64,000 nucleotides of DNA, taken from assembly GCF_016065055.1 (NCBI RefSeq), contig NZ_CP065856.1, positions 3,409,836-3,473,835 of the forward strand. Direction: 5' to 3'. The notes beneath the pieces are model-generated. The model did no database searches, was not told where the DNA came from, and saw only the letters and a program-made list of their open reading frames with translations. The first letter of the stretch is position 1. Every line of letters starts with the position of its first letter. The DNA comes from Halosimplex litoreum. GTDB taxonomy: Archaea > Halobacteriota > Halobacteria > Halobacteriales > Haloarculaceae. The translations under genes were made by a program, and so were the position numbers. Shown here piece after piece: positions 1-64,000 of the stretch.

Positions 1-1197
1 CAGGTCGGCGGCGTGTTCGGCGACGAGGTCGTCCTCGTAGCGCCGGAGCGCGTCGCGAACGTCCTTGACGCGGACGGTGCCGGAGTAGGGGATCGCGCGG
101 TGGTCGCGCGCTTCGATGGCCTCGCCGGCGCCGAGGCTCTCGTCGACGGCCACCAGCAGTTCCACGTCGTCGATCGCGTCCAGCTGAGCGAGTTTCTTCT
201 CGACGTACTCGGGCGTCCAGAAGCCCATGATCTCGAAGAACACGCGGAAGTCGGCGTGGCGGTAGTCGAAGGCGAAGTCGGGGATGGCGACGCTGGCGCC
301 CGCTTCGAGCGGTTCGGGCTCGCGCACGAGGTCCCAGTCGAGCCCCAGCGACTCGAAGCGGGTCGCGAAGTCGGCCTCGACGCCGCTGTCGTAGCTCACC
401 TCCGTGACGGGTTCGACGCCCGGGACCGCCACGTCCGAGTCGGTCAGGACCATCTCGCGGTCGGTGCCGCGGTCGTCGACGGTCGCCGTCAGCGTCCACT
501 CCTCGGCCGTGGCGACGGTGCGAAGCAGGCGGGCGAACCGGGTGCCGTAGCGCCGGGTCGCCCGGAACAGGGCGTCCGGGCCGGTGACGACGACCTCGCG
601 GCCGGCGTCGGTCGTCCGGACCTCGTACATCAGTCGGAGGCGCTTGACGGCCGAGACGAGCGCCTTCGGGTCGGACGAGCGGACGCGCACTTCGGTCGCG
701 TCGAACAGCGCCGTCTGAGCCAGTGAGAGGTTGTACTGGGCGACCAGCTCTTCTGGGTCCCATCGCGGGTCGATCTCGGCGAGGACCTGTCGGTCGTCGA
801 GGTCGGCGTACAGCGTCGCGGCGAGATCGTCGGGGTCGGCGTCGAGGCGGTCGGCGGCCCGCCGGAGCGCGCGCTCGCGGTCGTCGGCGGTGACGACGCC
901 GACGGCTTCGCTCGCGGCGAAGGCGGCCTCGCGGGCACGGCGGGGGTCGACGGGCGCGCGGACCTCGAAGCGGGCCTCCCGATCCAGGAGCTTGGCGAAC
1001 CCGCGGACGAGCTTGAAGTCGTCGGCGTCGCGTTCGAGGTCGGTCAGCGCCGAATCGAGGTCCGAACGGGTGTGGTCGACGTGGCCCTGGTAGACGCCGA
1101 GGACGCGGGCCGCGAGGTCGCGGTGGTCCTCGTCGGCGAACTGCGGGTGGAAACCGCCGCCGGCCCGCGAGACGCGCAGCAGGTCCTTCGTGAGCAC
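1..1197 (-). CDS. bax1: Bax1-type nuclease (DUF790), partial, runs off the left edge
   Basis: This is the partner nuclease of the archaeal XPB helicase, thought to act in a nucleotide-excision-like repair pathway. It reads from a GTG at 1197 through 399 codons with no stop before the edge. The N-terminus (VLTKDLLRVSRAGGGFHPQF) is the typical family start. Near the C-terminal part lies a PD-(D/E)xK nuclease signature: an Asp in AIPDFAFDYR, then Glu and Lys in VFFEIMGFWTPEYVEKK. The XPB gene lies 3.5 kb away on the same strand rather than next door. Only the extreme C-terminus is missing. The family assignment is by recognition of these motifs. Confidence 0.9.
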   Translation of the reverse strand, partial: MLTKDLLRVSRAGGGFHPQFADEDHRDLAARVLGVYQGHVDHTRSDLDSALTDLERDADDFKLVRGFAKLLDREARFEVRAPVDPRRAREAAFAASEAVGVVTADDRERALRRAADRLDADPDDLAATLYADLDDRQVLAEIDPRWDPEELVAQYNLSLAQTALFDATEVRVRSSDPKALVSAVKRLRLMYEVRTTDAGREVVVTGPDALFRATRRYGTRFARLLRTVATAEEWTLTATVDDRGTDREMVLTDSDVAVPGVEPVTEVSYDSGVEADFATRFESLGLDWDLVREPEPLEAGASVAIPDFAFDYRHADFRVFFEIMGFWTPEYVEKKLAQLDAIDDVELLVAVDESLGAGEAIEARDHRAIPYSGTVRVKDVRDALRRYEDDLVAEHAADL

Positions 1198-1258
1198 GGC
1201 CGCCACTCGGTCGGCGGACGGTAAAAACGCGACGGGGCGGGCCGACCCATCGCTCGGG

Positions 1259-2443
1259 TTACTCCGGTTCGGCGGCGCCGGAGCCGGGCCCTTCGGAGCC
1301 GCTCGGGACGCTGGTGAACTCGTCGAGCGTCACCTCGCGCTCGGCCGGGGGCAGTTCCCGGTCGGGGTTTGCCAACAGCGGGAGGACGAGTCGCATGAAG
1401 ACGACGACGAACACCAGCAGGACCGGCCCGAGGAAGATACCGTACCAGCCGAACAGCGCCGGGCCGAACAGGTACGCGAACATGACCAGGCCGGTGTTGA
1501 ACATCCGCCCCGAGAGGTACGGTCGGATGTACGTGCGGACGACGTTGTCGAACGCCAGCATCATCACGGCGAGGAAGAGGACCGGGTACCAGAGCAGCCG
1601 CGGGTCGGTCGTCGCGGCCTGGGCGGCCATGACGCCCGCGATGAGGAAGTAGACGATCGACCGGCCGACCAGCGGGACGAGCGTGAACACGCCGGTGACG
1701 ACGGCCAGGAGGACGATCGATGGGATCGCGATGTCGCCGGGCGCGAGCAGGTCGAAGGCCGTGTAGATCACCGAGGTCAGCACGACGATCGCGAGGATGG
1801 TCAGCGTGTAGCCGAAGAAGATGGAGCGCAGTCCCTCGTCGACCGTCGAGAGGTAGCGGACCGCCAGGCTGTCCTCGCCGAACACCTCGGACTCGAACCA
1901 GCCCGCGATCCCGCGGTCGCTGACGAGCAGGAAGAAGCCGATCAGCAGCGAGACGAACACGTTGTACAGCGTCGCGCCGACCGCACCGATCAGGCCGGTG
2001 ACCGAGCCGACGACCGCCTGCACGGACGGGTCCCGGATCAGCGTGACGGTGACGTCGTACACCTCGGTCGGGGTGTCGGGCAGGTCTGCGGGCCCGACGG
2101 GCAAGCGGCCGAGGAGGTCTTCGAGGGGTACGTTGGCCAGCGCCGAGGCGAACTGTCCGGCGGCGACGACCAGCAGCGCCCCCAGCAACAGGACCACCGG
2201 GAGGACGATCAACAGGAGCGTGAGCATCGCGACCAGCCCCGGCGAGCCGACGCGACTCTCGAGCCGTCGGGTGATCGGGCGCGACACGTAGTAGATGAAC
2301 AGCCCGAACACGAGCCACGGGAGGAATCGAAGCGCCACGAAGGCGAGGACTCCCAGCAGCCCCAGTCCGAGCACCCACCAGGCCAGGCGCCGCGGGGCTA
2401 CGTCGTCGACGGTTCCCGGCATCGGCGTGTCAGCGTGTGCCAT
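1259..2443 (-). CDS. AI-2E family transporter (multi-pass membrane protein)
   Basis: A 394-residue membrane protein of the AI-2E/PerM family, whose members include autoinducer exporters and Na+/H+ antiporter-like proteins; the substrate here is unknown. It has about eight hydrophobic segments: a pair at the N-terminus, a soluble stretch after the third, then a long C-terminal block. The conserved GRSIVYFLI, LAFDNVVRTYIRPYLSG and FLGPVLL stretches are typical. The tail is a short acidic, Pro/Ser/Gly-rich cytoplasmic segment. I chose the ATG at 2443 (MAHADTPMPG); a second in-frame ATG follows seven codons later. It lies 61 bp after the Bax1 start and may be transcribed independently. Confidence 0.85.
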   Translation of the reverse strand: MAHADTPMPGTVDDVAPRRLAWWVLGLGLLGVLAFVALRFLPWLVFGLFIYYVSRPITRRLESRVGSPGLVAMLTLLLIVLPVVLLLGALLVVAAGQFASALANVPLEDLLGRLPVGPADLPDTPTEVYDVTVTLIRDPSVQAVVGSVTGLIGAVGATLYNVFVSLLIGFFLLVSDRGIAGWFESEVFGEDSLAVRYLSTVDEGLRSIFFGYTLTILAIVVLTSVIYTAFDLLAPGDIAIPSIVLLAVVTGVFTLVPLVGRSIVYFLIAGVMAAQAATTDPRLLWYPVLFLAVMMLAFDNVVRTYIRPYLSGRMFNTGLVMFAYLFGPALFGWYGIFLGPVLLVFVVVFMRLVLPLLANPDRELPPAEREVTLDEFTSVPSGSEGPGSGAAEPE

Positions 2444-2609
2444 ACTCTGAGCTACGATACCGGTCGGAAAGTGTGTTGTCTCGGTTTCACGTAGCGATAC
2501 CTGTCGTTCGCTGACGGGAAACGATCCGGTAGCGAGGCCGGCCAGGGCGTCGTCGGAGCGTCCACGGCCGACGGGAAGATACTTACCGGACCGCACTCGG
2601 GGGAGCAGT

Positions 2610-3236
2610 ATGCAACGACGGACGGTCCTGCGCGGGCTGGCTGCCCTCGCGGCGGGGGCGGGCGCGGGCTGTACGGCCGACGGCGAGGTGCCGGCGACGG
2701 CACCCGAACCACCCGAGGGGATCGCCACTCCCGAGGAGGGCGGCGACGGTGGAGATAGGGGGGGCGGTGGCGACGACGGCGACGCCGAACCGACGCCCGA
2801 CCAGCAGCGGTTCGTCGTCCCAGGGCGGACGTTCCGGTCCGACGAGAACGGCGACCTAGTGGTCGAAGTGACCGTCCGCAATCGCGTCGGCGTCGCTCAC
2901 GAGGCGGTGATGACCGTGACCGTCGAGGCCGGCGACAGGACTTTCTCCCCGTCTCGACACGTCGTCCTCCAGCCCCAGGCCAGCGGCCTGTTCGAGATCC
3001 GCTTCCCTATCACGGAAGGCCAACTGACCGGTTTCGCCATCTCTTTCGACTCCGGTCCACCCGAGACGCCGATCCCCGACGGGACCGTGACGCCCTACCC
3101 AGAAGACAGGGTGGCTACCGAAACCGGAACACGGACCGACCGGGTAGACCGAACGGCGACGGACCCGAGTGCGTCCGCGACGGCGGTCGCCGCGTCGACT
3201 GACTCCACCGGATCGACCGCGAGTTCGAGCGAGTAG
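2610..3236 (+). CDS. Tat-exported lipoprotein, FxLYD-like domain
   Basis: A 208-residue secreted lipoprotein. The N-terminus has a twin-arginine motif (QRRTVLRGLAAL) followed by a short Ala/Gly core and a lipobox ending in AGAGC, so it is probably exported folded by Tat and anchored through Cys21. After a Gly/Asp-rich linker, residues about 70-155 form one beta-rich domain (VEVTVRNRVGVAHEAVMTVTV) that resembles FxLYD/CARDB-type adhesion domains. The C-terminal 50 residues are Thr/Ser/Asp rich and likely O-glycosylated. It faces the P450 gene tail to tail. No ligand can be inferred. Confidence 0.75.
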   Translation: MQRRTVLRGLAALAAGAGAGCTADGEVPATAPEPPEGIATPEEGGDGGDRGGGGDDGDAEPTPDQQRFVVPGRTFRSDENGDLVVEVTVRNRVGVAHEAVMTVTVEAGDRTFSPSRHVVLQPQASGLFEIRFPITEGQLTGFAISFDSGPPETPIPDGTVTPYPEDRVATETGTRTDRVDRTATDPSASATAVAASTDSTGSTASSSE

Positions 3237-3296
3237 CCGAGTTCGCGGGCCAGGGGTGTGGCGCGCGCCGCGGACGCTCGGTCGTAGCGACCCGCT

Positions 3297-4535
3297 CTAC
3301 CGTCGTTCGTCGTACCGGACCGGCAGCGATTCGACGCCGTAGACGAACGCGCTTCGGGTCGGCTGGAGCGTGGTCTCGGCGAGTCGCACGCCCTCGACGC
3401 GGTCGAGCAGTTCCGAGAGCGCGACCTCGGCCTCCAGCCGTGCCAGCGGCGCTCCCAGACAGTAGTGGGTGCCGTGGCCGAACCCGAGGTGCTGGTTCGG
3501 CGACCGGTCGGGTCGGAACGCGTCGGCGTCGTCGAACCGACGCTCGTCGCGGTTCGCGGAGCCGAGCCAGACGACGACGCGGTCGCCCGCCGCGATCGTC
3601 TCGCCGCCCATCCGCACGTCCTCGGTCGCCACGCGACTCATCGCCTGGACGGGCGAGCGGTACCGCAGCACCTCCTCGACGGCGCGGGTGAGCGCGCGGT
3701 CGTCGCCGCGCAACCGCTCGAACAGGTCGGCGTCTTCCTCGGCGAACGTGCGCACGGCGTTGGCGATCAGGTTCGTCGTGGTGATGTTGCCGGCGACGAG
3801 CAGGAGCATACACGTCCCGAGCGCCTCCTCGTGAGAGAGGCGCTCCCCGGCGTCGGTCTCCTCGGTGACGATGACCGACAACAGGTCGTCGCGGGGGTTC
3901 TCACGGCGCTCCTCGATCGCCTCCAGGAAGTACTGCCCCATCTCCATCTGGCTCCGCTGCTGGCGCTCGGTGAACCGCTCGGCGCCCTCGTCGTCGCTCG
4001 CGGCGGCCACGAGGGTGTCCGACCAGCGCTTGAATCGGTCGCGGTCCGACGGCGGGATCCCGAGCAGCTCGGCGATGACCGTCACCGGGAACGGGTACGC
4101 GAGATCCGCGACCACGTCCAGCTCTCCGCCGCCGTCGACGGCGTCGTCGAGCAACTCGCCGGCCAGTGCACGGAAGTGTGACTCGCGGTCCGCGAGGGTT
4201 CGGGGCTGGAACCAGTCGTCCACGACGCCCCGAAGTTCGTCGTGGCGCGGCGGGTCCTCGAACAGCATCGTGTCGAGGATGAGCCCCTCTCCCGGCTCGG
4301 TCGGCTCCTCGAAGTCGTCGGCCCGACTCGGGTCGACCGAGAACGTCTCGTCGTCGTCGAGCGCACGCTTGACGTCCTCGTACCGGAAGACGTCCCAGGT
4401 GCGACGCTCGGGGTCGTATCGGACCGGCGCCTCCTCGCGCATGCGTCGGTACCAGTCGAACGGGTCGAGCCAGGACTCGCGGTCCTGCAGCGCTTCCGGG
4501 ACTCCCTGGAGTCCCCGGGGACCTGCCGAACTCAT
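3297..4535 (-). CDS. Cytochrome P450
   Basis: A soluble 412-residue heme monooxygenase. The heme-binding signature LGFGHGTHYCLGAPLARLE carries the proximal Cys near residue 355. The I-helix region reads LLLVAGNITTTNLIANA with the usual A-G-x-x-T-T, and the ExxR pair is in AVEEVLRYRSPVQ. No membrane anchor is present, as in bacterial-type CYPs of the CYP107/CYP174 kind. The electron donors (ferredoxin and reductase) are not in the window, and the substrate cannot be predicted. It starts at an ATG about 120 bp from the XPB stop. Confidence 0.95.
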   Translation of the reverse strand: MSSAGPRGLQGVPEALQDRESWLDPFDWYRRMREEAPVRYDPERRTWDVFRYEDVKRALDDDETFSVDPSRADDFEEPTEPGEGLILDTMLFEDPPRHDELRGVVDDWFQPRTLADRESHFRALAGELLDDAVDGGGELDVVADLAYPFPVTVIAELLGIPPSDRDRFKRWSDTLVAAASDDEGAERFTERQQRSQMEMGQYFLEAIEERRENPRDDLLSVIVTEETDAGERLSHEEALGTCMLLLVAGNITTTNLIANAVRTFAEEDADLFERLRGDDRALTRAVEEVLRYRSPVQAMSRVATEDVRMGGETIAAGDRVVVWLGSANRDERRFDDADAFRPDRSPNQHLGFGHGTHYCLGAPLARLEAEVALSELLDRVEGVRLAETTLQPTRSAFVYGVESLPVRYDERR

Positions 4536-4656
4536 ACCTGTGCTTCGAGTGCGACCGTGCTAAACCCTCCGCCGGGTCGGGTCCAGTTCGCACGTAGACC
4601 GGCGGTACGTGGCCTGTTCGCGGCGCAAATGGGCACGCTTCCGGAAGTGTGAGCCG

Positions 4657-6048
4657 TCACCGCCGCCGTCGCGCCACCCGTTCCTCCGCGGTCTCCTCGG
4701 TCACGATCTCGTACAGTAGCGCCCGCTGGCCGAGAGGCGCCACAGCCGCCTCTCGAGCCTCCGAGTCCGCGGACTCGGAGACGCCGGCCTTCGGACGCAA
4801 GATCCGCCCGAGCCGCTGGGTGAACTCCCGCTCGCTCCCGCTGCCCGAGAGGACGACCGCGACGTTGGCGTCGGGCACGTCGACCCCCTCGTCGAGGACG
4901 TTCGCCGTCACGACCCGCGAGTACTCGCCCGAGCGGAACCGCTCCAGTATCTCTCGGCGCTCGTTCGCACTGGTCTCGTGAGTGATCGCCGGGATCAGGA
5001 ACCGCTCGGAGAGGCGATAGACGAGGTCGGTGTGGGCAGTGAAGACGATGATCCGGTCGTCTCGGTGGCGGTCGAGCAGCGTTTCGAGCCGGTCGACCTT
5101 CGCGTCGGCGTTCATCATCACCTCGCGGGCGCGCTGTTTGGCCAGCAGCGCCTCTCGCGCCCGGGGGTCGCTCCCGGAGCGCTTGACGAGCTCCTGGTAG
5201 TCGCTGCCGCTTCGCATCTGGATGCCCGACGTGGCGAGGTAGTCGGTGAACGTCTCCTGGTGGCGTTCGTACACGTCGCGTTCCTCGGGCGTCAGCTCGA
5301 CTTCCAGACGCTTGATGTCGTAGTCGGCGAGGTGTTCGCCGGCGAGTTCGTCGACGGCGACGCGGTGGACGAGCGGCCCGACGAGCGCTTCGACCGCCTC
5401 GTGGGCACCGTCGGGGCGCTCGAACGTCGCGGTCAGGCCAATCCGGGCGGGCGCGGCGAACAGGCGGGCGATGTCGCGGTAGCCCTCGCCGCCGAGGTGG
5501 TGGACCTCGTCGAAGACGACGAGGCCGAACCGGTCGCCGAGTTCGTCCGCCCGGAGGTACGCCGAGTCGTACGTCGACACCGTCACGTCGGCGAGTCGTT
5601 GCTCCCCGCCGCCCAGCTGGCCTACCTCGCGGCCGAACTCCCGTTCGAGTTCGCGGCGCCACTGTTCGAGCAGGTCGATGGTCGGGACGACGACGAGCGT
5701 CGGCGCCTCGATGGCTTCCATCGCCGCGATACCGACGACGGTCTTGCCGCTTCCCGTGGGGAGTTCGAGTACCCCTCGCCGGTCGGCGCCTTCCCAGTCG
5801 TCGAGCGCGTCGCGCTGGTACTCGCGGAGTTCGTACGTCGAGTCGAGCGAGAGGGGCGGCAGGTCGAACACACGGTCCTCGTAGGCGATTCCGCGTTCCT
5901 CCAGCGCAGCGAGGAGGTCGACGTAGCGGTAGGCAGGCGCTCGACCGGTCTTCGAGCGGGCGTCCCGTTCGACGAACGGCAGGTCCCCGAGCGCGTCGCT
6001 CCCGGTGATCCGGACGGTGCCCTCCTCGTAGACGAGCCGGACGGTCAC
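4657..6048 (-). CDS. XPB/Rad25-type DNA helicase
   Basis: A superfamily 2 helicase of 463 residues, the archaeal XPB that pairs with Bax1 to unwind DNA. An N-terminal damage-recognition-like domain precedes Walker A (PTGSGKTVVG, about residue 95), the DEVH box (VVFDEVHHLG, about 177), LTATFERPDG, and the C-terminal RecA domain with VFTAHTDLVY and motif VI QRLGRILRP (about 408). I chose the GTG at 6048 because the sequence before it is not conserved-looking. Directly after motif VI lies a Ser/Glu/Ala-rich insert coded by two palindromic hairpins (4731-4780), discussed separately. It is divergent from grpE. Confidence 0.93.
   Translation of the reverse strand: MTVRLVYEEGTVRITGSDALGDLPFVERDARSKTGRAPAYRYVDLLAALEERGIAYEDRVFDLPPLSLDSTYELREYQRDALDDWEGADRRGVLELPTGSGKTVVGIAAMEAIEAPTLVVVPTIDLLEQWRRELEREFGREVGQLGGGEQRLADVTVSTYDSAYLRADELGDRFGLVVFDEVHHLGGEGYRDIARLFAAPARIGLTATFERPDGAHEAVEALVGPLVHRVAVDELAGEHLADYDIKRLEVELTPEERDVYERHQETFTDYLATSGIQMRSGSDYQELVKRSGSDPRAREALLAKQRAREVMMNADAKVDRLETLLDRHRDDRIIVFTAHTDLVYRLSERFLIPAITHETSANERREILERFRSGEYSRVVTANVLDEGVDVPDANVAVVLSGSGSEREFTQRLGRILRPKAGVSESADSEAREAAVAPLGQRALLYEIVTEETAEERVARRRR
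4731..4780. repeat. Two adjacent palindromes inside the XPB gene
   Basis: Inverted repeat one has 9-bp perfect arms, 4731-4739 (CGAGAGGCG) and 4747-4755, with a 7-nt spacer. Repeat two, 4759-4780, is a perfect 22-bp palindrome. Together they encode the insert AGVSESADSEAREAAVAPLG after helicase motif VI. The frame is kept and the gene continues into a normal C-terminus (RALLYEIVTEETAEERVARR). Confidence 0.85.
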
Positions 6049-6188
6049 TGTCCCGGGATACCGCTCCCCGGGAGTTAAGCGGTGCGGGCCGCGGTCGCCC
6101 GGCCGGTGTCCGTCGCGAAGGCGGAGCGGCCGACCCGTCGTCGGTCGGATTCTCAACCCTTTTGTCGCCGCGGCGACTGGCTTGGGAT

Positions 6189-6905
6189 ATGAGCGAGCAG
6201 GACGCGTCCGACCCCGCTGAGGCCGCAGACGAGCAGCCAGGCGCGACCGCGCAGGAGGGGGGCGCGAGCGACGACCCCGTCCGGCCCGACGAGGTCATCG
6301 ACGCCGAGGAGGCGGGCGACGGCGACGCCCACGGCGAAGCGACGGTCGACGGCGCGGTCGACGTCGACGAGGAGCTAGTCGACCGGGTCGCCGAGTCCGA
6401 CCCCGAGTCGGTCGCCCACGAGCTCGCGGCGCTGCGGACGCGCGTCGACGGTCTGGAGGACCAGCTCGACGCGCGTGAAGAGGAGCTCGACGACCTGACC
6501 GACAAGCTCAAGCGCAAGCAGGCGGAGTTCCAGAACTTCAAGAAGCGGATGGAGAAACGGCGCGAGGAGGAACGCGAGCGGGCGACCGAGGACCTGGTCA
6601 CTCGCCTGCTGGACGTGCGGGACAACCTCCGGCGCGCGCTCGAACAGGACGAGGACGCCGACATCCGCGGCGGCGTCGAATCGACGCTGCGGTCGTTCGA
6701 CGACGTGTTCGACGCGGAGAACGTCGACGTGGTCGAACCCGAGCCGGGCGAGGACGTGGACCCGCACCGCCACGAGGTGCTCGTCCGCGTCGACTCGGAC
6801 CAGCCCGAAGACGCCATCGCCGAGGTCCATCGCCCGGGCTACGTCATGGCCGACAAGGTGATCCGCGAGGCGCAGGTCACCGTCAGCGACGGACCCGCCG
6901 AGTGA
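6189..6905 (+). CDS. grpE: GrpE, nucleotide exchange factor for DnaK
   Basis: This 238-residue protein releases ADP from DnaK. The first 65 residues are acidic and disordered, as usual in haloarchaea. Residues about 75-130 form the long dimerising coiled coil (LRTRVDGLEDQLDAREEELD, LKRKQAEFQNFKKRMEKR), followed by the four-helix part and a beta domain ending in VIREAQVTVSDGPAE. The start ATG at 6189 sits 25 nt after the box CCCTTTTG, consistent with a leaderless transcript. It precedes dnaK by 207 bp, in the usual order. Confidence 0.96.
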   Translation: MSEQDASDPAEAADEQPGATAQEGGASDDPVRPDEVIDAEEAGDGDAHGEATVDGAVDVDEELVDRVAESDPESVAHELAALRTRVDGLEDQLDAREEELDDLTDKLKRKQAEFQNFKKRMEKRREEERERATEDLVTRLLDVRDNLRRALEQDEDADIRGGVESTLRSFDDVFDAENVDVVEPEPGEDVDPHRHEVLVRVDSDQPEDAIAEVHRPGYVMADKVIREAQVTVSDGPAE

Positions 6906-7076
6906 CGCCACCGCCGGACGTGGTGACGGCGCCGAACCTGTACTTGGGTTGATTTTTCGGCGACGTTACGCTCGTATTGCGGTCGGATTTATAGGCACCG
7001 GTCGGTGTCGGGAGCGGAGCCACAGATCGGCCGTTTCCGGGCGTCTGTAGGGGGTCACCGTCGGTCGCGTCTAGCA

Positions 7077-7086
7077 ACTTTTAACC
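7077..7086 (+). promoter_or_regulatory. Probable dnaK promoter (TATA-like box)
   Basis: The A/T-rich box ACTTTTAACC lies 27-36 nt before the dnaK ATG at 7113, where an archaeal TATA box would sit for a leaderless message. A second candidate, GATTTATAGG, is found near 6985. The 207-bp grpE-dnaK gap suggests that dnaK has its own promoter as well as possible read-through from grpE. Confidence 0.55.
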
Positions 7087-7112
7087 GGCACAATCGGGTA
7101 TAGACGCGTAAG

Positions 7113-9035
7113 ATGGCGAGCAACAAGATTCTCGGAATCGACCTCGGGACCACGAACAGTGCGTTCGCGGTCATGGAGGGGGGCGACCCCGAGATCATCG
7201 TCAACCAGGAGGGCGAGCGGACGACACCCTCGGTCGTCGCGTTCGACGACGGCGAGCGTCTCGTCGGCAAGCCCGCGAAGAACCAGGCCGTCAAGAACCC
7301 CGACGAGACGATCCAGTCCATCAAGCGGCACATGGGCGAGGACGACTACTCGGTCGAACTCGACGGGGAGGAGTACACGCCCGAGCAGGTCTCGGCGATG
7401 ATCCTCCAGAAGATCAAGCGCGACGCCGAGGAGTACCTCGGCGACGACGTCGAGAAGGCCGTCATCACCGTCCCGGCGTACTTCAACGACCGCCAGCGCC
7501 AGGCGACGAAAGACGCCGGCGAGATCGCCGGCTTCGAGGTCGAGCGCATCGTCAACGAGCCGACCGCGGCCGCGATGGCCTACGGCCTCGACGACGAGTC
7601 CGACCAGACCGTCCTCGTCTACGACCTGGGCGGAGGCACCTTCGACGTCTCCATCCTCGACCTCGGTGGCGGCGTCTACGAGGTCGTCGCCACCAACGGT
7701 GACAACGACCTCGGTGGCGACGACTGGGACCACGCGATCATCGACTACCTCGCCGAGCAGTTCCACGACGAGCACGGCATCGACCTGCGCGACGACCGCC
7801 AGGCGCTCCAGCGGCTCACCGAGGCCGCCGAGGAGGCCAAAATCGAGCTCTCCAACCGCAAGGAGACACGCATCGACCTGCCGTTCATCACGACGACCGA
7901 CGACGGACCCCTCGACCTCGAGGAGAAGCTCACCCGCGCGAAGTTCGAGTCGCTGAGCGAGGACCTCGTCGAGCGGACCGTCGGCCCGACGGAGCAGGCC
8001 CTCGAGGACGCCGGCTACGGCGAGGGCGACATCGACGAGGTCATCCTCGTCGGCGGCTCCACGCGGATGCCACAGGTCCAGAACCGCGTCGAAGAGATGA
8101 CCGGCCAGGAGCCCAAGAAGAACGTCAACCCCGACGAGGCGGTCTCGCTCGGTGCGGCCATCCAGGGCGGCGTCCTCAGCGGCGACGTCGACGACATCGT
8201 CCTGCTCGACGTGACCCCGCTCAGCCTCGGCGTGGAGGTCAAGGGCGGTCTCTTCGAGCGGCTCATCGAGAAGAACACGACCATCCCGACCGAGGAGTCG
8301 AAGATCTTCACCACCGCCGCGGACAACCAGACCCAGGTCCAGATCCGCGTCTTCCAGGGTGAACGCGAGATCGCTTCGGAGAACGAACTGCTCGGCGAGT
8401 TCGCGCTCTCGGGTATCCCGCCGGCTCCCGCGGGCACGCCGCAGATCGAGGTGTCGTTCAACATCGACGAGAACGGCATCGTGAACGTCTCCGCCGAGGA
8501 CAAGGGCTCGGGCAACGAGGAGAACATCACCATCGAGGGCGGCGCCGGTCTCTCGGACGACCAGATCGAGGAGATGCAGCAGGAGGCCGAGGAGCACGCC
8601 GAGGAGGACGAGCAGCGCCGCGAGCGCATCGAAGCCCGCAACGAGGCCGAGAGCACGATCCAGCGCGCCGAGACCCTGCTCGAGGAGAACGAAGACGAGG
8701 TCGACGCGGAACTCGTCGAGGACATCGAGGCCGAGATCGACGAGGTCCGCGAGGTTCTCGAAGACGAGGACGCCGAGACCGAGGAGTACACGGAAGCCAC
8801 CGAGAGCCTCGCCGAGGCGCTGCAGGAGATCGGCAAGCAGATGTACCAGGACCAGGCCGCCGAGGGCGCGGCCGGTGCCGGCGGCGCAGCCGGCGCGGCG
8901 GGCGCAGGCGGCATGGGCGGTATGGGCGGCGCCGGGCCGGGCGGTGCTGCTGGCGCCGGCGGCGCGGCCGGCGGTCAGGGCGAGGAGTACGTCGACGCGG
9001 ACTTCGAGGACGTCGACGACGAGGACGAGGACTGA
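7113..9035 (+). CDS. dnaK: Molecular chaperone DnaK (Hsp70)
   Basis: A full-length Hsp70 of 640 residues. The ATPase domain begins [13 protein letters not shown], carries [18 protein letters not shown] (about 168-185) and the [11 protein letters not shown] adenosine motif (about 311). The interdomain linker [14 protein letters not shown] leads to the substrate domain with [11 protein letters not shown] and a helical lid. The C-terminus is a Gly/Ala/Met-rich tail ending in the acidic [17 protein letters not shown]. No dnaJ follows; the next gene is a convergent membrane J-domain protein. Confidence 0.98.
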
Positions 9036-9052
9036 AACGACGAGTCTTCGCC

Positions 9053-9118
9053 GTCGACTCGACAGACGGAGACGACGAGTAAGGGCGGACGTCGCCCGCG
9101 TCGACTCGACAGACGGAG
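9053..9118 (+). repeat. Short direct repeat downstream of dnaK
   Basis: A 19-bp sequence beginning GTCGACTCGACAGACGG occurs at 9053-9071 and again, identical, at 9100-9118. The spacing between copies is 47 bp. The stretch 9036-9302 between dnaK and the convergent J-domain gene otherwise holds no gene that I can support. Confidence 0.75.
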
Positions 9119-9302
9119 GCGTCGAGTCCGAGCGTCTCGGAACGAGTTTAGACGGTGATTTCTTTCGGATCTCTCTCCGACGACGGCGACGGACGGGTAC
9201 CGAGAGCGACCGTCAGTCGGGACCGAACGGCACGTCCCGGTGACGGTATCGTCCCGGTACGTCGGTCGCGAGAGGGTCCCGTGACCGGCGGACGCAGGAC
9301 GG

Positions 9303-9935
9303 TCAGCCCGCGTGGCGTTTGGCCGTCGTGTAGGCTTCTCGGACGCGTTTGAACTCGTCCTCGTCGCCGCCCTGGTCGGGATGGGTCTCCTTGACCTTTC
9401 GTCGGTAGGCGGCTTTGACCTCGTCGAGGCTGGCCGTCGTCGCGAGGCCGAGTTCGTCGAACGCGGCCGTTGCGGGGTCGCGGGTCTCGGCCGGCTCGGC
9501 CGGACCGAAGTCGACGTCGGGCACTTCGAAGGGCAGACGGTCGCCCAGGTGGACCCCGGGCATCTCGTGCTCGACGAGTATGGGGACGGTCGGCGAGCGG
9601 TCGATGCGGTAGTACGCCTGTGCGTCGAACGTGATCGCTACGTCGCGCTCGGGGAGGTAGAAAGCGACCGACTGTCCCTCGACGAGGTGCTCTTCGGCGT
9701 AGGCCTCCCCGATGGCGTCGAGGTAGTCACGCAATTCGACCCGGCGGCGCCGCTCGCCGCCCTCGCGACCGTGGGGATGTCGCCGCGTCGGAAACAGCCG
9801 GTCGGCGGCGACGAACAGGCAGGCGGCGAGGACGCTGCTGGCGAGGCCGAGGCCGAGCCCGACGAGCAACCAGCGGGGCAGCCCGAACAGCGCGTCGAGT
9901 ACCACGCGCGACCGTTGGCGTCGCTCGACTATCAA
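9303..9935 (-). CDS. Membrane-anchored J-domain protein
   Basis: A 210-residue protein with one N-terminal membrane segment (about residues 20-45, WLLVGLGLGLASSVLAACLF) and a C-terminal J domain (about 150-210) with the HPD tripeptide in KETHPDQGGDEDEFKRVREAY. The J domain would stimulate DnaK ATPase at the membrane. Between them lies a soluble region of about 100 residues that I do not recognise. It is not a DnaJ: the Gly/Phe linker and zinc-binding Cys repeats are absent. It converges on dnaK. Confidence 0.85.
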   Translation of the reverse strand: MIVERRQRSRVVLDALFGLPRWLLVGLGLGLASSVLAACLFVAADRLFPTRRHPHGREGGERRRRVELRDYLDAIGEAYAEEHLVEGQSVAFYLPERDVAITFDAQAYYRIDRSPTVPILVEHEMPGVHLGDRLPFEVPDVDFGPAEPAETRDPATAAFDELGLATTASLDEVKAAYRRKVKETHPDQGGDEDEFKRVREAYTTAKRHAG

Positions 9936-10037
9936 AGTCTCGCCAGCGGATCGTCGGTCGGGTCCCGGGCGGGAGGCGAACGAGGGAGGGGCGACCGTCG
10001 AGTGACTCGTCGCGGTCTGGCGCGAGAACCGCCGCGA

Positions 10038-10793
10038 TCAGCCGATGTAGCGCAGGTCCTCGTCGGAGGGCGTCGGCGTCCCCTGGTCCATCTCCTGGAT
10101 CTTGCGGACGACCTCTTCCATCTCGTCGGCCCGCTCTTCTAGGGAGGCGTAGTCGACCTCGAAGTCGACGACTCCCTGGAGCACTTCGAGGACCGCCTGT
10201 GCGCTCTTGGGGTCGACGAGGTAGCCGCTGGTCTCGCCCATCAGACAGGCCGCTTCGAAGCCACGGCGCTCTCCGAGACCGAGCAGCAGGCCGCTGACAC
10301 CGACGATACCGCCGGCCGGCTCGTCTTCGCGGAACTCGACGCCCACGTCTTCGAGGTCGTCGACGACCTCGTCGGTGGTCGCGGCGCCCAACACGGAGTA
10401 CTCCTCGATGAGTTCACCGGTCGGGACGCCGCCCAACGCGAAGGCGCGGGAGACGCCGTGGTCGTCGGCGACGTCGAGGAAGGTCTCGGTCAGGCCGTAG
10501 TGGCCGCGGTTGTCCTGGGCCTGGTGGTCGCCGGTGAGTACGAGCATGTCTCGGCCGTCCTCGGGGCGGACGGCGTGGAACTCCGCGCCCGCCAGCTCCG
10601 TGCGGCCGTCGTCGACGCTGACCTGTGGCGGGAAGTGCGTCGAGTGGACGCGCTCGACGGGCTCGCTCTCGATCTCTTCGAGGAGGTGTTCGGCGGCGAG
10701 TTTGCCGACGTGGCCCACGCCGGGCAGTCCCTCGACCAGTACGGGGTCGTCGAGATCCACGTCCCCCAGCGCTTCGCGTTCGAATTCGTCCAT
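10038..10793 (-). CDS. PAC2 family protein (proteasome assembly chaperone-like)
   Basis: A 251-residue PAC2-domain protein related to eukaryotic proteasome assembly chaperone 2 and archaeal PbaA/PbaB. Conserved stretches include DPVLVEGLPGVGHVGKLAAE at the start, LVLTGDHQAQDNRGHY, and ALGGVPTGEL. A helical C-terminal segment (LEERADEMEEVVRKIQEMDQ) may act in complex assembly. It is the last gene of the eL44-eS27-aIF2alpha-Nop10 operon, starting 5 bp after the Nop10 stop, a linkage common in archaea that ties it to translation and proteostasis. Confidence 0.9.
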   Translation of the reverse strand: MDEFEREALGDVDLDDPVLVEGLPGVGHVGKLAAEHLLEEIESEPVERVHSTHFPPQVSVDDGRTELAGAEFHAVRPEDGRDMLVLTGDHQAQDNRGHYGLTETFLDVADDHGVSRAFALGGVPTGELIEEYSVLGAATTDEVVDDLEDVGVEFREDEPAGGIVGVSGLLLGLGERRGFEAACLMGETSGYLVDPKSAQAVLEVLQGVVDFEVDYASLEERADEMEEVVRKIQEMDQGTPTPSDEDLRYIG

Positions 10794-10798
10794 GCGCC

Positions 10799-10981
10799 CT
10801 AGTCGCGGCGCCGCTGCTTAAGTGCGCGTCGATACTCCCCGTAGCTGTCTTCGGGCGAGAACGGTGCCGGCGCGGAGTTGACCGCCTCGGCGCCACAGTC
10901 GGGACAGGTGTCCGAGAGCGTGTACCGCGGCCGATCGTGGGCCGACCGCCACGCCGAACAGACGAGAATGTCGGATTTCAT
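10799..10981 (-). CDS. nop10: Nop10, H/ACA ribonucleoprotein subunit
   Basis: A 60-residue protein of the H/ACA snoRNP that guides pseudouridylation with Cbf5, Gar1 and L7Ae. The N-terminal zinc-ribbon half retains CPDCG (about residues 26-30), but the first Cys pair is reduced to a single Cys (LVCSAWR). The C-terminal helix contains the typical FSPEDSYGEYRRALKQRRRD. It sits between aIF2alpha (43-bp gap) and the PAC2 gene (5-bp gap). Confidence 0.95.
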   Translation of the reverse strand: MKSDILVCSAWRSAHDRPRYTLSDTCPDCGAEAVNSAPAPFSPEDSYGEYRRALKQRRRD

Positions 10982-11024
10982 GGGTGGACTGAGTCGGGAC
11001 TGCCGACGCGGTGGCGCCCGCAGG

Positions 11025-11825
11025 CTACTCCGCTTCGACCTCGCGGTCGCGGTGGTAGCGCCCGGCGCCGCCGTGGTCGCCGACGACGTCGACGGCGCGG
11101 TCGGCGCTCTCTTCGAGGTGAGACTCGGCGGTCTTGTAGTCGGGCGCCCGTACCTGGATGCGGTACTCCGGCGAACCGACGTACGTGACGTCGAGCTCCA
11201 CTTCCTCGGGGATCTCGCCGTTGCCCTCGGCGGCCTGCAGCGCCTCCTTGAGCACGTCGACGCCGTCGCCGCTGGGACACTCCAGCGTGACGTAGCCGGT
11301 GACGTTGACGTACGGCACCGAGACGTTCTCGCGGGCGGTCTCGACGATGGCCTCGACTTCCTCGTCGTCCAGATCCGTCTCGTCGAGTGCCTCCTCGCCG
11401 TGGATGGCGGCCTCCTCGAAGCCCTCGTACATCGAACCGAAGGCGGCCAGCAGCTCGTTTGCGATCGCGGCGTAGGTCTCGTCGTCGATGTCCTCGCCGA
11501 ACGCCAGCAGCATCCAGTTGTCGGCCTTCTGCTCGTTTTTCCACTCCTGAATCTTGTCCTTGCGCTGGTGGTCGTTGACGTCCTTGATCGAGAGATCGAT
11601 CTGCTGGGACCCCTGATCGACGTCGAGCACCTTCGCGACGACCGTCTGTCCCTCCGAGACGTGGTCGCGGACGTTCTTGATCCAGCCGGAGGCGACCTCG
11701 CTGATGTGACAGAGACCGCGCTTGTCCTCGTACTCCTGGAGGTCGACGAAGACGCCGAAGTCCTCGATCTCGTCGACGCGTCCGACCACGAGCTCACCGG
11801 GGTCGGGCCAACCGCTGTATTTCAT
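11025..11825 (-). CDS. Translation initiation factor aIF2 subunit alpha
   Basis: The alpha subunit of the heterotrimeric factor that brings initiator tRNA to the ribosome. It has 266 residues: an N-terminal S1 domain (residues 1-85, [20 protein letters not shown] and [20 protein letters not shown]), a helical domain, and a C-terminal alpha/beta domain with [20 protein letters not shown]. The start codon overlaps the eS27 stop by one base (TAATG), so the two are translationally coupled. Confidence 0.97.
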
Positions 11826-11998
11826 TATCGTGCCTCGACGGTCTCGAGGACCTCTCCCTCGATGGTCGCTTTGCCGCCGGTCGGTCGGGCGAGCGTGTGC
11901 CCGCAGACCTCGCAGGCGACCTCGCTCGCGGCCTTGCCGAAGACGATCTGTTCGTTCTCACAGTCCGGGCACGCGACGCTGAAGAAGTTTCCTGCCAT
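11825..11998 (-). CDS. rps27e: Ribosomal protein eS27
   Basis: A 57-residue zinc-ribbon protein of the small subunit. Two CxxC pairs bind zinc: CPDC and CEVC, in the frame [18 protein letters not shown] and [18 protein letters not shown]. The ATG at 11998 follows the eL44 stop by 2 bp, and the stop overlaps the aIF2alpha start. Length and motifs match the archaeal family. Confidence 0.97.
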
Positions 11999-12000
11999 CG

Positions 12001-12285
12001 TTAGTCCTGAAGGTCCAGTTTGCCGGCGCGCCATCCCTCGCGGAGGTGGGCCTTGCCGCAGTCGGAACAGCGGTACTTGAGATCGGTCTTCTGGGTCGGT
12101 TTCCCACCGGAGGGAACCTTCGAGAACTTGCCCGCGTTCCCGTAGCCCGAGCGCGTGCGCTCGGCCTGGCGCCCGTTGACCTTCGTCATCCCCGAGGTGC
12201 GACCGCTCCGAACGCGCTCGACCTCGTGTTCGTTGTGCTCGTCGCAGTGCGGACAGTACGTGTTAAATCGGCGTGGCATCTCCAT
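12001..12285 (-). CDS. rpl44e: Ribosomal protein eL44
   Basis: A 94-residue zinc-binding large-subunit protein. It carries [13 protein letters not shown] near the start and [19 protein letters not shown] at the end, giving the four zinc Cys residues. I chose the ATG at 12285 ([10 protein letters not shown]) because haloarchaeal homologues begin MxMPRRF; an ATG two codons later is possible. It is the first gene of the operon. Confidence 0.96.
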
Positions 12286-12320
12286 AGATATCGACCTTGC
12301 GGACGGCTTGGACATCCCCG

Positions 12321-12330
12321 CTTAAAACCC
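12321..12330 (-). promoter_or_regulatory. Probable promoter of the eL44 operon
   Basis: On the minus strand the box GGGTTTTAAG lies 36-45 nt upstream of the eL44 start at 12285. It is the only A/T-rich element close to the operon start and fits an archaeal TATA box with a short leader. Confidence 0.5.
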
Positions 12331-12424
12331 GTTTGGTTCGCACCGAGCGATCGCCCGAGATCGCCGGCTCGCGCCCCCTCTCGTGTGAGATCGATGCGCA
12401 CGATGCGGGGCGTCTCGCCGTCGA

Positions 12425-13210
12425 TCACAGCGTGGTCGTCACCTGTTCGCCGCTGACGACCTCCGGGACGATCACTTCGTCGGCACCCGCGCGCCGGGCG
12501 ACCGACTCGTACATCTCGTCGCCGACGCGGGCGACGATTCGCGCGTCGGGCGCGAGTTCGTCCGTCGTGATCGCGACCTGAATGTTGACGTTCGCGTCGT
12601 CGACGGCACCCACGACGGCGTCGGCTCGTTCGGCGCCGGCCTCGACGAGCAGTTCCTCGCGCCGGGCGTCGCCCTGCACGGCGAGGAGGCCGTCGTCGAG
12701 CGCGCGCTCGTACTGGCCGTCACCGGTCTCGACCACGACGACCGGTCGGTCCCGGTCGCGAAGCTGTCGTGCGATCGTCTTGCCGAAGGTGCCGTACCCG
12801 CAGACGACGACGTGATGCTCCGTGTTCTCGATGGTGCGTTCGACCTGCATCCCTCTGAGTTCCCTGCCGATCTGTCCGCCGAAGGTCGCCGAGACGACCG
12901 TCTCGCCGATCCACAGCCCCGCGAGGATCAGCCCCGACTCGACGACGAGTGCGAACGCCCGCAGCGACCGCGCCGGCGCGTCGTGGGACGCGACGAATAT
13001 CTCGATGCTCGTCGGGTCGAGCAGCCAGAACAGCGCCTCGACGGCGCCGACACCCGCGAGAGCGCCGAACCCGACCACGCCCGCGACCACCAGCGCCGCG
13101 AACGCGGCGACCGGGCGGCCGACGCGGCGCGTCAGGGGGCGACTCAACAGCGCTCGGACGTACTCGCCTGCCACGGTTCCCTGGCTCTCGGCGGCGCTGA
13201 TAAGTCTCAC
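12425..13210 (-). CDS. Two-TM protein with TrkA-N (RCK) domain, ion-channel-like
   Basis: The 261-residue protein has two membrane segments (about residues 33-65 and 85-110) and then an NAD-binding RCK/TrkA-N domain beginning VVVCGYGTFGKTIARQLRDR with the GxGxxG fold. The layout is that of a prokaryotic K+ channel, but between the helices I see WLLDPTSIEIF instead of a T-x-G-[YF]-G selectivity filter. It may be a degenerate channel or a membrane-bound redox or ligand sensor. The RCK-C domain is absent. Confidence 0.75.
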   Translation of the reverse strand: MRLISAAESQGTVAGEYVRALLSRPLTRRVGRPVAAFAALVVAGVVGFGALAGVGAVEALFWLLDPTSIEIFVASHDAPARSLRAFALVVESGLILAGLWIGETVVSATFGGQIGRELRGMQVERTIENTEHHVVVCGYGTFGKTIARQLRDRDRPVVVVETGDGQYERALDDGLLAVQGDARREELLVEAGAERADAVVGAVDDANVNIQVAITTDELAPDARIVARVGDEMYESVARRAGADEVIVPEVVSGEQVTTTL

Positions 13211-13379
13211 CTGTTAAGACATAATGTCCCCTTGGACGATTCCCGGGACCTTCGACGCCGGACGGCGGTCCGTGGTCGGTCGCCATCGGGCGAGCCCTGG
13301 CCGCGGATCGCCCGCGCTCGGGCCGCTGGGGCGGCACTCGTTCGAAGTCACTAAGTACGCCTCCGTCGAATCGTCGGGC

Positions 13380-13637
13380 ATGAAGAAGCTCATCGTCCAC
13401 GGTGACCCCGGATTCCGGAAGGACGCCGTCATCTCTGTCGACGGCGAGGAGCTGGTCGTCTTCGGCGTCGCGCGCCAGGGCGACTGGCACGGCCCCGACC
13501 GCCCCCAGCTGTGGTGTACCGTGGGCAGCGAAGACGAGCGCGACACCTATCAGCGCCGCGAGTACATCCCCAACTTCCTCGACACCGAGGCGGTCGACGC
13601 CGAAGCGGTCGAAGTCGTCGAGAAACCCAGCGCCTGA
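13380..13637 (+). CDS. Small conserved haloarchaeal protein (HAH_0734-like)
   Basis: An 85-residue soluble protein starting MKKLIVHGDPGFRKDAVI. The compact beta-rich sequence includes DWHGPDRPQLWCTVG and YQRREYIPNFLD, and it ends in an acidic tail. I recognise it as a family confined to haloarchaea, referred to by the HAH_0734 name, with no known function. It converges with the RecA-like ATPase gene. Confidence 0.75.
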   Translation: MKKLIVHGDPGFRKDAVISVDGEELVVFGVARQGDWHGPDRPQLWCTVGSEDERDTYQRREYIPNFLDTEAVDAEAVEVVEKPSA

Positions 13638-13655
13638 GCTACCCGTTTTCCGAGG

Positions 13656-15107
13656 TCAGACGAGGTCGACGTACGGCGGCGTCTCGTCGTAGGCCACCAC
13701 CGTGCTCGTCCCCGGCGAGCCGGTCGGTGACTTGCGGAGGGTGAGCCACTCGATACCGTCGTCGCCCCGTTCGATCCGGATCGTCTGGCGGCTCGTGTCG
13801 ACGAGGAACTCGACGAGCGACGTGTCCTGGACGGCCGGATTGATGGTGTAGACGACGATATCGTCCTCGTCGGTGTGGTGGGCCGCGGCGTGGTAGCGCA
13901 CGTCCCTGACGCGCTGGCGCGACACTTGTTCGAGCAGTGGTTCGGTGTCGACGAAGGCGAACAGCGGTCGGTCACCGCTGCGCTCGTAGCAGCACTCGCT
14001 CAATCGGCGCCAGTCGCGCTCCTCCTCGTCGTAGGTGAGGACGTTGCGGTGGTCGTCCCCGTTGCTCTCGGCGAGTTCGAGGACGAACAGCCGGTCGTCG
14101 TCGAGCAGCCCCTCGACGGTCCAGTCGGTGTCGCTCCAGTAGCGGTCGAGCCGGGAGAGCGATACCTCCGCGGGGAGGGCGACGGCCGCGGCCATCCCCG
14201 CCTCGATAGCGCTCGCGAGCATCCGCGCGTTGATCGCGTAGTAGCCGGTGGTGCCGTCGTGCGACAGGAGGGTGAACCCGCCGCGGACGAGCCCACCGCC
14301 AAGTAACCCGTCGAGCGCGTCGATCCCGGTCGAGAGGTGGTCGTGGCCGAGGAGTTCGCTCGGTGGCGTGCGCTGGGTCGGCTGGACGGTCGCGCCGTCG
14401 GCGCCGAGGACGAGTTTGTGTCTGCGAGTGTCGTGGTCGCGCCCGCGGAGCTTTCCGACACGCAGGAACGTGTGGCGCTGGTTCGCGCGCTCGACCGACG
14501 ACAGCTCGATCACCCCGTGCGTCGCGTACCGCAACAGGTCGCTGGCGACGCCGTCACCGGTCCCGCCGTCCTCGGCAGTCAACAGCGACGTGGCGTCGAA
14601 AGTGTCGGAAAACAGACGAATCAGGTCGTACGTCGAGCGCCAGAACGAGACCTCGTCGGCGGCGATCGGTCGCAACCCCGAGAGGCTGTCGAGCAGGATG
14701 CGGTCTTTCGGGCCGTACTCCGAGAGGTAGTGGACGACGTTCTCCCGAGTAAAGGGGAGGTCGAACCACTCGGCGACCGCGCGGTCGCCGCCCTCCAGCG
14801 TGCGGACGACCAGGTCGTCGTCCCGTTCCATCGTGTCTCCGGGCTCGCAGTGGACGGTGATGACGGTCAGGCCCTCGTGGCCCAGGTCGAACGGGTACGG
14901 CTCGAAGGTGTCTTCGAGTTCATCGACGGTCTGTTCGGTACTGACGAACAGACAGTCCTCGCCCGCGTCGAGTCCGGCCTCGAGGAACTGCATGCCCAGC
15001 GTCGTCTTGCCGGTCCCTGGCGGTCCGGAGACCAGTAGGCTTCGCTTGTCCGGCACGCCGCCACCGAGCAGTTCGTCCAGCCGTTCGCACCCGGTCGAGA
15101 GGCCCAT
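13656..15107 (-). CDS. RAD55/KaiC-like protein with two RecA-type domains
   Basis: The 483 residues form two tandem RecA-like modules. The first begins GCERLDELLGGGVPDKRSLL and has a good Walker A (GPPGTGKTTLG, about residue 30) and Walker B-like RILLDSLSGLRP. The second begins STGIDALDGLLGGGLVRGGF, but its P-loop position reads LLSHDGTTGYYAI, lacking the GK[ST] core, so it probably does not hydrolyse ATP. Haloarchaeal genomes carry many such GvpD/KaiC-like regulators of unknown role. It is divergent from tyrS. Confidence 0.8.
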   Translation of the reverse strand: MGLSTGCERLDELLGGGVPDKRSLLVSGPPGTGKTTLGMQFLEAGLDAGEDCLFVSTEQTVDELEDTFEPYPFDLGHEGLTVITVHCEPGDTMERDDDLVVRTLEGGDRAVAEWFDLPFTRENVVHYLSEYGPKDRILLDSLSGLRPIAADEVSFWRSTYDLIRLFSDTFDATSLLTAEDGGTGDGVASDLLRYATHGVIELSSVERANQRHTFLRVGKLRGRDHDTRRHKLVLGADGATVQPTQRTPPSELLGHDHLSTGIDALDGLLGGGLVRGGFTLLSHDGTTGYYAINARMLASAIEAGMAAAVALPAEVSLSRLDRYWSDTDWTVEGLLDDDRLFVLELAESNGDDHRNVLTYDEEERDWRRLSECCYERSGDRPLFAFVDTEPLLEQVSRQRVRDVRYHAAAHHTDEDDIVVYTINPAVQDTSLVEFLVDTSRQTIRIERGDDGIEWLTLRKSPTGSPGTSTVVAYDETPPYVDLV

Positions 15108-15260
15108 CGTTTCTCAATGGGGTTCGTTCGGTAAATCAATTTGGCAGACTACTGTGGTATCTCGGCTGTTCGCGGTGTGGTCGTAGTCGCGGTCGCTGCC
15201 GACCGTCGGCGGGGACGAACGAGCCGCGGCGGTGAGGGCGGCTCCCACCCGAAAGAAACG

Positions 15261-15270
15261 CTTTACTGTC
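15261..15270 (+). promoter_or_regulatory. Probable tyrS promoter box
   Basis: The box CTTTACTGTC lies 21-30 nt before the tyrS ATG at 15291, preceded by a purine-rich GAAAGAAACG that could serve as BRE. This spacing implies a leaderless transcript. Confidence 0.5.
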
Positions 15271-15290
15271 GGCCGGGGCGACGACTCGGT

Positions 15291-16325
15291 ATGGACACGG
15301 CCGAGCGATTCGAACTCGCGACCCGCAACACGGCGGAGGTCGTCGAGGAATCGGAGCTGGAGGAGCTGTTCGACGACGGGGAGCCGTCGGTGTACATCGG
15401 CTACGCCCCGACCGGCGAGATGCACATCGGCCACTTCACGACGATGCGCAAGCTCGCCGACTTCCTCGGCGCCGGGATGGACGTGACCGTCCTGATCGCC
15501 GACCTCCACGCCCACCTCGACGACAACAAGAGCCCTTTCGACCTGCTGGAGGCCCGCTCGGCCTACTACGAGGCGACCATCGAGGCGATGATCGACGCCG
15601 CCGGCGCCGACGCCGACCAGATATCGTTCGCCCGCGGCAGCGACTTCGAACTCGGCGAGGACTACACGCTCGAACTCCTGCGGATGGCCGCCGAGACGAC
15701 CATCTCCCGCGCTCAACGGGCCGGCAGCGAAGTCGTCCGCGAGTCCGACTCACCCAAACTGGGCGGGCTGCTCTACCCGCTCATGCAGACCCTCGACGTG
15801 GACGCGCTGGACGCCGACGTGGCCTACGGCGGCATCGACCAGCGGGGCATCTACATGCTCTCGCGAGAGATCCTCCCCGACCACGGCGGCGACGCGCCCG
15901 TCTGCATGTTCGCCCCCCTGCTGTCGGGCCTCTCGGGCGGGAAGATGTCGGCCTCCGACGAGTCCTCGAAGGTCAACCTCAACGACTCCCACGACGAGGT
16001 CGTCGAGAAGATCGAACAGGCGTACTGTCCCGCCGGCGAGCGCGAGGACAACGGCGTCCTGGAGTACATGGAGTACCTCGTCTTCCCTATCCTCGACGAG
16101 CGCGACGAGGAGTTCGTCGTCGAGCGCCCCGAGGAGTACGGCGGCGACCTGACCTACGAGGACTACGGCTCGCTGGAGGCGGACTTCCTCTCGGGCGAAC
16201 TCCATCCGGCCGATCTCAAGCCCTCGGCGGGTGCGGCCATCTCCGAGGTCGTCGCCCCCATCCGCGAGCGACTGAACGACCGGCCCGAACTGCTCGCCGA
16301 GGCCTACCCCGAGAAGTACGACTGA
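15291..16325 (+). CDS. tyrS: Tyrosyl-tRNA synthetase
   Basis: A class I aminoacyl-tRNA synthetase of 344 residues, the short archaeal/eukaryotic TyrRS type. The HIGH motif is in YAPTGEMHIGHFTTM (about residues 42-56), and KMSAS is at 218-222 in LSGGKMSASDESS. Tyr-binding GGIDQRGIYML precedes it. There is no C-terminal S4-like domain, as expected for archaea. The methyltransferase gene starts 3 bp after the stop, so the two are cotranscribed. Confidence 0.97.
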   Translation: MDTAERFELATRNTAEVVEESELEELFDDGEPSVYIGYAPTGEMHIGHFTTMRKLADFLGAGMDVTVLIADLHAHLDDNKSPFDLLEARSAYYEATIEAMIDAAGADADQISFARGSDFELGEDYTLELLRMAAETTISRAQRAGSEVVRESDSPKLGGLLYPLMQTLDVDALDADVAYGGIDQRGIYMLSREILPDHGGDAPVCMFAPLLSGLSGGKMSASDESSKVNLNDSHDEVVEKIEQAYCPAGEREDNGVLEYMEYLVFPILDERDEEFVVERPEEYGGDLTYEDYGSLEADFLSGELHPADLKPSAGAAISEVVAPIRERLNDRPELLAEAYPEKYD

Positions 16326-16328
16326 GCA

Positions 16329-16988
16329 GTGACCGACGACGAATCGCCGGGAGACGGACCGTCTACGGGGTCGGTCCGCGCCACCTACGACCGCATCGCC
16401 GCCCACTTCTCGAAGACCCGCGAGTACGCCTGGCCCGAGATCGAGACCTTTCTCGACGACCGGTCCGGTGCGGTCGGGCTGGACGTGGGTTGCGGTAACG
16501 GCCGGCATACGGAGTTGCTCGCCGAGCGGTGTGAGCGAGCGTTGGGCGTGGATCTGAGCCGGGAGATGCTCGCGACGGCGCGTGAGCGGTCGGCCGAACG
16601 CGGCTTCGACTACGGACTGGCACAGGCTGATGCGAGTTCGCTGCCGGTTCGGAACGATCGCGTGGACATCGCCGTGTTCGTCGCGACGCTGCCCCATCTG
16701 CCGACGCGAGAATCGCGCGTCGTGGCGCTCGACGAACTGGCGCGAGTGCTGTCCCGCGAGGGGCGTGCGCTCGTCAGCGCCTGGTCGACCGAACACGACC
16801 GCTTCGACGCCGACGAGGGGTTCGATACTTCGGTGGAGTGGACGCTGCCCGGTGGGGAGGGCGTCGAGCGGTTCTACCACATCTACGACCCCGACGAGTT
16901 TCGGCGCGATATCGAGGCGAGTGGGCTGGAACTGGTCGACTTCGAGGTCTCTAGCGGGAACTGTTACGGTACGGTCCGACCCGAGTGA
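16329..16988 (+). CDS. Class I SAM methyltransferase, Trm9/ALKBH8-like
   Basis: A 219-residue SAM-dependent methyltransferase starting at GTG 16329. Motif I is GLDVGCGNGRHTELLAERC (about residues 49-67), followed by LGVDLSREML and DIAVFVATLPHLPTRESRV. The FYHIYDPDEFRRDIEASGLE segment resembles the C-terminal part of Trm9-family tRNA wobble-uridine methyltransferases. Coupling to tyrS supports a tRNA role by context. Trm9 proper needs Trm112 as a partner, which is not in this window. Confidence 0.85.
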   Translation: MTDDESPGDGPSTGSVRATYDRIAAHFSKTREYAWPEIETFLDDRSGAVGLDVGCGNGRHTELLAERCERALGVDLSREMLATARERSAERGFDYGLAQADASSLPVRNDRVDIAVFVATLPHLPTRESRVVALDELARVLSREGRALVSAWSTEHDRFDADEGFDTSVEWTLPGGEGVERFYHIYDPDEFRRDIEASGLELVDFEVSSGNCYGTVRPE

Positions 16989-17184
16989 GTCGCGACGACC
17001 CAGTGTCGGAACCTCCGGCAGGCGCCCGACGGGGTGGCCGACCACGACGCCACGGTCGCCCACCGCCACGATCGGTCCGGGTCGAAAGGAAACACCCTTA
17101 CTTCGGGGTGTAGAACGAACGGATGCGCGACGGTGGTGAGCGAACGCGGTTCGTTCGCGACCCCCGAAGCGAGAGACGCGACGC

Positions 17185-17255
17185 GCGCCGGTGGTCTAGT
17201 GGTAGGACCTGAGCCTTCCAAGCTCATGGCCCGGGTTCAAATCCCGGCCGGCGCA
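17185..17255 (+). tRNA. tRNA-Gly (anticodon UCC)
   Basis: The 71-nt gene folds as a full cloverleaf. The acceptor stem is GCGCCGG/CCGGCGC with discriminator A and no encoded CCA. The D arm contains GGTCTAGTGGTAGGACC. The anticodon stem TGAGC/GCTCA encloses CTTCCAA, giving anticodon TCC. The T arm is CCGGGTTCAAATCCCGG. No intron is present. Its 3' end is copied several times just downstream. Confidence 0.97.
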
Positions 17256-17354
17256 GTGAGCGACCGACGAGAGCGAACGAGCAGGCCAAGGATTTGAACC
17301 CTGGGAGTCACAGCCCGCGCAGGGCCGGAGGCCCGAGCAGGAATGTCTCCATCC

Positions 17355-17376
17355 GGTTCAAATCCCGGCGGGCGCA
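17355..17376 (+). repeat. Copy of the tRNA-Gly 3' end (possible integration scar)
   Basis: The 22 nt beginning GGTTCAAATCCCGGC reproduce the T-arm and acceptor 3' strand of tRNA-Gly (17234-17255) with one mismatch (C to G). Such 3'-end copies commonly mark an attachment site left by an integrated element. No integrase gene is found nearby. Confidence 0.75.
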
Positions 17377-17598
17377 CTTTTTCCTCACTTCGGTCGTGCG
17401 CCGCCCGATGTCCGCGAACGCGGGGCGTTCGCTCACTCCCGGCCGGCGCACTCTTTCCTCACTTCGGTCGTGCGCCGCCCGATGTTCGCGAACGCGGGGC
17501 GTTCGCTCACTCCCGGCCGGCGCACTCTTTCCTCACTTCGGTCGTGCGCCGCCCGATGTTCGCGAACGCGGGGCGTTCGCTCACTCCCGGCCGGCGCA
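17372..17598 (+). repeat. 74-bp tandem repeat array, three units plus a terminal tail
   Basis: The marker GCGCA recurs at 17372, 17446, 17520 and 17594, a period of exactly 74 bp. Each unit contains CCTCACTTCGGTCGTGCG, a hairpin GAACGCGGGGCGTTC, and, at its end, CCCGGCCGGCGCA, the last 13 nt of tRNA-Gly. The units are nearly identical, so the array formed recently. It is not CRISPR: there are no variable spacers. Confidence 0.92.
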
Positions 17599-17984
17599 TC
17601 CCAATCCGCTCGAAGCCGCCTCAGGGGCGGTGCTTCCGGTCGGTACCAAGCGGAGACGAGCCGAATCGTGCGGCTCCCACACAACGCCTCGGCACCGGGT
17701 TTCGCAGCACTGTTCGGGAACGCTCACGAGCGCCTCGTGGAGCGTTCGGTCGAGACGAGTGGGTCGGTCGGACGCCACTCGTGGGTAACGCGCTGTTACC
17801 GGTGGTAAGCGGAGCCAATCGACGACCGGCCGGGCCCGTTCGGTGTGAGGAACCGGCGTGGCCGGTATTCGGTGATGCAAAGTTCGGACTGGCCGCGACC
17901 GGACGGGGTTGCTCGAGCTTACGTTTCGCGGCGAGTCCGTGGGCGGAGGATAACAAAGTGTATCTCGGCCTTGTCCTCAGTCGC

Positions 17985-19373
17985 ATGACTTACGATAGAT
18001 ACACGAAAGCGATAGTCGGAGCCGTCGCGCTGACACTCGTCGTGAGCGCGCTCGCGGCGAGCGGAGCGGCGTCGTTCTCGGCACAGGAAGAGACGACCAC
18101 ACAGACCCAGGAGACGTCGTACCTGCGGATCGGGCACTTCTCGCCCGACGCGCCCGCGGTCGACGTGGCGATAGACAACGAGACTGTCGTCGAAGGCGCG
18201 GAGTTCGGTGACGTGACCGGATACCTGGCGCTGGACGGCGGCAACTACACCGCGACCATCACGGCCGCGAACCAGTCGAGTAGCGTCCTGTTCGAAGGCA
18301 ACCTGACGCTCGAACCGCGGACGGTCGGGACGCTCGCCGCCAGCGGCGAGTTCACGACCGGGTCCGAAACCGAGTTCGAGCCGGTCCTCTTCGAGGACAA
18401 CGCCTGGGAACCGGACAACGATACCGCTGCGGTGAGCATCGTCCACCTCTCGCCGGACGCGCCCTCGGTCGACGTCGTCGTAACCGAAGGCCCGACCGAG
18501 AACGAGACGGAGACCGAAACGGCGACCGAGACGGAGACGGAGACCGAAACGGCGACCGAGAACGAGACGGAGACCGAAACGGCGACCGAGACGGAGACGG
18601 CCACCGACTTCGCTACGGCGACCGAGACGGAGACGGCCACCGACTTCGCTACGGCGACCGAGACGGAGACGGCCACCGACTTCGCCACGGCGACCGGGAC
18701 GGCAACGTCGACGCCCTTCGGTGCGACCGAGACCGCAACCGAAGCGGGCGGGGCCGGAACGGCCACCGACACCGTCGGCATCGACAACCTAATGCCTGCA
18801 CAACAGGAGAGCGACGAGACCTACCTCGCGCGGAACCTCTCGTTCCGCAACGCTACTGACTACGTGAACGTCCCGGCCGGTGACTACACGGTCGAACTCC
18901 GTAACAACGAGACCGGTGAGGTGCTCGCTACCGTCAACCTGCCAGGTCTCGAGGGTGGTACCGCCTATTCGGTGTTTGCAGCTGGCTACGCCAATCCCGA
19001 CGAGGCGCCTGCCGGCTCCTCGTTCGTCACGATTCCGGCTGAAGATGCGACTCTAACCGTCTCCCTGCCCGAGGTGGCGACCGACATGGCCACCGACACC
19101 GAGACGGCCACCGACACCGAGACGGCCACCGACACCGAGACGGCCACCGACACCGAGACGGCCACCGACACCGAGACGGAAACCGACACCGAGACGGCGA
19201 CCGATACCGAGACGGAAACCGACACCGAGACGGCGACCGATACCGAGACGGAAACCGACACCGAGACGGCGACCGATACCGAAACGGAAACCGACACGGA
19301 AACCGATACCGAGACGGCTACCGACACAGGCGTCGGAACGCCGACGGAGACGGCGACCGAGGCCGGCGCGTAG
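17985..19373 (+). CDS. Exported DUF4397 surface protein with Thr/Glu repeat tracts
   Basis: A secreted 462-residue protein. A Sec-type signal peptide (MTYDRYTKAIVGAVALTLVV, cleaved around the AASGAASF region) is followed by a DUF4397 domain (YLRIGHFSPDAPAVDVAIDN, repeated as IVHLSPDAPSVDVVV) that is split by a long Thr/Glu-rich insertion (about residues 168-260). A second tract of TDTETA-type repeats occupies the last 100 residues. These tracts are likely heavily O-glycosylated stalks. No PGF-CTERM or membrane anchor is visible, so the protein may be released or held non-covalently. Confidence 0.85.
   Translation: MTYDRYTKAIVGAVALTLVVSALAASGAASFSAQEETTTQTQETSYLRIGHFSPDAPAVDVAIDNETVVEGAEFGDVTGYLALDGGNYTATITAANQSSSVLFEGNLTLEPRTVGTLAASGEFTTGSETEFEPVLFEDNAWEPDNDTAAVSIVHLSPDAPSVDVVVTEGPTENETETETATETETETETATENETETETATETETATDFATATETETATDFATATETETATDFATATGTATSTPFGATETATEAGGAGTATDTVGIDNLMPAQQESDETYLARNLSFRNATDYVNVPAGDYTVELRNNETGEVLATVNLPGLEGGTAYSVFAAGYANPDEAPAGSSFVTIPAEDATLTVSLPEVATDMATDTETATDTETATDTETATDTETATDTETETDTETATDTETETDTETATDTETETDTETATDTETETDTETDTETATDTGVGTPTETATEAGA
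19077..19330 (+). repeat. Tandem minisatellite encoding TETATD-type repeats
   Basis: Eighteen-base units such as GACACCGAGACGGCCACC repeat with small changes through the 3' end of the DUF4397 gene. A related tract lies at about 18500-18700 with ACGGAGACGGAGACC-type and TTCGCTACGGCGACC-type units. Both tracts keep the reading frame and would be prone to length change by slippage. Confidence 0.85.
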
Positions 19374-19451
19374 ACTCACGAACGAGACTTTTTTTGAGCG
19401 GTGTCGAGCGATGTGAAGAGATTCAAGATAGCAGCGTGCGAACGCTCGAGC

Positions 19452-20042
19452 GTGAGCGACGACACGCGAACGAACGGCGACGACGACCGGACGGTTAGCG
19501 ACGCCGCTCGCGGCGACCAGTCAGGGCCGGAGAAGGCCGTCGACGAGTCGAACCCGCGCTACGGTCGGGTGACTCGACACCCGACTGCGGGGCCGTACAA
19601 CTCCATCTTCCACTGGACCGACGCCCGCCACCCGCTGCGGGTGATGGTCAACTACGTCGTCGTCCTGGCCTGTCGAGTGTGTCCGAGCATGCGGTTGAAA
19701 AACTGGCTGTTGCGTCGCATCGGCGTCACCGTCGGAGCGGGTGTCGCATGGGGACTGGAGTCGACCCCCGACGTGTTCTGGCCGGATCTCATCACGGTCG
19801 AAGACCACGCGATCGTCGGCTACGACGCGACCGTCCTCTGTCACGAGTTCCTCCAGGACGAGTACCGCACGGGCGAAGTCGTCATCGGTGAACGGGCGAT
19901 GGTCGGGGCCGGCGCCGTCGTCCTCCCGGGGGTCGAGGTGGGTGCGGGCGCCCAGGTGGCCGCCAACTCGCTGGTCACCGAAGACGTGCCGCCCGGCGCG
20001 ACGGTCGCGGGCGTCCCGGCGACCGTTCAGGATGGAGACTGA
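19452..20042 (+). CDS. Hexapeptide-repeat acyltransferase
   Basis: A left-handed beta-helix O-acetyltransferase of the LacA/maltose acetyltransferase type, probably 196 residues. The beta-helix repeats run through ITVEDHAIVGYDATVLCHEF and ERAMVGAGAVVLPGVEVGAG, ending with the family signature VTEDVPPGATVAGVPA. The catalytic His is likely in CHEF. I chose the GTG at 19452 (VSDDTRTNGD); a GTG at 19401 would add 17 residues. The substrate is unknown, but the position after a glycan-rich surface protein is suggestive only. Confidence 0.85.
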   Translation: MSDDTRTNGDDDRTVSDAARGDQSGPEKAVDESNPRYGRVTRHPTAGPYNSIFHWTDARHPLRVMVNYVVVLACRVCPSMRLKNWLLRRIGVTVGAGVAWGLESTPDVFWPDLITVEDHAIVGYDATVLCHEFLQDEYRTGEVVIGERAMVGAGAVVLPGVEVGAGAQVAANSLVTEDVPPGATVAGVPATVQDGD

Positions 20043-20065
20043 GCGAGTGGTCGGGGCCGGTGGAC

Positions 20066-20854
20066 TCAGTCTCGGATACGGACGATACCGCTCGCGAAGA
20101 CCGTCTGGTTCGGGAGGATGTACTCCTCGCCGTCGCTCTCGATGCGCGTGGTGAACACGTCGACTTCCTGGACGATGCCTTCGTTGTCGTCGATGCGGAC
20201 GCGGTCGCCGATGCTGTACGGTTCCCGTAGCAGGAGGTAGATCCCCGCGGCGGCCGAGCGGAGCAGGTCCCAGAACGCGACGAGCGCCACGACGACGACG
20301 GCGAAGGCGTAGACGCCCAACAGGACGACGAGCGCCATCGTTTCGACACCGAGCTGGCCGAGCGCGATCAGGATGGCGACGTAGAAGATGCTGTACTTGA
20401 CGAGTTCGGGGATGATGCTGACTTCCGGAAGCTTGACGCTCCGGAGGCGCTCGCCGACGGAGAGCTTGGCTTTGTCGCCGACGACCAGGCCGATGATGAG
20501 CGCGAAAGCGGCGACGAACAGACTCGGGAGGAACCCGGTGAACCGCTGCCAGAACAGGTCGGGGTTGCCCAGCTGCGCGAGGTTCACCGCGAGGACGATG
20601 GCGAGGACGTAGGCGAAGACGGCCGCGATCGTCGAGACGATGCCGACCGTCGACGTGCCGAAACTTCTGGCCGTGCGCTCGAACGGCGTTCCTTCGACCG
20701 CGTCGGAGACACCGGCGCTCCGCAGGAACGTCCGCGTCCACCGCCAGACGATGTAGCTCCCGATCACGCCGACGAACAGGACGGCGATCGAGGCGGCAAA
20801 CGCCCCGCGCTCGGAGAACACCGACCGGATGACTTGTGGCCACTCGATCTGCAT
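20066..20854 (-). CDS. Small-conductance mechanosensitive channel (MscS family)
   Basis: A 262-residue MscS-type channel with four or five membrane segments and then the pore-lining helix and beta domain. The conserved stretch LLLREPYSIGDRVRIDDNEG followed by EVDVFTTRIES and EEYILPNQTVFAS is diagnostic. It ends right after the beta domain, so the large C-terminal vestibule is missing. Its start overlaps the dacZ stop (TGATG), making the two genes translationally coupled. Confidence 0.92.
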   Translation of the reverse strand: MQIEWPQVIRSVFSERGAFAASIAVLFVGVIGSYIVWRWTRTFLRSAGVSDAVEGTPFERTARSFGTSTVGIVSTIAAVFAYVLAIVLAVNLAQLGNPDLFWQRFTGFLPSLFVAAFALIIGLVVGDKAKLSVGERLRSVKLPEVSIIPELVKYSIFYVAILIALGQLGVETMALVVLLGVYAFAVVVVALVAFWDLLRSAAAGIYLLLREPYSIGDRVRIDDNEGIVQEVDVFTTRIESDGEEYILPNQTVFASGIVRIRD

Positions 20855-21657
20855 CAGTACGCCTCCGGATCCAACTCCAGAATGAGTTCACCCGCCTTGA
20901 ACGCCCGTACCAGCCCGTCGCTCTCCGAAAGGACGATCGCGATAGCGTTCGTATCCCGCGTGATCGCGCCGGCAGCCATGTGGCGCGCGCCCAGGCCCTT
21001 CGGGATGTCGACCCCCTCGGCGGAGGGTTCGAGATACCGGTAGGCGGAGACGATCTTCCCCGAATCGGAGATGACGAAGGCGCCGTCGAGCCGCGAGAAC
21101 TCCTTGAGCATCACGTTCACGATCGGGTCGCCGACGTGGACGTGCGATTTCTCGAAGGGGTTGTACGAGAGGGGCCGCGACTTGTTCATCACCTTTCCTG
21201 CGTCGCCGACGACGAACAACGCGCCGACGGGCTTGCCCTTCTGACCCTTCTTGCCGAGTTCGACCGCGACCTCGAGGACATCCCTGATCACCGAGGGCTC
21301 GGCCCGCGAGTTGGCGAACAGGTCGTAGACGCCCGACTTCTCGAACTCGTCGGCGCGGACCCGCGCGACCGTGTCGGCGTCCTCGCCGAACACCTTCGCG
21401 AGACAGACCAGGTCGGCGTCCTCGTCGACGTAGCCGTGGTCGACGGCCCCCTCGACGCCGAAGCGGATCCGGTCGCGCAAGTCCTCGAACTCCAGCGGCA
21501 ACTGCACGAACGCGTCGGCCTCTACGTCGTTGTCCGGTCCGACCACGACCACGTCGTCGCCGGCCAGCGTCTCGTAGTGAGACTTCCCCGGCGAGAACAG
21601 ACAGACCGCGTCCGCGTCGGCGACCAACTCCTCCAGAAACTCGTCGAGCCCGGTCAT
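20854..21657 (-). CDS. dacZ: Diadenylate cyclase DacZ (c-di-AMP synthase)
   Basis: A 267-residue enzyme that makes c-di-AMP from two ATP. The C-terminal DAC domain has the DGA motif (FSRLDGAFVISDSG) and the RHR-equivalent (LGARHMAAGAITRDTNAIAI). The N-terminal domain (about 1-120) is the archaeal DacZ-specific part. c-di-AMP controls osmolyte and ion balance in many prokaryotes, and dacZ is important for osmotic adaptation in Haloferax. The overlap with mscS fits that role. Confidence 0.95.
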   Translation of the reverse strand: MTGLDEFLEELVADADAVCLFSPGKSHYETLAGDDVVVVGPDNDVEADAFVQLPLEFEDLRDRIRFGVEGAVDHGYVDEDADLVCLAKVFGEDADTVARVRADEFEKSGVYDLFANSRAEPSVIRDVLEVAVELGKKGQKGKPVGALFVVGDAGKVMNKSRPLSYNPFEKSHVHVGDPIVNVMLKEFSRLDGAFVISDSGKIVSAYRYLEPSAEGVDIPKGLGARHMAAGAITRDTNAIAIVLSESDGLVRAFKAGELILELDPEAY

Positions 21658-21780
21658 TGTCGTATCAACTCATCCGACAGGAAAAAGCGTTTCGGCACGT
21701 CTGACCCATGTCACGCGTTCGTCTTGCGTGGTGGCAGAACTGCTGGTCCGCGACCATCGGAGGCGTCTGAAAAGACACTA

Positions 21781-22791
21781 CTATGATAATTCTGGGAGCG
21801 CCTGGTAGCGCGACAGCACGCGGTCGCGAACGTCGGCCATCGGGACGCCGGTGGCGCGGGCGAGCGCGAGCGCACCGCCCATCGCGACGCCCTCCTTGGC
21901 CTCACCGCGGACGTAGCCGTCGAACGCCGGATGGTCGCCCTCGTCGAACCCCGGGTCGGTGACCGTCACCGACAGGTCCAGCGACTCGGCGACGGCGTCG
22001 AGGTCAACCGAGGTGTCCGCGGCCACGAAGCTCGTCGTCGCCAGTTCGAGCCGCCCCTCGACGCCGGCGTGGCGCACCAGCGTCGCCACCGTCGCCATCT
22101 GGGTCCCACCGGCCAGCGTCACCGCCGTGTCGGTCTCCAGACAGCCCAGCGCGGTCCCCGCGACCACGGCGAGTACCGGATCACCCATCCGTCGGAGCGC
22201 GACCTTCGGCTCGCCCGCCGCCGCCCCCTCGTCGAGACCGCTCGTCACCAGGCCCTCGGCGACCACCTCGCGCTTTCGCTCGAGTGGGTTCTCCGGGAGC
22301 GAGGAGGAGACACCGACCCCCGCCCCCCGGCCTTCGCGCTCGCCCAGCGCCGCCTGGACGCCCAGCGCGGTCGTCGTCCCGCCGGGGATCGACTCGCCGA
22401 GATAGATCGCCTCGTCCGGGAGCGCCCGCCCGAACTGTCGCGCCGCCTCGAAGGCGCCGTGCGCCGTCGAGACCGGGTCTTCCTCGCGGACGTCGCCTCC
22501 GGGTCTGGCACCCACGGTCACCGTCGGCGCGCCCGTCGGCTCGGCCAGGCCGGCGTCGACGACGGTCAGGTCGAAATCAACCAGATCCCGCACGGCCCGG
22601 GTCACCAGCGCCGGCGTCGGCGTCCCGGTCGGACTCACCGGCACGACCGGCGCCCGGATCGGCTCGCCGTAGCTCACGATCTCCGCGTCGGCGCTCGGCG
22701 TGTGGACCATCGCGTCGGCGTCCGCCCCGGCCGCGCTGATCCCGTCGATCGTCGCCGTCTCCGTCGTCCCGACGGCCAGCACTACCCGCAC
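21781..22791 (-). CDS. CobT-like protein, UPF0284/TIGR00303 family
   Basis: A 336-residue protein of the archaeal family related to nicotinate-nucleotide-dimethylbenzimidazole phosphoribosyltransferase, implicated in the lower-ligand step of cobamide synthesis. Typical segments are [18 protein letters not shown] and [20 protein letters not shown], the latter a nucleotide-binding loop. It starts with GTG at 22791. No other cobalamin genes are in the window, so the function rests on the family alone. Confidence 0.85.
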
Positions 22792-22953
22792 TACTCGGTC
22801 CTCCGTGGAGCGCGGTCGAACTCTCTACCCACTCGGTCGGTCATACCGTCGGATTCGGCGGCGAGCGGTTAACTCCGTCGGCACCGGTGTCGGCCGTTCG
22901 AGAGTAGCGGTCGGGCAGCCGAGTACGTCCGCCGCGTGTTGCTCGCAGCAAAC

Positions 22954-22977
22954 TGCGCGGGACCGGATCCGAACCGG
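22954..22977 (-). repeat. Copy of the tRNA-Leu 3' end
   Basis: The 24 nt at 22954-22977 match the last 24 nt of tRNA-Leu (23087-23110) except for two bases, in the same orientation, 133 bp beyond the gene's 3' end. A third, weaker T-arm-like piece (GTTCATATCCGGTCCTG) lies at 23024-23040. These are typical scars of elements that integrate into tRNA 3' ends. The 295-bp gap 22792-23086 has no gene. Confidence 0.8.
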
Positions 22978-23086
22978 ACCCAGACGTGCTCGCTCGCAAC
23001 GCTCGCTGCGCGCGACTGGTAGGGTTCATATCCGGTCCTGTTCTCTCACTCCGAACCGCTCGCTACGCTCGCGATTCTCCGTTCAG

Positions 23087-23170
23087 TGCGCGGGACCGGA
23101 TTTGAACCGGCGGACCCCTACGGGACAGCGTCCTAAGCGCTGCGCCGTTTCCTGGCTTGGCTACCCGCGC
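23087..23170 (-). tRNA. tRNA-Leu (anticodon UAG)
   Basis: An 84-nt class II tRNA with acceptor stem GCGCGGG/CCCGCGC and discriminator A. The anticodon stem CAGCG/CGCTG encloses CTTAGGA, giving anticodon TAG. The long variable arm TCCCGTAGGGGTC and T arm CCGGTTCAAATCCGG are as in other haloarchaeal tRNA-Leu. No intron and no encoded CCA. Confidence 0.96.
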
Positions 23171-23227
23171 CCAGTCGACGGTATCCCCGACGGCGACAAG
23201 AAGGTGTCGTTTGCCTCGACGGAGCGG

Positions 23228-24796
23228 TCAGTCGGCGAACTCGACGCCGCGGAACTCGAAGCGAGCGCCGCCGTCGTCGCTCTCGGTCACCGCGGCCTCC
23301 CAGCCGTGAGCGCGCGCGACCTGCCGGACGATCGCCAGGCCGTACCCGGTCCCGTCGGTGGTCGTCGAGTAGCCGGACTCGAACACGTCCCCGCGGTCCG
23401 CGGCCGGGATACCCCGGCCGTCGTCTTCGACGACGACACACCCGCGGCCGTCGACGCCGACCCTGACCTCTACCGTCCCGCGTCCGTCGCCGGTGGCCCC
23501 GTGGTCGGCCGCGTCCTCGGGAGCGTGCGATTGGGGGCTCGTCGGGCCGTGTTCCACGGCGTCCTGCTGAGCTTGCGAAGCAGGGCTCGTGGAACCGTGT
23601 TCCACGGCGTCCTGCTGAGCTTGCGAAGCAGGGCTCGTGGAACCGTGTTCCACGGCGTTGACGAACAGGTTCTCCAGCAACTGTGTCAACCGGCCGCGGT
23701 CGGCGACGACCGTCGCGTCGTCGGTGACGACCAGCGAGCTCTCGCCGGTGGCGACGTGGTCCCAGCCGCTGCGAGCGACCGCGTCGAGCGAAACTGGCTC
23801 GGTCTTCCCGAGTTCCTCACCCTGGCGAGCCATCTGGAGGAGGTCACGGAGCAGCTCGTCCATCCGGTCGAGCGCCGAGAGGGCGTCGTCGAGGTGGCGC
23901 TCGTCGCCGGTCTGGCGAGCCATCTCGATACGGTGTTTCACCGCGCCCATCGGGTTGCGTAGGTCGTGACCGATGACGCTGGCGAACTCGTTGAGCCGGT
24001 CGTTCTGCTCGCGCAACTGGCGCTCGCGCTCCTTCTGGTCGGTGATGTCGACGTAGACCGCGTAGCCGACGGGCCGCTCGCCGGACTCGACGGGGATGTT
24101 CCGGAAGAGGAACTCACGGTTCCCGTCGGTGGTCTCGCGCTCGATCTCGACGTGGAGGCGCTCGCCGGCGCGGACTCGCTCGTCGAGCGACGCCGCCTCG
24201 TCGCCCTTTCCCTCGGGCACGACCAGGTCGTTGAGCGGTTCGCCGACGGCGACCCCCGGCTCGTAGCCGAACGTCTCGACGAACGCCCGGTTGGCCGATT
24301 CGACGACGGGTTCGCCCTCGACGAACGCGTACTCGATGACCGGGTCCGGCGTGTCGGCGAACAGCGCGTCGAGTCGCCGCTTCGCCCCCCGGTCGCGCTC
24401 GTTGGCACCATCGCGTTCGATCGCGCGGTCGACGGCGCTTACGAGCGCACGGTCCGACGACGCGGGCACGTACTCGTCGGCGCCGGCGGCGACCGTCCGA
24501 TGGGCGAGCGACTCGTCGCCGGCGCGTGCGAACACGACGACCGGCGGAGCGTGCTCGCTCTCCTCGACCGCTTCGACCGTCTCGACCGCTTCGATCGCCG
24601 AGCGCGCGTCGGTGTCGCAGACTGCACACCGGGGTCGCTCGGCTGCGACCGCGGCTGCGGCCGACTCGGGCGACGACCGGACGACCGCGTAGCCGGCCCG
24701 CTCCAGCCGTTCGGGGCCGCCGGTCCCGTCCGGCCCCGTTTCCCCCTCGGTCGCCGACCGCTCGCCGACCCACAGTACCCGCACCCCGTCGCTCAT
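23228..24796 (-). CDS. PAS sensor histidine kinase with repeat insertion in the N box
   Basis: A soluble 522-residue sensor kinase. A receiver-like N-terminal domain (residues 1-125, Asp in CDTDARSAI) is followed by a PAS domain (about 140-260, ending VDITDQKERERQ). The H box is FASVIGHDLRNPMGAVKHR, the N box LLENLFVNAVEHG, and the G boxes VVVEDDGRGIPAADR and GTGYGLAIVRQVARAHG. Immediately after the N-box His-Gly, the chain repeats VEHGSTSPASQAQQDA about three and a half times before resuming at RGTVEVRVG. No membrane segment is present, so it senses a cytoplasmic signal. Confidence 0.92.
   Translation of the reverse strand: MSDGVRVLWVGERSATEGETGPDGTGGPERLERAGYAVVRSSPESAAAAVAAERPRCAVCDTDARSAIEAVETVEAVEESEHAPPVVVFARAGDESLAHRTVAAGADEYVPASSDRALVSAVDRAIERDGANERDRGAKRRLDALFADTPDPVIEYAFVEGEPVVESANRAFVETFGYEPGVAVGEPLNDLVVPEGKGDEAASLDERVRAGERLHVEIERETTDGNREFLFRNIPVESGERPVGYAVYVDITDQKERERQLREQNDRLNEFASVIGHDLRNPMGAVKHRIEMARQTGDERHLDDALSALDRMDELLRDLLQMARQGEELGKTEPVSLDAVARSGWDHVATGESSLVVTDDATVVADRGRLTQLLENLFVNAVEHGSTSPASQAQQDAVEHGSTSPASQAQQDAVEHGPTSPQSHAPEDAADHGATGDGRGTVEVRVGVDGRGCVVVEDDGRGIPAADRGDVFESGYSTTTDGTGYGLAIVRQVARAHGWEAAVTESDDGGARFEFRGVEFAD
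23503..23658 (-). repeat. 48-bp in-frame tandem repeat in the kinase gene
   Basis: Two identical 48-bp units occupy 23551-23598 and 23599-23646, followed by the first 12 nt of a third (from 23647). A diverged unit is visible at about 23503-23550. Each codes for 16 residues beginning VEHG. Identity of the two central units at DNA level points to recent duplication. Confidence 0.93.
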
Positions 24797-24907
24797 TGTC
24801 CACCACTGTGTCCCCCGCTCGTTTACATGTATCGGCCTGGTTGCCGGAACTGATAGCGTCGCTCAGTCCCGCGCCGACCCGCGCTGTTCCGTTCCACCCC
24901 GTCGGCG

Positions 24908-25489
24908 TCAGTGGGTCGCACCGACGTTCTCTAGACTTTCCGGGCAGGCCGGGTCGGGCTCGATGTTCGCGTACTCGACGACGCGCCGGCCCAGCGTCCG
25001 CACGCGTTCGGCGTCGCGCTCCTCGCGCAGCCGCTCGCCGTCGAACTTCGACCGAACCGTCGGGAGCGCGACCTGGTGCGGGACGACCCAGGCGTTGAGA
25101 GCCCGGCAGACCGACCGCAGGTGGTCCAGCGAGGTGATCGGGAAGGATCCGCCGGCGACACAGAGCAAGCCGACGGTGGCGTGTTCGAACTCGTCGAACC
25201 CGCAGTAGTCCAGCGCGGTCTTGAGCACCGACGAGTACGACCCGTGATAGACGGGCGTCCCGAGGACGACCGAGTCCGCCCGTCTCACTCGCTCGCGCAG
25301 TTCCGCGGCGTCACCGGCGTCGCGGTCGTCGCCGTCGAACAGGGGCAGGTCCAGCTCCCGAAGGTCCAACAGGTCGACGCTGGCACCCCGGTTCTCGGCC
25401 TCGTCGAGCGCGATTCGCAGTGCCTTGCGCGTGTAGCTCTCCTCGCGGAGACTGCCGCAGAGAGCGACGACGTGGGGTCGGTCTGGCAT
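24908..25489 (-). CDS. NADPH-dependent FMN reductase
   Basis: A flavodoxin-like reductase of 193 residues. The N-terminal VVALCGSLREESYTRKALRI is the FMN phosphate-binding loop, and LGTPVYHGSYSSVLKTALDY is the family signature near residue 78. Members reduce quinones, azo compounds, chromate or free flavin; the substrate is not predictable. I chose the ATG at 25489, since sequence upstream is not protein-like. It is followed by 59 bp and then mutY reading the same way. Confidence 0.9.
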   Translation of the reverse strand: MPDRPHVVALCGSLREESYTRKALRIALDEAENRGASVDLLDLRELDLPLFDGDDRDAGDAAELRERVRRADSVVLGTPVYHGSYSSVLKTALDYCGFDEFEHATVGLLCVAGGSFPITSLDHLRSVCRALNAWVVPHQVALPTVRSKFDGERLREERDAERVRTLGRRVVEYANIEPDPACPESLENVGATH

Positions 25490-25548
25490 ACCGGTACTCC
25501 GACGGGACCGGAAAAAAAGTCTCGCCAGTTCGGCTCGCCGCGCGCCGC

Positions 25549-26478
25549 TCACCGTGCCAGGCTGGCGACGCCGGCCTCGTGGTCGAACGCGACCAGACCG
25601 TCGTCGTCGAGATCCGAGAGGAGGCCGGCGAGCCACTCGCGGCCGTACTCGCCGTCGGGCGCGTAGTCGACACGGATCTTCGGGCCGAGTTCGTCCAGCG
25701 CGAGCTCGTCTGACCGGCCGAGGACGTTCACGACTCGCCCGCGCATCTGCCGGCGACTCCCCTCGAAGTCGGGTTGGGTCGGCACGTCCGGCGCCGTGAA
25801 ATCACCCGTCGCGTAGGCGTGACACCACTCGCGCCACGGGCAACTCGCCTCGTCGCAGGTGGGCGTCTTCTCGCAGGCTACCCCGCCCAGTTCCATGATC
25901 GCGTTGTTCCACACCCGTGATTCGCCCTCTGGCATCAGTTCCGAAGCGACTCGCTCGAAGGTGTCGTCGTCGTCCGGCACGTCGAACGCGCGGTAGAGCA
26001 CCCGTTTGACGTTCGTGTCGACCACGGCGTTCCCGTTATTAAAGGCGAAGCTCGCGACGGCGTTGGCGGTATAGGGCCCGACGCCCATCAGATCGGAGAG
26101 TTCGTCCGGTTCCTCGGGGAACTCGCCGCCGTAGTTACCCTCGACCTGGCCCGCGGCCTCGTGGAGGTACTTCGCGCGGTTGTTGTAGCCGAGGCTGTGG
26201 TCGCTCCAAAACCCCACCACGTCGGCGCGGTCGGCGGCCGCGAGATCCGCGGTCGTCGGCCACCGATCCAGGAAGGCCTCCCAAGCGGCGACCACCCGCG
26301 AGAGCTGGGTCTGCTGGCTCATCACCTCGGAGACGAGGATCTCGTAGGGGTCGTCGGTGCGCCGCCAGGGGAAGTCGCGGTGGTCGGCCTCGTACCACGT
26401 CACCAGCGCGTCGCGGACGGCGTCGGCGTCGTCGGGCAGGAACGCGTCCGCGTCTGGACCGGCGTCGGCGTCACTCAT
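25549..26478 (-). CDS. mutY: A/G-specific adenine DNA glycosylase MutY
   Basis: This 309-residue enzyme removes adenine mispaired with 8-oxoguanine. The catalytic Glu is in ILVSEVMSQQTQ, the helix-hairpin-helix is LMGVGPYTANAVASFAF, and the catalytic Asp is in VVDTNVKRVLYRAF. A 4Fe-4S cluster motif follows (CEKTPTCDEASCPWREWC). Its spacing is C-x5-C-x4-C-x5-C rather than the classical C-x6-C-x2-C-x5-C. The NUDIX-like 8-oxoG domain of bacterial MutY is replaced by a short C-terminal winged domain of about 80 residues. Confidence 0.93.
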   Translation of the reverse strand: MSDADAGPDADAFLPDDADAVRDALVTWYEADHRDFPWRRTDDPYEILVSEVMSQQTQLSRVVAAWEAFLDRWPTTADLAAADRADVVGFWSDHSLGYNNRAKYLHEAAGQVEGNYGGEFPEEPDELSDLMGVGPYTANAVASFAFNNGNAVVDTNVKRVLYRAFDVPDDDDTFERVASELMPEGESRVWNNAIMELGGVACEKTPTCDEASCPWREWCHAYATGDFTAPDVPTQPDFEGSRRQMRGRVVNVLGRSDELALDELGPKIRVDYAPDGEYGREWLAGLLSDLDDDGLVAFDHEAGVASLAR

Positions 26479-26547
26479 CGACAGTCGGTATCGGTCGGAC
26501 CCGCTTGTGGGTGGCGATCGCTGACGGGCCAGACCGCGAAAACGGCG

Positions 26548-27360
26548 TCAGACCGTCGCTGTGAACGCGGGCGCGGCAGCCACGAAGGCGCCGACGACCG
26601 ACTGGAGCGCGTTCGAGACGGCGGCGACGACCGTCTCCCAGATAGAAACGTCCGTGACGATGGCGAGGAACGTGTCGAGACCGAAGAAGAAGAACACGCT
26701 CGCGCCGAACAGGTGGGCCTTCGCCGCGTCGAACCGATGGGCGAACGTGCTGAAGAAGTACGCGTTGGCGAGGCTGATCGGGACGATGACGAGCATCTCC
26801 CCCACCCAGATGCCGGGGTGGGCACCGTACTGGACGGCGAGGCTGATCGTGACGATCTGGGTCTTGTCGCCGAACTCGCCGACCGCCATCAGCACGAATA
26901 TCGGCAGGAAGCTCCCGAAGCGGTCGGGCACGTCCCGGCCCAGCACCGACACGTCGAGGTCCCCGCTCCCCCCGACGCCCGCGTACCCGCCGTCGGTCTC
27001 TGCCGCGACGGCCTCGGCGGACGGCTCGGCGTCGGGGCGGGCGCGACCTCCCTCGGGGATCGACCGGACCAGCAGGACCCCGAACAGCAGGAACAGTCCC
27101 CCGGAGATAGCGTCGAGGTACACCGGCGGGAGCGCGCCCTTCAGCGCCTGGCCGAACCAGATCTCCAGCGCCGTCCACCCGGCGAACGCCAGCCCAGCCG
27201 CGCCGACGACCGTCAGCGGCCGGAACCGCGTCGACAACCCCGCGATGATGAACTGGACCTTCTCCCCTGGCAGGACGATCAGCTGCGCCACCATCGCCGC
27301 GAACATCACCGTCAGAAACCCGTCCACGACTGACTCACCCCCTTCCGACCGGGTGACCAC
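26548..27360 (-). CDS. TMEM165/GDT1 family cation transporter
   Basis: A 270-residue membrane protein with two repeats of three hydrophobic helices. The second repeat has the family motif E-x-G-D-K-T (MAVGEFGDKTQIVTI); the first has a reduced form (IVLPGEKVQFI). GDT1 proteins move Mn2+ or Ca2+ against H+, commonly exporting Mn2+ in bacteria. A Gly/Ala-rich loop of about 55 residues joins the repeats. The start is GTG 27360; GTG 27327 is an alternative. A palindrome upstream (27411-27424) suggests metal-responsive control. Confidence 0.87.
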   Translation of the reverse strand: MVTRSEGGESVVDGFLTVMFAAMVAQLIVLPGEKVQFIIAGLSTRFRPLTVVGAAGLAFAGWTALEIWFGQALKGALPPVYLDAISGGLFLLFGVLLVRSIPEGGRARPDAEPSAEAVAAETDGGYAGVGGSGDLDVSVLGRDVPDRFGSFLPIFVLMAVGEFGDKTQIVTISLAVQYGAHPGIWVGEMLVIVPISLANAYFFSTFAHRFDAAKAHLFGASVFFFFGLDTFLAIVTDVSIWETVVAAVSNALQSVVGAFVAAAPAFTATV

Positions 27361-27410
27361 ACGGCGGTGATCCGCCGGACGGGCTGCACGTGACGCATCA
27401 TATCCCCAAA

Positions 27411-27424
27411 TTAGACCCGTCTAA
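27411..27424. promoter_or_regulatory. Palindrome upstream of the GDT1 gene, candidate operator
   Basis: TTAGACCCGTCTAA has perfect 6-bp arms (TTAGAC/GTCTAA) around CC. It lies 51 bp before the GDT1 start and just upstream of the minus-strand A/T stretch GGGGATATGATG that may be its TATA box. Its TTAG...CTAA form resembles DtxR/SirR-family metal-regulator sites. The regulator and ligand are inferred, not seen. Confidence 0.5.
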
Positions 27425-27496
27425 ATCAAAAGCCTGGCGAACGCGGTACCGGGCGACTGTGAGCGAACCGATCGGGGTGGCCACCGTCCGACGGCG

Positions 27497-28297
27497 TCAG
27501 TCCGGTGCGACCACGTCGGCGCGGTCGAGCGGGGACGCCTCCGTCCAGTAGCGCTCGAAGGCGCTGTCGGCCCACTCGCGGACGACGGGGTCGTCGGTGT
27601 CGATGGACGCGCGGAGGACGCCGCTGTCGTCGCGGACCAGCAGGTGGACGCGGTCGTCCGCGACGGTCCCGGCGACCGGGACGCCCGCCGAGCGGACGCT
27701 GACGGTCGCGGCTTCCGCGTCGACGAGCGCGAGCAGATGCTCTCGAAGCGTCGCGTCGCTCGCGAGCGCCTCGACCGCACCGGGCGAGAAGACGCCGCGG
27801 AATCGAACCGTCTCGTCGGTCGCCCGGTCGGCCATCAGCGAGAGCGTCTGTTCGTTGAACGCGTGGGAGAAGGCCCGGACCTCCGCGGCGTCGCGCTCCA
27901 GGTCGAGCAGTCGCTGGACCGGCGCGTTCGGGCGAGTCCCCGTCGGGACGGTGATCGTCGCGTCGGTCAGGCGGGCGAGGTCGAACTCCAGCTCGTCGGT
28001 GGGGAGGTACGCGACGATGTCGCGCAGATCGCGTTCGAGATCGAGCGCTTCCAGCAGGTCCGAGAACGCGTCGGCCACGAGTCGCCCCGTCGCCGTCGAT
28101 TCGTAGCCGCCCTCGCTCCGCTGGACCCACGACCGGTCCTCGAAGTCGGCCAGGATCCGCCCGAGCGTCGCCTGCGAGGCGCCGGTCTCCTCGGCCAGGT
28201 CCGACCTGCTCCGCGAGCCGGCCGCCAGCGACTGTAACACCGCCACGCGGTTGGCCGAGAGCGCGAGGAACTCCACGTCTTCGAGCGCCGCATCCAT
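27497..28297 (-). CDS. Winged-helix transcriptional regulator (haloarchaeal type)
   Basis: A 266-residue DNA-binding protein. The N-terminal winged helix (residues 8-75, LALSANRVAVLQSLAAGSRS, then ASQATLGRILADFEDRSWV) resembles ArsR/IclR-like folds common in haloarchaea. The rest is an alpha/beta region (FRGVFSPGAVEALASDATLR, DDRVHLLVRDDSGVLRASID) also seen in haloarchaeal regulators, which may bind a ligand or serve dimerisation. It is divergent from the EamA transporter with a 295-bp gap, so it may regulate it. Confidence 0.82.
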   Translation of the reverse strand: MDAALEDVEFLALSANRVAVLQSLAAGSRSRSDLAEETGASQATLGRILADFEDRSWVQRSEGGYESTATGRLVADAFSDLLEALDLERDLRDIVAYLPTDELEFDLARLTDATITVPTGTRPNAPVQRLLDLERDAAEVRAFSHAFNEQTLSLMADRATDETVRFRGVFSPGAVEALASDATLREHLLALVDAEAATVSVRSAGVPVAGTVADDRVHLLVRDDSGVLRASIDTDDPVVREWADSAFERYWTEASPLDRADVVAPD

Positions 28298-28592
28298 ACC
28301 GGGAGTGGCACACCTCGGGGTAAACAGTTTTCGGGCCGACCGAGCCGCCCCTCGTCGCTCGACTCGCCGGCCGATTTCACGGCGTGACAGGCTTTCAGCC
28401 CGTGCAAGCACGACGATCGATGCGGCGTTTCCCCGCCGCTCAAAAATTTCTAAACGGGACTATAAGGCCCCCTATCGTACGATTTGTTACGATGTCCTCT
28501 CGCTCACTCTACTCACAGTCGGTTCGGTCGGCGTGTGCTACCCGGTCGTCACGTTCGGGTGCGACCGGTCGGGGCCCCTCGGAGGTGGCGTG

Positions 28593-29648
28593 GTGATCGA
28601 CCGCCGCACCGTCGTGGCCTTTCTCGCGACCAGCGTGCTGTTCGGCGGGACGTTCGTCGCGGCGAAGGCGGGGCTGGACAGCTTCCCACCGCTGCTGTTC
28701 GTCGCGCTCCGGTTCGACGTGGCGGCCCTGGCGCTGGCGGCCTTCGTCGTTCTGACCCGCTCACGCGAAGCGCTCGTCCCCCGGACCCGGGGCGACCTCG
28801 GCGGGATCGTCGCGACGGGGCTGTTCGCTATCGGCCTGACGAACGCCCTGCTGTTCGTCGGCCAGCAGTACGTCACCAGCGGCGTGGGCGCCATCATCGC
28901 CAGCCTCAACCCCATCCTGACGCCCGTCTTCGCCGCGTTCCTGCTCGCCGACGAGCGTCTCTCGGCGCGCGGGGCCGTCGGCATGGCGCTGGGCCTGCTC
29001 GGCGTCGGCCTCGTCGCCAACCCCGATCCCGCGACGCTGCTCTCGGGCGGTCTGTTCGGCGAGGCGGTCATGCTCGTCAGCGCGACCTGCGGCGCGCTCG
29101 GCTCGGTGCTGATCCGGCGAGCCGACGCCGACCTCGACAGCACCGTCCGGACCGCCTGGGGCCTCCCGCTGGCCGCACTGGTCACCCACGCCCTGAGCGT
29201 CGCCGCCGGCGAGTCGGTCGCCGCGGTCTCCTGGACGCCCCGGGCCCTGCTCGCGCTGGGGTACGTCGCCCTGTTCGCCGGTGCGCTCGCCTACATCGCG
29301 TACTTCGGACTCATCGACTCCGTCGGGGCGATCCGGGCCAACCTCGCGTTCTACGTCGTCCCGGTCGTCGCGACGCTCGGCGGGTGGGCGCTGCTGGGCG
29401 AGACCATCTCGGGACTCGCCGTCGCCGGCTTCCTCGTCGTCTTCGCCGGCTTCGCCGTCATCGGAAGCGAGTCGTTCGCCCAGCCCGGCCTCCGGGAGAC
29501 GCTTCCGGGGCGCCTGCTCGCCTCCGAGAGCCTGCGCTCGCTCGACGACGCCTACGCGACCGACGGCGGGACCGCCTCAGCCGACCCCCACTCTGTGAGC
29601 GACTGCCGGATCGACGGCAGCGGGCCGGGCTGTCCCGCCGACGACTGA
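28593..29648 (+). CDS. EamA/DMT superfamily transporter
   Basis: A membrane protein of 351 residues with ten hydrophobic segments in two EamA halves. The first half contains VLFGGTFVAAKAGLDSFPPL and SLNPILTPVFAAFLLADERL; the second GYVALFAGALAYIAYFGLID and YVVPVVATLGGWALLGETIS. The hydrophilic C-terminal 60 residues are unusual in length for the family and carry two Cys. I chose GTG 28593; GTG 28590 is equally possible. The A/T-rich ACTATAAGG near 28459 could be an upstream promoter with a leader of about 100 nt. Confidence 0.87.
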   Translation: MIDRRTVVAFLATSVLFGGTFVAAKAGLDSFPPLLFVALRFDVAALALAAFVVLTRSREALVPRTRGDLGGIVATGLFAIGLTNALLFVGQQYVTSGVGAIIASLNPILTPVFAAFLLADERLSARGAVGMALGLLGVGLVANPDPATLLSGGLFGEAVMLVSATCGALGSVLIRRADADLDSTVRTAWGLPLAALVTHALSVAAGESVAAVSWTPRALLALGYVALFAGALAYIAYFGLIDSVGAIRANLAFYVVPVVATLGGWALLGETISGLAVAGFLVVFAGFAVIGSESFAQPGLRETLPGRLLASESLRSLDDAYATDGGTASADPHSVSDCRIDGSGPGCPADD

Positions 29649-29689
29649 CCCTCCTCCGACGCACCGACCCACCGCCAGCCGCCTTCGCG

Positions 29690-30532
29690 TCACTCCCCTT
29701 CGAACTCGGGCTCGCGGCTCGCGACGAACGCGCGGACGCCCTCCTCGTGGTCGTCGGTCGACGCGGAGACGATCTGGGCGGCGGCCTCGTTCCGGACCGC
29801 TTCGTCGAACGAACTCGTCGGTCCCTGCTCGACGAGCCGCTTCGACTGTTTCAGCGCGACCGTCGGTCCCGAGGCGATCCGGTCGACCATCCCCGCGACG
29901 CGCCCCTCGAACGCCTCGTCGGCGTAGACGTGGTTGAACAGGCCCACCTCCTCCGCGCGGTCGGCGTCGATGAGTTCGCCGGTGTACAGCAGCTCCTTCG
30001 CGACGTTCTCGCCGACGATCCGCGGGAGCAGGTGCGAGGCGCCCGAATCGACGTTGAGGCCGACCTGGCGGAAGCCGAAGCTGATCGACGCCGACTCGCT
30101 GGCCAGCAGGAGGTCGCAGGCGACCGCGAGCGCGCCGCCGGCGCCGTAGGCGGGGCCGTGGATCTTCGCGACGGTGGGCAGGTTGCAGGTCGCGACCGCC
30201 CGCACCGCGCCGGCGGTCTCCTCGACGATGCGCTCGACGCGCTCGTGGGCCGGCACCGCACCGTCTCGCGGGTCGCGCTGCTCCCCGCTCGACCGTTCTG
30301 AGGGCTCGCTTCGCTCGCCCTCCAGCCCCTCGACCATCGCGTCGATGTCGCCGCCGGCGCAGAATGTAGGGCCGTTGCCCGCGAGGACGACGCAGCGGGC
30401 CTCGTCTGGGACCGCCTCGATCGCGTCGATGAGGTCGGTGGCGACGCCGCTGGTCAGCGCGTTGCGCATCTCGGGACGGTCGAGCGTGACCGTCGCGACG
30501 CCCTCGGCAACGTCGAGCGTGACGTGTTCCAT
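29690..30532 (-). CDS. Enoyl-CoA hydratase/isomerase family protein
   Basis: A crotonase-fold enzyme of 280 residues acting on acyl-CoA thioesters. The oxyanion-hole segments are AGNGPTFCAGGDIDAM and IHGPAYGAGGALAVACDLLL. By eye, the two Glu residues of classical hydratases are replaced, while FGFRQVGLNVDSGASHLLPR resembles PaaG/isomerase-type members, so isomerase activity is a fair alternative. An insert of about 22 residues (71-92, GERSEPSERSSGEQRDPRDG) follows the first oxyanion loop. It is divergent from the photolyase gene. Confidence 0.87.
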   Translation of the reverse strand: MEHVTLDVAEGVATVTLDRPEMRNALTSGVATDLIDAIEAVPDEARCVVLAGNGPTFCAGGDIDAMVEGLEGERSEPSERSSGEQRDPRDGAVPAHERVERIVEETAGAVRAVATCNLPTVAKIHGPAYGAGGALAVACDLLLASESASISFGFRQVGLNVDSGASHLLPRIVGENVAKELLYTGELIDADRAEEVGLFNHVYADEAFEGRVAGMVDRIASGPTVALKQSKRLVEQGPTSSFDEAVRNEAAAQIVSASTDDHEEGVRAFVASREPEFEGE

Positions 30533-30690
30533 GGCCCCACCGTGGGCCGCCGCCCCGTTAAGCGTGCGTGGCGATGGCGCGCGCCCGACCGCTTGCTCAC
30601 CGCGCCCGACCGACGCCGGTCGGTCCGTCGGTCGTCGGCCCCACACTCGTTTGGGGGTATTTTGAGGGACGAGTCCGGAGTCGTGACCGT

Positions 30691-32115
30691 ATGAGAGTTC
30701 ACTGGCACCGTCGCGACCTGCGGGCGGCGGACAACCGCGGCCTCGCCGGCGCGGCCGGGCTGCTCGAAGACGTGCCCGCCGACGGCCCGGTCGTCCCGCT
30801 GTTCGTCTTCGACCGCGACGTGCTCGCCCACGCCGGACCGCCCCGCGTCGCGTTCATGCTCGACGCGCTCGACTCGCTACGCGAGTGGTACCGCGACCGC
30901 GGGAGCGACCTCCTCGTTCGCCGTGGCGACCCTCGTGAGGTCGTCCCCGCCGTCGCCGACGAGTTCGACGCCGACGCCGTCACCTGGGGCGCCGAGGTCT
31001 CCGGGTTGGGTCGCGAGCGCGACGACGCCGTCGCGGCGGCCCTCGACGACGCCGGTGTGACCCACCGGGCTTTCGAGGACGCGCTGCTCCACGAGCCCGG
31101 CTCGATCCGCACCAACCAGGGGGAGGTGTACTCCGTGTTCACCTACTTCTGGAAGAAGTGGCGCGACCGGGAGAAAGAGTCGCCTGCCCCGGTGCCCGAC
31201 GATTCCGATCTGGCCGAGGTCGACGACGGCGACGACACGCCCCTGCCGACGCTCGACGACCTCGGCTTCGACGAACCGGAGGCGGACGTACCGCCGGCGA
31301 GCACCGACGCGGCGCGCGACCTCCTCGACGCCTTCTGCGAGGGGGACGTGTACGACTACGACGACCGCCGGGACTACCCAGCCGACGAGTGTACCTCGCG
31401 GCTCTCGGCGCACCTGAAGTTCGGTACCATCGGCATCAGAGAGGTCCACGAGGCGGTCCGCGAGGCCAAGTCGGCCGCGGCGGGCGCCGACTACGACTCC
31501 GCCGAGGAGTTCGAGTCCCAGCTCGCCTGGCGGGAGTTCTACCACCACGTCCTCTGGAACGAGCCGAGCGTCGTCACGGAGAACTTCAAGTCCTACGAGC
31601 ACGGCATCGAGTGGAACCACGACCCCGAGGCGCTACAGGCCTGGAAAGACGGCGAGACGGGCTATCCGATCGTCGACGCGGGGATGCGCCAGCTGCGCCG
31701 TGAGGCGTACATGCACAACCGCGTGCGCATGATTGTCGCCTCCTTTCTGACCAAGGATCTCCTGCTCGACTGGCGGGAGGGCTACGACTGGTTCCGCGAG
31801 AAGCTCGTCGACCACGACACCGGAAACGACAACGGCGGCTGGCAGTGGGCCGCCTCGACCGGCACGGACGCCCAGCCCTACTTCCGCGTGTTCAATCCGA
31901 TGACACAGGGCGAACGCTACGACCCCGACGCCGAGTACATCCGCACGTACGTCCCCGAACTGGGCGACGTGCCGGCCGACGCGATCCACGAGTGGCACGA
32001 ACTGGACCAGGGTCGCCGCGAGATGCTCGCGCCGGAGTACCCCGCACCGATCGTCGACCACAGCCAGCGCCGCGAACAGGCCATCGACATGTTCGAGCGG
32101 GCACGGGGGGAGTGA
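30691..32115 (+). CDS. phr: DNA photolyase (cryptochrome/photolyase family)
   Basis: This 474-residue enzyme repairs UV pyrimidine dimers with light. The N-terminal Rossmann domain begins VHWHRRDLRAADNRGL, and the FAD domain carries SRLSAHLKFGTIGIREVHEA, WREFYHHVLWNEP, GYPIVDAGMRQLRREAYMHN and DTGNDNGGWQWAASTGTDAQ. The latter is diagnostic for class I photolyases and includes the Asn that protonates FAD. The antenna chromophore cannot be assigned. The ATG at 30691 follows a GTATTTTGA box by about 30 nt. Confidence 0.95.
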   Translation: MRVHWHRRDLRAADNRGLAGAAGLLEDVPADGPVVPLFVFDRDVLAHAGPPRVAFMLDALDSLREWYRDRGSDLLVRRGDPREVVPAVADEFDADAVTWGAEVSGLGRERDDAVAAALDDAGVTHRAFEDALLHEPGSIRTNQGEVYSVFTYFWKKWRDREKESPAPVPDDSDLAEVDDGDDTPLPTLDDLGFDEPEADVPPASTDAARDLLDAFCEGDVYDYDDRRDYPADECTSRLSAHLKFGTIGIREVHEAVREAKSAAAGADYDSAEEFESQLAWREFYHHVLWNEPSVVTENFKSYEHGIEWNHDPEALQAWKDGETGYPIVDAGMRQLRREAYMHNRVRMIVASFLTKDLLLDWREGYDWFREKLVDHDTGNDNGGWQWAASTGTDAQPYFRVFNPMTQGERYDPDAEYIRTYVPELGDVPADAIHEWHELDQGRREMLAPEYPAPIVDHSQRREQAIDMFERARGE

Positions 32116-32212
32116 GCCCCGCGAACTCGACGAAAGATCGGGACGAGTCCGGCGAGAGATGCGCGGTGACCGACCCCGACAGTAATCACGTCGCCGCTCG
32201 TACGGTGGGGCG

Positions 32213-33241
32213 ATGCGACTCGATGCGGACAACGCCGTGGCGTACCTCCGGGAGTCTGGCGTGATCCCTGCGGACGCGAGCGCGGCGGTCGAACCACTCG
32301 GCGGCGGCGTCTCGAACGCCGTCATCCGGGTCTCGTGGGCGGACGACGCGGTCGTCGCGAAACAGCCGTTCCCGGACCTCGACGTCGCGGAGCAGTGGCC
32401 TGCGGACGTGGCCCGCGTCCACAACGAGGCGGCCGCGGCGCGCGTCTACGGTGACGTCGCAACGGCCGTCGACGACCGCGGAATCCACGTGCCGGGCGTC
32501 CGTTTCGAGGACTCCGCGGAACACGTGATCGTCCTCGACGCCGCACCCCCTTCGGCCGAGACGTGGAAGGCCGACCTCCTCGCCGGCGAGGTCGACCCCG
32601 AGATCGCCACGCGACTCGGTGCGTTTCTCGCGGCCGTCCACGAGACCGCCGGCGGTGACCCCGAGGTCGAAGCCGCGTTCGACCGATACGAGCCCTTCGA
32701 ACAGCTCAGGCTCGACCCGTACCACCGCACCGTCGCGGAGCGCCACCCCGACCTCGCCGACCGCATCGAGCGCGAGGTCGAGCGGATCCGCACGACGCGC
32801 TCGACGCTCGTCCACGGCGACTACAGCCCGAAGAACGTCCTCGTCGACGAGTCGACCGGGGACACTCGGCTGTGGGTGCTCGACTTCGAGGTGGCCCACT
32901 GGGGCGACCCGATCTTCGACCTCGCGTTCGTCTGCTCGCACCTGTGCATCAAGTCGGTGTACCGGGCCGAGCACGGCGAGCAGTACGTCGCCGCGGCCGA
33001 GTCGCTGCTGGCGGCGTACCGCGACGCCGTCGGACTCCCGGCCGAACGCGAACGCCACTTCCTGACCGAACTCGGACTCTTGCTCGTCGCGCGGGTCGAC
33101 GGGAAGTCACCCGTCGAGTACGTCGAGCGCGAGTCGACGGCGGAACTGATCCGGACGCTCGGCCGGCGGTCGCTGACCGGTGACGTCGAGACGTTCGACG
33201 AGTTCGCCTCGATACGACGCGCGGAACTGGAGACAGTATGA
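32213..33241 (+). CDS. APH-type phosphotransferase (small-molecule kinase)
   Basis: A 342-residue kinase of the aminoglycoside/choline phosphotransferase fold. The Brenner motif is STLVHGDYSPKNVLVDES (catalytic Asp, about residue 203), the metal-binding DFE is in LWVLDFEVAHWGDPIFDLAF, and the N-lobe has AVVAKQPF with the ATP Lys. Related proteins phosphorylate sugars, choline, methylthioribose or antibiotics. The enolase-like gene starts 40 bp after the stop on the same strand, suggesting a shared pathway. The substrate is unknown. Confidence 0.85.
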   Translation: MRLDADNAVAYLRESGVIPADASAAVEPLGGGVSNAVIRVSWADDAVVAKQPFPDLDVAEQWPADVARVHNEAAAARVYGDVATAVDDRGIHVPGVRFEDSAEHVIVLDAAPPSAETWKADLLAGEVDPEIATRLGAFLAAVHETAGGDPEVEAAFDRYEPFEQLRLDPYHRTVAERHPDLADRIEREVERIRTTRSTLVHGDYSPKNVLVDESTGDTRLWVLDFEVAHWGDPIFDLAFVCSHLCIKSVYRAEHGEQYVAAAESLLAAYRDAVGLPAERERHFLTELGLLLVARVDGKSPVEYVERESTAELIRTLGRRSLTGDVETFDEFASIRRAELETV

Positions 33242-33281
33242 CGAAACGAACACGGACGGAGACCGAGAGGGACTGGCATCG

Positions 33282-34553
33282 ATGACGGAGATAACCGACG
33301 TGCGGGCGTGGGAGGTGCTCGATTCCCGGGGCGACCCGACGGTCCGGGCCGCGGTCGAGGCGGGCGACGTGACCGGCCGGTTCACCGTCCCGGCGGGCGC
33401 GAGTACCGGACGCCACGAGGCGGTCGAGCGCCGCGACGGCGGCGACCGCTACCGCGGATTGGGCGTCCGTGACGCCGTCGCGGCCGTGAACGACGACCTC
33501 GCACCGCTGGTCACGGGTCGCGACGCGACCGACCAGTCCGAGCTAGACGCGGCGATGGTCGACCACGACGGCACGGCGTCGCTCGAACGACTGGGCGCCA
33601 ACGCCGTCCTCGCGGTGTCCGGTGCGGTCGCTCGCGCCGCGAGCGCGGCGACGGATCGACCGCTCCACGACCACCTGGCCGCGACTCACGACACCGCGCA
33701 GTCGCTCCCACTCCCGATGGTGAACGTGATCAGCGGCGGCCTCCACGCCGAGGGCGGTATCGAGGTGCAGGACTTCCTCGTCGTCCCGACGGGCGCGGAG
33801 ACGTACGGCGAGGCGCTGGAGGCCGCCTGGGACGTCCGGCGAGCGGTCCGCGACGGGATCGTCGCAGACGGCCACCGGCCGCTCGTGGCCGACGAGGGCG
33901 GCTTCGCCCCGCCGCTCGCGAGGGTTCGAGACGCGTTCGAACGCCTCGTGAGGGGGATCGAGTCCGCCGGCTACGAACCCGGCCGCGACGCCGCGATCGC
34001 CGTCGACGTGGCGGCGAGTCACTTCTACGACGCGAACGCGGAGACGTACGAGATCGAAAGTGAGGGACGGACGCTCGACCGCGCGGGGATGGCCGACCTC
34101 GTCGCCGAGTGGGTGGACGCGTACCCCGTCGTCTCGGTCGAGGACCCGCTCGCAGAGGACGACTGGGACGGCTGGGTCGGGCTCGCCGACAGGCTCCCCG
34201 CGGGCGTGCAACTGCTCGGTGACGACCTGCTCGTCACGAACGCGGACCGGCTCGACCGGGCGTTCGAGCGCGGCGCGGCCTCGGCGGTACTGGTAAAACC
34301 CAACCAGGCCGGGACGCTGACCCGCGCCGTCGAGGTGGTCCGCGAGGCGGAGCGGGCGGGTCTCGCTCCAGTCGTCTCGGCGCGGTCGGGCGAGACCTGT
34401 GACGCGACGATCGCCGACCTCGCCGTCGGTCTCGGCGCCGGCCAGATCAAGATCGGCTCGCTGGCCCGCTCCGAACGACTCGCGAAGTACAACCGACTCC
34501 TCGAGATCGACCGGGAACGGTCGCTTCCGCTCGCCGACCCGTTCGGCGAGTGA
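33282..34553 (+). CDS. Divergent enolase paralogue
   Basis: A full-length enolase fold of 423 residues. Mg ligands are kept (Asp in AIAVDVAAS, Glu in VSVEDPLAEDD, Asp in LLGDDLLVTN), as are the catalytic Lys in LVKPNQAGTL and the second Lys in GQIKIGSLARSERLAKYN. Two active-site changes stand out against standard enolase: the QEF Glu is Asp (IEVQDFLVVP), and the His of SHRSGE is Ala (VVSARSGETCD). It may be a weak enolase or act on another 2-phospho-acid. Its neighbours are a kinase and a sugar-type dehydrogenase, not glycolytic genes. Confidence 0.85.
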   Translation: MTEITDVRAWEVLDSRGDPTVRAAVEAGDVTGRFTVPAGASTGRHEAVERRDGGDRYRGLGVRDAVAAVNDDLAPLVTGRDATDQSELDAAMVDHDGTASLERLGANAVLAVSGAVARAASAATDRPLHDHLAATHDTAQSLPLPMVNVISGGLHAEGGIEVQDFLVVPTGAETYGEALEAAWDVRRAVRDGIVADGHRPLVADEGGFAPPLARVRDAFERLVRGIESAGYEPGRDAAIAVDVAASHFYDANAETYEIESEGRTLDRAGMADLVAEWVDAYPVVSVEDPLAEDDWDGWVGLADRLPAGVQLLGDDLLVTNADRLDRAFERGAASAVLVKPNQAGTLTRAVEVVREAERAGLAPVVSARSGETCDATIADLAVGLGAGQIKIGSLARSERLAKYNRLLEIDRERSLPLADPFGE

Positions 34554-34590
34554 CCGCCGGTCGACCGCCGCTCGACGGCCCCGGCGACCC

Positions 34591-35625
34591 TCACTCCGCG
34601 GCGAAGGTGAACACCGGCTTGCAGGTCTCCGAGTCGAGGAACGTCTCGAAGGCTGTCTCGGGGTCCGCTGGCGAGAACGACGTGTCGACGATCTCGGCGG
34701 CGGCGACGGTCCCCGCGTCGAGGAGCGAGAGCGCCCGCTCGAAGTCGCGCCACACCGACCCGTAGGAGGTCTCGACCTGCACCTCGCTCCTGACGAGATC
34801 CGAGAGAGCGACCTCGCTGGCTTCGCCGGGGAGTCCGACGACGACGATCTGGCCGCCCTTGCGCACCCGTTCGACGGCCGTCTCGATCCCGCTCCGGTGG
34901 CCGGTGGTGTCGAAGACGACGTCGAATCCAACGCCGTCGGTCGCCTCGGCGGTGACCGTGCCGAGGTCCGTCTCGTCGAGATTCACCGCGTCGATGCCGA
35001 GTCGTTCGACCAGCGGGAGCCGGTACGCCGTGTCGGCGCCGAGGCCCGAGACGGTCACGTCGGCCCCGAGCGCGTCGGCGACCGTGGCGACGAGCACGCC
35101 GATGGGACCCGGCCCCTCGACGAGGGCGGTGTCGCCGGGCGTCAGGACCGACTGTTCGTAGACGGCTCGGGCGGCGACGCTCAGTGGTTCGGTGATCGCC
35201 GCGTGTTCGAGAGGGACTCCGTCGGGGACGACGTGCAGATTTTCGGGGTGCGCGACGGTGCGGTCGGCGTAGGAGCCGTCGCGGTGCATCCCTTTCACGG
35301 AAAAGGCCGCGCAGACGTTCTCCTGGCCGTTGCGACACTGGAAACACTGTCCACAGCGCCGCGTCGGGTCCTCGACGACGCGGTCGCCCGGTTCGACCTC
35401 GGTGACCGACTCGCCGACCGACTCGACGACGCCGGCGTACTCGTGGCCCATCACGCGCGGCAGTTGGACCCACTCGTAGCCGCCGTGATAGCGGTAGGCG
35501 TGGGCGTCGCTCCCGCAGACGCCAGTCGCGTGGACCGCGACGCGGGCCTCCTCGGGACCGATGGCGGGCGGTTCGCGCTCCGATACGTCGACTGATTCCG
35601 GTCCGGTTTGCACGATGGCTCTCAT
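34591..35625 (-). CDS. Zinc-dependent medium-chain dehydrogenase (sorbitol/threonine type)
   Basis: A 344-residue MDR enzyme. Catalytic zinc ligands are Cys in GVCGSDAHAY and His-Glu in VMGHEYAGVVE. The structural zinc site has CGQCFQCRNGQENVC with four Cys. The Rossmann segment GPGPIGVLVATVADALGA binds NAD(P). Members oxidise polyols, threonine or sugars. It converges on the enolase-like gene and is divergent from sod, so it may or may not belong with the kinase and enolase-like proteins. Confidence 0.9.
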   Translation of the reverse strand: MRAIVQTGPESVDVSEREPPAIGPEEARVAVHATGVCGSDAHAYRYHGGYEWVQLPRVMGHEYAGVVESVGESVTEVEPGDRVVEDPTRRCGQCFQCRNGQENVCAAFSVKGMHRDGSYADRTVAHPENLHVVPDGVPLEHAAITEPLSVAARAVYEQSVLTPGDTALVEGPGPIGVLVATVADALGADVTVSGLGADTAYRLPLVERLGIDAVNLDETDLGTVTAEATDGVGFDVVFDTTGHRSGIETAVERVRKGGQIVVVGLPGEASEVALSDLVRSEVQVETSYGSVWRDFERALSLLDAGTVAAAEIVDTSFSPADPETAFETFLDSETCKPVFTFAAE

Positions 35626-35719
35626 GGGTTAGGAGGCTCCGACACCCCGGTCGTCGGTCGACGATTCGTCGCCAACTGATAAAACACCACCGCGACCAGA
35701 CCTATCGGGACGGACGATC

Positions 35720-35759
35720 GGCCGGTTCGAACGCTGCGGTCGAATCGCTCGAATCGGCC
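35720..35759. repeat. Imperfect inverted repeat between the dehydrogenase and sod
   Basis: Arms 35720-35730 (GGCCGGTTCGA) and 35749-35759 (TCGAATCGGCC) pair with one mismatch over 11 bp, with an 18-nt spacer. It lies in the 213-bp divergent gap, about 95 bp from the dehydrogenase start and 80 bp from the sod start, and could be a shared operator. Confidence 0.5.
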
Positions 35760-35795
35760 GGCTCCAGCGCTGCTCCGTTCTCCCCTTCCTCAAAG

Positions 35796-35832
35796 TTTAA
35801 CAGGAATCCAGCCGACCATACGAACGGAGGAG
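35796..35832 (+). promoter_or_regulatory. sod promoter box and Shine-Dalgarno
   Basis: TTTAA at 35796-35800 is a plausible TATA element about 40 nt before the sod ATG. GGAGGAG at 35826-35832 ends 6 nt before the ATG and is a strong ribosome binding site, unusual in this window, where most genes look leaderless. The mRNA would therefore have a short leader and suit high expression. Confidence 0.6.
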
Positions 35833-35838
35833 ATCTCT

Positions 35839-36450
35839 ATGCCAGAACATTCCGATCCCGAGCTTCCGCCGCTCCCGTACGACTACGACGCGCTCGAGCC
35901 GCATATCAGCGAGCAGGTGCTGACGTGGCATCACGACACCCACCATCAGGGGTACGTCAACGGTCTCGAATCCGCCGAGGAGACACTCGCCGAGAACCGC
36001 GAAGCGGGCGAGTTCGGCTCGTCGGCCGGCGCGATCGGCAACGTCACCCACAACGGCTGTGGCCACTATCTGCACACGCTGTTCTGGGAGAACATGGACC
36101 CGAACGGCGGCGGCGAGCCCGACGGTGACCTGGCCGACCGCATCGAGGAGGACTTCGGTTCCTACGAAGGCTGGAAGGGCGAGTTCGAGGCCGCTGCCGG
36201 CGCCGCCGGTGGCTGGGCGCTGCTCGTGTACGACCCGGTCGCCAAGCAGCTGCGCAACGTGGCCGTCGACAAGCACGACCAGGGCGCTCTGTGGGGCGCA
36301 CACCCCGTGTTGGCCCTGGACGTCTGGGAGCACTCGTACTACTACGACTACGGTCCGGACCGCGGCGACTTCATCGACAACTTCTTCGAGGTCGTCGACT
36401 GGGACGAGGTCGCCGACCAGTACGAGACCGCCGTCGGCCACTTCGAGTAA
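35839..36450 (+). CDS. sod: Superoxide dismutase, Mn/Fe type
   Basis: A 203-residue cytoplasmic SOD. Metal ligands are His in EQVLTWHHDTHHQGYVNGL, His in NGCGHYLHTLFW, and Asp/His in LALDVWEHSYYYDYG. The length and the VWEHSYYYDYGPDRGDF signature match haloarchaeal Mn-dependent enzymes. The start ATG is set by the GGAGGAG just upstream. Confidence 0.97.
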   Translation: MPEHSDPELPPLPYDYDALEPHISEQVLTWHHDTHHQGYVNGLESAEETLAENREAGEFGSSAGAIGNVTHNGCGHYLHTLFWENMDPNGGGEPDGDLADRIEEDFGSYEGWKGEFEAAAGAAGGWALLVYDPVAKQLRNVAVDKHDQGALWGAHPVLALDVWEHSYYYDYGPDRGDFIDNFFEVVDWDEVADQYETAVGHFE

Positions 36451-36585
36451 CGACGAGTCAGTTCACCACGGTCATTTTTTGTGCCCGACCGGCCAGCCGC
36501 TGGTCTCCGCAGTTCGTCGGTACTCTACCGGGGCCACCGCTCGCGTTTCGAGGGCTTTAGGCGTCGACCGGCTGTACCCGAGTCC

Positions 36586-36882
36586 ATGCCACGACCGAAA
36601 GACGACTTCGACGACCTGCGGCCCCTAAAGTTCCACGAACCGGCGGAAATACTCGACAGCGACGAACTGTACACCATCTACGAGATCGGTCGCCTGCTGC
36701 AGGGGCTCGACGCGGAGGCCGAGCTGGACATCGAGACGGAGAACGTCCTGCTGGACTGGGCCATTCCATGGATGATGGGCCACAGCGAGCAGTTCGTCTT
36801 CGCCGAACCGGAGGCCGACGACGAGCCGGGGTACTACGGGCTGGCGCCCGGTGTCGACGCCGAGGACACCGCCGAGCAATGA
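36586..36882 (+). CDS. Small conserved haloarchaeal protein (DUF5827-like)
   Basis: A 98-residue acidic protein. It has LKFHEPAEILDSDELYTIYE and WAIPWMMGHSEQFVFAEP, which I associate with the haloarchaeal family DUF5827. No function is known. A CTTTAGGC box 27-34 nt before the ATG supports this start. The P-loop ATPase gene begins 52 bp downstream, so the two may be cotranscribed. Confidence 0.7.
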   Translation: MPRPKDDFDDLRPLKFHEPAEILDSDELYTIYEIGRLLQGLDAEAELDIETENVLLDWAIPWMMGHSEQFVFAEPEADDEPGYYGLAPGVDAEDTAEQ

Positions 36883-36934
36883 TGCGCGAACGGGACCGGG
36901 AACCGGGGGAGCGACCGGAACGGGAGCGCGACCG

Positions 36935-37738
36935 ATGAGACTGCTCGTCGCCGGCGGCGCCCGGGTCGACGCCGGGAAGACCACCTTCTCGACGGGGCTG
37001 GTCGAGCGGACGGGGGCGGTCGGGTACAAGCCCCGCGCCGGTAACGACTACTGGTTCGACCACGACGACTATCTGGAAGCGACCGCTAACGGCCGCCTCT
37101 ACGGCAAGGACGCACGCACGCTCGCCGCGGCCAGCGCCGCCGACGTGCGACCCGAGGATATCAACGCCGTCCACCGGCTCTGGCGACCCAGCCCGGGCGG
37201 CGGGAGCGGACTGCTCGGCAAGGACGACCGGGAGTTCCTCGTCGACCGCGTCGGCGAGTCGTTCGTCGTCAACGGGACCGTCGACCTCCCCGAGTCGGTC
37301 CGCGAGGCGCTCGCGCTCGCCGACGCGCCGCGGGTCTCGACCGTCGCGGGGTTCAACGAGGTGATGACCGATCGGCACCTCGCAGAGCAGCGCGCGCTGC
37401 GCGAGAAGATCGAGTCGGCCGACCGCGCGGTCGTCGAGTCCTACGCCGACGTGGCCCGACCGTTCCGCGAGATCGACCCCGACGCCGTCGCCGTGGTCGA
37501 ACCCGGTCGGGTCCGCGTGTACGACGGCGACCGCTACGCGAAGGGCTGTGCCATCGCCAGCGGCGGCCCCGACGCCGGGCAACTGGAAGAGCGGGTCGGC
37601 GACGTGACCGGCCTGATCGAACCGACGACCGACGCCCGGCTGCCGCCGCTCTCGAAAGCCGAGCGGGGCGACCCCGCTGCCGTCGCCGACGCCTACGACC
37701 ACGCCTACGACGCCGTTCTCGCCGCCGCCTTCGACTGA
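36935..37738 (+). CDS. P-loop ATPase of unknown function
   Basis: A 267-residue protein whose N-terminus carries a Walker A-like loop (LLVAGGARVDAGKTTFSTGL, GK at about residues 15-16) of the deviant kind found in dethiobiotin synthetase/MinD-like NTPases, followed by GYKPRAGNDYWFDHDDY. The middle has IESADRAVVESYADVARPF, a likely Walker B region. Its role is unknown; a DTB-synthetase-like small-molecule ligase is one possibility. The ATG at 36935 fits the start of the P-loop fold. Confidence 0.72.
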   Translation: MRLLVAGGARVDAGKTTFSTGLVERTGAVGYKPRAGNDYWFDHDDYLEATANGRLYGKDARTLAAASAADVRPEDINAVHRLWRPSPGGGSGLLGKDDREFLVDRVGESFVVNGTVDLPESVREALALADAPRVSTVAGFNEVMTDRHLAEQRALREKIESADRAVVESYADVARPFREIDPDAVAVVEPGRVRVYDGDRYAKGCAIASGGPDAGQLEERVGDVTGLIEPTTDARLPPLSKAERGDPAAVADAYDHAYDAVLAAAFD

Positions 37739-37826
37739 CCCGACCGGACGTGCTCGACGCGACCCGGGAATCGACCGCCATGCGTTCGTCGTGGATTTAT
37801 GTCCCTCGGATCCGTAGGGAGCGGTG

Positions 37827-38135
37827 ATGTACAGCGCCCGCGATCAGGTCGAGAACTCAGAGTGGCTCGACGAGGTCGAAGCGACCGCCGAGCGCCTCGA
37901 CATGGACGAGGCCGCTCGGTCGCGGGCGGCCGACCTGTTCCTCTCGAACGTCCCCGAGACCGACCGCTCGAAGCGGGCGGTCCTCGCGACGAGCGTCTAC
38001 GTCGCCGGGCTCGTCGAAGGCGACGGTCGCAGCCAGCAGCGCGTCGCCGAGGTCGCCGACGTCTCCCGGCTCACGATCTCGAAGCGCTACGAGGCGATGC
38101 TCGAGAGTCAGGGACTGGACGCGCCGAGCTGGTAG
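37827..38135 (+). CDS. Single-cyclin-domain TFIIB-like protein
   Basis: The 102-residue protein corresponds to one cyclin repeat of TFB: AERLDMDEAARSRAADLFL, then KRAVLATSVYVAGLVEGDGR and QRVAEVADVSRLTISKRYEA, the last being the DNA-recognition-like helix pair. The zinc ribbon and second cyclin repeat are absent, so it could not recruit RNA polymerase like a full TFB. It may act as a small DNA-binding regulator. Confidence 0.8.
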   Translation: MYSARDQVENSEWLDEVEATAERLDMDEAARSRAADLFLSNVPETDRSKRAVLATSVYVAGLVEGDGRSQQRVAEVADVSRLTISKRYEAMLESQGLDAPSW

Positions 38136-38172
38136 TCGTCCTCGGAGCGGCCAGCCGGAGTCCGAACGGGAG

Positions 38173-38739
38173 TCAGGCGTCGTCGGCTCCGGCTTCGGGG
38201 CCGCCGTCGGCCGACGTGTCGGTGGCGCCGCTGGCGGTCTCGGCGTCGGTTTCCCCGGGGGCGCCGCGGCCGGCGCGATCGGGGGTGAGTGCGCCGTGTT
38301 CGTCGATCTCGCCGCGGACGATGCGAGTGCTGGAGATGATCTCGCCGTCCTCGGCGTAGACGTGGTCGACGACCTCGATGTCGAGCGGCTCGACGCCGTC
38401 GTCGCGGCGGATCTCGTTGATGCGCTTGCCGCCGGTCTCGGTCTCGGGGGAGACGACGATGGCGTCGAACTGCGGTTCGGGAGCGAACCCGGTCGGGTCG
38501 TCGATCCGCCGGATCTCGTAGTCGCGGTCGTATTCGTCGGCGAGCGCGGCGAGCTCGGCGTCGAGGTCGCGGTGGCGCTGGTCGTACGGGCGGACGTAGC
38601 GGTCCTCGCGTCGGGTCTTCGGGGCCAGGCCGTCGCTCGTCAGACCGACCGTCGCGTCGCCCAGTTCGAAGGCGCGCCTGAACAGCGCGCGGTGCCCGTC
38701 GTGGACCGGGTCGAAGGTACCACCCAGCGCGACGTTCAT
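38173..38739 (-). CDS. coaD: Phosphopantetheine adenylyltransferase (archaeal CoaD)
   Basis: This 188-residue nucleotidyltransferase makes dephospho-CoA from 4'-phosphopantetheine and ATP. The ATP site has VALGGTFDPVHDGHRALFRR with the T/HxGH-type motif, and a second nucleotidyltransferase motif is EIISSTRIVRGEID. The last 35 residues form a disordered Gly/Ala/Asp tail. It converges on the TFB-like gene with a 37-bp gap. Confidence 0.93.
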   Translation of the reverse strand: MNVALGGTFDPVHDGHRALFRRAFELGDATVGLTSDGLAPKTRREDRYVRPYDQRHRDLDAELAALADEYDRDYEIRRIDDPTGFAPEPQFDAIVVSPETETGGKRINEIRRDDGVEPLDIEVVDHVYAEDGEIISSTRIVRGEIDEHGALTPDRAGRGAPGETDAETASGATDTSADGGPEAGADDA

Positions 38740-38856
38740 ACTGGCTCAGTCGGGCCAGGCCGGTAAAGTGCCTTCGGCTTTCGGTGCCCGCCGCCACGGC
38801 GCGATAGAACGGTTCTCTCGGTCTCGTTCGTCGTCCGGGTCGCCAGTGTCGCCGAT

Positions 38857-39516
38857 CTACTCGTCCGGGTGGCCAGTGTCGTCGCGTGGCGGGTCGTCCG
38901 CGTCGTCCACACCGTCCGCGGTTCCCCACTCGTCGGTTGCGCCGTCGTCGACTGCGTCACCGTCGCCGGCTGCGCCGTCACCGTCGGCGTCGCTCCCCTC
39001 GTCGGTCTCGGGGTCGTCCTCGACGGTGATGGTGACGGGCTCGGAGTCGACGGTCGGATGCTCGTCGTCGCTCCCGAGGATCTCGTCGAGGTTGAACACC
39101 GTGTTGAGCTCTTCCTGTACGTCGTCGACGACGTTGCCGACGAGTTCGCTCGGCGCCATCGCCGCGTACTCGTAGGGGTTGTTGCCCGCGCCGTCGTTCT
39201 CGCGTTTCCCCCTGGTCACCTTCCCCTCGTCGTGGAGCTCCGCGAGCGCTTCGCGGACCGTACTGGGATACAGTCCCGTCCCCTCCGCGATCTCGTCGCT
39301 CGTGCTGTCGGCGTTCTGTCGGAGATAGACGTAGATGCGGGCGCGGGTCTCGGTCTCGAGCACCCACGAGAGCATGTCCACGATCCCCTCGTCGAAGCCC
39401 GTCACCGCCCTGTCGGCCTCCTCTTCCAGCCGTTCGCGGACGTTGCCTCCCTCCTGGGCGTCCGCGTCGGGCTCGTCGGTCCCCTCGCTGTCGTCGGCAG
39501 GATCGTCTGTAGACAT
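38857..39516 (-). CDS. Winged-helix regulator with acidic tails
   Basis: A 219-residue protein. The winged-helix domain occupies about residues 40-115 (VLETETRARIYVYLRQNADS, EIAEGTGLYPSTVREALAEL, DEGKVTRGKREN), followed by a helical segment of about 35 residues. Both ends are highly acidic and disordered. The pattern suggests a haloarchaeal ArsR/TrmB-like transcription factor. The target is unknown. Confidence 0.8.
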   Translation of the reverse strand: MSTDDPADDSEGTDEPDADAQEGGNVRERLEEEADRAVTGFDEGIVDMLSWVLETETRARIYVYLRQNADSTSDEIAEGTGLYPSTVREALAELHDEGKVTRGKRENDGAGNNPYEYAAMAPSELVGNVVDDVQEELNTVFNLDEILGSDDEHPTVDSEPVTITVEDDPETDEGSDADGDGAAGDGDAVDDGATDEWGTADGVDDADDPPRDDTGHPDE

Positions 39517-39615
39517 ACGTCGCCTCTACGAGGACGAAAGCCCCAGCCGGGTAAAAATCTTGCCGACGTTCTCACTCGCGCGAAATCGCCGGACAGCGCT
39601 CTGCTCTCGCCGCGC

Positions 39616-40698
39616 TCACTCGTACTGCAAGCGCAACGAGTCACAGAGCGCGTCGGCGCCCTCTTGCCCGCGCAGCCGACGCTGGCGTTCGGCCCCGCTC
39701 TCGGCCTCGTAAACCTCGCGGATGCCCGAGACGCCCAGGCGCTCGGCTTCGCGGTCGACGATCTCGCCCAGGTCGACGGTCGACTCGAACTCGCGACCCA
39801 GCAGCGCGGCGTCGTGGCCGTGGCGCATCGCGCGCCACTTGTGCTCGTCGTACAGCTCCCGGCGAGCGTCGGTGGTCGACTCGCCGTCCTCGTAGCGGGC
39901 CGCCAGGTCGGAGACGAGCGCGTGGGTGTACTCGACGAACGCGAGTACCTTGTCGGGGTCGGCCTGGCCGTCCGGGGTGCGGACTTCGACGGTGCCGTGC
40001 CCGGAGTGGGGGCGCACGTCGAACCAGAGCTCGCCGCGGTCGTCGATACTGTCGGTGGCCAGCATCCGCCGCTCGAACTCGTCGAAGGCGTCGTAGTCGT
40101 CGAAGCGGGTCGGCATCCCGGTGTTGGGAAGCGCCTCGAAGATCTTCGCTCGGGCCGACTGGAGGCCGGTGTCGAAGCCGTTCCAGTACGGCGAGTTGGC
40201 CGACAGCGCCAACATGACGGGCAGGTGCCAGCGCAGTTCGTTGGCGATCCACACCGCCTTGTCGGCGTCGTCGACGCCGACGTGGACGTGTAGCCCAGCG
40301 GTCGTGTTGCGGTGCTGGGGATACTGGATGCGGTCGAGTTGCGCTCGATAGCGCGATTTCTCGGCGTGTTCGAGTTCGCGCCACTTCGCCAGCGGGTGGA
40401 GCCCGGCAGCGGCGATATCGAAGCCGTGAGCGGTGGCGTGGTCGACCAGCGCCTCGCGGACCGCGAGCAACTCCGCCCGAGCGTCGGCGGGGTCCTCGAT
40501 GATCGACGTCTGGGACTCGATGACGCACTTGAACAGCTCGTGGTCGAGACGTCCCTCCAGGAGTTCGGGTGGGTCGGACTCGTAGACGAGTTCGTCGGTG
40601 CCCGAGGTGGGCCGGCCGTCCTCGTCGACGACGTAGTACTCCTCTTCGATGCCGATCGTCCCCATCCGACTGAACGCCTCGCGCGAGCCCCGGTCCAT
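39616..40698 (-). CDS. gshA: Glutamate-cysteine ligase GshA (archaeal/GCS2 type)
   Basis: The 360-residue enzyme joins Glu and Cys to make gamma-glutamylcysteine, the main low-molecular-weight thiol of haloarchaea. GCS2-family segments include [18 protein letters not shown], the [20 protein letters not shown] metal-binding region, and [20 protein letters not shown]. The start [13 protein letters not shown] at 40698 agrees with haloarchaeal homologues. A minus-strand box GGAAATTTTTAGC about 30 nt upstream suggests a leaderless message. Confidence 0.93.
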
Positions 40699-40759
40699 CG
40701 CTCCGTACGACGGGGCGACGGCGCTAAAAATTTCCCTTCGCAACACGCCCGCTGCCGTG

Positions 40760-40872
40760 CCCCGTCTCTCTGGCACCGCCAGCGCGACCGCTCTGGGGTG
40801 TTAGAGAGACGGGGTAGGTCAGTCGACGGTGGCCCACGTGGAAACCACGCGAGCTGAAAGGTGTCGCTGACC
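40760..40872. other. Highly structured intergenic element, candidate RNA
   Basis: Arms 40760-40771 (CCCCGTCTCTCT) and 40803-40814 are perfect 12-bp complements. Inside them, 40774-40777/40797-40800 (CACC/GGTG) and 40779-40782/40793-40796 (CCAG/CTGG) pair with one bulged base and a 10-nt loop. Directly after it, GGTCAG (40817-40822) pairs with CTGACC (40867-40872) and encloses a CGTGG-AAA-CCACG hairpin (40837-40849). It lies between gshA and flpA, upstream of the gshA promoter. The strand of any transcript is unknown. Confidence 0.6.
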
Positions 40873-40953
40873 GTGCCGTCTGTTACGATCGACCCCTTGC
40901 CGACGGATAACACCTCCGGTACGCCGAGGAATGCCCGGCGAGGCCGCGACCAC

Positions 40954-41583
40954 TCACCGCGGTGTCGCGACCACGCCGAGGTGGTCGTCGTGGTGGGGGG
41001 TCAACCGCCGGGTTTCGAGCACCTCGTAGGCCGATTCGAGTTCGGCGAGCGCGTCGTCGAACACGTCGGCGGGGTCGCGGGTCACGTCCTCGCTGCGGGC
41101 CTTGATCGCCAGCAGGAGTCGGCCGTCCTCGCGGAGGAACTCGGCGTTGGCAGTCGCCACTTTCGCCTGCCCCCGCGTCGCTACGTCCTGGACGATGGCG
41201 TCGACCGGCTCGACGACGTGGGCGTAGGTCCCCGGCTTGCGCGCGTCCTTCAGCAGGGGAAAGAGGTTCCCACGGGGCTCGGCGGCGTCCAGCAGGTCCC
41301 GGACCGGCCGGGCGGCGAACTCGACGCCGTAGGTCGGGCCGGCGAAGTCGGCGACGTGGCTGGCGGTCGTCCCCGACGCCGCGCCGAGATAGAGGACGGT
41401 CTCGCCGCCGACCAGGCCGGTGTCCATCCCGAGTTCGAGCATCGCGCCCAGCTTCGAGCGGTCGGGGTTCCAGGCCCGGTACTCGCCGTCGGTCGGCTCG
41501 CCGTAGTGGGGCTCGCCGCGGGTCGCCAGCCGCTCGCGCCCCTCGAACGCGCGGCGCTCGACACCCGCGGGCAGATCGCTCAC
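40954..41583 (-). CDS. flpA: Fibrillarin-like 2'-O-methyltransferase
   Basis: The catalytic subunit of the archaeal C/D box sRNP, which 2'-O-methylates rRNA and tRNA using guide RNAs together with Nop5 and L7Ae. The 209-residue protein has the SAM-binding VLYLGAASGTTASHVADFAG (about residues 64-83) and conserved EYRAWNPDRSKLGAML, as well as AIVQDVATRGQ. It overlaps nop5 by 4 bp (ATGA), consistent with complex formation. Confidence 0.96.
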   Translation of the reverse strand: MSDLPAGVERRAFEGRERLATRGEPHYGEPTDGEYRAWNPDRSKLGAMLELGMDTGLVGGETVLYLGAASGTTASHVADFAGPTYGVEFAARPVRDLLDAAEPRGNLFPLLKDARKPGTYAHVVEPVDAIVQDVATRGQAKVATANAEFLREDGRLLLAIKARSEDVTRDPADVFDDALAELESAYEVLETRRLTPHHDDHLGVVATPR

Positions 41584-42482
41584 GAGCCGTCACCTCCGTC
41601 GGTCGCGGCGCCGTCGTCGCTCTCGCCGCCGCTCCCGGCGCCGTCCCCGTCGACCCCGCGGACGGTCGCGATGCGCTCGTCGAGTTCGGCGTCGAGGTCG
41701 GGCTTGCGCTCGCCGCTGTAGTGGTCGACGCGCGCTGCGATGGTGAGTTTGCCCGCCAGCGCTCGCGCCGCCGACCCGCGCTTGTCCGGGCGCGTCCCGC
41801 GGACGTACTCGTGGGTGAAGATGACGCCGTGTTTCGGCGACGGCGCCGACCCGCGGAGGTGCGCGAACAGCGCGTCTTCCGCACCGAGGACCTGCACCGT
41901 ACTGGAGGGCTGTTTCGCCAGCGCGTCGAGCCCGCCCGACAGGGAGACCAGCCGCGCCGCCAGCACCGGCCCGGCCATCGCGGCGAGGTTCGGCGTGACG
42001 GAGGGGGTCGTCTCCTCGACGTAGGCCCGGAGTTCGTCGGCCTCGTCGGCCAGCGCGGCCGTCCGCTCGGCGAGCGCGACCAGGCGGGCCTCGCTCGGGT
42101 CCGCGGGTTCCTCGGTGCGTTCGGCGAGGTCGCGGGCGTACTCGACGCCGGTTCCAGCGTCCTCGAAGCGGGTGCCCGCCCACTCGGCGACGCGCTCGGC
42201 GAGTTCGTTGGCGGTACGCTCGCAGTCGTCCATGGCGCGGACCGCGTGGATGAGCTGTTTGTCGTCGGCGCGCTCGCGTTCGTGGACGCCGGCGCTGGCG
42301 GCGGCCATCGTCGCGTCGTGCAGGCGCTCGTAGTACTCCGACTCGTCGTCGGCGAACCCCTCGTCGACGGCCAGGGCCGGCCAGTCGGCTGAAGAGTCCG
42401 CCGACCCGCCGCGGACCCGGTCGGCCGCGGCCTCGGTGTCCCCGGGGTCGAGCCCCGCGAACCATCCGTCGTGTTCGGTCAT
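41580..42482 (-). CDS. nop5: Nop5/Nop56 C/D sRNP scaffold protein
   Basis: This 300-residue scaffold holds fibrillarin and L7Ae on C/D guide RNAs. The N-terminal domain is short and acidic. A coiled-coil region (about 95-190) leads into the NOP domain: ETTPSVTPNLAAMAGPVLAA, LDALAKQPSSTVQVLGAEDA, FAHLRGSAPSPKHGVIFTHE. The last 30 residues are a disordered Gly/Asp/Ser tail. It is upstream of, and overlaps, flpA. Confidence 0.95.
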   Translation of the reverse strand: MTEHDGWFAGLDPGDTEAAADRVRGGSADSSADWPALAVDEGFADDESEYYERLHDATMAAASAGVHERERADDKQLIHAVRAMDDCERTANELAERVAEWAGTRFEDAGTGVEYARDLAERTEEPADPSEARLVALAERTAALADEADELRAYVEETTPSVTPNLAAMAGPVLAARLVSLSGGLDALAKQPSSTVQVLGAEDALFAHLRGSAPSPKHGVIFTHEYVRGTRPDKRGSAARALAGKLTIAARVDHYSGERKPDLDAELDERIATVRGVDGDGAGSGGESDDGAATDGGDGS

Positions 42483-42793
42483 GTCTGCGAATTCACCGCC
42501 GGTCGGAAAAAGCACGCCGGTGTCGCCCGGTTCGCCCGAGTCGTCTACGCGCGCTGCTCGCCGGTTTCGCGATCGCTCGACTCTCCGGGCGAGAGGGAGC
42601 GATAAGCCGAGCGATCGCCGTCCGCGGCGGCTCCGCGACGGTCGATCTCTTCCGTCTGCGTACCCCTCCGACCGCGATATCCATTCGTCACGCCCGCCCC
42701 ACACGGCGACTCCGTCCTCTTCCGAGCGGACCGCTGTTAGCACACTTCTCGGAATAGTTATGATTTCACGGAGCCAACTGGGTGGTGATTACG
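42483..42793. other. Intergenic region between nop5 and hsp20 (divergent promoters)
   Basis: No gene is seen in these 311 bases. The nop5-side promoter candidate is a minus-strand TTTTTCC box near 42506-42512. The hsp20-side candidate is TAGTTATGATTT (about 42755-42766), 28-39 nt upstream of the hsp20 ATG. A long G+C-rich part (about 42550-42700) shows no feature I can name. Confidence 0.5.
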
Positions 42794-43273
42794 ATGGCAC
42801 CGAACGACCCGTTCAGCGAGATGGACCGACTCTTCGAACAGATGCGACGGAACATGCACGCGGCGTGGAACGCGCCGATCGGGTCCTGGGACGAGCGGGG
42901 GCCCCGACCGGCGTTCGAGGCCGAGCGACGGGGGGCGGACGACGGCGAGATGGTCCGTCCCACAGGCGACTACGGCGACGTGAACCTCCAGTTCGAGCGG
43001 ATCGACGACGAGTTCGTCGTGATCGGTGACCTCCCGGGGTTCGAGCGCGAGGAGATCGACGTGCAGTTCGACGACGGCTACCTCTCGATCGAGGCCGTCC
43101 ACGAGGTCGAGGACGACGAACACTACCGGACCCGCCACGTCTCCGAGCGGGCGCGGATCGCCGACGACGTGGTCGCCGACGAGGCCACCGCCACCTACAG
43201 CAACGGCGTCCTCGAACTCCGCTTCCCGCTGGCCGATTCCGGCGACGGCGCGACCGCCATCGACGTGGAGTGA
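42794..43273 (+). CDS. Small heat shock protein, Hsp20/alpha-crystallin family
   Basis: A 159-residue chaperone. The N-terminal arm includes MAPNDPFSEMDRLFEQMRRN, and the alpha-crystallin domain spans about 60-155 with VNLQFERIDDEFVVIGDLPG, REEIDVQFDDGYLSIEAVHE and the conserved ATYSNGVLELRFPL. The C-terminal I-x-I motif is absent. I chose the ATG at 42794; a GTG four codons earlier is possible. Confidence 0.92.
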   Translation: MAPNDPFSEMDRLFEQMRRNMHAAWNAPIGSWDERGPRPAFEAERRGADDGEMVRPTGDYGDVNLQFERIDDEFVVIGDLPGFEREEIDVQFDDGYLSIEAVHEVEDDEHYRTRHVSERARIADDVVADEATATYSNGVLELRFPLADSGDGATAIDVE

Positions 43274-43346
43274 GCCACCGCGCGGACCTCTGACAACTCC
43301 GTTTCCGTTTTCCGCACGTTCAACCACCGAGAGCCGACCGAACGTT

Positions 43347-43360
43347 CGATAACATATATC
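43347..43360 (+). promoter_or_regulatory. TATA box of the acyl-CoA synthetase gene
   Basis: CGATAACATATATC contains a clear TATATA element 24-37 nt upstream of the ATG at 43384, the best TATA-like box in this part of the window. Spacing fits a leaderless transcript. Confidence 0.6.
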
Positions 43361-43383
43361 ACACCTGGGATCCTACGGGACGT

Positions 43384-45375
43384 ATGAATTCTCCGGAGCC
43401 CACTGGCCAGTGGTGGGCCGCAGAGCAGTCCTACACCGACGCGGTCGTCGGGGAGGACACGCTCGCAGCGATGTTCGAGGGAGCGGCCGACCGCTACGGG
43501 TCGGCGCCGGCCCAGCGCTACAAGGGCGGCGTCTACGACCGGTCGCTCGCACCCGGGGTGATCCCGGCGGCGCCCGACGGGGAGTACGCCGACGTCTCCT
43601 ACGAGGAGATGCGGTCGATCGTCCGGCGACTGGCCGCGGGGTTCCGGGACCTGGGGGTCGAAGCGGGCGACCGAATCGCCATCTTCGCGCCGACGCGGAT
43701 GGAGTGGGCGCTGGCGGATTTCGCGGCGCTCGCGGCCGGCGCCGCGGTGACGACCGTCTACACCGATTCCTCGCCGAAACAGGTGCGGTACCTGCTCGAC
43801 GACCCCGAGGCGACGGGCGTCGTCGTCGGCGACGATTCGCTGCTGGAGCGAGTGCAAGCGGTCGAAGAGGACCTCGATCTCTCCTTTTCGGTCGTGATGG
43901 ACGAGACCGCGCCGGACGGTCCGGCGGCAGACCGCGAGGACGCTCTGACGATGGCGGAGCTGTACGAGCGTGGCGACGAGACGTTCGACCCGGACGCCTA
44001 CCGGAGGTGGATCGACGAGCGCGACCCCGACGATCTGGCGAGTATCATCTACACCTCGGGCACCACGGGCCAGCCGAAGGGCGTCCAGCTCACCCATCGA
44101 AACTTCCGGGCGAACGTCAACCAGTGTCGCAAGCGCATGGGGCCGCGCCCGGACAAGGGCGAGACACCGGTGCTCGACGAGGGCTCGCGGACCATCTCCT
44201 TTCTCCCGCTCGCACACGTCTTCGAGCGACTGGCCGGACACTTCCTCATGTTCGCCTCCGGGGCCACCGTCGGGTACGCCGAGAGCCCGGACACGCTCCC
44301 CGAGGACCTGGGCTTGCTCAGCCCGACGACGGGCGCGAGCGTCCCTCGCGTGTACGAACGTATCTTCGACAATATGCGCGAGCAGGCCAGCGACTCGGCG
44401 GCCAAACAGCGGATCTTCGAGTGGGCCGTCGGCGTCGCGCGCGACTACGCGCGAGCCGACAGTCCGGGCGCCGTTCTCAGCGCCAAACGCTCGCTCGCCG
44501 ATCGGCTGGTGTACTCGACGGTCAAAGAGCGGATGGGCGGGGAGATCGAGTTCCTCGTCAGCGGCGGCGGGAGCCTCAGCCAGGAACTCGCGGAGATGTT
44601 CCTCGGGATGGGGATCCCCATCGTCGAGGGGTACGGCCTGACGGAGACGGCGCCAGTCCTCTCGGTCAACCCGACCGAGGCGATCCGTCCCGGGACGATG
44701 GGCCCGCCGGTGACCGAGGTCGACGCCCGCGTCGACGAGTCGGCGGTCGGCGACGGCCAGTTCCCCGAGGCCGAGGGGCCGGTCGGCGAGCTCGAAGTGA
44801 CCGGCCCGAACGTCACCGACGGCTACTGGAACATGCCCGCCGAGACCGACGCGACGTTCACCGCGGACGGCTACTTCCGGACGGGCGACATCGTCGAGAT
44901 AACGCCCGAGGGGTACCTCCGGTACAAGGACCGGCTGAAGCAACTCATCGTCCTTTCGACGGGGAAAAACGTCGCGCCGGAGCCGATCGAGGACCGGTTC
45001 GCGACCAGCGACCGGGTCGACCAGGTGATGGTCGTCGGCGACGACCGCAAGTTCGTCGGTGCGGTCGTGGTCCCCAACTTCGAGGCGGTCCGACGGTGGG
45101 CCGACCGCGAGGGGATCGACCTGCCGGCCGACGACGAGGCGGTCTGCCGCGACGAGCGGGTCCGCGAGTGGGTCGGCCAAGCGCTCGACGAGGTCAACGC
45201 CGACCTCGAACGGGTCGAGCGGATCAAGGCCTTCGAGCTCGTCTCCCGAGAGTGGACCGCCGACAACGACCTGTTGACCCCCTCGATGAAGAAAAAGCGC
45301 CGGAACATCCGCCACGTCCACGACGAGGCCATCGAGCGGATCTACGAGGAGCGGGCCGCCGCTACCGCCGAGTGA
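43384..45375 (+). CDS. Long-chain acyl-CoA synthetase (AMP-forming)
   Basis: A 663-residue ligase activating fatty acids as acyl-CoA through an acyl-adenylate. The P-loop is SIIYTSGTTGQPKGVQLTH (about residues 219-237), the A5 motif GYGLTETAP (about 416), the A7 motif YFRTGDIVEI, and the A10-like region KDRLKQLIVLSTGKNVAPEP with the catalytic Lys. Length and the IIYTSGTTG form fit the FadD15/long-chain class rather than acetyl-CoA synthetases. In haloarchaea such enzymes serve fatty-acid use or modification. Confidence 0.93.
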   Translation: MNSPEPTGQWWAAEQSYTDAVVGEDTLAAMFEGAADRYGSAPAQRYKGGVYDRSLAPGVIPAAPDGEYADVSYEEMRSIVRRLAAGFRDLGVEAGDRIAIFAPTRMEWALADFAALAAGAAVTTVYTDSSPKQVRYLLDDPEATGVVVGDDSLLERVQAVEEDLDLSFSVVMDETAPDGPAADREDALTMAELYERGDETFDPDAYRRWIDERDPDDLASIIYTSGTTGQPKGVQLTHRNFRANVNQCRKRMGPRPDKGETPVLDEGSRTISFLPLAHVFERLAGHFLMFASGATVGYAESPDTLPEDLGLLSPTTGASVPRVYERIFDNMREQASDSAAKQRIFEWAVGVARDYARADSPGAVLSAKRSLADRLVYSTVKERMGGEIEFLVSGGGSLSQELAEMFLGMGIPIVEGYGLTETAPVLSVNPTEAIRPGTMGPPVTEVDARVDESAVGDGQFPEAEGPVGELEVTGPNVTDGYWNMPAETDATFTADGYFRTGDIVEITPEGYLRYKDRLKQLIVLSTGKNVAPEPIEDRFATSDRVDQVMVVGDDRKFVGAVVVPNFEAVRRWADREGIDLPADDEAVCRDERVREWVGQALDEVNADLERVERIKAFELVSREWTADNDLLTPSMKKKRRNIRHVHDEAIERIYEERAAATAE

Positions 45376-45493
45376 CCACTGACGGGGCCGGTCGGTGGCG
45401 GGGGTGCGGGCCGGACCGCGTGGCGACGGTCGGGCGGCCCGACGCCGTTCGGATGACGTAATCGCTTTGCCGGACGGTCTCGCAGAGGACGAT

Positions 45494-46630
45494 ATGACAC
45501 CGAGCGGCGGGCGGTACGACGCGATCGTCCTTGGGGTCGGCGGCGTCGGGAGCGCGGCGACGTACCACCTCGCCCGCCGCGGCGCCTCCGTCCTCGGTCT
45601 CGAACGGTTCGACGTGCCCCACTGCCGAGGCTCCTCGCACGGGCGCACCCGACTGTTGCAGCGCTCGCTCGACACCGAATCGACGACGATGGCCCTCGCC
45701 GACCGCGCCCACGACGCCTGGCGCGCGCTCGAGACCGAGACCGGGCGCGACCTGCTGACCGAGACGGGGTCGCTGGCGGTCGCCGTCGGCGGCGACGACC
45801 CCGTCGCGAGCGCGCGCCAGGCCTGCGAGCGCCACGACCTCGACTACGACTCGCTGTCGGGCGCCGATCTCGCCGAGCGGTTCTCCGGCTACGACTTCCC
45901 CGACGACGCCGACGCGCTCTATCAGCCCGACGGCGCCGTCGTCGCCTCGGAGCGGGGAGTCGTCGCGCACGTCGCCGCGGCCCTCGACGCCGGAGCCACG
46001 GTCCGAGCGCGCGAACGCGTCGTCGACTGGGAGCCGGTCGACGGCGGCGTCCGCGTCGATACCGACCGCGACACCTACCGCGCCGACCGGCTGGTCGTCA
46101 CCGCCGGCGCGTGGGCGGCACGGGCCGTCGACGCCCTCGAAGGCCTGCTCGAACCCTGCCGCCACGCGACCGCCTGGTTCGCCCCGAGCGGCGACCGGTC
46201 GGCCTCGCTCGCGACCGGTGACCGCCTCCCGCCGTTCGTCGCGACCGTCGACGGCGAGAACTACTACGGCCTGCCGGGCCCGGATCTGCCGGGGATGAAG
46301 TTCGGGCGGAGCGATTTCAGACCCACCGCACCGGACGCGCTCTCCGACCCGACCCAGGCCGACGAGCGGCCGCTGCGCGCGTTCGCCGACGAGTACGTCC
46401 CCGGCGCCGCCGGGCCGACGCTGCGACTCTCGACCGGGCTGGTCACGAACTCCCCGGACGGCCGGTTCGTCCTCGACACGCTCGCGAACGGACGCGTGGC
46501 GGTCGCGGCCGGGCTGTCCGGACGGGGCTACAAGTTCGCGCCGGCGCTGGGCGAGATCCTGGCCGACCTGTCGCTCGACGGCGAAACGGAGTTCGATATC
46601 TCGGGGTACGCGCTCGACCGGTTCGAGTGA
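45494..46630 (+). CDS. FAD-dependent amine oxidase, SolA/sarcosine oxidase-like
   Basis: This 378-residue flavoprotein of the MSOX/N-methyltryptophan oxidase family has the dinucleotide motif AIVLGVGGVGSAATYHLARR at the N-terminus and LLEPCRHATAWFAP plus GLPGPDLPGMKFG in the substrate region. The Cys that binds FAD covalently in MSOX sits in a CxxTxxPDxxF context; here that place reads GLVTNSPDGRFVLD with Gly instead, so FAD is probably non-covalent. Substrates may be N-methyl amino acids or secondary amines. Confidence 0.85.
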   Translation: MTPSGGRYDAIVLGVGGVGSAATYHLARRGASVLGLERFDVPHCRGSSHGRTRLLQRSLDTESTTMALADRAHDAWRALETETGRDLLTETGSLAVAVGGDDPVASARQACERHDLDYDSLSGADLAERFSGYDFPDDADALYQPDGAVVASERGVVAHVAAALDAGATVRARERVVDWEPVDGGVRVDTDRDTYRADRLVVTAGAWAARAVDALEGLLEPCRHATAWFAPSGDRSASLATGDRLPPFVATVDGENYYGLPGPDLPGMKFGRSDFRPTAPDALSDPTQADERPLRAFADEYVPGAAGPTLRLSTGLVTNSPDGRFVLDTLANGRVAVAAGLSGRGYKFAPALGEILADLSLDGETEFDISGYALDRFE

Positions 46631-47821
46631 TCACTCGTCGGTCGACCGCGGTTCCGCTCCGTCTCCGGTCGGGGAGTCGTCGGCCGACACCTCGCCGTTC
46701 GACTGCGCCGACCCCGTTCCCGGACCGTCGACGGGTGCGAGCGCGCCACTTTCGCCGTCGTCCGGGCGGAACTCGTAGCGTGTCGCACCGTCGAGGACGA
46801 CGAAGGTCCCCGAGTCGGTGTCTTCGATGACGCGGCGCTCGGAGTCGATGGCCACGTCGACCAGCCCCGTCAGCGAGTCGACGGTGACGACGCGGTCGTC
46901 GCCGGCCGGTGGGACCCGACCCGTCGAGATCCACTCCCCGAAGGAGTCGCGCTCGCGGGCGAGCGCCATCGTTTCCCGCGTCTCCGAGTCCACGTCGAGT
47001 CGGCCGGTACGGTCGAGCGCCGCGACGAGCACCGCGCCGACGAGTCCGACGACGAGCGCGAGGGCCCCGCCGTAGCGGGCCAGCGGGTCCGGGTCGACGG
47101 GAACGGTCACCTGCTCGGTGACTGGTTCGTTCCGCTGGCCCGCGGTCGTGGTCGTGACGCTGTAGGAGTCGCCCCGCGGCGTCACTTCGAGCGTCGCCGT
47201 CCGGTCGCCCTCGAACGTCTCGCCGGCCGCGGTCGCCGAGACCGTCGTGTCGGCGACCAGCCGGACCTGGACGTCCCCGCGCGAGGAGCCGAGTTCCTCC
47301 CGGACCTGCTCGGCCAGCTCCGACTGGGCCGTGACGTTGAACTCGTAGGGGACCGCGAACTCGCGCCCGGGCGCCAGCGACTCGGTGCGTTCGGATGCCA
47401 CCCGCTCGCTCACCCGCCAGAGGACGCTCTCGCCCTCGCCGGCCTCGACGGCGCGGACGACGAGTCGGAGGTCGGTTCGCACGGTCGCGGGGTCGGCGTC
47501 ACCACTGTGGCGGAAGACGTAACTGCCGTTGAGCGTCGGTGTCACCGACGAGAAGTACACCGAGCGGTTGCGCAGGACCGCACCAGCGTCGAAGGCGCGC
47601 GTGTCCCGTTGGACGACCGCGCCGTGCCGGAGTTCGTCGTCGGCCGTCCACGTTGTGACGGTTCGCTCCTCGGTCGTCGTGTCCGGACCGGTGAACGACT
47701 GGTAGGCGACAAAGCCGCCGGCGGCGGCTAACAGAAGACAGCCCAACACGACGACTCTCGGGTTGGCATTAAGATACGCGCGAACCCGGAAAACTGCGGA
47801 ATACTCCTCTCGTTGCGCCAC
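46631..47821 (-). CDS. DUF5305 membrane protein
   Basis: A 396-residue protein with one membrane segment near the N-terminus (about residues 18-41, VVVLGCLLLAAAGGFVAYQS), an extracellular beta-rich domain of about 230 residues, and a second membrane segment (YGGALALVVGLVGAVLVAAL). It ends in a cytoplasmic region of about 120 residues (FGEWISTGRVPPAGDDRVVT, RYEFRPDDGES). It matches the haloarchaeal DUF5305 family, often found beside signal peptidase I genes, as here. It begins at GTG 47821, 129 bp after the exported bactofilin-like gene. Confidence 0.78.
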   Translation of the reverse strand: MAQREEYSAVFRVRAYLNANPRVVVLGCLLLAAAGGFVAYQSFTGPDTTTEERTVTTWTADDELRHGAVVQRDTRAFDAGAVLRNRSVYFSSVTPTLNGSYVFRHSGDADPATVRTDLRLVVRAVEAGEGESVLWRVSERVASERTESLAPGREFAVPYEFNVTAQSELAEQVREELGSSRGDVQVRLVADTTVSATAAGETFEGDRTATLEVTPRGDSYSVTTTTAGQRNEPVTEQVTVPVDPDPLARYGGALALVVGLVGAVLVAALDRTGRLDVDSETRETMALARERDSFGEWISTGRVPPAGDDRVVTVDSLTGLVDVAIDSERRVIEDTDSGTFVVLDGATRYEFRPDDGESGALAPVDGPGTGSAQSNGEVSADDSPTGDGAEPRSTDE

Positions 47822-47950
47822 GATATTTCGTATTCTATGCAGACTACAAAAATAGCGGGGGTAGATGTCGCGGGACTTCCCTGCGAGCGTCGTGGCGTGG
47901 AAGATCGATCTACGATATTCGGGTCGAAGATCCAAGAATCGATCGGCGTG

Positions 47951-48853
47951 TCAGCAACTGACGTTGGAGACGTTCTCCGAGATGCGGCTCTCGGGTACTT
48001 TCGAGCCGTTGTCCTGTACCGACTGGTTAGCGACCACTTCGCCGGTAACCCTGGCGTTTTTTTCCAGTGTGACCGATCCGTTCTTCGAACGGACTGAACC
48101 GTTGACCCTGACGTTTTTACCGACGACGATATCGCTACTGGCGCATATGTCTCCGTTGATGGTCGTACTCCCTGGGCCGGTGAGTGTGACAATTCCCCCG
48201 GCGTCGATGCTCCCGTTGACAGTCCCGTTTTTGCCCACCGAAACACTTCCGTTTGCGGAAACATCTCCGTTCTGCGTCGAGTTCTTCGTCACATCAACAC
48301 TTCCACTGGTGTCGATGTTTCCGTTCTCTTTTCCGTCGACGACGACATCACTCGACTCACAGGAGATCGGGAACGCGGATGTGGTCACTCGTTCCGCGTC
48401 GATCGACGCGTTGTCTGCTGTCGCAGAAAATTGGAGGCGGACACGGTAGGAGTCTCCGAGACTGTCGGTCGTCGAATTACACCGGAGCCGTACACCGAAC
48501 TGGTCGGCCCCGCCGACCGTCTCGTCGATACTCGCTGTCAACGGGGGGTTCTGAACGACCGTTCCGTCCGACTGGGTAACCCGGACCATCGTAACAGACA
48601 GGTTGCCCTCCAAGATCCCCCCAACGTTGTCGATCAGTTCGAACAGGACGGTCGAGTCATCGCTATCGGTGATCTCCGCCGACCCGGATTCATCGGCAAT
48701 CCCCAACAGCGCTGTCTCGTCCTGATCTGCGATATTAACGGCGACACCCCGACTGGCCTCGACGGACGTGAACGCCGACGAGCCGAGCCCCATCGCGAGC
48801 GCACCGCTCCCGAGACAGGCCAGCGCCGCCCGCCGCGTCAACTTCTCACCCAT
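47951..48853 (-). CDS. Exported SipW-type protein with bactofilin-like C-terminus
   Basis: A 300-residue secreted protein. The N-terminus carries KLTRRAALACLG and a SipW-type signal peptide (GLGSSAFTSVEASRGVAVNI), followed by a DUF1102-like beta domain (about 35-165). From about residue 168 to 290 runs a series of short hexad-like repeats (VSVGKNGTVNGSIDAGGIV, IVVGKNVRVNGSVRSKNGSV, VTLEKNARVTGEVVANQSV), the pattern of a polymer-forming bactofilin beta-helix. Bactofilins are normally cytoplasmic; an exported form is unusual. It is divergent from a similar signal-peptide protein. Confidence 0.78.
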   Translation of the reverse strand: MGEKLTRRAALACLGSGALAMGLGSSAFTSVEASRGVAVNIADQDETALLGIADESGSAEITDSDDSTVLFELIDNVGGILEGNLSVTMVRVTQSDGTVVQNPPLTASIDETVGGADQFGVRLRCNSTTDSLGDSYRVRLQFSATADNASIDAERVTTSAFPISCESSDVVVDGKENGNIDTSGSVDVTKNSTQNGDVSANGSVSVGKNGTVNGSIDAGGIVTLTGPGSTTINGDICASSDIVVGKNVRVNGSVRSKNGSVTLEKNARVTGEVVANQSVQDNGSKVPESRISENVSNVSC

Positions 48854-49114
48854 GCTGTCACCCTATCGACCGCCCACCGATCGCAAAACGGCATCGGGCC
48901 CACGACCGATACCGTTCGGCTGTTACACGTCAATAGAGTTGTTGATGGATAAATGCTTTTCGTTGCCGGTTGAATTCGAAATGCCGTAGTACGGTGTGTA
49001 TAGGCCCTTTCGGGCGTTATCTCGTTCTGAAACAGCCTCTCTGAGGCACAAACTATTTATCTGAGAACAATATGGTATGTAGTAACCACCGTTCAGGTGG
49101 GTGTGTGTGAAACG
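48854..49114. other. A/T-rich divergent promoter region with hairpins
   Basis: The 261-bp gap is strikingly richer in A/T than neighbouring sequence. It has three small inverted repeats: GGCCC/GGGC near 49002-49015, GCCTC/GAGGC near 49033-49045, and CCACC (49086-49090)/GGTGG (49096-49100). A likely plus-strand promoter element is AACTATTTATCTG near 49051. The last hairpin is 15 bp before the ATG at 49115 and could occlude the start. Confidence 0.5.
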
Positions 49115-49660
49115 ATGAAAATGAATCGGCGGCAAGCACTGATAGGTATCGGGTCACTGGCTGTGGGTAGCGGCGCCGCGCTGGGGAGCGGGGCGTTTAC
49201 GAGCGTCGAGGCGAACCGATCGGTTGACGTCTCAGTCGCCTCAGACAGTAGCGCTCTGCTTGGGATCTCTCCGAGTGGACCGTACGCCGAGGACAGTAGT
49301 TCCTCTGACGAAGCAGTTACACTAAGCATCGGTTCTGCTGGAAGTAACGCCGATGGGATCAACGACGATGCGATAACCAATCTTGGCGATGTGCTGACGT
49401 TGACGAACCAGGGCGACTCAAGTGAGGGCGCTGTCAGTGTCTCGTTCCAGAATGAATCGAGCGGCACAGTCGCAGTCGAGATCACTGGGAACGATGTGGA
49501 CACTGTCATCGAACTATCGTTCGATTCCAACGTTGACGAGTCCAGTTTGTCTGCAGGAAGCGGTGTCGACGTAATCGCGACGGTGAATACTGGCTCACAA
49601 GCAGACGTCTCGAATGCTGACACAGAGGACTCGGTTACCATCGTCGCGAACTCGGTCTAG
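49115..49660 (+). CDS. Exported SipW-type substrate (DUF1102-like)
   Basis: A secreted 181-residue protein. MNRRQALIGIGSLAVGSGAA followed by LGSGAFTSVEANRSVDVSVA is a SipW-type signal peptide. The mature part (SSALLGISPSG, DVLTLTNQGDSSEGAVSVSF) is a Ser/Asp/Thr-rich beta domain akin to the N-terminal half of the divergent bactofilin-like protein, so the two are paralogues. There is no membrane anchor. Codon use is less G+C biased than in neighbouring genes. I chose ATG 49115; ATG 49121 is the alternative. Confidence 0.8.
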   Translation: MKMNRRQALIGIGSLAVGSGAALGSGAFTSVEANRSVDVSVASDSSALLGISPSGPYAEDSSSSDEAVTLSIGSAGSNADGINDDAITNLGDVLTLTNQGDSSEGAVSVSFQNESSGTVAVEITGNDVDTVIELSFDSNVDESSLSAGSGVDVIATVNTGSQADVSNADTEDSVTIVANSV

Positions 49661-49813
49661 CGCCCGAGCCACGACAGCCTATCGCCTCTTGGCATCGACA
49701 GCGAAGGTCAGCAGTTCCCTCACTCCCTGAGGGCCATAGCTACAGTATACAGAATCACCAGGGCCGAGGGACTCAAACGACCGAAAGTAAGAATTCAGAG
49801 TAGTTCGATATAT

Positions 49814-51292
49814 GTGAGATATTTGGTCCGGATCTCCGCGGCTGCTGTGCTCTGTTTAGGATTTGCTCTCGGAACCGGCGCGTTCACCAGCGGCGACCAG
49901 GTCGTCGACGGTGTCTTTCTCAACCCAGCCAACTCCGAGAACGGCGACGCCTACGCCGAACTCAACGATGAGAGACAGCTCCGCGTCGAACTGACGAACC
50001 TCAACCCCCAGGCGATAACGACGGTCGACGACGTGTTCACGATATCGACGACGAACCACGGGAGTCGCGTCTGGATCGAACACGACGCGGACCAAGACGT
50101 GACGTTCTACCGCTCGGACACAGGTGACTCCATCGGGAGCCAGAACGAGCAGATCACTCTGAGCGAGAACGAGACGGTTCCGGTCGGACTGCGGGTTGAC
50201 GCCGAGAGCGAGACGGTCGTGCTGAGTCGGATCACCGTCCGTGCCGAGATCAGACCGACGGCGACCGCCGGCCCGACGGCCGCTCCGACCACGACCGTCT
50301 CGGCCGGGCCGGGCCCGTCCACGCCGTCGCCGACACCCGACCCGACGCCGGTCCCGACAGCGCCGCCAACGACAACCGCGACCCCGGCGCAACCGACGAG
50401 CACCCAGGCGCCGACCACGGCTCCGGTGACCACGGCGGCGCCGACACCCGCCACGCCGACGGCCGCTCCGGGGACTACGACCGCGCCCGGGACGACGACC
50501 ACACCGACGACCAGTCCGACGGACGACGGTCCGACGGCCACCGAAGACAGCGGTTCGACGCCCGACGGGACGACGGCACCGCCGACGACCGCTCCGCAGA
50601 CCACGAGTCCGCCGTCGACGACCGCGCCGGCCATGACGGCCCCACCGGACGACGGGTCGTCGACTCAGACGGCATCGACGCCGACGGCCGAGTCCGACGA
50701 CGAAGCGCCGACCGCCTCCGTACCAACGACCGCGCCGCCGCAGGACGATCCCGGAACGAGCGTCGCCCCCGGCGTGACGGTGTCGACCCCCGACGACGGC
50801 GACACGGAGATCGGCGGGTTCTCGCCGGTCCAGCTGGGCGGTGCCGTCGCCGCGCTGGCCGCGCTCGCGCTCGGACTCCTCGCCTGGGGCCTGCTCGGCT
50901 CGTCGTCGGCGCTCGTCCTCGTGGCCGACGCCGGAGACGGGCTGGCAGTCCGCCCGCAGTCGCTCACCGACGACTGGTACGACACGCGCGAGGACGGCTT
51001 CGCGTTCCGGTTCGCAGAGACCGACACCTGGGTCGAGGCCGCGGGCGACGGCCCCGTCACCTTCGAGCGAGCGGTGACCGTCACCAACACCGGCGATGAG
51101 CCCGCGCGGGTCACCGTCCCCGACGCCGAGTCGCTCTCCGGCGTCGGGCTCTCAGCCGACGGCGTCGACCTGACCGCCGACGGGTTCGTCCTCGACGGCG
51201 GCGAGAGTGCCGACCTGACCCTCGAACTCCCCGCCGACTTCGACCCCGACGGGGAAGTCACACTCCGGTTCCGACGGTCTCCGCTCGACTGA
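49814..51292 (+). CDS. SipW-type exported protein with Thr/Pro stalk and C-terminal anchor
   Basis: A 492-residue surface protein starting at GTG 49814. The signal peptide (RYLVRISAAAVLCLGFALGT, then GAFTSGDQVVDGVF) precedes a DUF1102-like beta domain (about 30-150). Residues about 155-330 form a Thr/Pro/Ala/Ser-rich stalk, probably O-glycosylated. A membrane helix (VQLGGAVAALAALALGLLAW) follows, and then a final 120-residue beta domain (VTFERAVTVTNTGDEPARVT). The last domain would lie on the other side of the membrane unless the helix is re-entrant. Confidence 0.8.
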   Translation: MRYLVRISAAAVLCLGFALGTGAFTSGDQVVDGVFLNPANSENGDAYAELNDERQLRVELTNLNPQAITTVDDVFTISTTNHGSRVWIEHDADQDVTFYRSDTGDSIGSQNEQITLSENETVPVGLRVDAESETVVLSRITVRAEIRPTATAGPTAAPTTTVSAGPGPSTPSPTPDPTPVPTAPPTTTATPAQPTSTQAPTTAPVTTAAPTPATPTAAPGTTTAPGTTTTPTTSPTDDGPTATEDSGSTPDGTTAPPTTAPQTTSPPSTTAPAMTAPPDDGSSTQTASTPTAESDDEAPTASVPTTAPPQDDPGTSVAPGVTVSTPDDGDTEIGGFSPVQLGGAVAALAALALGLLAWGLLGSSSALVLVADAGDGLAVRPQSLTDDWYDTREDGFAFRFAETDTWVEAAGDGPVTFERAVTVTNTGDEPARVTVPDAESLSGVGLSADGVDLTADGFVLDGGESADLTLELPADFDPDGEVTLRFRRSPLD

Positions 51293-51444
51293 TCTCGGTC
51301 GATATCGTTCTCGATTTTCGGACTATATCTAAAATGGGTGTATATGCCCAATAGTGAGCTCTTTGAACACTTCGGCCGCGCTGAGTATCGCTTGTGATAC
51401 TGTTGCCGTGTAGCTTTACAACGGCTCGGTCGAAGGGTCGGTCA

Positions 51445-52341
51445 GTGAGCGATCCGACGTCGGTGCGCCGGTCGAGCGCCCTGCGACTGCCGAGGGGAGT
51501 CGCCGAGCGAACGCGGTGGCTCGATCTCCTGGCGTTGCTGGCGGTTCCGCTCGTGCTGGTCGCGGTCTTCGAACTACCGGAGACGCTCCGGCGGTCGCTG
51601 GCTTTCGAGTACACCGACCCCTCGATCACGGCCGCGTTCGTCTCCGCGTACGTCCACGTCGGTCCGGCGCACTTGTTGACTAACGTAGGTGGCTACCTGC
51701 TCGTCGTGCCGACGGCGTACCTGCTGAGCGTCGCCAGCGGCCATCGACGCCGCTTCTTCCTGGCGTTCGCTACCTTCCTCGTCGCGTTCCCGCCGGTGCT
51801 GTCGTATCTCAACCTCGCCGCCGTCCGGACGGCGAGCGGGCTGGGCTTTTCGGGCGTCCTGCTGGCGTTCGTCGGCTATCTCGCCTACGCCATCGCCGAA
51901 CACCTCCAGGTGAACCTCCGGATCGGGCCGACGACCTCGGTCGCTCCGACGCTGTTCTTCCTCGGGTTCGCCGTCGCGGCACCGCTGAGCGTTCGGTCGG
52001 TCACCGTCGACCGCGCGACCGTCGCGCTCGGGACCGGCGGACTCGTCCTCGCGACGCTGCTGTCGGCGCTGCTGTTCGCGCTATCGGCCGCCGACGAGTC
52101 CGGATCGCTGCGGCGTCGACTGCGACTCGCGACCGCTCGCCGCGGCTCGTTCGAACTCGGCGTCCTCTCGCTCGGACTGTTCCTCGCCTTCCAGTTCGTC
52201 GCCTTCCCCCCGCGACCGACGGCCGGCCCGGGAACGGTCAACCTCTACACGCACCTGCTCGGCTACGCGCTCGGATTCATGGTCACCTACGTCAGCGTCC
52301 AGCTGTTCGCCCGTCTGGACGCCGGTCGGCCTGCACGATGA
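51445..52341 (+). CDS. Rhomboid-type intramembrane serine protease
   Basis: A 298-residue multi-pass membrane protein. It has the rhomboid motifs: HLLTN (His76-xxx-Asn80), G-x-S-G in GLGFSGVLL (Ser136) and the catalytic His in YTHLLGYALGF (His270). Six or more hydrophobic helices are present. The distance from Ser to His (134 residues) is longer than in GlpG because extra helices intervene, so this is a divergent member. I chose GTG 51445. It lies between SipW-type substrates and the signal peptidase. Confidence 0.75.
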   Translation: MSDPTSVRRSSALRLPRGVAERTRWLDLLALLAVPLVLVAVFELPETLRRSLAFEYTDPSITAAFVSAYVHVGPAHLLTNVGGYLLVVPTAYLLSVASGHRRRFFLAFATFLVAFPPVLSYLNLAAVRTASGLGFSGVLLAFVGYLAYAIAEHLQVNLRIGPTTSVAPTLFFLGFAVAAPLSVRSVTVDRATVALGTGGLVLATLLSALLFALSAADESGSLRRRLRLATARRGSFELGVLSLGLFLAFQFVAFPPRPTAGPGTVNLYTHLLGYALGFMVTYVSVQLFARLDAGRPAR

Positions 52342-52422
52342 CCCGGGTCCTGGAGCGCTAGCCGTGAGGAATCACCGCCCAAAGGCCCGGCCGGGACGCT
52401 TAAACCCGACCGTTCCCGATCG

Positions 52423-53580
52423 ATGAGCGTGACGCTCCGGGCCTACGCTGCACGCGCGTTCGAGGTGGCACTCGTGGTCGCGCTCGTCGCGCTGGTCGCC
52501 GGAGCGGTCGTCGGCCAGCCCGTCCTCCTGAGTTTCGTCGAGACGGGCAGTATGGAGCCGACCATCGACACCGGCGACGGGTTCGTCGCCGTGCCGTCGG
52601 TCCTCGCCGGCCCGCCCAGCGAGGGCGACGTCGTCGTCTTCCGCGCCCAGGAATTGCAGGGCGGCGGACTGACGACCCACCGCATCGTCGGCGAGACCGA
52701 CCGCGGCTACGTCACCCGCGGCGACGCGAACCCGTTCACCGACCAGGACGGCGGCGAGCCGCCGGTCACCGAGGACCGGATCGTCGCCCACGCGCTGCAG
52801 GTCGGCGGGGACGTCGTCGTGATCCCGTTCCTCGGGACGGCGATCGTGGGCGTGCAGGACGCGATGATCGGCCTGCAGAACGCGATCGCAACGTCGGTCG
52901 GCGTCGACGCCTTCCTCGGACCGCAAGGTGTCGGACTGGTACTGTTCGGCGTCGGGATCGCGCTCTTCGGGCTCTCCGCAGTGCTCGGCCGAGTCGAAGG
53001 ACCCTCGCGTGACCGCCGTCGGGACCGCTCGCGCGGCGGCGGCCTCGACGCACGACGAGCGACGCTCGTCCTGCTCGTGGTCGTCCTGTTGCCGGCCAAC
53101 GCTGCGATGGTCGTCCCCAGCGGCGTCCACGAGATGACCGTCGACGGAGACACGATCGCCACGGCCGAGGATATCGCGCCGGGAGAACAGGCCTCCTGGG
53201 AGTACACGGTCCGCAACAGCGGGTTCGTCCCGGTGGTGGTCGTCTTCGAGTCGACCGACCCCGAAGTCTCGATCCCCCAGTACCGTCGGGCGCTCGGTCC
53301 CGGTGGCACCCGCGAGCTGTCGATCGGCGTGACGGCGCCACCGCCGGGCGAGACCCGCACCGGAACTGTCCGCGAGTACCGGTACCTGCTCGTCCTGCCG
53401 CCCGCGGTGATCGAAACGCTCCACGATAGCGGCCCGGTGGTCGCCTGGAGTGTGATCAACGCCGTCCTCGCCGGTGGACTCCTCTTGCTCGTCTCGAAAA
53501 CGGTCGGCTTCGGCCGCGTCCGCACGGGCGCGGCCAGCCGGGTCTCCCTGTGGGTCCGCCTGCGCCGGCGGTTCGGGTGA
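52423..53580 (+). CDS. SipW-like signal peptidase I with extracellular C-terminal domain
   Basis: A 385-residue S26 signal peptidase. The catalytic Ser43 is in VETGSMEPTIDTGDGFV and the general base is His86 in LTTHRIVGE, the Ser-His type of archaea, ER and SipW rather than Ser-Lys. GDANPFTDQD (about 101-110) is the conserved Asp region. After a membrane segment at about 165-188, the chain continues through a second helix into a beta-sandwich-like domain (about 225-330) and a last helix (VINAVLAGGLLLLVSK). This added half is not part of a normal peptidase. A GCTTAAACC box lies about 20 nt upstream. Confidence 0.87.
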   Translation: MSVTLRAYAARAFEVALVVALVALVAGAVVGQPVLLSFVETGSMEPTIDTGDGFVAVPSVLAGPPSEGDVVVFRAQELQGGGLTTHRIVGETDRGYVTRGDANPFTDQDGGEPPVTEDRIVAHALQVGGDVVVIPFLGTAIVGVQDAMIGLQNAIATSVGVDAFLGPQGVGLVLFGVGIALFGLSAVLGRVEGPSRDRRRDRSRGGGLDARRATLVLLVVVLLPANAAMVVPSGVHEMTVDGDTIATAEDIAPGEQASWEYTVRNSGFVPVVVVFESTDPEVSIPQYRRALGPGGTRELSIGVTAPPPGETRTGTVREYRYLLVLPPAVIETLHDSGPVVAWSVINAVLAGGLLLLVSKTVGFGRVRTGAASRVSLWVRLRRRFG

Positions 53581-53622
53581 GAAGATCGACTCGACGGGTC
53601 GGTCGGACCGCCGAGTCGCCGT

Positions 53623-55671
53623 TCAGGCCAGCCACTCCTCGGGCTTGGTGTCGTAGTCGATGTCGTCGGCGGCGAGGTGCTCGACGGCGTCCCAGGGGAG
53701 TTCCTCGATCGTGACCTCGTCGCCGTCGTAGCGGATCAGCCGGCCCACTTCCTCGGGTTCGGGCTCCCGATCCCGTCGTTTCGCGACCTCCACGTCGTGT
53801 TCGTCGAACTCCTTGACGATGGTCTTGAGGTTGACGGGCCGACCCCAGAGTTCGAACACGCGTTTCAGGGTGTCCTCGGCCTGCCCGAGGTCGAGCATGA
53901 CGCCGTTGTACTGGTGGGCCAGCAGGAGTTCGTTGCGGTTGTTGTAGTTGCCGTCCTCGACGACGACGGTCGGCTTGCCGAAGTTGGTGAACTGCAACAT
54001 TAGCTTCTTTTTCACGTCGGTGTAGTCCGTCGAGGTGACCCGGTAGTCGCCGGTCGACTGGGTGTACTCGTAGGTGAAGTACTCGTTCTCGTCGACGAAC
54101 TCCTGGGTGAGGAACTCGTCGAGGAAGGTCACGTCGTTGTGGGACTCGCGGATCTCCCGCATGCGGTCCCAGCCGCGGGCGTAGTCGACATCGGCGAGAG
54201 CGTCCTCGACGGAGCCGTACCGCGAGTCGTCGAACATGTATCGCGAGACCCGTTCGAGTTCCTCCTGACTGACCCGCGAGAGGAACCCGCGGTTCTGTGG
54301 CTTGGTCAGCGAGTAGTGTCGTTCGGCCAGCCCCTCGTAGGTCAGCACCTTCCAGGGGTAGGTCTCGACGTCGATCTCGCCAGCCCGGCTCGCGGGCTCC
54401 CCGCTCGCTCGTTCGGAGTCGCTGTGCGCCTCCCGCGCCGCTTCGAGCGCCCCGGCGTCGACCCGCGGGTCCTCGGGGTCCAACTCGTCGAGGTGTTCGA
54501 CTACGGAGGCCATCTCGGCGTCGGGTTCGACCAGTTCGAGCACCCGCTCGAAGTCGACGGTGTCGTGGAAGTTACGCCAGGTGACGCCGTCGACGCGGAG
54601 CAGGCGCTCGACGATCTCGCGGCGGTTCGTCGTGTTCTCGACGTAGTTCCAGATCTCCAGGCCGAGTTTGTAGGGGTTGAGCCCGGACGACCCGAGCACC
54701 TTCGCCATGTGGTCGGCGTAGAGGACGAACTCGTCGTCGCCGGCGAAGGTCTCGCCGGTCATCATCGCCGACTCCCAGTAGGCGGCCCACCCCTCGTTCA
54801 TCACCTTCGTCATCTTCTGGGGGGCGAAGTAGTACGCCTCCCGGCGGAGCATCTCCAGCACCTCTTTCTGCCAGTCGGCCATCTCCGTGGCTTTGGCGGC
54901 GTCGCCGTCGTACTGCATGCCGTGCTTGCGGAGGAACCCGAGCACGTCTTTCTCCGGTTGGGCCGGGAACGTGGCGCCCTCCTCCTCGTCGGTCTGGGCC
55001 TCCAGCCACTCCTCGGTGAAGACCTGCCCTTTGACCTCCTCGGAGAGGTCGAGCTCTTCGAGCTGTTCGGCCACGTCGGCGGTGTCGTGCTCGTCGATGA
55101 GGTCGATCCGCGTGTCGATCGGCTCGTAAGGGACGTGCTGGTCGATGTTGTCCTCCAGCGTGAGGACGTGGTCGACCCACTTCTCGACCTCGCCGCGGTC
55201 GATCTCGGGGTCGGTCATGAACCCCTCGATGGCGTCGGCGTGACGCGCGAGCATCGCCGCGGCGTTGGGTCTCTCGGCGAACATGCCGAACCACTCGTTG
55301 TTCGCGAAGAAGTCGGCGTGGGCCTCGACGTGGGTGATCACCGCCTTCTGGTCCGCGAGGGTGTTCGACTCCTGGAGGAAGGCGTGGGAGGGGTCGTCGT
55401 TGTTGACGATCTCGAAGGCCTTCCCGCCGAGGAACTGCCCCTGTTTCTGCTGGCGGTCGTACTGCATGCCCCAGCGCCAGTGGGGGTACCGCTGCTGGAA
55501 CCCGCCGTAGGCGATGAGTTCGTTCATCTCGTCGTAGTCGACGATCCAGTAGTTCACCTCGTAGGGGTCCAGTCCGAACTTGCGGGCGAGTTCGTTCGCT
55601 TCGTCGACCGGCTCTTCGAGGTCCGCGGCGATGCGCTGGGCCTCGATCCGGTCGCTCATCGGTCTGCTCAT
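53623..55671 (-). CDS. SpoVR family protein (YcgB-like)
   Basis: A 682-residue cytoplasmic SpoVR protein of unknown biochemical activity. Family signatures include [47 protein letters not shown] and [15 protein letters not shown] Ser/Glu/Ala-rich low-complexity insert near 54390-54430 ([16 protein letters not shown]) interrupts the middle. It overlaps the upstream yeaH-like gene by 4 bp (ATGA) and ends a four-gene operon. SpoVR is linked in bacteria to stress and spore coat formation. Confidence 0.92.
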
Positions 55672-56978
55672 TGTGAGTCGTCCTCCGTGCTGAGGATGTC
55701 GTAGATAGCGTCGACCACGTCGTCCGGCCCGGAGACGTAGGCGACTGCCACGTCGTCGGCGTCGCGGAAGCTGCGCTCGACCTCCTCGGCGTGGGTCGCG
55801 TTGATCGCGTTCCCGCTCGGCTGGGTCTCCACGTACGCGTGGAGGTTCGCCGGGATCTGCTCCATCAGTGGGACGACGTGCTCTTCGGTGTCGTTGCTGG
55901 AGTTCTCGGAGTCGCCCGCCGCGAAGACGTAGCGGTTCCACTCGCTCCAGGGGTACTCCTCCAGCAGCTCGGCGGCCAGGTCGTACGCGCTGGAGATGCG
56001 GGTGCCGCCACCGGAGCGGATGCCGAAGAACTCGTCGCGCTCGACCTCCCAGGCGTCGGCGTCGTGGGCGATGTAGACGAACTCGGCGTTGTCGTACTTG
56101 CCCTGGAGGTACCAGTCGAGGGGGGTGAACGTCCGCTCGACCAGTTCCCGTTTCTTCTGGCGCATCGACCCGGACACGTCGCGGATGTTGACGACGACGA
56201 CGTTCTTCTCGCGCTCCTCGACGATCTCGGGGTAGCGGTAGCGCTCGTCCTCCCGGCGGAAGGGCACCTCGTCGATGCCCTCCCGGCGGATGCGCTGGGC
56301 GGTGTCGACCCGTTCGGTCTCGGCGTCCATCTCCTCGAAGCTCGCCCACGTCGTCCGTTCGTCGCTCGGTATCTCGTCGTAGGCCTCGTCGATCCAGGCC
56401 CGGGAGACAGGCATGTTCTCGCCGCGGGCCCACTCGAACACCTTCGCGGGGCCCCAGCCGTCGATCTTCAGCGCCTCGCGGACGTAGTCCCGGTCGAAGT
56501 CCATCGCGAGCTTGCGCTTGAGCCCTTGCTTGAACAGCCGCTCGAAGTCCAGCGTCGAGGTCGGGCCCGAGCGGGTGATGTCCGTGAAGTCGCCCTCGGT
56601 CTCCTCGATGACCTTCTTGCCTTTCGGTTCCAGGTCGAGCCCGAGCTGTTCGTCTAACTCCTGGGCGAACTCCTCGGGGTCCATCTCGTAGTACTCGTGC
56701 TCGCCGCCCTCCTCACCGGGGTCGCCGTCCTCGTCGCCGTCGTCGCCCGGCTGGGGCTCGGCGTCGACGGGGTCGCCTTCCTCGGCGTCGCCCTGGCCGA
56801 CCCCGCCCTGGTCGCGCCGGTCGTAGGCGAACTCCGGGAGGTCGACGATCTTGATCGGGACCCGCACCGAATCGGGGCGGCTCTGGCCCAGGTCGCCGTA
56901 CTGGATGAACTCCGAGAGGTCCTGTCGGCGGTCCTCGCCGACTTCGCGGTAGCGTTCGAGGTCGTCTCTCAGTCCCAT
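55668..56978 (-). CDS. YeaH/YhbH family protein (DUF444) with VWA domain
   Basis: A 436-residue protein. The N-terminal 110 residues end in an acidic Gly/Asp-rich linker; the C-terminal VWA-like domain carries a MIDAS-type motif [20 protein letters not shown] (about residue 263). YeaH is encoded with PrkA kinase (YeaG) and SpoVR (YcgB) in bacteria, and the same order is kept here. It starts 34 bp after the prkA2 stop. Its partners and the target of the module are not known. Confidence 0.92.
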
Positions 56979-57012
56979 CCGTCGCTCACCTCGGGTCTCG
57001 GTTCAGTGGCTA

Positions 57013-59295
57013 TCAGTCCCATTTGTAACTCACCTGGCTCATGACGTGGCGGCTGGTCAGCTCGGCCGACGCCTCACTGTAGTCGTACATCTCCTGCATG
57101 TTCCGGACGGTCTCGTCCTTCAGGTTGGCAGTCTCCGTACCACTGGGCGGTTCGTCCCACTGGCGGGGGTCGAAGTCCTCGTAGGTCCGTTTCACGTCGT
57201 CCCACGAGTGGCTGCCCAACACCGTCTGGATCACCGGGATCTCCTTGGGCGAGACGTCCGCGACCCTGAACTCCTCGTCGCGGCGCTGCCAGGCGTGGCG
57301 GTTGAGGGCGGTGATGATCTTGTCCTCGCGGAACGCCTCGACGGCGTCGTCGGGTCGGTTCCCGGCGTAGTTGCTCTCGTCGAAGCGACCGAGGTGCTCG
57401 ACCTCGAAGACCTTCATCTTCAGCGGGTCGGGGTCGACGTACTCGCCGCGGTCGTTCTCGATCTGCTCGTCGGTCGACCACGCGTAGACGTGCTCGATGT
57501 ACTCCTCGACCGTCGCCTCGTCGACGCGCTTGTCTCGCATCATCGCGTCGAGCACGTCCGACTCCTGCTCGCCGAAGACGTGGTTTTTCACCGGCACCAC
57601 GCGCTCCTCGAAGTCGGCCGCCTCGGCGTTCGAGAAGACCGGCGCCGTCGACAGGTCCTCGGCCATCGCGTTGAGGATGTCACGGGGCATGACGACGTGC
57701 TCGACCGGCAGGTCCCCGTGGTGGCGGTCCTGCTCACGATGGAACAGGTCGGCGATCTCGTCGCGCGTGTACGTGACGGGGATCCCGTGGTCGCCGTCGG
57801 TGCCCCCCTCGGTGAACTCGAACTCGTCTGCCTCGACGCGCTCGTCGCCCTCCCGGAGGTAGCCGCGGTCGAAGAGGAGGGCTTTGTCGACCAGGTCGTG
57901 GCCGCTGGGCACGTCGCTCACGTCGAGCCTGGTGACGACCGCGTATAGCGCTGCGGCCTCCAGGGCGTGGGGCGCCAGTTCCTTCGCGTTGATCTCGTCG
58001 TGTTCGTCGCGGACCCGCACCGTCAGGGGCTCCTGGATCCACTCCTCGAGTTCGCCCCACGACTCGGCGTCCCACACCTCCGTCTCGTCGGTCAGCTCCC
58101 GTCGCAGGAGCTCGGTCTCCAGCGAGAGGTTGGTCAGGTAGGTAAACTCGTGTTTGTCGAGGCGGCGCTTGAGTGCCTTCAGCGGGTCCTGACCCTCGCG
58201 GTCGGCGTGCTGGTTGAGCTGGGCCTCCAGGTCGGGGTTGGAGATGATGACCATCTGGGTGTCGATGTCCATCCCGATGCCCTTGTCCAGCTTCACCGAC
58301 TTCTCGTCGGGGACGTTCAGCAGCTTCTGCAGCAGGTCGGCGTGCTGGGCGGCGTCCTCGACCACGGTGAGCAGGCCGTTGCCCTGCGAGAGCACGCCGT
58401 CGTAGGAGAAGGCCTGCGGGTTCTTCCGGCCGCGGGAGTCCAGCTCCTGGAGCATGCCGCGCATCCACGAGCCGACCAGCCGCTCTTTGGGCGGGCCCTC
58501 GTCCTCGGAGTGGAGGACGCCGATGCCCCGGCCCACGTCGACGACGTAGTTCTTGACGCGGAGGTGCTGGGGGTCGGTGATCGCCGAGAACAGCTCCGTG
58601 ACGCCCTGCCGCCGGTAGTGTTCTTCCAGGTAGTCGTAGGCCTCCCGGCAGAACGGGTCGAGTTCGCCCTCGACGCGGACTGGGATGTGGTCGTCGGTGT
58701 TCTCGTTGAGCCGGGCGACCAGGTCCTCGCGAACGTCCTGGGGGAACACCGAGAGGGGATGGGACTGGACGGGGCTCTCGTACCAGTCGTCCTCGTCTGC
58801 GACCGGCTCGTCGGCGTAGGTCAGCCCGGCCGAGTCGCCGCTGGTTCCGGCGACGTTCCACTCGACGGTGTACCGGCGGCCCTCGTCGGTCTTCGAGTAC
58901 TCGCGCAGGCCGTTGATGAGACAGCGTTTGAGTTCGGACTTGCCCGTGGCCGTGGGGCCGTCGAGCCAGACGATCTTCTCGTCTTTGCCCCGGCCGGCGG
59001 CGATCGACCGCAGGTCGTCGACGAAGGCGTTGAGAACCTCGGTGTTACCGAGGATGGCGTGTTCCCCGTCGTTGTGCGGGTCGTCGAAGAAGCGATAGCG
59101 CTCCTTCCCCTCGCCCTCCTCGATTACCGTCCGAGTACCCGCCGCTTCGATGGCGCTGAGGAGGTACTTCGAGGCGTGGGCGGCCAGGGCCGGGCGCTCG
59201 AGCACGAGGTCGACGTACTCGGCGAGGCTCCGCGGCGCCTCGTAGGTCCGGTCGAGCGAGGCGTCGGCCTCGCCGATGAAGTCGTTGCCGCTCAT
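57013..59295 (-). CDS. prkA: PrkA-type AAA+ protein kinase, copy 2
   Basis: A 760-residue member of the PrkA family, a Ser/Thr kinase fused behind an AAA+ domain. The Walker A is WLDGPTATGKSELKRCLING (P-loop about 113-120), and FFDDPHNDGEHAILGN is the conserved N-terminal motif. The sensor region GMDIDTQMVIISNPDLEAQ and the long helical C-terminal kinase-like part are present. Although the family is usual, it is clearly distant from its neighbour prkA1, so the pair is not a recent duplication. Start ATG 59295 is one base from the prkA1 stop. Confidence 0.93.
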   Translation of the reverse strand: MSGNDFIGEADASLDRTYEAPRSLAEYVDLVLERPALAAHASKYLLSAIEAAGTRTVIEEGEGKERYRFFDDPHNDGEHAILGNTEVLNAFVDDLRSIAAGRGKDEKIVWLDGPTATGKSELKRCLINGLREYSKTDEGRRYTVEWNVAGTSGDSAGLTYADEPVADEDDWYESPVQSHPLSVFPQDVREDLVARLNENTDDHIPVRVEGELDPFCREAYDYLEEHYRRQGVTELFSAITDPQHLRVKNYVVDVGRGIGVLHSEDEGPPKERLVGSWMRGMLQELDSRGRKNPQAFSYDGVLSQGNGLLTVVEDAAQHADLLQKLLNVPDEKSVKLDKGIGMDIDTQMVIISNPDLEAQLNQHADREGQDPLKALKRRLDKHEFTYLTNLSLETELLRRELTDETEVWDAESWGELEEWIQEPLTVRVRDEHDEINAKELAPHALEAAALYAVVTRLDVSDVPSGHDLVDKALLFDRGYLREGDERVEADEFEFTEGGTDGDHGIPVTYTRDEIADLFHREQDRHHGDLPVEHVVMPRDILNAMAEDLSTAPVFSNAEAADFEERVVPVKNHVFGEQESDVLDAMMRDKRVDEATVEEYIEHVYAWSTDEQIENDRGEYVDPDPLKMKVFEVEHLGRFDESNYAGNRPDDAVEAFREDKIITALNRHAWQRRDEEFRVADVSPKEIPVIQTVLGSHSWDDVKRTYEDFDPRQWDEPPSGTETANLKDETVRNMQEMYDYSEASAELTSRHVMSQVSYKWD

Positions 59296-59296
59296 G

Positions 59297-61363
59297 TCAC
59301 TCTTCCATCTCGCTCTTTGCGACCTCCGCACCGGCGAACTCTAGCACCTCCCGCGCACCCTCTTCGGAGTAGCCCTGTTCGATGAGCGCGTCGATCCACT
59401 GGTTGCGCTCGTCGTCGTCCATCTCGCCGCTCGACACGAGTGCCGAGAAGTTGATGTTGTGCTTCTTGTCCTCCCAGAGCTTCCGTTCGAGGGCGCGCCG
59501 CAGGCGGTCGTTGTCCTGCGGGTTGAACGTGTCTCCTTCGCGCGCGCGCCGGGAGACCCAGTTGCTCACTTCCTGGCGGAAGTCGTCTTTTCGATCCTCG
59601 GGTAGGTCCAGTTTCTCCTCGACACCCCGGAGGAACTGCTCGTCCGGTTCCTGCTCGCGGCCCGTGATCTCGTCTTCGACCGTGTCGTCGTCGATGTAGG
59701 CCATCACGTGGTCCATGTACTTCTCGCCCTGGCGCTGGATCTCGTCGACGTCGTAGGCCAGCGCGTGGCGCACGTCCTCGATGGCTCGCTCCTTGTACTC
59801 CTCGCGGACGAGTTCGAGGTAACGGTGGTAGGTCTCGAACCGGTCTTCTGGGATCGAGCCGTGGTTCTCGATGTTGGCTTCGAGGTGATTGAACGTGGTC
59901 AGCGGCGAGAGGAACTGCCGATCCCGGTGCATCGAGTCCATGATCGCCTCGGCGATCTCGTCGCCGATGAACCGCGGGGAGACCCCCTCCATCCCCTCGC
60001 CGATCTCGGCCTTCTCGGCGGCCTCGTCGCGGAGCTTCTTCACGTCGACGTCCTCGGCCTCGTCGATCTCGCCGTTGTAGGCCTTGGCCTTCTGGATCAG
60101 CGTGACGTTGCCCGTGTCGGGCTCTTCGATGCGGGTGAGCACGCCGAACAGGCCGGCCATCTGTAAGGTGTGGGGCTCGACGATGATGTCGGGAAGATCC
60201 GCGTTGTTCAGCATCTTCCGGTAGATCTTCGCCTCCTCCTCGTACTGGAGGACGTACGGGAAGTCGATCCGCTTGGTGCGGTCGTTGAACGCCTCCATCT
60301 TCTCGTCGCCCTTCTTGTCCTTGTACTCGGGCATGTTCGTCCGCCCGACGATCACCTGGTCGATGTCGATCCGGGGGTTGTTCTTCGGCTTGATCGTCTG
60401 TTCCTGGGTGGCGTGCAGGAAGTCGTAGAGGAACTCCCGCTGCAGCTTGAGCAGTTCCTCCCCGGAGAAGATACCGCGATTGGCGTTACAGAACGCCCCG
60501 GAGTAGTCGAACGCCCGGGGGTCCGATTCGCCGTAGACGGCGATCTTCGAGTAGTTCACGTCCCCCGTCAGCTCGGTTTCGTCCTGGTTTTTCTTGTCCT
60601 TGGGCTCGAACGTCTCGATGGCCTGGCGCATGTTCTCGTCGGCGACCAGGCGGACGATCTCGACGTGGTTCTCGAGGACCTGCTGGAGGTCGTCGTCGTA
60701 GTGAGCCAGCAGCCGGTCCATGTAGAACTCGCTGGCCGGATCGAGGGCTTGCTCGTTGCGGATCGTGTAGGGGGCCTCCAGCTCCTCGTTGATGTCTTCG
60801 ATGACCCGGTCGCGTTGCTCCTGGGGGAGCAACACGAGCGGGTCCTGGTCCATCGGGGAACGGACGGTGTCGTCGGCCGGATCCTGGTCACCGATTACGT
60901 CACAGAGGTTCGTCCACCGGAAGGTGTACATCCGCCCGGCGTCCGAGCGAGTGTAGTCCTCGTAGTAGCGACGCACCTGGCGGTCGAAGTCGGACTTGCC
61001 GGAGCCGACCGGGCCGAGGAGGAGTTTGATACGTTTCTGGGGGCCGAGCCCGCGCGCGCCAGATTTTACCTTGTTGACGAACTCGTGGATCGACTCGTGG
61101 ACGATCCGTCCGTAGAAGGTATTCTCACCGTCGTTGAGTGGGTCTTCCGAGGCGAGATCGTACTCGACGACGCCGGCGTCCTCGTCGTACTCGGTGCCGT
61201 AGTAGTCGAACATGTCGGCAACGCGCTGGTGGGCGTTGCGGGCTATCTTGGGCTCGTCGTAGAGCTGATCCAGGTACGCGTCGAACGACCTGTACTCGCG
61301 CAGGTCCGCCGGGATCGTGTCTCTGTACTCTTGGCTCAGCTCTTCGAGGGTTTCCTGTGTCAT
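59297..61363 (-). CDS. prkA: PrkA-type AAA+ protein kinase, copy 1
   Basis: A 688-residue PrkA protein. The N-terminal motif DPLNDGENTFYGRIVHE precedes Walker A (LLLGPVGSGKSDFDRQVRRY, P-loop 117-124). The YSGAFCNANRGIFSGEELLK and DIDQVIVGRTNMPEY stretches are typical, followed by a C-terminal kinase-like region. It is the first gene of the prkA1-prkA2-yeaH-spoVR operon. In Bacillus and enterics PrkA/YeaG is tied to stationary-phase and stress responses. Phosphorylation targets in archaea are unknown. Confidence 0.95.
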   Translation of the reverse strand: MTQETLEELSQEYRDTIPADLREYRSFDAYLDQLYDEPKIARNAHQRVADMFDYYGTEYDEDAGVVEYDLASEDPLNDGENTFYGRIVHESIHEFVNKVKSGARGLGPQKRIKLLLGPVGSGKSDFDRQVRRYYEDYTRSDAGRMYTFRWTNLCDVIGDQDPADDTVRSPMDQDPLVLLPQEQRDRVIEDINEELEAPYTIRNEQALDPASEFYMDRLLAHYDDDLQQVLENHVEIVRLVADENMRQAIETFEPKDKKNQDETELTGDVNYSKIAVYGESDPRAFDYSGAFCNANRGIFSGEELLKLQREFLYDFLHATQEQTIKPKNNPRIDIDQVIVGRTNMPEYKDKKGDEKMEAFNDRTKRIDFPYVLQYEEEAKIYRKMLNNADLPDIIVEPHTLQMAGLFGVLTRIEEPDTGNVTLIQKAKAYNGEIDEAEDVDVKKLRDEAAEKAEIGEGMEGVSPRFIGDEIAEAIMDSMHRDRQFLSPLTTFNHLEANIENHGSIPEDRFETYHRYLELVREEYKERAIEDVRHALAYDVDEIQRQGEKYMDHVMAYIDDDTVEDEITGREQEPDEQFLRGVEEKLDLPEDRKDDFRQEVSNWVSRRAREGDTFNPQDNDRLRRALERKLWEDKKHNINFSALVSSGEMDDDERNQWIDALIEQGYSEEGAREVLEFAGAEVAKSEMEE

Positions 61364-61959
61364 GCTATCACGGACAGTTCGCGTCGAACTGTACTTGCGT
61401 CAACGCGCGTGCGGTGACGGTCGCGACCGGCGAAGGCCGCTCGTGGGCTCGATGCATCGCCCCCGGGACTGCCCACTCGCCACCGCGGCGCCGCTCGACG
61501 ACGAGTGGCCGTCGAAACCGCCGGGACGAGTCTAGAGTCACGTGTGAACACCTACCGACCGCGAATCGCACGGGCGACCCTGCGGTGTCTTGGGCAGCGT
61601 ACCGTGGCGCAACCACCGATACTATTTATCGTATGAGTTCTGCCGAGGTATAAGCCTTTCCGCGACAACTGCGTATTCCCCCGTTAATTCCGAGGAATGA
61701 AACTCGAAAATAGCACGAAGGAGGTGGGTTCGTGTGATTTGTAACCATGCGAAGCGTGATTGGTATATAAACGGCGGACGCCCAAGCCGGACGCGCTCGC
61801 CCCGGCGGCGGATCTGCGGGTGGACCGAACGGGCGTACGGAGTGGGAGCGACCAGGCGGACGAGTCGGGGTATTCGGGCCGGCCGGGCGCGGTGCGGTTC
61901 CGGGACCGCTACCGGTACCGACCGCGACACTCTTGGGCCGCGGGCGCCGACCGTGAGAC
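61364..61959. other. Divergent regulatory region between prkA1 and the DUF5820-like gene
   Basis: No protein gene longer than about 20 codons is supported in these 596 bases. Elements seen: an inverted repeat CAGTTC/GAACTG (61376-61381, 61387-61392) 13 bp from the prkA1 start; a palindrome CGATA/TATCG (61617-61631) by a minus-strand TATA box; a 15-codon reading frame at 61697-61744 (MKLENSTKEVGSCDL); and a strong plus-strand TATA element TATATAAAC near 61763 with no gene start until 61960. Confidence 0.6.
61617..61656 (-). promoter_or_regulatory. Candidate prkA operon promoter with operator palindrome
   Basis: On the minus strand, GGCTTATACC (61647-61656) is a good TATA-like box. About 25 nt further lies CGATAAATAGTATCG (61617-61631), a palindrome with 5-bp arms around AATAG, where transcription would begin. 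If used, the prkA1 message has a leader of about 260 nt. Confidence 0.45.
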
Positions 61960-62343
61960 ATGACACTCGAGGGACTGGCCGACGGCTGGGTGGTCTGGTC
62001 CGAGGAGCGCGAGAAAATCGTGTTGGCGTACCGGCCCGACGTCTTCGACGGTGTGGGGTTCCCCGCGCCGTGTCTGCCCACGATCTACCTCACCAAGGGT
62101 CGCCGTAGCCGTCACCCGGGAACGGAAACGCGACCGAGCGACCCCTGGGTCGTCACGCTCTCCCTCGAACCGGAGGTGAACCGCTCGCCCGACGAGTACG
62201 AGACCCGCGACGCCGCCACGGCCGGCGCCGTCGAACTAGCCGGACGCTTCGCCGCGGGCGAAATCGATTACCGTGCTATCTACCAGGTCCCCCGCGAGGA
62301 CTACTTCGCGAAGCTCGACGAGCTGACCGAGCGCCGCGGCTGA
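61960..62343 (+). CDS. Small conserved haloarchaeal protein (DUF5820-like)
   Basis: A 127-residue soluble protein starting MTLEGLADGWVVW. It has LAYRPDVFDGVGFPAPCLPT, VVTLSLEPEVN and the C-terminal IDYRAIYQVPREDYFAKLDE, which I associate with the haloarchaeal family DUF5820. No enzymatic motif is recognisable and the function is unknown. It is divergent from the prk operon. Confidence 0.72.
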   Translation: MTLEGLADGWVVWSEEREKIVLAYRPDVFDGVGFPAPCLPTIYLTKGRRSRHPGTETRPSDPWVVTLSLEPEVNRSPDEYETRDAATAGAVELAGRFAAGEIDYRAIYQVPREDYFAKLDELTERRG

Positions 62344-62437
62344 CACGCCGCCAGCCCGGGTTACCGCCGCGACCGGAGAACACCTCTAGCGTGGCCCGGC
62401 CGGGAAGCTTAATCCGCGTCATCGCCAACGCACGGGC

Positions 62438-62887
62438 ATGTCGACGCTCACGCTCATCGGTTCTCGCCTGGCCGAACCCGGACAAGAGTTCGTCTACCGG
62501 GGCGAGGCGAGCGTCTGTGACGGCTGTCCGTACCGCGACCAGTGCCTCACCCTCACCGAGGGGCGACGCTACCGCGTCGACTCCGTCCGCGAGAACGCCA
62601 GCACGCTCGACTGCGCCGTCCACGACTCGGGTGTCGTCGCCGTCGACGTCGTTCCCGCCACCGTGCGCGCGAACGTCGCCAGCGCCAGCGCCTACGCCGG
62701 CAGCAAGGTCTCGTTGGAAGGGTCCTGTCCGCACACCGACTGCCCGAGCCACGAACTCTGTGAACCCGAGGGCGTCGACTTCGACGAACAGCGCCGCATC
62801 GAATCGGTCGTGGGAGACCCACCCCACGATTTCTGCGCGCTGGATCGGGAGCTGACGACCGTCGAGTTCGAGGCCCACGAGGAGTGA
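62438..62887 (+). CDS. UPF0179 family protein
   Basis: A 149-residue archaeal protein with two Cys-rich groups likely to bind a metal or an iron-sulfur cluster: SVCDGCPYRDQCLTL (about residues 27-41) and GSCPHTDCPSHELCEPEG (about 97-114). These define UPF0179, which is conserved widely in archaea without an assigned function. The box AAGCTTAATCC lies about 25-33 nt before the ATG, suggesting a leaderless transcript. Confidence 0.87.
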   Translation: MSTLTLIGSRLAEPGQEFVYRGEASVCDGCPYRDQCLTLTEGRRYRVDSVRENASTLDCAVHDSGVVAVDVVPATVRANVASASAYAGSKVSLEGSCPHTDCPSHELCEPEGVDFDEQRRIESVVGDPPHDFCALDRELTTVEFEAHEE

Positions 62888-62958
62888 CGCCGCGCGACCC
62901 GCGAGCACCCGAGTGACGCGGCCGACCGACGGGCACGCCGTACGTCGACGACGACTGG

Positions 62959-63429
62959 GTGAGCAGTCCCACAGCCGGGAAGACCGTGCTCTTCACCGAG
63001 CGCCCGGACGACCCCGGTCGGGACCCGCTGCGGTTCGAGATGTGGCTCGACGCCGACGGGTCGCACGGTCCGATGCGTCACGTCCACCCAGAGCAGGAGG
63101 AGTTCTTCACGGTCGTCGGCGGGCGACTCGGCGTCTCCCACGAGGGGGTGCCGGCCGAGTACGGGCCGGGCGAGCGCGTCGAGATCGCCGCTGGCGACGA
63201 ACACCGGTTCTGGAACGCCGGGTCGACCGAGCTACATCTCCGTGGGGGCGTCGATCCGGGGCTCCGAACGGAGGCGTTCATGCGAATCACCTACGGGCTG
63301 GCCCGAGACGGCGAACCGGTCACGCCGTCCGGGATGCCCCCGAACCTCGTCCAGGTCGCCGTGCTCCTCGCCGCAGCGGTCGGGCGACTGCTCGGGTACG
63401 AGAACGAGTATCCGGAGCATCGGCCCTGA
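62959..63429 (+). CDS. Cupin-domain protein
   Basis: A single cupin domain of 156 residues. Cupin motif 1 is MRHVHPEQEEFFTVVGGRLG, with the metal-binding His-x-His and Glu, and motif 2 is PGERVEIAAGDEHRFWNAGS with the second His. A C-terminal hydrophobic helix (LVQVAVLLAAAVGRLL) may dock it to a membrane or serve dimerisation. It starts at GTG 62959. The reaction is unknown; cupins range from isomerases to dioxygenases. Confidence 0.83.
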   Translation: MSSPTAGKTVLFTERPDDPGRDPLRFEMWLDADGSHGPMRHVHPEQEEFFTVVGGRLGVSHEGVPAEYGPGERVEIAAGDEHRFWNAGSTELHLRGGVDPGLRTEAFMRITYGLARDGEPVTPSGMPPNLVQVAVLLAAAVGRLLGYENEYPEHRP

Positions 63430-63462
63430 CGGTCGACTCGCACGCTACGAGTCTGCCGTCGT

Positions 63463-64000
63463 TCACCCCGAGAGCGTGCCGACCCGCTCGGCTGTGTAGC
63501 CGAACACGTCCTCGTAGCCGTACGCCGACAGCAGGACGGGGTGGAAGTCTTTCTCCGCGAGCACGGCCTCGCCGTCGGCGGCCGCGATCCGCTCGCCCGC
63601 CAGCACCTCCTCGAAGTTGTCGACGAACACCTCGTACTCGTCGGCGGCTGTCTTGGGGACGGGGTCACCCAGGCGGAAGACGGGGAGGTCGGTCCGGCGG
63701 TGCGCCTTCTCGTCGGGCAAGGCACCGGTCGCGGCGAGGAATTCGCCGACCACCTGTCGAGCGTTTTCCGCCGCCTGCTCGGTACCCTGATACCCGCATT
63801 CGACCTCGACCGTGTCCGGGGCGACTTCGAAGATACGACCCTCCGCGTGGCCGGTCTCGACGACCGCGTCGACCGACAGCCGAGGACAGATCTCGCGCGC
63901 GAGGTCGCGGACTCCGTCGACCAGCGCGAACATGCCGCCGTAGGACTGTGTCGTGTGCAGCGCGAGCGTCACGCAGCCGCGGAGCTCCTCGCCGAGCGCG
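63463..64000 (-). CDS. Succinylglutamate desuccinylase/aspartoacylase family, partial at the right edge
   Basis: The C-terminal 178 codons of an M14-like AstE/AspA zinc hydrolase family protein are inside the window; the 5' end lies beyond the edge. A GTG at 63972 opens the frame, but the in-frame sequence continues upstream (EELRGCVTLALHTTQS), so it is probably not the start. The ending DEYEVFVDNFEEVLAGERIA followed by VLLSAYGYEDVFGYTAERVG is characteristic of haloarchaeal members. The zinc ligands would be near or beyond the edge. Confidence 0.75.
   Translation of the reverse strand, partial: ALGEELRGCVTLALHTTQSYGGMFALVDGVRDLAREICPRLSVDAVVETGHAEGRIFEVAPDTVEVECGYQGTEQAAENARQVVGEFLAATGALPDEKAHRRTDLPVFRLGDPVPKTAADEYEVFVDNFEEVLAGERIAAADGEAVLAEKDFHPVLLSAYGYEDVFGYTAERVGTLSG

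Follow-up and report, generated by a model that had tools for sequence, protein, structure and literature searches.

Tat-fimbriae (tafi) are thin surface appendages of haloarchaea that are exported by the Tat pathway and have TafA as their core component, as outlined in PMC12687288, which cites the original description (Galeva et al. 2025, iScience 28:111793; used here through that account). A second point of reference is the TasA/TapA/SipW biofilm-matrix system of Bacillus, to which a preliminary description, made from the DNA letters, had likened a six-gene cluster of Halosimplex litoreum. Here, we compare this cluster with both systems. It lies in a 64,000-nucleotide stretch of contig NZ_CP065856.1 (positions 3,409,836 to 3,473,835, forward strand), which is called the window below. 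All six open reading frames that had been listed, in two divergent groups, were located and have intact frames:

46631..47821, minus strand: gene A, DUF5305 membrane protein (396 aa; Pfam DUF5305, 3.5e-54)
47951..48853, minus strand: gene B, subunit in the TafC slot (300 aa; NCBIfam TafC 4e-09, Bactofilin above its cut-off)
48854..49114, no strand: divergent intergenic region between B and C, putative promoter region judged from its sequence
49115..49660 (open reading frame from 49097), plus strand: gene C, TafE-like pilin (~181 aa; NCBIfam TafE 1.4e-20)
49814..51292, plus strand: gene D, TafF-like protein (492 aa; NCBIfam TafF 6.7e-18)
51394..52341, plus strand: gene E, rhomboid-type intramembrane protease (invariant motifs; PF01694 in relatives)
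52423..53580, plus strand: gene F, SipW-like/archaeal signal peptidase (385 aa; TIGR02228 above its cut-off)
46631..53619, no strand: interval replaced exactly in the congener G209 (blastn junctions 46630 and 53620)

Comparison with Tat-fimbriae and TasA-type systems

Searches with the NCBIfam Taf models (NF052520-NF052523, for TafA/C/E/F) match C to TafE (73.7 bits, equivalog cut-off 155), B to TafC (36.1 bits, cut-off 410) and D to TafF (65 bits, cut-off 420), in each case under the cut-off. In Haloarcula argentinensis, four proteins of the corresponding locus (L122) exceed the TafF, TafE, TafA and TafC cut-offs, and these taf genes adjoin genes for DUF5305 and a SipW-like peptidase. The two loci share, in one cluster, DUF5305, a SipW-like peptidase, TafE-, TafC- and TafF-like proteins and Tat/SipW-type signals. 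They differ in that the window has no TafA, whereas Haloarcula has both TafA and TafE, in that the TafC slot carries a bactofilin-like solenoid in the window and LamG in Haloarcula, and in that a complete rhomboid gene lies inside the window's unit. A rhomboid gene is also present beside the H. argentinensis taf cluster (L122:810-1218), split into two short fragments that lie in different frames, which looks like a break or a frameshift. Judged by these profile matches, the window's cluster and the published tafi cluster are homologues, and the kind of system is already known; by the curated cut-offs the window holds a divergent form of tafi outside the TafA/C/E/F equivalog families, which we file as a tafi-like relative.

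No full-length match to TafA was found in the cluster, where the TafA model matches just the signal region of C, and a search of the genome with the C-family profile for a further subunit returned B, C and D alone. Two other candidates were set aside: a weak match, L005, is a wrong-frame Arg/Ser-rich open reading frame, and L007 is a Sec11-like peptidase. Since no TafA-like second subunit was detected in the genome, C is probably the main fibre subunit of the window variant. Roughly counted, 48 of 103 loci, L098 and L101 among them, have one detected small subunit.

The likening to a TasA/TapA-type system could not be sustained. No match to the TasA/camelysin family PF12389 was found in the genome, the homologues of the cluster are tafi, and the resemblance of C to TasA-type pilins is at the level of the fold only. 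The cluster is like the Bacillus system in having a dedicated SipW-type peptidase, an AF-type cleavage site and putative fibre-forming substrates, and unlike it in that the window holds no TasA-family protein, in its Tat signals and in its extra DUF5305, TafF-like and rhomboid parts.

Secreted proteins and their membrane partners

B, C and D each carry a SipW-type signal peptide, as first described, with the AFT motif; the twin-arginine motifs of B (TRRAAL) and C (NRRQAL) had been overlooked. The Tat/SipW-type signal peptides read TRRAAL...SSAFTSVEASR in B and MKMNRRQAL...GSGAFTSVEANR in C, where a beta-sandwich follows, while the signal peptide of D (GTGAFTSG) is without RR. The start of C is more likely the ATG at 49115 or 49121, directly 5' of NRRQAL, than the GTG at 49097. 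In 162 relatives of C from 112 loci, collected with a profile restricted to the mature part, the RR motif lies upstream in 153 (24 in a shuffled control), and 155 have A[FL], the motif seen at SipW-type sites. The peptidase and its probable substrates do sit together, as had been claimed, but the gene set is not self-contained, because B and C are predicted to be exported by Tat and the cluster has no Tat translocase gene.

Gene B joins a Taf N-terminal domain (the TafC match spans residues 1-157) to a C-terminal bactofilin-like beta-solenoid, the repeat domain noted earlier, which scores 42.2 bits on the Bactofilin model against a cut-off of 27.9. As B carries an export signal, the solenoid is predicted from sequence to lie outside the cell, and the same signal speaks against B as a cytosolic polymer-forming cytoskeletal protein in the bactofilin sense. 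A B-type solenoid fused to a similar N-terminal domain is found in Natronolimnohabitans (L164), the likeness running along the length of B. The C-terminal domain of the TafC slot is LamG in Haloarcula, a ricin-type lectin in Halomicrobium and the bactofilin-like solenoid in gene B; among 64 long SipW-type proteins surveyed, LamG occurs in 10 and ricin-type domains in 3. On the natural reading, B would be a minor or tip subunit, or an adhesin, with an exchangeable domain. Gene D has the Thr/Pro stalk and anchor ascribed to it, in the order N-terminal domain, Thr/Pro-rich stalk, late TM segment (~343-361, TM scan) and C-terminal domain, and is proposed as a base or anchor subunit.

The C-family profile matches a protein solved as 'Pilin' (PDB 9p0a, chain C) with E-values of 1.1e-36 when the signal is included and 3.2e-15 for the mature part; the mature part of the window's C alone gives no match to 9p0a, which is reached by the family profile only. 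In the fold list obtained for C (AlphaFold2 model, mean pLDDT 77) the Pyrobaculum bundling pili (7ueg) are at the top, with Z 7.7 over 108 residues, and the Sulfolobus threads (7pnb, Z 6.2 over 108 residues) and FimA-type pilins are near. Donor-strand pilins dominate this list, with all Z values below 8 and most alignments beginning past the N-terminal arm, and Foldseek E-values are weak (0.026 and above). The PDB sequence search gave no match of C to the Pyrobaculum bundling pili or the Sulfolobus threads, and the plasmid collection gave no match to gene C. With Z values below 8, the model supports C as a strand-donating pilin, short of proof, and the fold likeness may be only a common arrangement.

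Gene A is, as previously assigned, a DUF5305 membrane protein, and the sole DUF5305 copy in the genome. A TM segment (23-41) is followed by an extracellular beta-sandwich region (~45-245), a second TM segment (251-269) and a small cytosolic domain that carries invariant residues in the family alignment. The fold search (AlphaFold2 model, mean pLDDT 82) yielded only beta-sandwich matches of a general kind, at low TM-scores, from which no function for DUF5305 was read. Gene F is a SipW-like peptidase with its own extracellular domain, as described, and extra TM segments and a C-terminal beta domain are seen. It scores above the cut-off of the archaeal signal peptidase I model TIGR02228 (56.4 bits, cut-off 51.85) and far under that of the SipW equivalog model (32.2 bits, cut-off 190), and residues Ser43, His86 and Asp101/107/109 are invariant in 18 of 18 aligned proteins. 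We propose that B, C and D are processed by F as their dedicated peptidase. The second signal peptidase of the genome (L007, G000:C1 near 1975182) is Sec11-like, has a long N-terminal extension and is the probable housekeeping signal peptidase.

Gene E, whose actual start probably lies downstream of position 51394, is the anticipated rhomboid, with HxxxN, GFSG (Ser153) and His287 present. H93, N97, G151, S153, G154 and H287 are invariant in all 22 aligned E proteins, and PF01694 is matched by 14 of the 22 relatives and not by the window protein itself; comparison of E with solved structures gave no relevant match. A second protease is present in the unit, as had been noted, but it is accessory, since a rhomboid occurs in just 20 of the first 60 DUF5305 loci.

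Distribution and exchange of the locus

In a sample of 243 Halobacteriales genomes, with counts that ignore kinship, DUF5305 is found in 168 and the F-type peptidase in 163. The two occur together in 162 genomes, usually as neighbours, and one without the other in 7, such that F is present in 162 of the 168 genomes with DUF5305 against 1 of the 75 without. A single-sequence DUF5305 scan of the genome contigs gave no match, and the scan was redone with the peptidase alignment. The locus set around DUF5305 (60 fetched and the window, 61 in all) has F inside the fetched stretch in 56 loci, C-type proteins in 56 and the rhomboid in 20. All six genes are found together in Halomicrobium katesii and Halosimplex salinum, with the same order and orientation in H. 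salinum. The check on co-occurrence across haloarchaea suggested in the preliminary description hence finds a widely shared DUF5305/F pair and the six-gene unit in two named relatives. At two loci (L088 and L096), a single DUF5305/peptidase pair has between three and five large secreted proteins of SipW type around it, which suggests that one machinery serves several fibre or coat proteins.

In the Halobacteriales genome search, the congener G209 lacks DUF5305 and F. Its flanks have ~88% nucleotide identity to the window, where the blastn alignment ends at 46630 and restarts at 53620, and the six-gene interval is swapped for ~4 kb (L198, G209:C1:3695500-3704500, 2652-6694). This cassette encodes a TasA/camelysin-like PF12389 protein with a SipW-type signal, a small SipW-like peptidase (TIGR02228, 117 bits), a protein with a SipW signal and a repetitive, solenoid-like C-terminal part, and two further membrane open reading frames. 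It shares with the window the chromosomal slot and the presence of a peptidase, a solenoid-like protein with a SipW signal and a pilin-like protein; unlike the window, its pilin-like protein is a PF12389 camelysin-like one, its SipW-like peptidase is small and it has no DUF5305. Halosimplex salinum (L101) carries a tafi-type cluster at the same site, and its peptidase groups with Halomicrobium (98/93 support), excluding that of the window. Protein identity between the window and L101 is 81-91% in the flanks, 49-54% for A, E and F and 31-46% for B, C and D. The exact replacement in G209, the non-sister allele of H. salinum and the contrast in identity between flanks and cluster indicate, from three genomes, that the locus has been exchanged as a block at a fixed site among relatives. 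The exchange site is bordered on the right (53623-59331) by a spoVR/yeaH-like/prkA-like operon, which is syntenic in L101 (90-91% identity for the spoVR and prkA products) and, at least in part, in G209.

The low G+C of the central part, previously taken as a sign of acquisition, is real (B 59% and C 56% against ~67% locally, 8-11 points under the local mean). As evidence of recent acquisition it was rejected, since small subunit genes elsewhere are likewise below the local average (85% of 163 from other loci, with a mean gap of 6 points), and low G+C is a feature of the family; horizontal exchange is argued for by the G209 replacement and the non-sister alleles. Across the order, M73 and DUF5305 show at best a weak tendency to exclude each other (all matches, p=0.32; strong matches in 9 of 168 against 14 of 75 genomes, p=0.002, ignoring kinship), and this association alone is insufficient to establish exclusion.

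More speculatively, the site between a SOX-type oxidase gene and the spoVR/yeaH/prkA-like operon may be an exchange slot for whole surface-fibre systems, in which complete cassettes would swap, some for Tat/DUF5305 fimbriae from different lineages and one for a TasA/SipW-type fibre unrelated to them, and the tafi tip domains (LamG, ricin-type lectin, bactofilin-like solenoid) would also be exchanged. Such a serotype-like locus, driven by virus escape or partner choice, is an idea we advance tentatively and hold with slightly less than even confidence.

A putative Tat-exported fibre and its alternatives

We consider it likely that the cluster encodes a divergent tafi-type surface fibre. The surface filament apparatus envisaged in the preliminary description is borne out as to its peptidase, probable substrates and conserved unit, and its product is probably a filament. 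In our model, B and C would leave the cell by Tat via their twin-arginine signals and D by Sec, and peptidase F would cleave before AF to give a free N-terminal arm. The C subunits would then be linked as in pili of the TasA and FimA types, each giving its N-terminal strand to its neighbour. B would cap or decorate the fibre through its exchangeable binding domain, here the bactofilin-like solenoid, D would be the membrane anchor of the fibre and DUF5305 (A) is proposed as a membrane platform for assembly or anchoring. Rhomboid E would cleave or release a membrane-anchored member of the system, trimming or freeing the anchored part.

The same proteins could instead form a secreted, non-filamentous coat or matrix, in which processed B, C and D bind the S-layer or neighbouring cells unpolymerised. 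The Thr/Pro stalk of D is typical of cell-surface proteins, and the solenoid of B and the lectin-like domains of its relatives would suit such a role. We nevertheless regard a coat as unlikely, given that the C family includes a protein solved as 'Pilin', that polymerising pilins dominate the fold list for C and that, in the account of PMC12687288, homologous proteins are published as fimbriae. Decay to a relic tafi cluster, in which TafA is gone and fibre production has ceased, is very unlikely: the missing TafA-like second small subunit, in cluster and genome alike, where Haloarcula has TafA and TafE, is in its favour, but the six frames and the catalytic residues of peptidase and rhomboid are intact, and it is common for a cluster to have just one detected small subunit, at approximately 48 of 103 loci.

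A Bacillus-like TasA/TapA/SipW system proper is highly improbable. It would explain the SipW-like peptidase and SipW-type cleavage motif, as well as the resemblance in fold of C to TasA-type archaeal pili, yet the genome has no PF12389 match, F reaches 32 of the 190 bits asked by the SipW equivalog model, and B and C bear Tat-type signals. Moreover, DUF5305 matches none of 14 control genomes whereas the M73 family does match Bacillus subtilis, and it is a true TasA-type cassette that occupies the same site in G209.

The divergent tafi-type fibre remains our preferred reading, and the DUF5305 protein, the dedicated peptidase and the rhomboid are candidate parts of a route by which folded Tat substrates would be assembled. 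The spread of the DUF5305/peptidase pair suggests that tafi-type machinery is present in about two-thirds of the sampled Halobacteriales, and the swap between a tafi-type cluster and a TasA-type cassette would offer a natural experiment on whether two fibre systems serve one function.
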